From the IMG/VR virus record IMGVR_UViG_3300025127_000271, positions 1 to 24,210 of that record: a stretch of DNA of 24,210 nt; one strand, written 5' to 3'. Shown here one piece after another: positions 1 through 24,210 of the stretch. The translations under genes and the position numbers were made by a program. Under the pieces are notes generated by a model that was not told where the DNA came from, ran no database searches, and saw only the letters and a list, made by a program, of their open reading frames with translations. Source of the DNA: a virus. Each line of letters opens with the position of its first letter. The stretch's first letter is position 1.

Positions 1-7
1 CACACCG

Positions 8-37
8 TTGCACTTTCGGTTATAATAAGTGTATAGC
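8..37 (+). promoter_or_regulatory. Candidate sigma-70-like promoter before the 106-aa gene
   Basis: TTGCAC (8-13) is a near-consensus -35 element. TATAAT lies at 21-26, too close (7 nt) to pair with it, and TATAGC at 32-37 lies 18 nt downstream of the -35. The same arrangement (-35, 7 nt, TATAAT, then a weaker TAT box at 17-18 nt) recurs at 1779-1807. Initiation a few bases after 37 would give a short leader before the ATG at 60. The call rests on motif match and position only. Confidence 0.4.
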
Positions 38-59
38 AAACCAATTCCCTTTCTAAAAC

Positions 60-380
60 ATGCGTAAAATTGAAATGATGATGAACTCAGCAATCAGATA
101 CAGAAAGAACTTCTCATCTGGTAATACAACAGTTCGTGCTTTCAGAGAGTCAGTTGACGTTTTTCTACACGGGAATCACATTGCATCACTTGATACAGCA
201 ACCCACTCTCTCACTCTTAAAGATGGCGGGTGGCAGTCTAACACCACGAAGTCAAGACTTAATGCACTGCTTCAAGAGTTCGTGCCTAGCATGCGTATCT
301 TTCAAAACGATTGGACATGGTACATCTCCGACAGTTTAGACGGTTCGAAGCAGTTGTTCATCTCAGGCATGGAGGTTTAA
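60..380 (+). CDS. Conserved small marine-phage protein of unknown function (106 aa)
   Basis: The protein begins MRKIEMMMNSAIRYRKNF and carries HGNHIA (about residues 38-43) and GGWQSNTTKSRLNAL (about 56-70). From memory this layout (MxKIExxM..AI...NW..GNT, a central LHGNHIA, then TNTTKSRLxAL) belongs to a family of short proteins common in marine cyanophages and pelagiphages, with no known function. The start at 60 is preferred over the in-frame ATGs at 75-83 because family members begin with the same MxKIE motif. There is no Shine-Dalgarno before it (upstream bases ccctttctaaaac). No signal peptide or membrane segment is visible. The gene lies 4 nt before the next one and its end carries that gene's ribosome-binding site, so the two are probably co-transcribed from the promoter at 8-37. 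Confidence 0.8.
   Translation: MRKIEMMMNSAIRYRKNFSSGNTTVRAFRESVDVFLHGNHIASLDTATHSLTLKDGGWQSNTTKSRLNALLQEFVPSMRIFQNDWTWYISDSLDGSKQLFISGMEV
371..376 (+). promoter_or_regulatory. Strong Shine-Dalgarno for the ligase-like gene
   Basis: GGAGGT lies 8 nt before the ATG at 385, inside the last codons of the preceding gene. It is the clearest ribosome-binding site in the window and contrasts with the A-rich leaders of the baseplate genes. It supports the start at 385. Confidence 0.75.
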
Positions 381-384
381 TCCA

Positions 385-1263
385 ATGCCTTTAACACACA
401 TCGAACACCCAGAAGACACAATCCTTACAGGTGACCTATCCGTATTAGATGCGTTCACAGCAGACAATCATTATTCAGTCAAAATTGATGGGTCACCCGC
501 CATCGTATGGGGAACTAACCCAGAGAATGGAAAGTTCTTCGTCGGCACTAAATCCGTATTTAATAAGAAAACACCTAAGATAAACTACACGGTCGCCGAC
601 ATCGAAAGGAATCACCCTGACTTTGAATTACAGTCAATCCTGATCCGTTGCTTACACAGTTTACCACAGACAGACAGGGTTTTTCAAGGTGATTTCATCG
701 GGTTCGGTGGTTACCGTGATTACAAACCAAATGCGATTAGTTACACACTTGACGAAGTAACACAGGGTGCGGTTGTCGTTGCACCACATACAGCATATGC
801 TGGTGAGGTTCTTAAACATATGATACCCTACCCACTTCGTGAGAAGTTATCTTCTGATGGTGTGACTTTCATTCAACCCAATGCGTGGTTAAGTCAGTTC
901 GGATCAGCAATGGACATAAAGACGATGGTCGGGTTTGCTAAACAGATGGCAACCTTATGTGAGTTCGCGACACCGAAGGAAGCAGAACTTCTTAAAAAAG
1001 ATCTAAATGCGTATATCCGTGACGGTGAAGAGGTAGTAGCAGAAGAGTTTGCCAACTACCAACTGGTTCGCTTATGGTGCTTAGTTGAGAACATTAAGAC
1101 AGAATACATGAAACTCATGAGAGACAATTTCAAATGTGAGTGCTACTTGGGCGGCGACTATGTAGACGGTGAGGGATATGTCATGACAGGTAGGCATGGC
1201 ACATATAAATTAGTGAACCGTTGGGTGTTCAGTCATTATAACTTTAATATCATTCGTTCGTGA
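385..1263 (+). CDS. Nucleotidyltransferase/polynucleotide-ligase-like protein (292 aa)
   Basis: The sequence shows what look like the conserved motifs of the covalent nucleotidyltransferase superfamily (DNA/RNA ligases and capping enzymes): K33-I-D35-G36-S-P-A as motif I with K33 as possible AMP-accepting lysine, FVGTKS (52-57) as motif III-like, FQGDFIGF (100-107) as motif IIIa, EGYV (263-266) as motif IV and YKLV (274-277) as motif V. In known ligases these build the ATP pocket, and motif I is adenylylated. I infer a nucleic-acid ligase or AMP-transferase activity; the substrate is unknown and the protein may instead belong to an uncharacterised phage family with this fold. The spacing between motifs IIIa and IV (about 155 residues) is long, which weakens the case for a simple RNA ligase. 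It has a strong ribosome-binding site at 371-376 and is followed by a hairpin terminator. Its base composition is clearly richer in G+C than the structural genes. Confidence 0.72.
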   Translation: MPLTHIEHPEDTILTGDLSVLDAFTADNHYSVKIDGSPAIVWGTNPENGKFFVGTKSVFNKKTPKINYTVADIERNHPDFELQSILIRCLHSLPQTDRVFQGDFIGFGGYRDYKPNAISYTLDEVTQGAVVVAPHTAYAGEVLKHMIPYPLREKLSSDGVTFIQPNAWLSQFGSAMDIKTMVGFAKQMATLCEFATPKEAELLKKDLNAYIRDGEEVVAEEFANYQLVRLWCLVENIKTEYMKLMRDNFKCECYLGGDYVDGEGYVMTGRHGTYKLVNRWVFSHYNFNIIRS

Positions 1264-1272
1264 TATCAGCAG

Positions 1273-1295
1273 TAAGGGGGTTTGATGCCCCCTTA
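1273..1295 (+). terminator. GC-rich hairpin after the ligase-like gene
   Basis: TAAGGGGG (1273-1280) and CCCCCTTA (1288-1295) form a perfect 8-bp stem around a 7-nt loop (TTTGATG). It begins 9 nt after the stop codon of the ligase-like gene. The bases after it (tataaaaacg) are not a T-run, so it is not a textbook intrinsic terminator; it could equally stabilise a 3' end. Confidence 0.6.
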
Positions 1296-1305
1296 TATAA
1301 AAACG
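1294..1305 (+). repeat. 12-nt direct repeat TATATAAAAACG, copy 1
   Basis: An exact copy occurs at 1401-1412, 107 nt downstream. Both copies lie in the only non-coding stretch of the left part (about 1264-1430, 167 bases), and the A+T-rich TATATAA core is promoter-like. Apart from the hairpin, this repeat and AT-rich boxes, nothing else was recognised in the gap. Confidence 0.5.
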
Positions 1306-1400
1306 CACTGGGAACCTAATCTATAAACGACCCAAAGAGCGAGAGTAATATAAAACAGAAAACCAAAACATAAACCAGTGAATGTAAAAAATTTTTTCGC

Positions 1401-1412
1401 TATATAAAAACG
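1401..1412 (+). repeat. 12-nt direct repeat TATATAAAAACG, copy 2; possible promoter box
   Basis: This is identical to 1294-1305. It lies 18 nt before the ATG at 1431, where a -10-type or late-type box could drive the next gene with a very short leader. A second box, TATAAT (1427-1432), overlaps that ATG and therefore could not serve this start. Confidence 0.4.
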
Positions 1413-1430
1413 AACACAGGTTTCGTTATA

Positions 1431-1604
1431 ATGAAAAAAAATCTCGACAATATTTTTTCGACCATAGAGATCGACCCAGTTACTGATCAATACCATATTA
1501 CAATCCCTGAGGAAATCATACACGAATTTGACTGGTATGAGGATATTGTGCTAAAATGGAACATCGACAACGGAGACATCTTTCTAACAGAAGCAAATGA
1601 CTAA
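1431..1604 (+). CDS. Small acidic protein, AbrB-like pattern (57 aa)
   Basis: The ORF encodes MKKNLDNIFSTIEIDP, then YHITIPEEIIHEF (21-33), then DWYEDIVLKWNIDNGDIFL (34-52). The pattern 'ITIPxEIxxxFxWxxxxxLxWxxxxGxIxL' resembles the swapped-hairpin AbrB/MazE-type DNA-binding fold, in which a short strand–IPxEI helix–strand unit dimerises. It is known to me only as a type of short hypothetical protein in cyanophages, so a transcription-regulator role is inference. The high acidity would be unusual for a DNA binder; an antitoxin- or inhibitor-like partner is an alternative. Coding is supported by a continuous frame of sensible composition and by the 8-nt overlap with the next gene (ATGACTAA), which implies translational coupling. 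Confidence 0.65.
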   Translation: MKKNLDNIFSTIEIDPVTDQYHITIPEEIIHEFDWYEDIVLKWNIDNGDIFLTEAND

Positions 1605-1782
1605 GACTCAAACAAAATCTTATCACATCTATTTGAATGAGAAATGTTTATTTAAGAATTTGAACGAAGAAGAATTTAGTATGATATGGAGTAAATTATA
1701 TACATCTTACTGGGACGACGAGTTAACATATACGGAAATCACGAATGAAGACGACTTAATTGCCACAGAATCCTCTTATTGA
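1597..1782 (+). CDS. Small conserved cyanophage-type protein (61 aa)
   Basis: The protein reads MTKTQTKSYHIYLNEKCLF, then KNLNEEEFSMIWSKLYTSY, then WDDELTYTEITNEDD. It is acidic and likely an alpha/beta protein: a strand (YHIYLNEKCLF), a helix (NEEEFSMIWSKLYTSY), and a strand (LTYTEI). Short proteins of this layout recur in marine T4-like phages without known function. It starts inside the stop region of the preceding gene (8-nt overlap), so the two are probably translated together. The 53-aa gene at 2585 shares the same layout and is probably a paralogue. The last codons overlap the -35 box of the promoter at 1779. Confidence 0.72.
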   Translation: MTKTQTKSYHIYLNEKCLFKNLNEEEFSMIWSKLYTSYWDDELTYTEITNEDDLIATESSY

Positions 1783-1807
1783 CAAGGACTATATAATGGT
1801 GTATGAT
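1779..1807 (+). promoter_or_regulatory. Consensus-like sigma-70 promoter before the glycosyltransferase-like gene
   Basis: TTGACA (1779-1784) is a perfect -35 and TATGAT (1802-1807) a good -10, with the ideal 17-nt spacing. A perfect TATAAT (1792-1797) sits between them, 7 nt after the -35, as in the promoter at 8-37. Initiation about 7 nt after the -10 gives a leader of about 15 nt before the ATG at 1830, with no obvious Shine-Dalgarno. In T4-like phages such host-type promoters usually serve early genes. Confidence 0.7.
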
Positions 1808-1829
1808 ATGAATGTAATTACAACACATT

Positions 1830-2585
1830 ATGGCAAAAGGATTTACAGTAAAAGCAAAGACTCCTACCAAACAGAAGAAACCAGAATGGGACTATGATAA
1901 GGCAAGAGAATTAATTAAAGGCAAAAGCGTTGTCTTTTGTTTGCCAGGTCGAGGAGTATCTTTCACATTTTTAAAAGCATTTGTTCAACTTTGTTTTGAT
2001 ATTGTTCAGAGTGGTGGATCAATACAAATATCTCAGGACTATTCATCAATGGTCAACTTCGCAAGATGTAAGTGTCTTGGAGCAAACGTATTAAGAGGAC
2101 CAGAGCAATTACCTTGGGATGGTAAGTTGCAGTATGATTATCAGTTATGGATTGATAGTGATATAGTTTTCAATAGTGAAAAGTTCTGGCAACTTATATT
2201 AATGGATCAGGATATTGCTGCTGGATGGTATTGTACAGAAGATGGAAGAACTACCTCTGTTGCACATTGGTTAGAAGAGGATGATTTTCGTAGCAATGGT
2301 GGTGTGATGAATCACGAGACACTCGAAAGTATATCCAAGCGTACAAAACCTTTCACAGTTGATTATACTGGTTTTGGTTGGTTACTTATTAAGTATGGTG
2401 TATTTGAAAACAAAGGTTTACCATATCCTTGGTTTGCTCCAAAGATGCAGGTATTTGAATCAGGTGAAGTACAGGATATGTGCGGCGAGGATGTCTCGTT
2501 CTGCTTAGATGCAAAGGATGCAGGTTTTGAGATCTGGTGTGATCCAAGAGTTCGTGTCGGACATGAGAAAATGAGAGTGATCTAA
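1830..2585 (+). CDS. GT-A-type glycosyltransferase-like protein (251 aa)
   Basis: The protein has a lysine-rich start, then KSVVFCLPGRGVSFTF (about 32-47) as a first Rossmann-like strand, then LWIDSDIVF (106-114) with the D109-S-D111 (DxD) motif that binds metal and nucleotide-sugar in GT-A glycosyltransferases. Near the end, GEDVSFC (219-225) resembles the E-D catalytic-base region, and DPRVRVGH (238-245) resembles the closing strand and metal-ligating histidine of family-2-like enzymes. I infer transfer of a sugar from an activated donor, perhaps to phage DNA, virion protein or host surface glycan; the acceptor cannot be read from sequence. No membrane segment is seen, so it is probably cytoplasmic. 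It has its own sigma-70-like promoter, and its stop overlaps the next start (TAATG). Confidence 0.75.
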   Translation: MAKGFTVKAKTPTKQKKPEWDYDKARELIKGKSVVFCLPGRGVSFTFLKAFVQLCFDIVQSGGSIQISQDYSSMVNFARCKCLGANVLRGPEQLPWDGKLQYDYQLWIDSDIVFNSEKFWQLILMDQDIAAGWYCTEDGRTTSVAHWLEEDDFRSNGGVMNHETLESISKRTKPFTVDYTGFGWLLIKYGVFENKGLPYPWFAPKMQVFESGEVQDMCGEDVSFCLDAKDAGFEIWCDPRVRVGHEKMRVI

Positions 2586-2746
2586 TGTCTGACCTTTATA
2601 GTATCTACATTCACGGTGAATGCAAGTTCTCAGACCTTACTCAACATGAATACTTTGATATTATGGAAGACTTAGCAATTGAATTTTATCAGACAGGCAA
2701 ACCAGATCCTTCTGAAATACACACTGAAATACAAAAAGGAAATTAA
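2585..2746 (+). CDS. Small acidic protein, paralogue of the 61-aa protein (53 aa)
   Basis: The ORF encodes MSDLYSIYIHGECKFSDL, then TQHEYFDIMEDLAIEFYQTG, then KPDPSEIHTEIQKGN. The strand–helix layout 'YxIYxxxxCxFxxLxxxEFxxI' matches the 61-aa protein at 1597 (SYHIYLNEKCLFKNLNEEEFSMI), which suggests an old duplication. Function is unknown. It overlaps the stop of the glycosyltransferase-like gene by one base (TAATG), so it is probably translated by re-initiation, and it ends 2 nt before the next start. Confidence 0.7.
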   Translation: MSDLYSIYIHGECKFSDLTQHEYFDIMEDLAIEFYQTGKPDPSEIHTEIQKGN

Positions 2747-2748
2747 TT

Positions 2749-2898
2749 ATGGCAGTACGCACAAAGGTTGGTGTTCTTGGAAGAGAAGAAACCATTACAA
2801 GACCGAAGAAAACTCGACAAGGAACAGGAAAGCATACAAAGTATTCCGCAACGTCGCGTAACTCGGCTCGCAAGAAGTACAGAGGTCAGGGTCGTTGA
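2749..2898 (+). CDS. Very basic small protein (49 aa)
   Basis: The ORF encodes MAVRTKVGVLGREETITRPK followed by KTRQGTGKHTKYSATSRN and SARKKYRGQGR. About 15 of 49 residues are Lys or Arg with only two acidic residues, so it should bind nucleic acid or another polyanion. The Gly/Ser-containing tail and lack of a hydrophobic core suggest a disordered or partner-folded protein. I recall similar short basic proteins in marine T4-like phages but no established function. It lies 2 nt after the preceding gene and shares its stop region with the next start (TTGA overlap), which supports real translation. Ribosomal-protein-like, RNA-binding or DNA-packaging roles are all possible. Confidence 0.65.
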   Translation: MAVRTKVGVLGREETITRPKKTRQGTGKHTKYSATSRNSARKKYRGQGR

Positions 2899-3047
2899 AC
2901 TGTTGGCACTGTGGAACTGAGTTGATTTGGGGCGCGGATCACTCGATGGAAGATATAAATGATGGAGAAGAGTCTGAATATGACTTTTTCTCCAATTTTA
3001 CGTGTCCAAAATGTAATTCATACGTCGAAGTTTATCATCACAAATAA
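2895..3047 (+). CDS. Zinc-ribbon small protein with TTG start (50 aa)
   Basis: The frame reads (M)NCWHCGTELIWG, an acidic middle, then NFTCPKCNSYVEVYHHK. CxxC (residues 3-6) and CPKC (37-40) form a clear pair of zinc knuckles about 30 residues apart, as in rubredoxin-like zinc ribbons. Small proteins with the start MNCWHCxTELIWGxDH are common in cyanophages; function is unknown, with DNA, RNA or protein contacts all plausible. TTG (2895-2897) is chosen as start because it places the conserved NCWHC at the N-terminus and overlaps the preceding TGA as TTGA. The only in-frame ATG (2946) would lose the first knuckle. Its stop overlaps the next start (TAATG). Confidence 0.75.
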   Translation: MNCWHCGTELIWGADHSMEDINDGEESEYDFFSNFTCPKCNSYVEVYHHK

Positions 3048-3757
3048 TGTCTTGTTTAATTACGAACTTACCTTCCTATGAAGTATGGGTAAGAAAGGAA
3101 TATTTAACCGACCATAAGAGTGGTCATGGCGAATTTGTTAAAGGAGTCTGGGTTTCTGCGAAAAGTATACCTGGTCGTGCCTTTTATTTTGAAACATATC
3201 TACCAGAATATGCGGCAATGTTCGATAAACTGCCAATTTCCGCTTTTCTCTCGTCTCCGGAGATACCCGATCCGGATATGACACTGCATAATCTCCAATT
3301 TTGGAACTGTATGGACTATGGAGTCGTTGCAGTACAGAAACAATTCATCGGAAGTATGCATTATGAGGTGTATACAAGGGACTTTGGTAACCAAACAGGC
3401 ACTTATATCTGTACTTTGGACAATTATCACCAAGATGTAGACGCAATTGACTACTCAACAAGTGAACAACCTGCCGAACATAAGTCTCATAACCTGTTAG
3501 AACTCGATAATGGGCAATTTTGTCTCTATCCAAACAACAGAATGAGGATTTATGACAACAGTATCACTCCTGAGACACCAAAAGTGCCCGATTTTAAGGT
3601 TTCAACCGTATATTATCAGGTTGAAAACGGTCATGATCGTGATGGATTAGGTTCAGAAGAGAATTATTTCTGGAAAACTGCAAAAGAAAGGGCAGTTGGT
3701 GATGTTGGAGTCGGAAATACTGCAATTGAGATTGATATTGAACCAGAATTAGGATGA
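3047..3757 (+). CDS. Unrecognised 236-aa protein upstream of speD
   Basis: I do not recognise the family with confidence. The protein starts MSCLITNLPSYEVWVRKEYL and is rich in aromatic residues (many Tyr, Phe and Trp), with no signal peptide, no transmembrane segment and no obvious catalytic motif. Visible landmarks are FYFETYLPEYAAMF (about 47-60), HNLQFWNCMDYG (about 81-92) and an acidic C-terminus ending in IEIDIEPELG. The composition and long strand-like stretches suggest a soluble, globular, beta-rich protein. It is tightly embedded: its start overlaps the zinc-ribbon stop by one base and its stop overlaps the speD start (ATGA). A structural or assembly protein at the edge of the baseplate cluster, or a partner of SpeD, is possible but unproven. 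Confidence 0.7.
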   Translation: MSCLITNLPSYEVWVRKEYLTDHKSGHGEFVKGVWVSAKSIPGRAFYFETYLPEYAAMFDKLPISAFLSSPEIPDPDMTLHNLQFWNCMDYGVVAVQKQFIGSMHYEVYTRDFGNQTGTYICTLDNYHQDVDAIDYSTSEQPAEHKSHNLLELDNGQFCLYPNNRMRIYDNSITPETPKVPDFKVSTVYYQVENGHDRDGLGSEENYFWKTAKERAVGDVGVGNTAIEIDIEPELG

Positions 3758-4104
3758 AACACGTAAAAAATGCTCATATGGGTCAACATTTACTTGTTGA
3801 AGTGTATAATGTGCCCTATGAAAAGTTAAATGATCCATTAAAACTCAAAGAAGTGTGTCTCAAAGCATGTAAAATTGAAAATTTACAGGTTTTGAACAAT
3901 TATACTCATCAATTTGACCCACAGGGAGTGACTTGCACTGTAACTTTGGCAGAAAGTCACCTCTGCTGCCATACTTGGCCAGAAAAAGGGTGTGTAGCGT
4001 TTGATATTTTCACTTGTGGGAACAAAAATCCAAGAATGGTTGCTTTATGGTTGCTTGAATATTTCGATACAGAAGATTATGTGATGAAAGACATAAATAG
4101 ATAA
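3754..4104 (+). CDS. speD: S-adenosylmethionine decarboxylase proenzyme (SpeD)
   Basis: This is the class 1B prokaryotic AdoMet decarboxylase (116 aa, typical short size). The enzyme decarboxylates S-adenosylmethionine to give the aminopropyl donor for spermidine synthesis. The proenzyme cleaves itself between Glu and Ser, and the Ser becomes the pyruvoyl cofactor. AESHL (66-70) gives the cleavage pair E67-S68; H73 in HTWPEKG and C88 in DIFTCG match the processing histidine and proton-donor cysteine, with the same spacings (5 and 20 residues from the Ser) as S63, H68 and C83 of the Thermotoga enzyme. The catalytic set is complete, so it is probably active. speD is a known auxiliary metabolic gene of cyanophages and could alter host polyamine pools during infection. 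The start overlaps the preceding stop by 4 nt (ATGA), and late-promoter-like sites follow the gene. Confidence 0.95.
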   Translation: MKHVKNAHMGQHLLVEVYNVPYEKLNDPLKLKEVCLKACKIENLQVLNNYTHQFDPQGVTCTVTLAESHLCCHTWPEKGCVAFDIFTCGNKNPRMVALWLLEYFDTEDYVMKDINR

Positions 4105-4110
4105 TAAATA
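4092..4110 (+). promoter_or_regulatory. T4-late-promoter-like boxes (CATAAATA, AATAAATA)
   Basis: CATAAATA (4092-4099) and AATAAATA (4103-4110) each differ from the T4 late octamer TATAAATA at the first base. They overlap the end of speD and stand 10-20 nt before the 40-aa ORF. This is the boundary where the baseplate genes begin, where a late promoter is expected. Confidence 0.5.
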
Positions 4111-4119
4111 TACTTAAAA

Positions 4120-4242
4120 ATGACTGAAAATACCTCAAAATCGAATTCAAACCAAAAAATTTTGAAAGAATTGATGTATGATGATGGTCAACCTCTTTAT
4201 GAAGACGAGGAAGATCAAAAAGAATTGTTAAAAGAGTCATAA
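4120..4242 (+). CDS. Small acidic protein between speD and gp25 (40 aa)
   Basis: The ORF encodes MTENTSKSNSNQKILKEL, then MYDDGQPLYEDEEDQKELLKES. It is charged and strongly acidic at the C-terminus, with no hydrophobic core; it may be disordered or form a short helix (NQKILKEL). Support for coding is modest: a clean frame filling the gap between speD and gp25, an A-rich start (CTTAAAAATG) like that of its structural neighbours, and late-promoter-like boxes before it. I recognise no family. Its stop codon lies inside the late-promoter-like box before gp25. Confidence 0.5.
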   Translation: MTENTSKSNSNQKILKELMYDDGQPLYEDEEDQKELLKES

Positions 4243-4245
4243 ATA
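4238..4245 (+). promoter_or_regulatory. Late-promoter-like CATAAATA before gp25
   Basis: CATAAATA is followed by a second overlapping AATAAATAA, in the gap before the gp25 ATG at 4264. The distance (18 nt from the box end to the ATG) fits a late promoter with a short A-rich leader. The call rests on the motif and on position before the baseplate operon. Confidence 0.5.
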
Positions 4246-4263
4246 AATAAAAACTGTATAAAA

Positions 4264-4665
4264 ATGGCAATCACAAGGATATCAAGGTCTTTTAAGGACA
4301 TTAGTCTGTCTTTTGAGCCTCATCCTGTGACAAAAGATCTTCCTGTTCTTAAAAATGAGAGAGCAATCATAAGATCAGTGAGAAATATCGTTGAAACGAT
4401 ACCTACGGAGAAATTTTTTAATTCTACATTCGGTTCTGACGTATATCGTAGTTTATTTGATTTTGTAGACTTTGGTACTGCATCAATAATACAAGAACAA
4501 ATAAAAACTGCTTTACATAACTTTGAAAGAAGAATTAATAATGTAAAAGTTGAAGTAGAACCTCGTCCTGATGATAATGATTTTGAAATTACAGTAATTT
4601 TTGATATTATAGGTCAAGATTTCCCTAAACAAGAATTTTCATTCATTCTCGAAGCAACACGATAA
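4264..4665 (+). CDS. 25: Baseplate wedge subunit gp25
   Basis: This 133-aa protein matches the T4 gp25/GpW family in length (T4 gp25 is 132 aa) and layout: an N-terminal region (SFKDISLSFEPHP), the helix KNERAIIRSVRNIVET, the loop PTEKFFNSTFGSDV, and the C-terminal beta region FERRINNVKVEVEPR. In contractile-tail phages gp25 joins gp6 and gp53 in the baseplate wedge and is placed to start sheath assembly. The family is sometimes called lysozyme-like for its fold, but no catalytic role is expected. The gene follows late-promoter-like boxes, starts with an A-rich leader rather than a Shine-Dalgarno, and is separated from gp6 by 3 nt. Confidence 0.92.
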   Translation: MAITRISRSFKDISLSFEPHPVTKDLPVLKNERAIIRSVRNIVETIPTEKFFNSTFGSDVYRSLFDFVDFGTASIIQEQIKTALHNFERRINNVKVEVEPRPDDNDFEITVIFDIIGQDFPKQEFSFILEATR

Positions 4666-4668
4666 AAA

Positions 4669-6600
4669 ATGCCAACAACAAAGTTTACAAATTTAGATTT
4701 TGATCAAATCAAAACGTCAATTAAAGATTATCTACGAGCAAACAGTGATTTTTCCGGATTTGACTTTGAAGGATCGAACTTTTCTGTATTACTTGATACA
4801 TTAGCGTATAATACATACATAACTGCATTTAACTCAAATATGATCGTGAATGAGTCTTTTCTGGACTCTGCAACGCTCCGTGAGAACGTTGTTTCACTTG
4901 CACGTAACATTGGGTATATACCTCGATCAAGGACTGCTGCAAAGGCACAGGTATCCTTTAAGTTAAATTTAGGAACAACAGAACCAAGTTCAAATACAGT
5001 TGAACTTACGAAAGGTATTGTATGTGTTGGAAGCGTAAATGATTCATCTTTCATATTTTCAATATCTAATAATATTGCTAAACAGGTTGAACAGGAAGGT
5101 AATGATTATATTGCAAATTTTGATAATCTTACAATAAATCAAGGAACATATTTAACCAAACAGTTTAAATTTGATAATTCATTAGATCAGAAGTTTATAT
5201 TAGATAATTCTTTCATAGATACATCAACAATTCATGTATATGTTAAAAAAGAAAATGAAAGTGGTCTTGGATACGAATATTATATTTCTGATGATATAAC
5301 CGATATTGATTCAACTTCCAGAGTATTTTTCTTACAAGAGGTTCAAGATGAAAAATATGAAATTAGATTTGGAGATGGAATATTAGGTAAAAAACTAGGT
5401 AGTGGCACAGAGCAAGATGGAACAATAATAACTGTTGATTATATCGTATCAGATGGTGTTGATGGTAATGGTGCATCTTCTTTTTCATTCTCTGGAAATG
5501 TAATTAATACCGTAACAGAAAGTTCTATTACTCTTGCATCATCTCCCGTAGTTACAACAATAACAAAATCGGAGGGTGGATCTAATATTGAACCAATAGA
5601 TTCTATAAAGTATTATTCACCTAAAATATACTCTTCACAAAATAGAGCAGTTACTCCCAGAGACTACGAGGCTATAATAAAAAGAATATATCCAGAAACA
5701 GAATCAGTATCAGTCGTTGGTGGTGAAGAATTAAATCCTCCTGAGTTTGGAACAGTTCAAATAAGTATAAAACCTAAGTCTGCAACATATATTTCAGATT
5801 TTACAAAGTCTAGAATTATATCTCAGTTAAAAAAATATAGTGTTGCTGGTATAAATCAAAAACTGATTGATTTAAAAATATTATATGTCGAACTTGATAT
5901 ATCAACATATTATAATTATTCTCAGGTTTCAACCGTTGATACTCTTAAAACTAAAATTATTAATGCGTTAACTAAGTATTCACAATCTATAAACTTCAAT
6001 AGATTTGGAGGTAGGTTCAAATACAGTAAAATGTTACAAGTTATTGACAAAACTGATACAGCAATTACAAGTAATATTACAAAAGTCATAATCAGAAGAG
6101 ATTTGAAGGCAACGGTTAATCAATTTGCACAGTATGAACTATGTTTTGGAAATAGATTTCATGTTGATCCAAATGGGTTTAATATCAAGTCAACAGGATT
6201 CTTTGTTCCAGGTGAATCATCTCCTGTTTATATTACAGATATTCCAAACGCAGATGGTCAAACTGGTGTATTGTCAATTGTTAAACCGATTGATGATGGT
6301 GAAATCAGAGTTGTAAGTAAATCTGCGGGTGTTGTGGATTACATTCATGGTGAGGTAAAGTTGACAACAATCAATATAATATCCACTGTTAAAGAAAATG
6401 ATGTTATTGAGATTCAAGCGTTTCCAGAATCGAATGATGTGGTTGGTTTGAGAGATTTATACCTCGAATTAAGTGTTTCAAAAAGCACCATAAATATGAT
6501 TAGGGATGTGATTGCATCTGGTGACGAAATATCAGGAACACAGTTTGTGAGAGATTATTACACTTCAAGTTATTCAAACGGAAAATTAATAAGAGAATAA
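4669..6600 (+). CDS. 6: Baseplate wedge subunit gp6 (baseplate J family)
   Basis: At 643 aa it is close to T4 gp6 (660 aa). The region around residue 326 (RAVTPRDYEAIIKRIYPE, then VVGGEELNPPEFGTVQISIKP) carries the T4 gp6 signature: an RAVT-x-x-DYE segment followed by a GGEE/PPxFG segment. The N-terminus (FTNLDFDQIKTSIKDYLRA, then LDTLAYNTYITAFNSNM) matches the start of baseplate J-like proteins, which often open with an 'LA.....' helix for wedge contacts. gp6 dimers link wedges into the inner baseplate ring. The C-terminal part (about 480-643) is more divergent and beta-rich. It starts 3 nt after gp25 and ends 1 nt before the giant gene, with no Shine-Dalgarno, so late co-transcription and coupled translation are likely. 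Confidence 0.92.
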   Translation: MPTTKFTNLDFDQIKTSIKDYLRANSDFSGFDFEGSNFSVLLDTLAYNTYITAFNSNMIVNESFLDSATLRENVVSLARNIGYIPRSRTAAKAQVSFKLNLGTTEPSSNTVELTKGIVCVGSVNDSSFIFSISNNIAKQVEQEGNDYIANFDNLTINQGTYLTKQFKFDNSLDQKFILDNSFIDTSTIHVYVKKENESGLGYEYYISDDITDIDSTSRVFFLQEVQDEKYEIRFGDGILGKKLGSGTEQDGTIITVDYIVSDGVDGNGASSFSFSGNVINTVTESSITLASSPVVTTITKSEGGSNIEPIDSIKYYSPKIYSSQNRAVTPRDYEAIIKRIYPETESVSVVGGEELNPPEFGTVQISIKPKSATYISDFTKSRIISQLKKYSVAGINQKLIDLKILYVELDISTYYNYSQVSTVDTLKTKIINALTKYSQSINFNRFGGRFKYSKMLQVIDKTDTAITSNITKVIIRRDLKATVNQFAQYELCFGNRFHVDPNGFNIKSTGFFVPGESSPVYITDIPNADGQTGVLSIVKPIDDGEIRVVSKSAGVVDYIHGEVKLTTINIISTVKENDVIEIQAFPESNDVVGLRDLYLELSVSKSTINMIRDVIASGDEISGTQFVRDYYTSSYSNGKLIRE

Positions 6601-6601
6601 T

Positions 6602-9600
6602 ATGATACAAACAGGTATTGAATCGAGAGTAAAAATACAAGATGTAATATCTTCTCAGCTTCCAAATTTTATTTTGGATGAAAGTCCAAAGACTGCTGAT
6701 TTTTTAAAACAATATTATATTTCACAGGAATTTCAAAGTGGAGTAGTTGATATTGCTGAGAATTTAGATCAATATTTAGATTTTGATAATTTAACTCCTG
6801 AAAAATTATTTAATGACACTACTTTATCCGTTGGTATAGGAACTCAGGAAGTAAATTCGATTTCAGTTTCTAATACAAAAGGATTTCCTAATCAGTATGG
6901 ACTTCTAAGAATAGATAATGAAATTTTAACATACACTGGTCTTACTACAAATACATTTACAGGATTAACTCGTGGATTTAGTGGTATAACAAGTTACCAT
7001 GATGAATTAAATGAAGAGGAGTTAATATTTTCAAAAACAAATGCTGGTGTGCATACAGCAGGTACATCAATTCAGAATTTAAGTTCATTATTTTTAGATG
7101 AGTTTTATAAAAAGATAAAATATACTTTTGCACCAGGATTTGAAAATTTAAATTTTGATAAAAATTTAAATATTGGTAATTTTTTAAAAGAAGTTAAATC
7201 ATTCTATGAGACAAAGGGTACAGATGATGCTATAAAAATATTATTTCGTGTTTTATATGGAGTAGATCCAAAGATTATAAATCTAGAAGATTTGTTGTTT
7301 AAACCATCAGCAGCAGAGTATCTGAGAAGAGAAACAGTTATAGTCGAAGTTTTATCAGGAAATCCTATTGGATTAGTTGGACAAACAATCAAAAAAATAG
7401 AAAAGTTAAATGATCCAACAACACAAGCTTCTGTATCAGAGGTAGAACCATTTACAAGACAAGGAAAACAATACTATAAATTTTCACTTTTTATAGGATA
7501 TGGTGGTGCATCTCTTGTAGAGGGTAATTTTAAGATTACATCGAGTAGTAAATCCGTTGAAAGTATATCAATTGGTTCTTCGGTTCTTACAGTAGATTCT
7601 ACCATTGGATTTCCTTCTAGTGGTACAGTTTTATCTGGAATTAATACAATCTCATATAGTGAGAAAACAATAAATCAATTCTTAGGTTGTGCTGGTATAA
7701 CATCTTCAATTTCACCATCAGATAGTGTTTTTTCTGATGAAATATACTTTGGTTTTGAAGATGGTGATTTAACAAAAAAAGTTGAGTTTAGAATCACAGG
7801 TATTTTATCAAAGTTTAAACAAAAATCAGAAAATATAAAAGTCTCAGAAGGAGATATCATCACAATCAAAAATTTAGGTGATAAAGTACTTAATCCTACA
7901 ATCAAAAATAGAAAAGAAATTTTTGCTAATTCTTGGATTTATAATACATCATCATTTATAGAAATTGATGCATATGATGGCAGTAGTACATTTATATTAA
8001 AAAAACCAATTGATAGATCAATCTTCAAAGTAGGTGACAAAATAGAATTTGTAAATCAAAGTAGACCTGATGAAGTCATTTACCCAACTGCAACTGATCC
8101 ACAACCATACGTTAAAGATATATTTGGTTCAACAATAACAATTGAAGGTTTGCCATCAAATGGATTTCAAGGAACTACTTTAAAACGTATAAGGACTAAT
8201 TCAAATATAAGAAGAAAATTAAATAAAGCAAAAAGTATATCTGCTATTGTTAATAATAACCCATTACCACCCGTACCTATAAAATATGATATTACATCAG
8301 ATGTAACAAATGTATATTTTGATGATGACAGTGGATATGCAGCATCAAACTCATTACCATCTGCGAAAAATTCTAGCACACCAAATGCTCCGTTTTTTGA
8401 AGATATAAATTTTTCATTAAATAAAGTTACATTTAAAGATTTTCAAGATTTAAATCAAACCACTCAAAAATTCAAAACAATACAAATTGATGAACAAGGT
8501 AAAAATATTAAACTCATAACAGGTGATAAAGTATTCTATCAGTCAAGTGGTCTTACTTTTAATTCAGTTGGAGTTGGTCAAACTGCCCAAATCGTGGGAA
8601 TAGATACAGGAGCATATTTTATTCAAATTGTTGATGAAAATACTAGCAAAATAAGATTATACTCATCGAGATCATTTATACCAAGTGGCACGGCTTTGGA
8701 GTTAGATTTTCCGAAAGATAATGAGGGTAATGTAATTAGTGAAACACATACATTTACTTTATATTCACAAAGATCAAATTTAATAAGTCCTGCAAAATCT
8801 TTAAAGAAATTTCCCTTAAAACCCAGTTTAAAGGATGGAGGTGTTGATGTAACTTTACCTGGCACCATTGGTAAAATGATAAATGGTGTAGAAATATTTA
8901 ACTATAAAACAGATGATAAAATATATTATGGACCACTAAGTAATCTTAGTGTTTTATCAGGTGGTAGTGGATATGATGTAATAAACCCACCCAAGATAGA
9001 TATTGAAGAGGGTGTTGGAACTGGTGCTACAGCTGTTGTTAGTGTCAAAGGAAAAGTAGTAGATGCTTTTATTGATCCACAAGATTTTGATATTGACAAA
9101 GTAGTTTCTATTGGGATCACTGGTGGAAATGGATCTGGTGCTGTTTTAGAACCAATTATAGGAACAAGATCACGACAAATAGTGTTTGAAGCTGTCCCAT
9201 TTACTTCATCAAATGGATTTGGTGTAGATAGCACTGAAAAATCTCTCACATTTAAAACTCGTCATAATTTAAATTCTGGTGATAGAGTAATATACAGTTC
9301 TAATAGGCAAGTTTCAATAGGTCAAATTGCTGGTACTTTCGTACCAAATCATGAATATTTTGTAAGTGTTGTTAATGATAAAACTGTTCGATTTTACGAG
9401 TCTCAAACAGTGGCAGCAGCTGCTAAAGATAAAACAGATGCGATCGGTATTGCAGTAACAGCGGGAGGTATACAAAGACTTATTGTTGGATCTGTTAATA
9501 ATACGATTCTAGGTGTGAACGTTCTATCCGGAGGAGAGGGATATGAAAATAGAAAGTTATCAGTTCAACCATCAAATATATCAACAATTTTTAATAAAAT

Positions 9601-12600
9601 TAATTTCAATAATCATAATTTTAAAGATGGTGATAAAATCGTATATGAACATGATGGCACTACAATTACAGGATTATCAACAGTACCAAATCAGCAGTAC
9701 TTGGTAACAAGAATAGATAGTGATTCATTTAAATTATCCGATGCTGGCATTGGTGGAACATCATTAGTCAATTTTAATCAAAAGATATTTACCAATTTCG
9801 AGTCAACAGGTATAGGTACACAGATATTTAAATATCCAGATATAGTGGCAACAGTTGAATATCTAGGTATTGGTTCATTTGGAACAGAATTAGTTAATGC
9901 AAATATCACTCCCGTAGTAAAAGGTGAAATAAGTGATGTATATTTACTTAAAAAGGGATCAGGTTATGGATCTAGTATTCTAAATTTTGAAAATAGTCCA
10001 ATTATTAAAATTAAAAATGGTACTGATGGTTCAACTCCTGAGATAAAACCAATTATTAATTCAATCACTGGTGGAATATCAACAGTTTCAATCGGTAACT
10101 CAGGAACTAATTACTTTTCAACACCTGTAATTGAAGTAATTGATAGTTTAGGAATTGGTAATGGTGCAAAATTAAGAGTTGTGATGAATAAACAGAATGG
10201 GGAACTAACTGGTTCAATAGATCATGTAGAAGTTATATCCGCTGGAATTGGTTATTCAGAGACAACTACATCAATTCGTGTAATTCCATCTGGTGTTAAT
10301 GGTCTTATAAGTGCAAATGTTAGAGTTTTAAACGTAAATAATAATTTAAAATATGGAGATAGTTTGAGTAGGTTGGAGGAACATGAAGGTATTTTTCAAA
10401 ATGTTGTATGTGGATTCGATCGTATACCATTTAAAGATGAAGGATTTACCGCATCAAAAATAGTTGGATGGGCATATGATGGAAATCCAATATATGGTTC
10501 ATACGGATATGTAGATCCTGAAAAGAAAACTAATAATATTAAGTTATTAAAGAGTGGATATAGAGTGGATAATAATGCCATAATTGATAGACCAGTTGGA
10601 TTTGGCACTGGATTTTTTATTGAAGATTTTGTTTTTGATGGTAGTGGTGATTTAGATGAATTTAATGGAAGATTTGAAATAAATGATGATTATCCAAATG
10701 GTGTTTATGCATATCATGCGACAGGAATTATTACATCAGGAAGTTTTGCTCCAGCGTTCCCTTACTTCATAGGTGATAAGTATAGATCAAAATTTGAAAA
10801 AGATAATTTAATAATTAATCAATCATTCGACTTCTTTAACTCATCTCTAAGAAGAAATACTTTCCCATACAATGTTACTGAAAATAACGCTGGAAATGAT
10901 TTTATCAGTGAAGCAAATGCGATAAGGTCACAGCAAATTGAAATAGAGACAGTTGAATCTGGATCTGTAAATGATGTTGAGATAATTGAAGATGGAACTA
11001 ATCAGAAAGTTGGTGATGTGTTTAATTTCAATAATACAGGAACTAATGGTGATGGACTTATTGTAAAAGTTGAATCAATAAAAGGTGAATCAATAAACAG
11101 TATAACATCATTTTCTTTAAGTTATAACCAATCTGCTATCACTAAAAAAGATAATAATACTTTAAAAATTACAACTCCCGACAGTCATGATTTAACTAAC
11201 GGTGATTTGGTAGTAATATCAGGTTTAACATCATCACTATCACATGTAAATGGATCATATATCATAGGTATTTCATCAATTGTTTCCTCTGCTATTTCTC
11301 CCATTATTTCAAATGCAGGTGCTGCAACAACTGAGATTTACACTGATATTGCAACTGATGTAAAGGTTGGAGACAAAATACGTGCGGGAAATGAAACACT
11401 TACTGTATTAAACACATATGATCAACCAAATATAATTACCGTTCAGAGAGGTAATACTGGTTTATCACATACAGCAACAACACCCATTTATGTAATACCA
11501 GATTCATTTACAATAAAAAAATCTGCTAATAATTTTAATTCAACCGTTAACCAAAAAGTATTTTTCAATCCTATAAAGTCAGTTGGATTTGTTGGTGCTG
11601 CTGCTACTGCTGGTCGATCAAGAGAAATTGTATTTACATTTGGTGAAACAAGAATTACAAGAACGATTCCAGCAAAAGGAATATACTTAGAAAATCATCC
11701 ATTTGCAACAAATCAAAAATTAAAAGTCATAACAGATGGTAATCCGATAGGTGTATCGGACACAGCTGCTGGAACAATTTCTGCCATGCCAACAACTGTT
11801 TTTGCAGTTAGGAAAAATAAAAATGTTATTGGAATTAAAAAAACTATTGATGGAGATGAGGTATTTTTACATTCATCTATCAGTGGTTCAGCAGTTGCTA
11901 ATAAAGACACATACGCATTTGAAAGTGTATTTGTTCAAGAAAAAGTAAATGTTAAGAGTAATAAGAATATGGTTACCTTGGATTCAAGGTTCCATCAACT
12001 AAAAGATGATGATTTCATAGATTTAAATGTAATTACAAAAACATCAACTGGTATTGGAACATTATCAGAGGTGATAGTAAAAAGAGATCCTTTAAAAGAT
12101 AGTTTGATTTTAGATCCAGTTTCATGTGAAACGTCAGGTATTACAACGTCCTTACCTCCTGTGGGTGTTCAAACAGGTGCAAATGTAATAACATTAGATA
12201 ATCATAATTTTACAACAGGTCAAAAAGTAAATCTAATTTCATCAATTATTCCCGTAGGTTTAGGTAATAGTGATTATTTTGTAAATGTTGTTGATGATAG
12301 AACTTTCAGTTTATGCGATTCATTTGAAAATGCAACAGCAAATCCTCCAATAGTTGTTGGTATTTTATCAGCAACACAATCAGGAATTCATACATTTACT
12401 AAAATAAATCCACGAATATTTGTTGAAAAAGATAATGATTTAGTTTTTAATTTATCAGATTCATCTCTATCTGGATACAAATTTAAGGTATATTATGATA
12501 AAGAATTTAAAAATGAATTTGTATCAACTGGATCTAGCCAAGGTTTTAACACACCAGTGGGAATCATAACTGAGGGAGAGACTGGTTCTAAATTTACAAT

Positions 12601-15600
12601 AGGGTATGGAAAAAGTGTTCCTGATAAATTGTACTATAATATTGAAAAATTAGGTGTAGCAGTGACTGCTGATAACACTGTTAGACATTACTCTGAAATT
12701 GAATATGTAAAGAATAATTATAATGGTACTTTCAAAATATCAAATGTAGGTATTAACACATTCACATTTAGCAGTGTTAATGAATCGTTTAGAACTGTTA
12801 CTGACAAAACAAATTGTAAAGAATTATCTTACAGCACAACATCGGGAATTGTTACTGGTGCTATCAACTCTGTAAATATAGTTTCTGGCGGTTCAAATTA
12901 TAAAAAATTACCTACTTTTGTAAGTATTGGCACAACCACTGTAAATGATGTAAGTGTATTAGTTAAATCTAGCAACGTTGGTAATATTAAAAAGACAAGA
13001 GTTATAAATGAAGGTTTTGAGTATCCTTCTGATCCCACTTTACAACCAGAAGCACTTTTACCTAAATTTATCCAATTAAGAGGATCAAAGGCTATTTCAA
13101 GGGTTGATGTAGTTAATGGTGGTGCTAATTATATTACTCCACCAAAACTAATAGTTGTCGATACAGAAACAGGAGTCCCATTTAGTGATAGTCTATTAAC
13201 TGCAGAATTAACAGCACCAAAACTTACACCAGGATCTTCAATATTAAGTGTAAATATTGAAAAATCACCATCAGGTATATCTGTTGGTAATGTAGGTATT
13301 TTTGCCATCGATAATACAAACGGTGTAAGTATTCAAAAAGTAAATTCTACTGCTGGAACATCGACTTTTGATATTTTTATTACCACACCAGCGTTGGGAT
13401 ATACTGTTAATCCTTTTAAAACTGGTGATACTGTTTTCATTGAGGGATTACAAAAAGTTGGAGTTGCTGGATCTGGATTTAACTCCTCTGATTATGGATA
13501 TAAGTTATTATCAGTATCTAATTATGTGGATAGTGGAACCTTACATAAGGTAACAATAGATGTTTCACAATATACTTCAAACACTGGTGTTGCAGTTACT
13601 GATGTGGGAGGATTTGCTGACATTATTAATTCTAATGTGTATCCATCATTTAAATTAAATTTAGTTGAGGCAGGATTTAGAATTGGTGAAAAAATAATTA
13701 TAGATGATATTGAAAGAGATTTGACAGTTGTTGGATCGGGTGAAAATTTTGTTAAGTTGCAAGGTTTATATGAATTAAGTGCAGGTGATATTTTATTTGG
13801 ATCTATTTCTAGAAATAGAGCAAAAGCAACCGATGTATTTAATAATCAAGGTCAATTTGAAGTTAATTATTCATTAATAAAAGATTTAGGTTGGGAGACT
13901 AATGTTGGAAAACTAAATGAAGATATTCAAGTTTTACCTAATAACGATTATTACCAAAATTTAGCATATTCTATTCAAAGTCCAATTGAATGGGATGATT
14001 TGAAGAGTCCTGTTAATAATTTGGTACACACATCAGGATTTAAAAATTTTGCAGACACTGGAATTTCATCTTCCTCAAGTGCTTTTCCGATAAGAGGGAG
14101 TGCTAAGATAACAACTTTCTTAGATGTTTTACCAACATTTGCTGAGACAGTCAGAGTTGATACAATATACAATTTTGATAGAGCAAGAGATATATTTGTT
14201 GGTACTGGTTCAACCGATTTGAATATAGGTCAAAGATCTAAATTTATACAACTAAAAACTGTTAGTTTGACTGATTTTATTCAAGCAAAAACAAATAATG
14301 TTTTGAATATTGATGATATTAGTTCACGGTATTCCAATTTAAATAGTGATCCAAATTCATTCTTAGATGTAATACAGGTTCAACCTGCTGATGGTTTAAA
14401 TAGAGTTCTTGCGTTGGTAAAAAATCGTGACAATACTCAAACACAAATCGCAGAATTAATTATTTTAAATAATAACACTGGATCGTATCTTCTCGAAAGA
14501 AGTAAGTTAAGTTCAGAATCTGATTTTACAAAATTTGAATTAAAAACTGCATCCGGCAAAAACTTTTTAAGATTTACTCCATCAGATCAATTTAAATTTA
14601 ATGTTGATTATGATATCAAGCGAATTGAAACTAAATTTAATACGACCTTAACTGGAACAGGAACAAGTTCATTTGGTTTTGCAAATATAACAGGATCAGT
14701 TGTAAATGTTGGGGGTACAACTTCCTCTATTACTACTCCTATCATAAGCACACATGAATCTGATGCCCTATTCATAAAAACACAAGTCACTGATACTGTG
14801 ACTAATGAAATGAATTATATTGAACATTTAGTCGGAAGAGATGCAACAAATACATTTCTTACAGAAGCGTATTTTGATTCTAATCAAGGGACATTTAGTT
14901 CAAATATTTTAGCATCATTTAGTCCGTCACTTTCAGGAGTTGGTAATAGTATTTTATCATTTAATGTAACAAATTCAAGATTAAATCCAATTAGAGTTAG
15001 ATCAAATATTATTGGATTTGGTTCTATAACTGCTGGAATTGGCACGTATAGATTTTTAGCATCAGGTCAAGGTGATGGTAGTGAAAGAACACAATTAGTT
15101 GAATCTAAATTTGATCAGAAAACAGGCATAAGCACGATTGCTACGTTAGATAAAACTAAATTTATCGCTTTAAAAGCAACTGCCCATGTCGCAACTGCAA
15201 CATCAGAAGCTCTACATCAAGTATATGTTACACATAATGGTACTGAGATATTTACAAGTCAAAGTGAATATCTATCAGGAGTGAATGGTTTGCAGCAAAA
15301 TAATAATGCTAATTCTCCCTTAGGAATAGGAACTTTTCATGCCAAGTTTGTAGGTGATAATTTTGTTCTTGAATTCATACCAGATAATACAAATGGTATG
15401 AAAACGGTAAGATCTCTAAATGAGGTATTTTATTCATTTACTGATGAAAAATCTCAATCAGGATTTGTCAATCATCCAAATTCATTAGTATTTGGAGCAC
15501 TCACTCAATCATCAGACATAAGTTTCTATAACGCCCTAAATGGTGACCGAATAAACAGAAGAAACTTTGAATTAACAAATAATAATACTCCAATTTTTGC

Positions 15601-18600
15601 TAAGACATTTGATCCATCGGATACATCTATCGTAAACATCGGATCTGGTAAAACATTTACAATTAAGGATCATTTTTTCAGAACAAATGAAGAATTAATT
15701 TACACACCACAAGCATCTTTTGTTGGTGTTGGCACTACTGCGATGGTTTATAAAATTGGTGCTGGAAGCACTGCTTTTCTACCATCAAGAGTATTTGCAA
15801 TAAGAGAGAATGATGATAAATTTTCAATATCAATAACAAAAGGAGGAGATGCTGTCACACTTGTGGATGCGGGAGAGGGTAATAATCATCAATTTGAAAT
15901 GGCAAAAGGTCTTTCAAAATCTCTAATTACAATTGATGGTTTAGTCCAACATCCAATTGCTCAAACAGATTTAGTTCATCAACTTGTAGGAAATATAAGT
16001 GCTGCTTCATCTATATTCAGATTAAGTGGAATATCATCTATAAATCTTGAAGATATTATTAAAATAGATGATGAATACATTCGAGTAACAAATGTAGGAC
16101 TTGGAACAAATATAGTAGGTCCAATAGGAATTGCAACAGACATTCCAGCAACAATTCCTCTAATACAAGGTCAAAGAGGTTATGTTGGAAGTTCGGCTGC
16201 CACCCACAGTAACTCAAGTAATGTCAATATTTTTAAAGGTTCTTATAATATTGTTGGTAAAGAAATTCACTTCACTGAGGCACCAAGAGGTAATAATTCA
16301 ATCGATGTGGATGAATCAAATTTACCACCAGCAAGATCTGATTTCGAAGGTAGAGTTTATTTAAGAAATGATTATAGTACAAATAGAATATATGATGACA
16401 TTTCAAATAAATTTACAGGTATAACATCATCATTTGAATTGAAATCAGGTGGATCAGCAGCATCAGGTATTGGAACTATTGGAGGTAATGGCATTCTCTT
16501 TATTAACAATATATTCCAAAGACCATCAACTGATAATAATTCAAGAGGTAATTTCAAGATTATTGAAAGCGTAACATCTGGGGTAACTACAACAACAGTT
16601 CTTTTCTCCGGAATCACAACAGTAGCAGATGGAAGTCTTATTACAAGTGATACAGATATAAATCAAAATGAATTACCAAGAGGTGGGGTTATTGTTTCTC
16701 TTGGATCAACAGGAGGATTAGGATATGCACCATTAGTTCCAGCAAAGGTGAAACCTCAGGTAAACGCAGGTGGAACAATCACATCCATAGTTGGGGTAGG
16801 ATATAGTGGAGCAGTTAATGCAGCATCATCAGCATCATATGATAATGAGACAGGTGAAATGGAAATATTTACTACTAATAAACATTTTTTAAGAGTTGGA
16901 TATGATGATGAAGTTATCTTATCAGGATTTACGTTTAATCCAAGTATATCACTAATAAATCCCATTTCGAATGATAAATTCTCTGTTATTGGTATTACAT
17001 CAGAAAAAGCATTTAAAGTTAAACTTGGAATAAGCACTATCTCACATACTGTTAGTGGTGGAACTGTTCGACCTTGGTATGGAGATCTGACATTTGGTTC
17101 AGGATACAATATAGGTGTTACAACAAATGGTGTATCGGTCGCAGCAACGGTGTTTGATCCTGGTTATAATCATGATTTTGTAAGTGCGGCAACAAATGCA
17201 ATTAGTGTCACTGGTGGATCTAATTTTACTCCAACAGATGCAACATATGACCCAGTGACAGGAGATTTAGTTTTATTCATAAGTGGTGCTGGAATTCAAA
17301 CACATGGGTTAACTGAAAGTAATACTGTGTCAATTGCCACCAGTTCAATATCATTCACTTGTTCGAAAGACAATTACTTAACAATTCATCCTTATCCAAG
17401 ACCAACAGATCCTGTTGCAGGAATTGCAACTGCAATCACATCATATAACTCAGATACAATCACAGTAAATGTAGGTTCAAATGTAGGTTCAGGAGCGCAA
17501 GTCACTACAACAATCGGAACTGGTGGTGTTCTATCATTTAATGTTGTTAGTGGTGGATCAAATTATAAAGAACCAGAAATTTTTGTACCAAGTCCATCTT
17601 ATGATAACATGAAGATTGAAGGTGTTTCAAGAGTCGGTTTTGGAACAGGACCTGATACAGGAATCGGTGCATTAATTAGTGCAAGTGGAGTTACAACAAC
17701 AGGAGTTGCAAATTTTGAATTAAGTAGGAATGGGTATAATTTTAGAAAAGGTGATAAGTTTACACCAGTTGGTTTGGTTACTGACAAGAGTTTATCAAGT
17801 GCCGAAACTTTCGTCCTTGAAGTTAGAGAGGTATATCAAGATAATTTCTCATCTTGGCAATTTGGAGAATTTGACTATATCGATTCAATAGCACCTCTAC
17901 AAGACGGATCTAGAACAGTATTCCCATTATTATATAATGGAGAGTTATTAAGTATAATAGTAGATCCAGATTCAGATGTTATTGCTCAAAATATTTTACT
18001 TATATTTGTAAATGGTGTACTTCAAAGACCTGGTGATAACTATCAATTTGATGGAGGTACTCTATTATCATTTACCACTGCTCCATCAAGAGAAGATGAT
18101 GTTGCGATTTATGTGTATAGAGGAACATCAGGTGTTGACACAGTTATAAGCACAGATATCAACAAAACCTTAGAGGAAGGAGATGATGTCCAAATAGTAA
18201 GAAGTCCTGGCATAAGCACTTCTATCTCGCAGGACGAAAGAACTGTATTCCAACTTACCAGTAAAGATAGATTTGAAACTAACCTTTACACAGGGCAAGG
18301 AATAGATGATATTAATTTCAAACCTCTAAATGTATATAAGCAAAAGGTAGATAAAATTATTAATGGTAGAATTGTTCCAAAAACAAGAGATTCAATTGAA
18401 CCTCAAATATATCCTACTGCGAAGGTGATATCAAGTATTGCTTCTAATTCTGCCCAAATATATGTTGACAATGCTGATTTCTTCAACTATGAAGATGAGG
18501 GAAGTCCTGACTTTAGAGTTAAATTAATTCCCAATACTACTTTACCAACAGTTGGTTCATTAACAGCAACAATTTCTAATGGTCAAGTAAATGCGATAAG

Positions 18601-19330
18601 TATTGCTTCAAGTGGAAGTAATTATACATCTGCACCAACTATTAGCATCAGTGCTCCACCATCAATTGGAGTTGGAGTTGGAACAACTGCTACTGCAACA
18701 GTAACAGTAGGCAGTGGAGGTATTAATGGATTTACAATAACAAACGCAGGTTTTGGATACACAGTTGCTCCAAGTGTTCTTGTTAAACCTCCTGTATCAG
18801 AAAAGGAAATAATTAGAGTTCAAGCAGTTACTGGTTTTTCTGCAACTATCACTAGAATAATTGTAGGTGGAAGTGGTAGCACAACTATTACATTTAAAGT
18901 GACAAAAAATGATGGTACCAATTTTTCTGGTTTATCTAGTGGTGATTACATATTCATCAATAATACGACTTATGGTAATGGTGTTACATCATTAACACAA
19001 ACTGGTAATTCTAATGTGGGTGTCGGTACGACATCTTTTGATAATGTATATCAGGTATCAGCAGTTAATAATGTTTCTGGTGCGAACGCAGACGTGGTAT
19101 GTAAAGCAACTGTGACTGCTCCGGATAATTCATTAGACACTGGTGCTTTACCTAACGTTGGTACTTTATCATTTGGTAAATTATCATCTCTAAATAGATC
19201 TAGTTCACCTCTAACAGTAACCATTTCAGGGTTTACAGTGAACTCAGGTTTATCTACATTCCCATCAATTCAAAGGTCGAGTGGAGATTATACTCTTAGA
19301 AATACTGGTGCTTTACCTAAGACTCCATAA
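6602..19330 (+). CDS. Giant gp7-like baseplate/fibre protein with YHYH domain (4242 aa)
   Basis: This unbroken 12.7-kb frame fills the T4 gene 7 position between gp6 and gp8. Residues 201-206 (FYETKG), followed by LFRVLYG and by LVGQT (258-262), parallel the C-terminal core of T4 gp7 as I recall it (STKG..., LFKVLYN, LVGQT); T4 gp7 initiates wedge assembly. After about residue 300 the protein is a mosaic: four modules with an (I)D(N/D)E strand and a later RG turn (about 75-160, 320-365, 1580-1640, 3130-3210); about ten H-(N/D)-(F/L)-x-x-G-D modules; about ten GGxGY units; a YHYH domain (about 1255-1395); and two fibre-like 'FINGVLQRP' modules (about 3300 and 3800). The composition is rich in Ser, Thr, Gly, Val, Ile and Asn with few Cys, as in beta-structured virion proteins. 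T4 gp7 is only about 1030 aa, so this would be a greatly enlarged wedge protein that may reach out as a fibre. The start at 6602 follows the gp6 stop by 1 nt. Confidence 0.85.
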   Translation: MIQTGIESRVKIQDVISSQLPNFILDESPKTADFLKQYYISQEFQSGVVDIAENLDQYLDFDNLTPEKLFNDTTLSVGIGTQEVNSISVSNTKGFPNQYGLLRIDNEILTYTGLTTNTFTGLTRGFSGITSYHDELNEEELIFSKTNAGVHTAGTSIQNLSSLFLDEFYKKIKYTFAPGFENLNFDKNLNIGNFLKEVKSFYETKGTDDAIKILFRVLYGVDPKIINLEDLLFKPSAAEYLRRETVIVEVLSGNPIGLVGQTIKKIEKLNDPTTQASVSEVEPFTRQGKQYYKFSLFIGYGGASLVEGNFKITSSSKSVESISIGSSVLTVDSTIGFPSSGTVLSGINTISYSEKTINQFLGCAGITSSISPSDSVFSDEIYFGFEDGDLTKKVEFRITGILSKFKQKSENIKVSEGDIITIKNLGDKVLNPTIKNRKEIFANSWIYNTSSFIEIDAYDGSSTFILKKPIDRSIFKVGDKIEFVNQSRPDEVIYPTATDPQPYVKDIFGSTITIEGLPSNGFQGTTLKRIRTNSNIRRKLNKAKSISAIVNNNPLPPVPIKYDITSDVTNVYFDDDSGYAASNSLPSAKNSSTPNAPFFEDINFSLNKVTFKDFQDLNQTTQKFKTIQIDEQGKNIKLITGDKVFYQSSGLTFNSVGVGQTAQIVGIDTGAYFIQIVDENTSKIRLYSSRSFIPSGTALELDFPKDNEGNVISETHTFTLYSQRSNLISPAKSLKKFPLKPSLKDGGVDVTLPGTIGKMINGVEIFNYKTDDKIYYGPLSNLSVLSGGSGYDVINPPKIDIEEGVGTGATAVVSVKGKVVDAFIDPQDFDIDKVVSIGITGGNGSGAVLEPIIGTRSRQIVFEAVPFTSSNGFGVDSTEKSLTFKTRHNLNSGDRVIYSSNRQVSIGQIAGTFVPNHEYFVSVVNDKTVRFYESQTVAAAAKDKTDAIGIAVTAGGIQRLIVGSVNNTILGVNVLSGGEGYENRKLSVQPSNISTIFNKINFNNHNFKDGDKIVYEHDGTTITGLSTVPNQQYLVTRIDSDSFKLSDAGIGGTSLVNFNQKIFTNFESTGIGTQIFKYPDIVATVEYLGIGSFGTELVNANITPVVKGEISDVYLLKKGSGYGSSILNFENSPIIKIKNGTDGSTPEIKPIINSITGGISTVSIGNSGTNYFSTPVIEVIDSLGIGNGAKLRVVMNKQNGELTGSIDHVEVISAGIGYSETTTSIRVIPSGVNGLISANVRVLNVNNNLKYGDSLSRLEEHEGIFQNVVCGFDRIPFKDEGFTASKIVGWAYDGNPIYGSYGYVDPEKKTNNIKLLKSGYRVDNNAIIDRPVGFGTGFFIEDFVFDGSGDLDEFNGRFEINDDYPNGVYAYHATGIITSGSFAPAFPYFIGDKYRSKFEKDNLIINQSFDFFNSSLRRNTFPYNVTENNAGNDFISEANAIRSQQIEIETVESGSVNDVEIIEDGTNQKVGDVFNFNNTGTNGDGLIVKVESIKGESINSITSFSLSYNQSAITKKDNNTLKITTPDSHDLTNGDLVVISGLTSSLSHVNGSYIIGISSIVSSAISPIISNAGAATTEIYTDIATDVKVGDKIRAGNETLTVLNTYDQPNIITVQRGNTGLSHTATTPIYVIPDSFTIKKSANNFNSTVNQKVFFNPIKSVGFVGAAATAGRSREIVFTFGETRITRTIPAKGIYLENHPFATNQKLKVITDGNPIGVSDTAAGTISAMPTTVFAVRKNKNVIGIKKTIDGDEVFLHSSISGSAVANKDTYAFESVFVQEKVNVKSNKNMVTLDSRFHQLKDDDFIDLNVITKTSTGIGTLSEVIVKRDPLKDSLILDPVSCETSGITTSLPPVGVQTGANVITLDNHNFTTGQKVNLISSIIPVGLGNSDYFVNVVDDRTFSLCDSFENATANPPIVVGILSATQSGIHTFTKINPRIFVEKDNDLVFNLSDSSLSGYKFKVYYDKEFKNEFVSTGSSQGFNTPVGIITEGETGSKFTIGYGKSVPDKLYYNIEKLGVAVTADNTVRHYSEIEYVKNNYNGTFKISNVGINTFTFSSVNESFRTVTDKTNCKELSYSTTSGIVTGAINSVNIVSGGSNYKKLPTFVSIGTTTVNDVSVLVKSSNVGNIKKTRVINEGFEYPSDPTLQPEALLPKFIQLRGSKAISRVDVVNGGANYITPPKLIVVDTETGVPFSDSLLTAELTAPKLTPGSSILSVNIEKSPSGISVGNVGIFAIDNTNGVSIQKVNSTAGTSTFDIFITTPALGYTVNPFKTGDTVFIEGLQKVGVAGSGFNSSDYGYKLLSVSNYVDSGTLHKVTIDVSQYTSNTGVAVTDVGGFADIINSNVYPSFKLNLVEAGFRIGEKIIIDDIERDLTVVGSGENFVKLQGLYELSAGDILFGSISRNRAKATDVFNNQGQFEVNYSLIKDLGWETNVGKLNEDIQVLPNNDYYQNLAYSIQSPIEWDDLKSPVNNLVHTSGFKNFADTGISSSSSAFPIRGSAKITTFLDVLPTFAETVRVDTIYNFDRARDIFVGTGSTDLNIGQRSKFIQLKTVSLTDFIQAKTNNVLNIDDISSRYSNLNSDPNSFLDVIQVQPADGLNRVLALVKNRDNTQTQIAELIILNNNTGSYLLERSKLSSESDFTKFELKTASGKNFLRFTPSDQFKFNVDYDIKRIETKFNTTLTGTGTSSFGFANITGSVVNVGGTTSSITTPIISTHESDALFIKTQVTDTVTNEMNYIEHLVGRDATNTFLTEAYFDSNQGTFSSNILASFSPSLSGVGNSILSFNVTNSRLNPIRVRSNIIGFGSITAGIGTYRFLASGQGDGSERTQLVESKFDQKTGISTIATLDKTKFIALKATAHVATATSEALHQVYVTHNGTEIFTSQSEYLSGVNGLQQNNNANSPLGIGTFHAKFVGDNFVLEFIPDNTNGMKTVRSLNEVFYSFTDEKSQSGFVNHPNSLVFGALTQSSDISFYNALNGDRINRRNFELTNNNTPIFAKTFDPSDTSIVNIGSGKTFTIKDHFFRTNEELIYTPQASFVGVGTTAMVYKIGAGSTAFLPSRVFAIRENDDKFSISITKGGDAVTLVDAGEGNNHQFEMAKGLSKSLITIDGLVQHPIAQTDLVHQLVGNISAASSIFRLSGISSINLEDIIKIDDEYIRVTNVGLGTNIVGPIGIATDIPATIPLIQGQRGYVGSSAATHSNSSNVNIFKGSYNIVGKEIHFTEAPRGNNSIDVDESNLPPARSDFEGRVYLRNDYSTNRIYDDISNKFTGITSSFELKSGGSAASGIGTIGGNGILFINNIFQRPSTDNNSRGNFKIIESVTSGVTTTTVLFSGITTVADGSLITSDTDINQNELPRGGVIVSLGSTGGLGYAPLVPAKVKPQVNAGGTITSIVGVGYSGAVNAASSASYDNETGEMEIFTTNKHFLRVGYDDEVILSGFTFNPSISLINPISNDKFSVIGITSEKAFKVKLGISTISHTVSGGTVRPWYGDLTFGSGYNIGVTTNGVSVAATVFDPGYNHDFVSAATNAISVTGGSNFTPTDATYDPVTGDLVLFISGAGIQTHGLTESNTVSIATSSISFTCSKDNYLTIHPYPRPTDPVAGIATAITSYNSDTITVNVGSNVGSGAQVTTTIGTGGVLSFNVVSGGSNYKEPEIFVPSPSYDNMKIEGVSRVGFGTGPDTGIGALISASGVTTTGVANFELSRNGYNFRKGDKFTPVGLVTDKSLSSAETFVLEVREVYQDNFSSWQFGEFDYIDSIAPLQDGSRTVFPLLYNGELLSIIVDPDSDVIAQNILLIFVNGVLQRPGDNYQFDGGTLLSFTTAPSREDDVAIYVYRGTSGVDTVISTDINKTLEEGDDVQIVRSPGISTSISQDERTVFQLTSKDRFETNLYTGQGIDDINFKPLNVYKQKVDKIINGRIVPKTRDSIEPQIYPTAKVISSIASNSAQIYVDNADFFNYEDEGSPDFRVKLIPNTTLPTVGSLTATISNGQVNAISIASSGSNYTSAPTISISAPPSIGVGVGTTATATVTVGSGGINGFTITNAGFGYTVAPSVLVKPPVSEKEIIRVQAVTGFSATITRIIVGGSGSTTITFKVTKNDGTNFSGLSSGDYIFINNTTYGNGVTSLTQTGNSNVGVGTTSFDNVYQVSAVNNVSGANADVVCKATVTAPDNSLDTGALPNVGTLSFGKLSSLNRSSSPLTVTISGFTVNSGLSTFPSIQRSSGDYTLRNTGALPKTP
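8500..17400 (+). repeat. Array of H-N-F-x-x-G-D modules in the giant protein
   Basis: A module begins with His-(Asn/Asp/Gly)-(Phe/Leu)-x-x-(Gly/Asn)-(Asp/Gln)-x-(Val/Ile), and about 25-36 residues later has a strand such as YFV..V.D...F. Clear copies are near residues 887 (HNLNSGDRVIY), 1005 (HNFKDGDKIVY), 1529 (HDLTNGDLVVI) and 1868 (HNFTTGQKVNL). Diverged copies are near 641, 1699, 3024, 3427 and 3568. Spacing between copies is irregular, so they are mosaic modules rather than tandem repeats. Confidence 0.7.
10400..10785 (+). other. YHYH domain within the giant protein
   Basis: About residues 1267-1395 contain GWAYDGNPIYGSYGY, a later LDEFNGRFEINDDYPNG, then VYAYHATG and FPYFIG. This order (GxAYDGxPIYGPYGY, LDExNGRF, YPxGxYAYH, PxFPYxIG) is the signature of the YHYH family, found in bacterial secreted proteins and in large structural proteins of marine T4-like phages. 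Its activity is not established. Confidence 0.8.
16410..18125 (+). repeat. Two fibre-like modules with ILxFxNxxxQRP core
   Basis: The first module (from about 16410) has FTGITSSFELK, then GILFINNIFQRPS, then FKIIES and VLFSGI. The second (about 17896-18125) has QDGSRTVFPL, then ILLIFVNGVLQRPGDNY, then LLSFTTAPSREDDVAIYVYRG. The pattern 'F...NG.LQ.PG..Y......I.F..AP..GD.I' is common in phage tail-fibre proteins. The two copies are about 500 residues apart (cores near residues 3298 and 3799). Confidence 0.65.
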
Positions 19331-19335
19331 ACTGT

Positions 19336-19343
19336 TATAAATA
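19336..19343 (+). promoter_or_regulatory. T4-type late promoter TATAAATA before gp8
   Basis: An exact TATAAATA octamer lies 17 nt before the gp8-like ATG, in the 30-nt gap after the giant gene. A second exact TATAAATA (19354-19361) overlaps that ATG. The first is well placed to drive gp8 with a leader of roughly 10 nt; the second could only serve transcripts starting inside the gene. This is the best late-promoter match in the window. Confidence 0.7.
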
Positions 19344-19360
19344 TATAAAAAACTATAAAT

Positions 19361-20932
19361 ATGCCAGCCGTAGTTACAGATCAATTTAGAATATTTAATG
19401 CAAATAATTTTGTTGAATCTATATTAGACTCATCAAACTCTTATTATGTGTTTTTAGGTTTATCAAATCCAATCAAAGATACTAATCCTGGTTTTGGTAG
19501 AACAACCACTGCCAATTGGCCATCTGATCCAGTCGATAATTTCCAAAATCTTTCTCACAATAAAGACACAGTATTGTTTGGTAAGAAAATTTCTACTGGT
19601 AATATTAGAAGAGTGGTTAAAAGAAATAATTGGGTCGCAAACACTAGATATGATATGTATCGACATGATTATAGTATAACTAATCCATCTCCCAATTCAC
19701 AACAAGCAAGTCTTTATGAATCAAAATATTATGTCGTAAATAGTGATTTGAGAGTTTATGTGTGTATTGATAATGGATCATCAGGTGCAGTAGGATCTGA
19801 TTCAGCAAAAGGTGGTAATTCACTCGATGAACCAACTTTTACTGATACTGAACCCTCTGCTGCTGGTACAAGTGGTGATGGATATGTATGGAAATACCTT
19901 TTCACAATTTCTCCAAGTGACATTATAAAATTTGATTCGACAGAATTTATAGCGTTACCAAATGATTGGCCAACATCAACTGACTCTCAGATTCAGATTG
20001 TAAGAGAAGCAGGAGATTCTCGTATAAACAATAATCAAATTAAAAAAGTTTATATAGAAAATAGTGGCAGTACCACTACTCCTGTTTATCAACAGGGTGA
20101 CCATTCTCTGGATATTCTAGGAGATGGAACAGGTGGAGTTGTAAATGTAACCGTCAATACGAGTGGAAAAATTACTAAAACTATCGTTACAAGTGGTGGA
20201 ACTGGATATACTTATGGTATCGTGGATTTAGATCCAATTCATGTTACAAATTCGATTGCATTGGTGGATAGAGCAAAATTAATACCTATAATACCACCAT
20301 CAAGAGGACATGGATTTGATTTATATACGGAATTAGGTGCAGACAAAATTTTGATTTACACTAGATTTGATGATTCTACACCAGATTTTCCAACAACCAC
20401 AAAATTTTCACAAGTCGGAATACTTAAAAATCCTTCAAGATTTTCAGATGAAAGTTCAGTTTTTGATGAAATAAACTTTTCATCTGCCTTTGCGATGAAA
20501 TTAACTGGTAATCCTGGTACAGTACCTGCTGTTGGAACTATCATATCTCAGGGATTAGCAAAGGGATATGTCACGTCATATAATACACAGACTAATGTCT
20601 TAAAATATTCGAGAGATAGGTCTTTGTATTTTGGAAATGATACACCAACAAATCAAACAGATTATATTGGAATAAGTTCTGCTAGTAAAATAACTGAATT
20701 TACTCAGGGCGGAGGAAATGTAGATCCTCTTGGAATTGGGATATCATCTTTTAGTGGTGGAACTTCTGTTGTTAACAACAAGATAGTTGATCTAGGAGTG
20801 ACTTTCACAAATGGTCTTGCAAATCCTGAGATAAATAAACAGACAGGTGATATAATTTATATTGATAACCGTGCCTTAGTTATAAGGGACGCAAGACAAA
20901 AAGAAGACGTTAAAATCATTCTGGAATTCTAA
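19361..20932 (+). CDS. 8: Enlarged gp8-like baseplate wedge subunit (523 aa)
   Basis: The landmarks of T4 gp8 are present in order: YYVFLGLSNP near residue 30, an IRRVVKRNNWVANTRYDMY block (about 82-100; T4 has IPRRDWGDTRY), GDGYVWKYLFTI (about 171-182; T4 GDGYVWEYLFEI), FSQVGILKNP (about 350) and the C-terminal GDIIYIDNRALVIRDA...QKEDVKIILEF (T4 GEMIYMENRPPI...TEEINILFTF). T4 gp8 is 334 aa, so roughly 190 residues are extra, in two blocks (about 200-325 and 360-485). The first block contains a GGTGY unit (about 285) of the type repeated in the giant protein. gp8 dimers join gp7 and gp10 in the T4 wedge. The gene has its own late promoter and is followed after 5 nt by the next gene. Confidence 0.88.
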   Translation: MPAVVTDQFRIFNANNFVESILDSSNSYYVFLGLSNPIKDTNPGFGRTTTANWPSDPVDNFQNLSHNKDTVLFGKKISTGNIRRVVKRNNWVANTRYDMYRHDYSITNPSPNSQQASLYESKYYVVNSDLRVYVCIDNGSSGAVGSDSAKGGNSLDEPTFTDTEPSAAGTSGDGYVWKYLFTISPSDIIKFDSTEFIALPNDWPTSTDSQIQIVREAGDSRINNNQIKKVYIENSGSTTTPVYQQGDHSLDILGDGTGGVVNVTVNTSGKITKTIVTSGGTGYTYGIVDLDPIHVTNSIALVDRAKLIPIIPPSRGHGFDLYTELGADKILIYTRFDDSTPDFPTTTKFSQVGILKNPSRFSDESSVFDEINFSSAFAMKLTGNPGTVPAVGTIISQGLAKGYVTSYNTQTNVLKYSRDRSLYFGNDTPTNQTDYIGISSASKITEFTQGGGNVDPLGIGISSFSGGTSVVNNKIVDLGVTFTNGLANPEINKQTGDIIYIDNRALVIRDARQKEDVKIILEF

Positions 20933-20937
20933 AAAAA

Positions 20938-23900
20938 ATGGCACAAAAATCAAATTTAAATGTTAGTCCATACTTCGATGACTTCGATTCAAACAATAAT
21001 TTTTACAAAGTATTATTCAATCCGGGTTTTCCAGTTCAGGCAAGAGAGTTAACTACTTCACAATCAATTTTACAAAATCAAATTGAAGATTTTGGTAGTC
21101 ACTTATTCAAGAACGGTTCAGTTGTTATACCAGGCAATATAGTATTCGATAGTAGATATCATGCGGTTAAGTTAAATTCTGTCAATTTTGGAATAGATGT
21201 ATCTCTTTATATAAACAATTTTATTGGAAAAACAATTACAGGAAAAATATCAAATATAAGTGCAACAGTTGAAAAGGTCGCTTTACCAACTACTGATCCA
21301 ATTGATGATATTACCATATACGTAAAATATATTGATGGTAATGATAACTTTGAAACAAGTTCATTTATAGATGGAGAGGCACTTATATGTGATGAAAATG
21401 TTTCTTATGGTAATACAACAATTCAAGCAAATACAGATTTTGCATCGTTAATTAGTGTAGATGCTACATCAATTGGATCCGCTGCATCTATTGGTAAAGG
21501 TGTTTATTTCATAAGAGGTTATTTTGTTAATGTATCACAACAAACATTAATACTTGATTATTATACTAATACACCTACTTATAGAGTGGGATTGAAGATT
21601 ACAGAATCTTTTGTAAGTGCAAAAGATGATCCTTCTTTATATGATAATGCGAAGGGTTTTACTAATTTTGCTGCACCAGGTGCTGATAGATTAAAAATAA
21701 CTCTTTCATTAACTAAAAAATTAATAACTGATTTAGATGACACTGATTTTGTTGAATTACTTCGTGTAACTGATGGTAAAGTAAAGAAAATTCAAACAAA
21801 AACTAGATATAATTTAATCAAAGACTATATTGCAGAAAGAACTTATGATGAATCTGGTAATTATACAACAAAACAATTTATACCTTCACTTCATAATTCA
21901 TTAAATGATAAAATTGGTAGTAATGGAATTTTCTTTGATGATCAAAAAACCGATCAAGGAAACACTCCATCTGATGATTTAGCAGTAATTAAATTATCAT
22001 CAGGTAGAGCATATGTTAGAGGATATCAGGTAGATAAACCATTTACTTCAATTGTTGACGTAGAAAAACCAAGAGATACTGAAAAAATAAACAGTGTATC
22101 AATTCCATTTACATCACCAAATAAATTAACAGTTTATGCTGTACAGGGTGTTCCAAAAAATGGTGAGATCGTAAAACTTTATAAAAATTCTGAAAAAAGT
22201 ATGCAAAGGGAAGGTGAGCATATTGGTGATGCAAGAGCATATGGATTTAATTTAAAAGATGGTGAGTATAAAGATGATTCTAGTAAGTGGGAATTGCATT
22301 TATATGATATTCAAACAAAGACAGATTTAATTTTAAGTAGAACACTTGATGGAAGTGATGTACCTTTATCATCCTTAATTGTTGGAAAAAGTAGTGGTGC
22401 AGTAGGATTTGCTGTAACAAATGGAGCTCCGAGTGGTGTATTAAGTGTAAGACAAACATCTGGTAAGTTTTTAAGAAATGAATTATTAGAGATAAATGGA
22501 GTTGATTTTCCTGTTGGTGTTGGAACAGTCAATTCATTCGGTGTTGAGGATATAAAATCTATTGGACAAACAGATGTGGCAGATTTTCCACAATTCTTTG
22601 CAAGAACTGTTCTCCAAAAAGCACCTCTACCAAATGGTGTTAGTGAAATTTATGTGGGTCACACAGGTATTGCAACTGCAACAAATGTTGCTAATGGATC
22701 TTTTACTGGTATAAAAACAGATTCTATCATAAGATATAATAGTCCACAATTTTCTAATGAAGAAGTCTTTAATAGAGTAGTGTCCATCTCTGCTGATGGT
22801 AAGACAGCAACATTAGAAGCAATTGGATCTGGAACCACTAATGTTTTTACTGGATCATTACCTAAATTAAGTGATGATAGTTTTTCTGTCAAAGCATTTT
22901 TAGGTGTGCCAATTATAAGCACCAATGATACTGGTCTGTTTGCACCTTTACCTGATGTTAATATTGCTTCAGTTGATTTAGATAGATCTAATTTATTATT
23001 AAGTAGACAGATTACAGGAGAGGCAGTATCTGGTAATCAATTAGTTATAAACACATCTCAATTAACAGGTATAACTGATGTAGCATGGGCAACATTTGAT
23101 GAAGAAAGATATTCAATTCATTACCCCGAAGCATTTTTTAACAATGCAGGTGATAAATCAGTTGGTAAAATAACTGATGATACATTTGTATTAGCGGGAA
23201 ATGCTATTACAATTTCTGGTTTATCAAATCATGGTTCAGGTATTGTTGTAAATACAACTGCTCAACAAAATTTTGTTGAAAGTAAAGTAAAAACATATAA
23301 TCGAAGTGTAAAATTAACTGTAAATAAATCTAAAAATGCTATTTCAGGTATGACCACAGCAATTGGAGATGGTACAACAGCACTTGCTGATGGATTATTA
23401 TTCAATGATTTTTTTGGTTTAAGAGTTCAAGATGAAAGAATATCATTGAATCGTCCAGATGTTGCTAAGTTAATTGCAGTATACGAGTCAGTTGATGGGG
23501 ACGCACCCACATTAGATAAATTGAAATTTAGTGCATCAATCGCTGTTTCAAGTAATTGTGTAGTAGGAGAAACAATAAGTGGATCTGATTCTGATGCAAT
23601 AGCACGAGTAATTTCTACAAATGCAGGTGGAGATGCAAACAGTATAGAAATTGTATACCTTAACGATGCATCCTTTATTACAGGAGAGGTTGTAACATTT
23701 AGTGAATCAAATATTGAATCACCTGTTGAAATAATAACCATTGGAGTTAGAAAAGATCTAACAACTTCGTATAAACTTGATAAAGGTCAGAATAGAGAAT
23801 TTTATGATTATTCAAGTATTGTTAGAAATCAAGGTGTGCCAGAACCAACTAGACAACTGTTAGTAATTTTCGATCATTACACAGTTCCGACTAATGATTC

Positions 23901-24210
23901 AGGAGATGTATTTACTGTTTTAAGTTACGATGATGAAAGGTATGCGACTGATATTCCATTCATCGATCAGTTTAGAGCATCAGATACTCTTGATTTTAGA
24001 CCAAGAGTTGCTGACTTCACTGTTGATACAAAATCACCATTTGATTTCACTTCAAGAACTTTTGACAGTTCATCCAACATATTTCTAAAAACAGGTGAAG
24101 GAGCAGTTATAAGTTATGAGTATTATCTTCCTAGAATTGACAAGTTATATTTAAATTCAAAAGAGGAATTTATTGTTCAAAAAGGTGTTTCAGCCAGATA
24201 TCCAAAACCA
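20938..24210 (+). CDS. DUF4815-type virion structural protein, 3' end outside window
   Basis: The frame is open from ATG 20938 to the last base (1091 codons, no stop), so the protein is truncated by the window. The N-terminus has NPGFPVQARELTTSQSIL (about 28-45), followed by NQIEDFGSHLFKNGSVVIPG, and later DTLDFRPRVADF (1016-1027), the hallmarks I know of DUF4815 proteins in cyanophage and pelagiphage tail/baseplate clusters. The middle (about 500-930) is beta-rich and carries repeated strands of the 'I.G..SGA.A.V' type (LIVGKSSGAVGFAV, ETISGSDSDAIARV). Its place directly after gp8, where T4 has genes 9 and 10, suggests a baseplate-periphery or short-fibre-attachment role; this is inference. 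The start is preceded by eight A residues instead of a Shine-Dalgarno. Confidence 0.85.
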   Translation, partial: MAQKSNLNVSPYFDDFDSNNNFYKVLFNPGFPVQARELTTSQSILQNQIEDFGSHLFKNGSVVIPGNIVFDSRYHAVKLNSVNFGIDVSLYINNFIGKTITGKISNISATVEKVALPTTDPIDDITIYVKYIDGNDNFETSSFIDGEALICDENVSYGNTTIQANTDFASLISVDATSIGSAASIGKGVYFIRGYFVNVSQQTLILDYYTNTPTYRVGLKITESFVSAKDDPSLYDNAKGFTNFAAPGADRLKITLSLTKKLITDLDDTDFVELLRVTDGKVKKIQTKTRYNLIKDYIAERTYDESGNYTTKQFIPSLHNSLNDKIGSNGIFFDDQKTDQGNTPSDDLAVIKLSSGRAYVRGYQVDKPFTSIVDVEKPRDTEKINSVSIPFTSPNKLTVYAVQGVPKNGEIVKLYKNSEKSMQREGEHIGDARAYGFNLKDGEYKDDSSKWELHLYDIQTKTDLILSRTLDGSDVPLSSLIVGKSSGAVGFAVTNGAPSGVLSVRQTSGKFLRNELLEINGVDFPVGVGTVNSFGVEDIKSIGQTDVADFPQFFARTVLQKAPLPNGVSEIYVGHTGIATATNVANGSFTGIKTDSIIRYNSPQFSNEEVFNRVVSISADGKTATLEAIGSGTTNVFTGSLPKLSDDSFSVKAFLGVPIISTNDTGLFAPLPDVNIASVDLDRSNLLLSRQITGEAVSGNQLVINTSQLTGITDVAWATFDEERYSIHYPEAFFNNAGDKSVGKITDDTFVLAGNAITISGLSNHGSGIVVNTTAQQNFVESKVKTYNRSVKLTVNKSKNAISGMTTAIGDGTTALADGLLFNDFFGLRVQDERISLNRPDVAKLIAVYESVDGDAPTLDKLKFSASIAVSSNCVVGETISGSDSDAIARVISTNAGGDANSIEIVYLNDASFITGEVVTFSESNIESPVEIITIGVRKDLTTSYKLDKGQNREFYDYSSIVRNQGVPEPTRQLLVIFDHYTVPTNDSGDVFTVLSYDDERYATDIPFIDQFRASDTLDFRPRVADFTVDTKSPFDFTSRTFDSSSNIFLKTGEGAVISYEYYLPRIDKLYLNSKEEFIVQKGVSARYPKP

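Follow-up and report, generated by a model that had tools for sequence, protein, structure and literature searches.

A frame of 4242 amino acids (aa) in a 24,210-base stretch of viral DNA encodes a giant protein that, as judged by profile comparison, is a homologue of the T4 baseplate wedge protein gp7. Its gp7 core is, according to the same comparisons, split into two anchors, with about 2,100 residues between them and about 1,740 residues after the second. We regard it as probable that the product is a gp7-type wedge scaffold, whose split anchors lie in the inner baseplate and whose beta-modular arms form the outer rim.

Genomic setting of the giant frame

The window, that is, the whole stretch of DNA analyzed, is the complete IMG/VR record IMGVR_UViG_3300025127_000271 (24,210 bases). 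Positions 6602-19330 of the plus strand form a single open frame free of stops, and the longest frames in shuffled sequences of the same composition had a mean of 86 aa and a maximum of 118. Third-position GC is low (0.09-0.16) throughout the frame. The gene order is gp25, gp6, the giant frame, gp8 and a DUF4815 gene (20938-), with a gp6-gp7-gp8 arrangement that is the same as in T4; the original prediction of one 12.7-kb frame at the T4 gene 7 position is thus borne out. The features of this region are as follows:

4264..4665, plus strand: gp25-like wedge protein, upstream neighbour (PF04965, E 2e-12)
4669..6600, plus strand: gp6-like wedge protein (PF21379, E 4e-17; phrog_219)
6602..19330, plus strand: giant gp7-type baseplate wedge protein, 4242 aa; phrog_2885 'baseplate wedge subunit' spans residues 2-4226
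6629..6781, plus strand: anchor 1a, residues 10-60, predicted helix-turn-helix, putative counterpart of the gp6-gp7 core bundle
6860..6988, plus strand: beta module of the 'GFP...I.Y' type, residues 87-129, separating anchor 1a from anchor 1b (repeat profile E 2e-22, strands in the model)
7094..7537, plus strand: anchor 1b, residues 165-312, FYETKGTDDAIKILFRVLYG helices and following strands, matched to T4 gp7 724-822
7586..7705, plus strand: second beta 'GFP...I.Y' module, residues 329-368 (E 1e-17)
8039..13849, plus strand: arm 1, residues 480-2416, modular insertion between the anchors (repeat modules, beta domains in the model)
10451..10723, plus strand: YHYH domain, residues 1284-1374, in arm 1 (Pfam PF14240, E 1e-24)
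13850..14101, plus strand: anchor 2, residues 2417-2500, D-x3-YYQxLaYxIxS...H-x2-G, counterpart of the last part of phiM12 gp7 and, probably, of T4 gp7 865-918
14339..19327, plus strand: arm 2, residues 2580-4242, C-terminal beta-modular arm (model; repeats at 4000-4094)
19361..20932, plus strand: gp8-like wedge protein, downstream neighbour (PF09215, E 1e-12)

The source of the window is a T4-like marine myovirus, probably with a cyanobacterial host. Directly upstream of the baseplate genes, positions 3754-4104 encode an S-adenosylmethionine decarboxylase (speD; PF02675, E 2e-32), and speD is an auxiliary metabolic gene known from cyanophages. Positions 3047-3757 match phrog_3704, which is labelled 'ferredoxin'; this label looks doubtful, because the 236-aa product shows neither a Pfam match nor an obvious ferredoxin cysteine motif. 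In addition, a terminator-like hairpin (GGGGG..CCCCC) is found at 1264-1300, just after a DUF6267 gene.

Two gp7 elements and the arms around them

The first gp7 element (anchor 1, residues ~1-312) was compared with T4 gp7 by profile-profile alignment with hhalign. Residues 191-312 aligned with T4 gp7 724-822 with a probability of 94.8% and an E-value of 5e-8, and a broader anchor 1 profile gave 94.1%, the E-values ranging overall from 5e-8 to 1e-7; the controls, namely 10 further structural proteins of T4, 10 profiles with shuffled columns and one reversed profile, reached a maximum of 1.3%. The original prediction had described the first ~300 residues as gp7-like, and the homology stands, with the correction that the match is to the C-terminal third of T4 gp7 (724-822) and not to its N-terminus. 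Searched against the whole T4 genome, the anchor 1 profile gave a single match, the gp7 frame (E 2e-5), and tblastn at E<=10 picked out gp7 in many enteric T4-like phages, at residues 154-296. Furthermore, the gp7 of Sinorhizobium phage phiM12 serves as a bridge: its own residues 8-202 match T4 gp7 642-827, and its residues 65-145 and 9-70 match the window protein, the latter in the alignment with anchor 1a (E 1e-4). Anchor 1a falls at the expected place on T4 gp7 (645-678), with a score below significance.

Pfam Gp7_helical, Gp7_5th and Gp7_6th gave no match in the window protein; these models were not taken as family-defining, because they describe the domains of T4 itself and also miss the annotated gp7 of P-HM1. 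NCBIfam gave no match to the N-terminal 367 residues, and a sequence search of the N-terminus against solved structures returned chance matches only.

The predicted structure of residues 1-480 (mean pLDDT 73, pTM 0.44) shows helices at 6-59, which in anchor 1a are resolved as 6-19, 22-27, 31-43 and 51-59, then a beta module (72-145) and further helices (161-219), in a domain arrangement that stays a model prediction because of the pTM. The top three PDB matches in Foldseek were 9f4a_A0 (1031 aa), 5iv5_BJ (1004 aa) and 5hx2_A (1030 aa), from the baseplates of a Klebsiella phage (9f4a) and of T4 (5iv5 and 5hx2). Judged by length and source, all three chains are gp7; since the TM-scores are low, these matches speak for local fold and order only and not for overall shape.

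The second gp7 element, anchor 2 (residues ~2417-2500), matches pelagiphage Mosig (E 5e-35) and phiM12 (E 5e-21) in profile searches. All eight T4-type gp7s compared were matched at one place, with E-values of 2e-5 to 3e-3, or 2e-4 to 0.02 if a larger database is assumed. Against the whole T4 genome the sole match was gp7, at residues 865-918 (E 2e-4), and in the six whole phage genomes searched with anchor 2 the gp7 gene was the only match. Family-versus-family comparison gave a probability of 51%, with shuffles at 0.3% or less. The reverse search from T4 recovered the anchor 2 place in nine relatives, mostly at non-significant level, and did not match the window protein. A narrow profile of close relatives only aligned the same T4 residues at a non-significant 0.3%, so that the T4 link of anchor 2 rests on the broad profile. 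The Q, Y, H and G of anchor 2 are invariant in 21 diverse sequences, and identity to the three closest relatives peaks there, at 77-83% versus 50-78% in the arms. The segment modelled alone gave low confidence. On these alignments, anchor 2 can be assigned firmly as a phiM12-type gp7 element, and it is probably the counterpart of T4 gp7 865-918, between Pfam domains V and VI. A core confined to ~300 residues and followed by an extension of ~3900 residues, as initially proposed, does not agree with a second gp7 element at ~2417-2500.

The likeness to T4 gp7 (1032 aa) therefore comprises the KGT element (724-822), probably 865-918, and the position between gp6 and gp8. The two proteins differ in that the ~640 peripheral N-terminal residues of T4 gp7 have no counterpart in the window protein, and in the spacing of the two elements, which is ~45 aa in T4 and ~2,100 in the window protein.

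The remaining sequence is modular, as had been predicted: three repeat types scored above threshold (seven copies of 'GGxGY..P', seven of 'HNxxxGdxv...yfV' and two of 'GFP...I.Y.g'), and the YHYH domain was recovered. Beta-domain models of good confidence were obtained for residues 2149-2419 and 2580-3000 (positions 14339-15601), the latter all-beta. Structure matches of residues 2060-3000 include predicted cyanophage tail-fibre structures (BFVD). The arms show no secure likeness to solved structures, and searching these structures with the C-terminal sequence brought up chance matches only. The same 2060-3000 model weakly resembles, in fold only, T4 gp9 (1qex), the long-tail-fibre connector (Foldseek probability 1.00, E 4e-3), and also chain LA of 9f4a (probability 0.92, E 0.05). 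We do not claim a gp9-like fold in this segment, as sequence comparison gave only 0.2-0.3%.

Relatives and length series

The relatives of the window protein are cyanophage proteins, and GenBank entries label relatives 'baseplate wedge initiator'; identity over the first 367 residues is 58% for S-SKS1, 50% for P-SSM2 and 48% for ACG-2014f. Their lengths include 5195 aa in P-SSM2, 4225 in ACG-2014f, 4446 in P-HM1, 3048 in S-PM2 and 6076 in syn9. The family is already filed as PHROG 2885, and giant versions are present in databases. The PHROG 2885 proteins of P-HM1, ACG-2014f and P-SSM2 share gene position and anchors with the window protein, which the profile matches over its full length; nothing essential differs, and N-terminal identity does not exceed 58% among the phage records listed.

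Eight relatives have uninterrupted frames of 4005-4535 aa, and the C-terminal 876 aa show 63-65% identity in the three closest relatives, like the rest of the arm. Since the C-terminus is conserved and frame lengths are kept, the arms are more likely to be a structural part under conservation than a receptor tip that evolves fast. In S-SKS1 (HQ633071.1, 16001-26186) the gp7-type gene lies in three frames (707, 1571 and 1062 aa), the first two unannotated; these breaks are likely sequencing errors, because a single unbroken protein would fit the space from gp6 to gp8 (4141 aa).

In all 223 frames that contain both anchors, anchor 1 comes first, and anchor 2 is never duplicated; this order is a statement of consistency and not an independent test, because the profile was built partly from those sequences. 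The 223 frames range from 503 to 6076 aa in whole length, with inserts of ~200 to ~2,500 aa between the anchors. Intermediates with the anchors in order are Yut2 (503 aa), Cr30 (767), Mosig (874) and phiM12 (1007), and likewise the longer S-CREM2 (1937), S-PM2 and syn9, the last with ~500 extra aa between anchors 1a and 1b. At the place of arm 1, the compact gp7s of Yut2, Cr30, Mosig and phiM12 are much shorter. The proteins of phiM12, Caulobacter phage Cr30 and Stenotrophomonas phage Yut2 carry the same anchors in the same order from the N-terminus; they differ from the window protein in their much shorter inserts, in having anchor 2 near the C-terminus and in lacking the long second arm. In Mosig (14983-20218), the gp6-gp8 interval is divided between one short gene of the gp7 type and several further, small tail genes, compared with the single giant gene of the cyanophages.

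Two relatives have been found in purified virions by mass spectrometry, as expected from the original prediction of a structural protein: S-CREM2 gp122 (1937 aa) with 91 unique peptides (PMC10665884), and S-SZBM1_208, a 'baseplate wedge initiator' of 6619 aa, with 71 peptides (PMC9146016).

Proposed role and alternative explanations

The T4 baseplate has six gp7 monomers, one per wedge, each in contact with a gp6 dimer (PMC3004832). For the giant protein we infer a baseplate position and six monomeric copies. In each of the six wedges, anchors 1a and 1b would lie with two gp6 chains in the core bundle and the trifurcation, an arrangement shared with other contractile tails; the expected partner is the gp6-like product of 4669..6600. 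At anchor 2 the same chain would come back to the inner baseplate, near the place of T4 gp7 domains V-VI, so that the stretch of ~2,100 residues from one anchor to the next would loop out as one arm and the ~1,740 residues after anchor 2 would form a free C-terminal arm. If the T4 copy number holds, one chain of ~460 kDa (scaled from 724 kDa for 6619 aa) would be pinned to the ring twice in each wedge. The arms would lie in the outer rim, carrying or bracing fibres, and would replace the N-terminal domains of T4 gp7 and at least part of gp9-gp11.

The original prediction had the extension replace gp9-gp12, and this is upheld as a correlation only. The gp9/gp10 and gp11 families were undetected in P-SSM2, ACG-2014f, P-HM1, S-PM2, S-CREM2, S-SKS1 and phiM12. 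Arm size and loss of gp9-gp11 are not strictly linked, because phiM12 lacks these families with a gp7 of 1007 aa and syn9 retains a protein of the gp9/gp10 type together with a gp7 of 6076 aa. Rim functions may have passed to the arms.

Peripheral attachment to a core-bundle subunit has been described elsewhere. In Vibrio phage XM1, tail spikes are bound by a core-domain loop and by the C-terminus of the gp7 homologue (PMC10457771), and in AlgoCIS the gp7-like part was called an evolutionary hotspot (PMC8894135). XM1 gp17, of 242 residues only, and the gp7-like part of Alg12 are, by their published descriptions, core-bundle wedge subunits whose periphery binds spikes or fibres. The XM1 spike-binding sites are the same kinds of place as the additions in the window protein, which suggests, by analogy, structural equivalence.

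A bolder version of the scaffold reading is possible, although we put it forward tentatively: one gp7 chain per wedge would leave the ring as the ~2,100-residue loop, re-enter at anchor 2 and leave again as a ~1,740-residue arm, making up the whole outer rim, with a loop that can be expanded freely (503 to >6,000 aa in whole proteins) and possibly a gp9-like domain absorbed in arm 2.

The protein could instead be a host-contact fibre, in which a single unbroken extension of fibre size follows a gp7 core of ~300 residues. This is suggested by the likeness of the beta domains after anchor 2 to predicted cyanophage tail-fibre domains (BFVD), by the annotation of the syn9 homologue as 'putative fiber' and by the recurrence of the window's modules in other phage tail proteins. 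However, T4 gp7 is monomeric, in contrast to the trimeric gp12, gp34, gp36 and gp37 (PMC3004832), and a hypervariable tip was not found at the conserved C-terminus. We consider this unlikely and reject a fibre fused to gp7 as the main reading, because anchor 2 is present and the variable tip is lacking; host contact, which the original prediction included, remains at the level of a suggestion.

Processing of the giant protein, with an N-terminal piece acting as gp7 and the remainder released as separate rim or fibre proteins, would accord with the Mosig arrangement, where an 874-aa gp7-type protein is encoded beside separate small tail genes, and the proteomics considered did not resolve the full length of the product. 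The uninterrupted frames of the eight relatives argue against it, and a cut between the anchors would part the two gp7 elements, since anchor 2 lies mid-protein; we judge it improbable. Finally, the published view is that pelagi- and cyanomyophages have no T4 gp7 and apparently use VrlC in its place (PMC7029224), which would make the giant frame an unrelated rim protein next to a VrlC-like neighbour that replaces gp7; this is very improbable and is largely refuted by profile matches, as the giant frame matches the gp7 profile, the Mosig gene beside gp6 matches the family N-terminal profile (E 3e-101) and phiM12 carries both gp7 and a separate vrlC-like gene.

On the Mosig match and the two phiM12 genes, the published absence of gp7 from cyano- and pelagimyophages should be revised. 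We found no description of a split gp7 core in the open-licence literature, and the split architecture seems to be the new part, in a layout that appears undescribed. No solved structure of a marine T4-like baseplate was found. Two sequence landmarks identify gp7 across T4-like phages, in proteins of 503 to >6,000 residues, and one wedge scaffold tolerates thousands of extra residues, inserted at defined points. How the baseplate of marine T4-like phages is built now becomes testable, both in the positions of the anchors and in whether the arms make up the rim or extend to the host.
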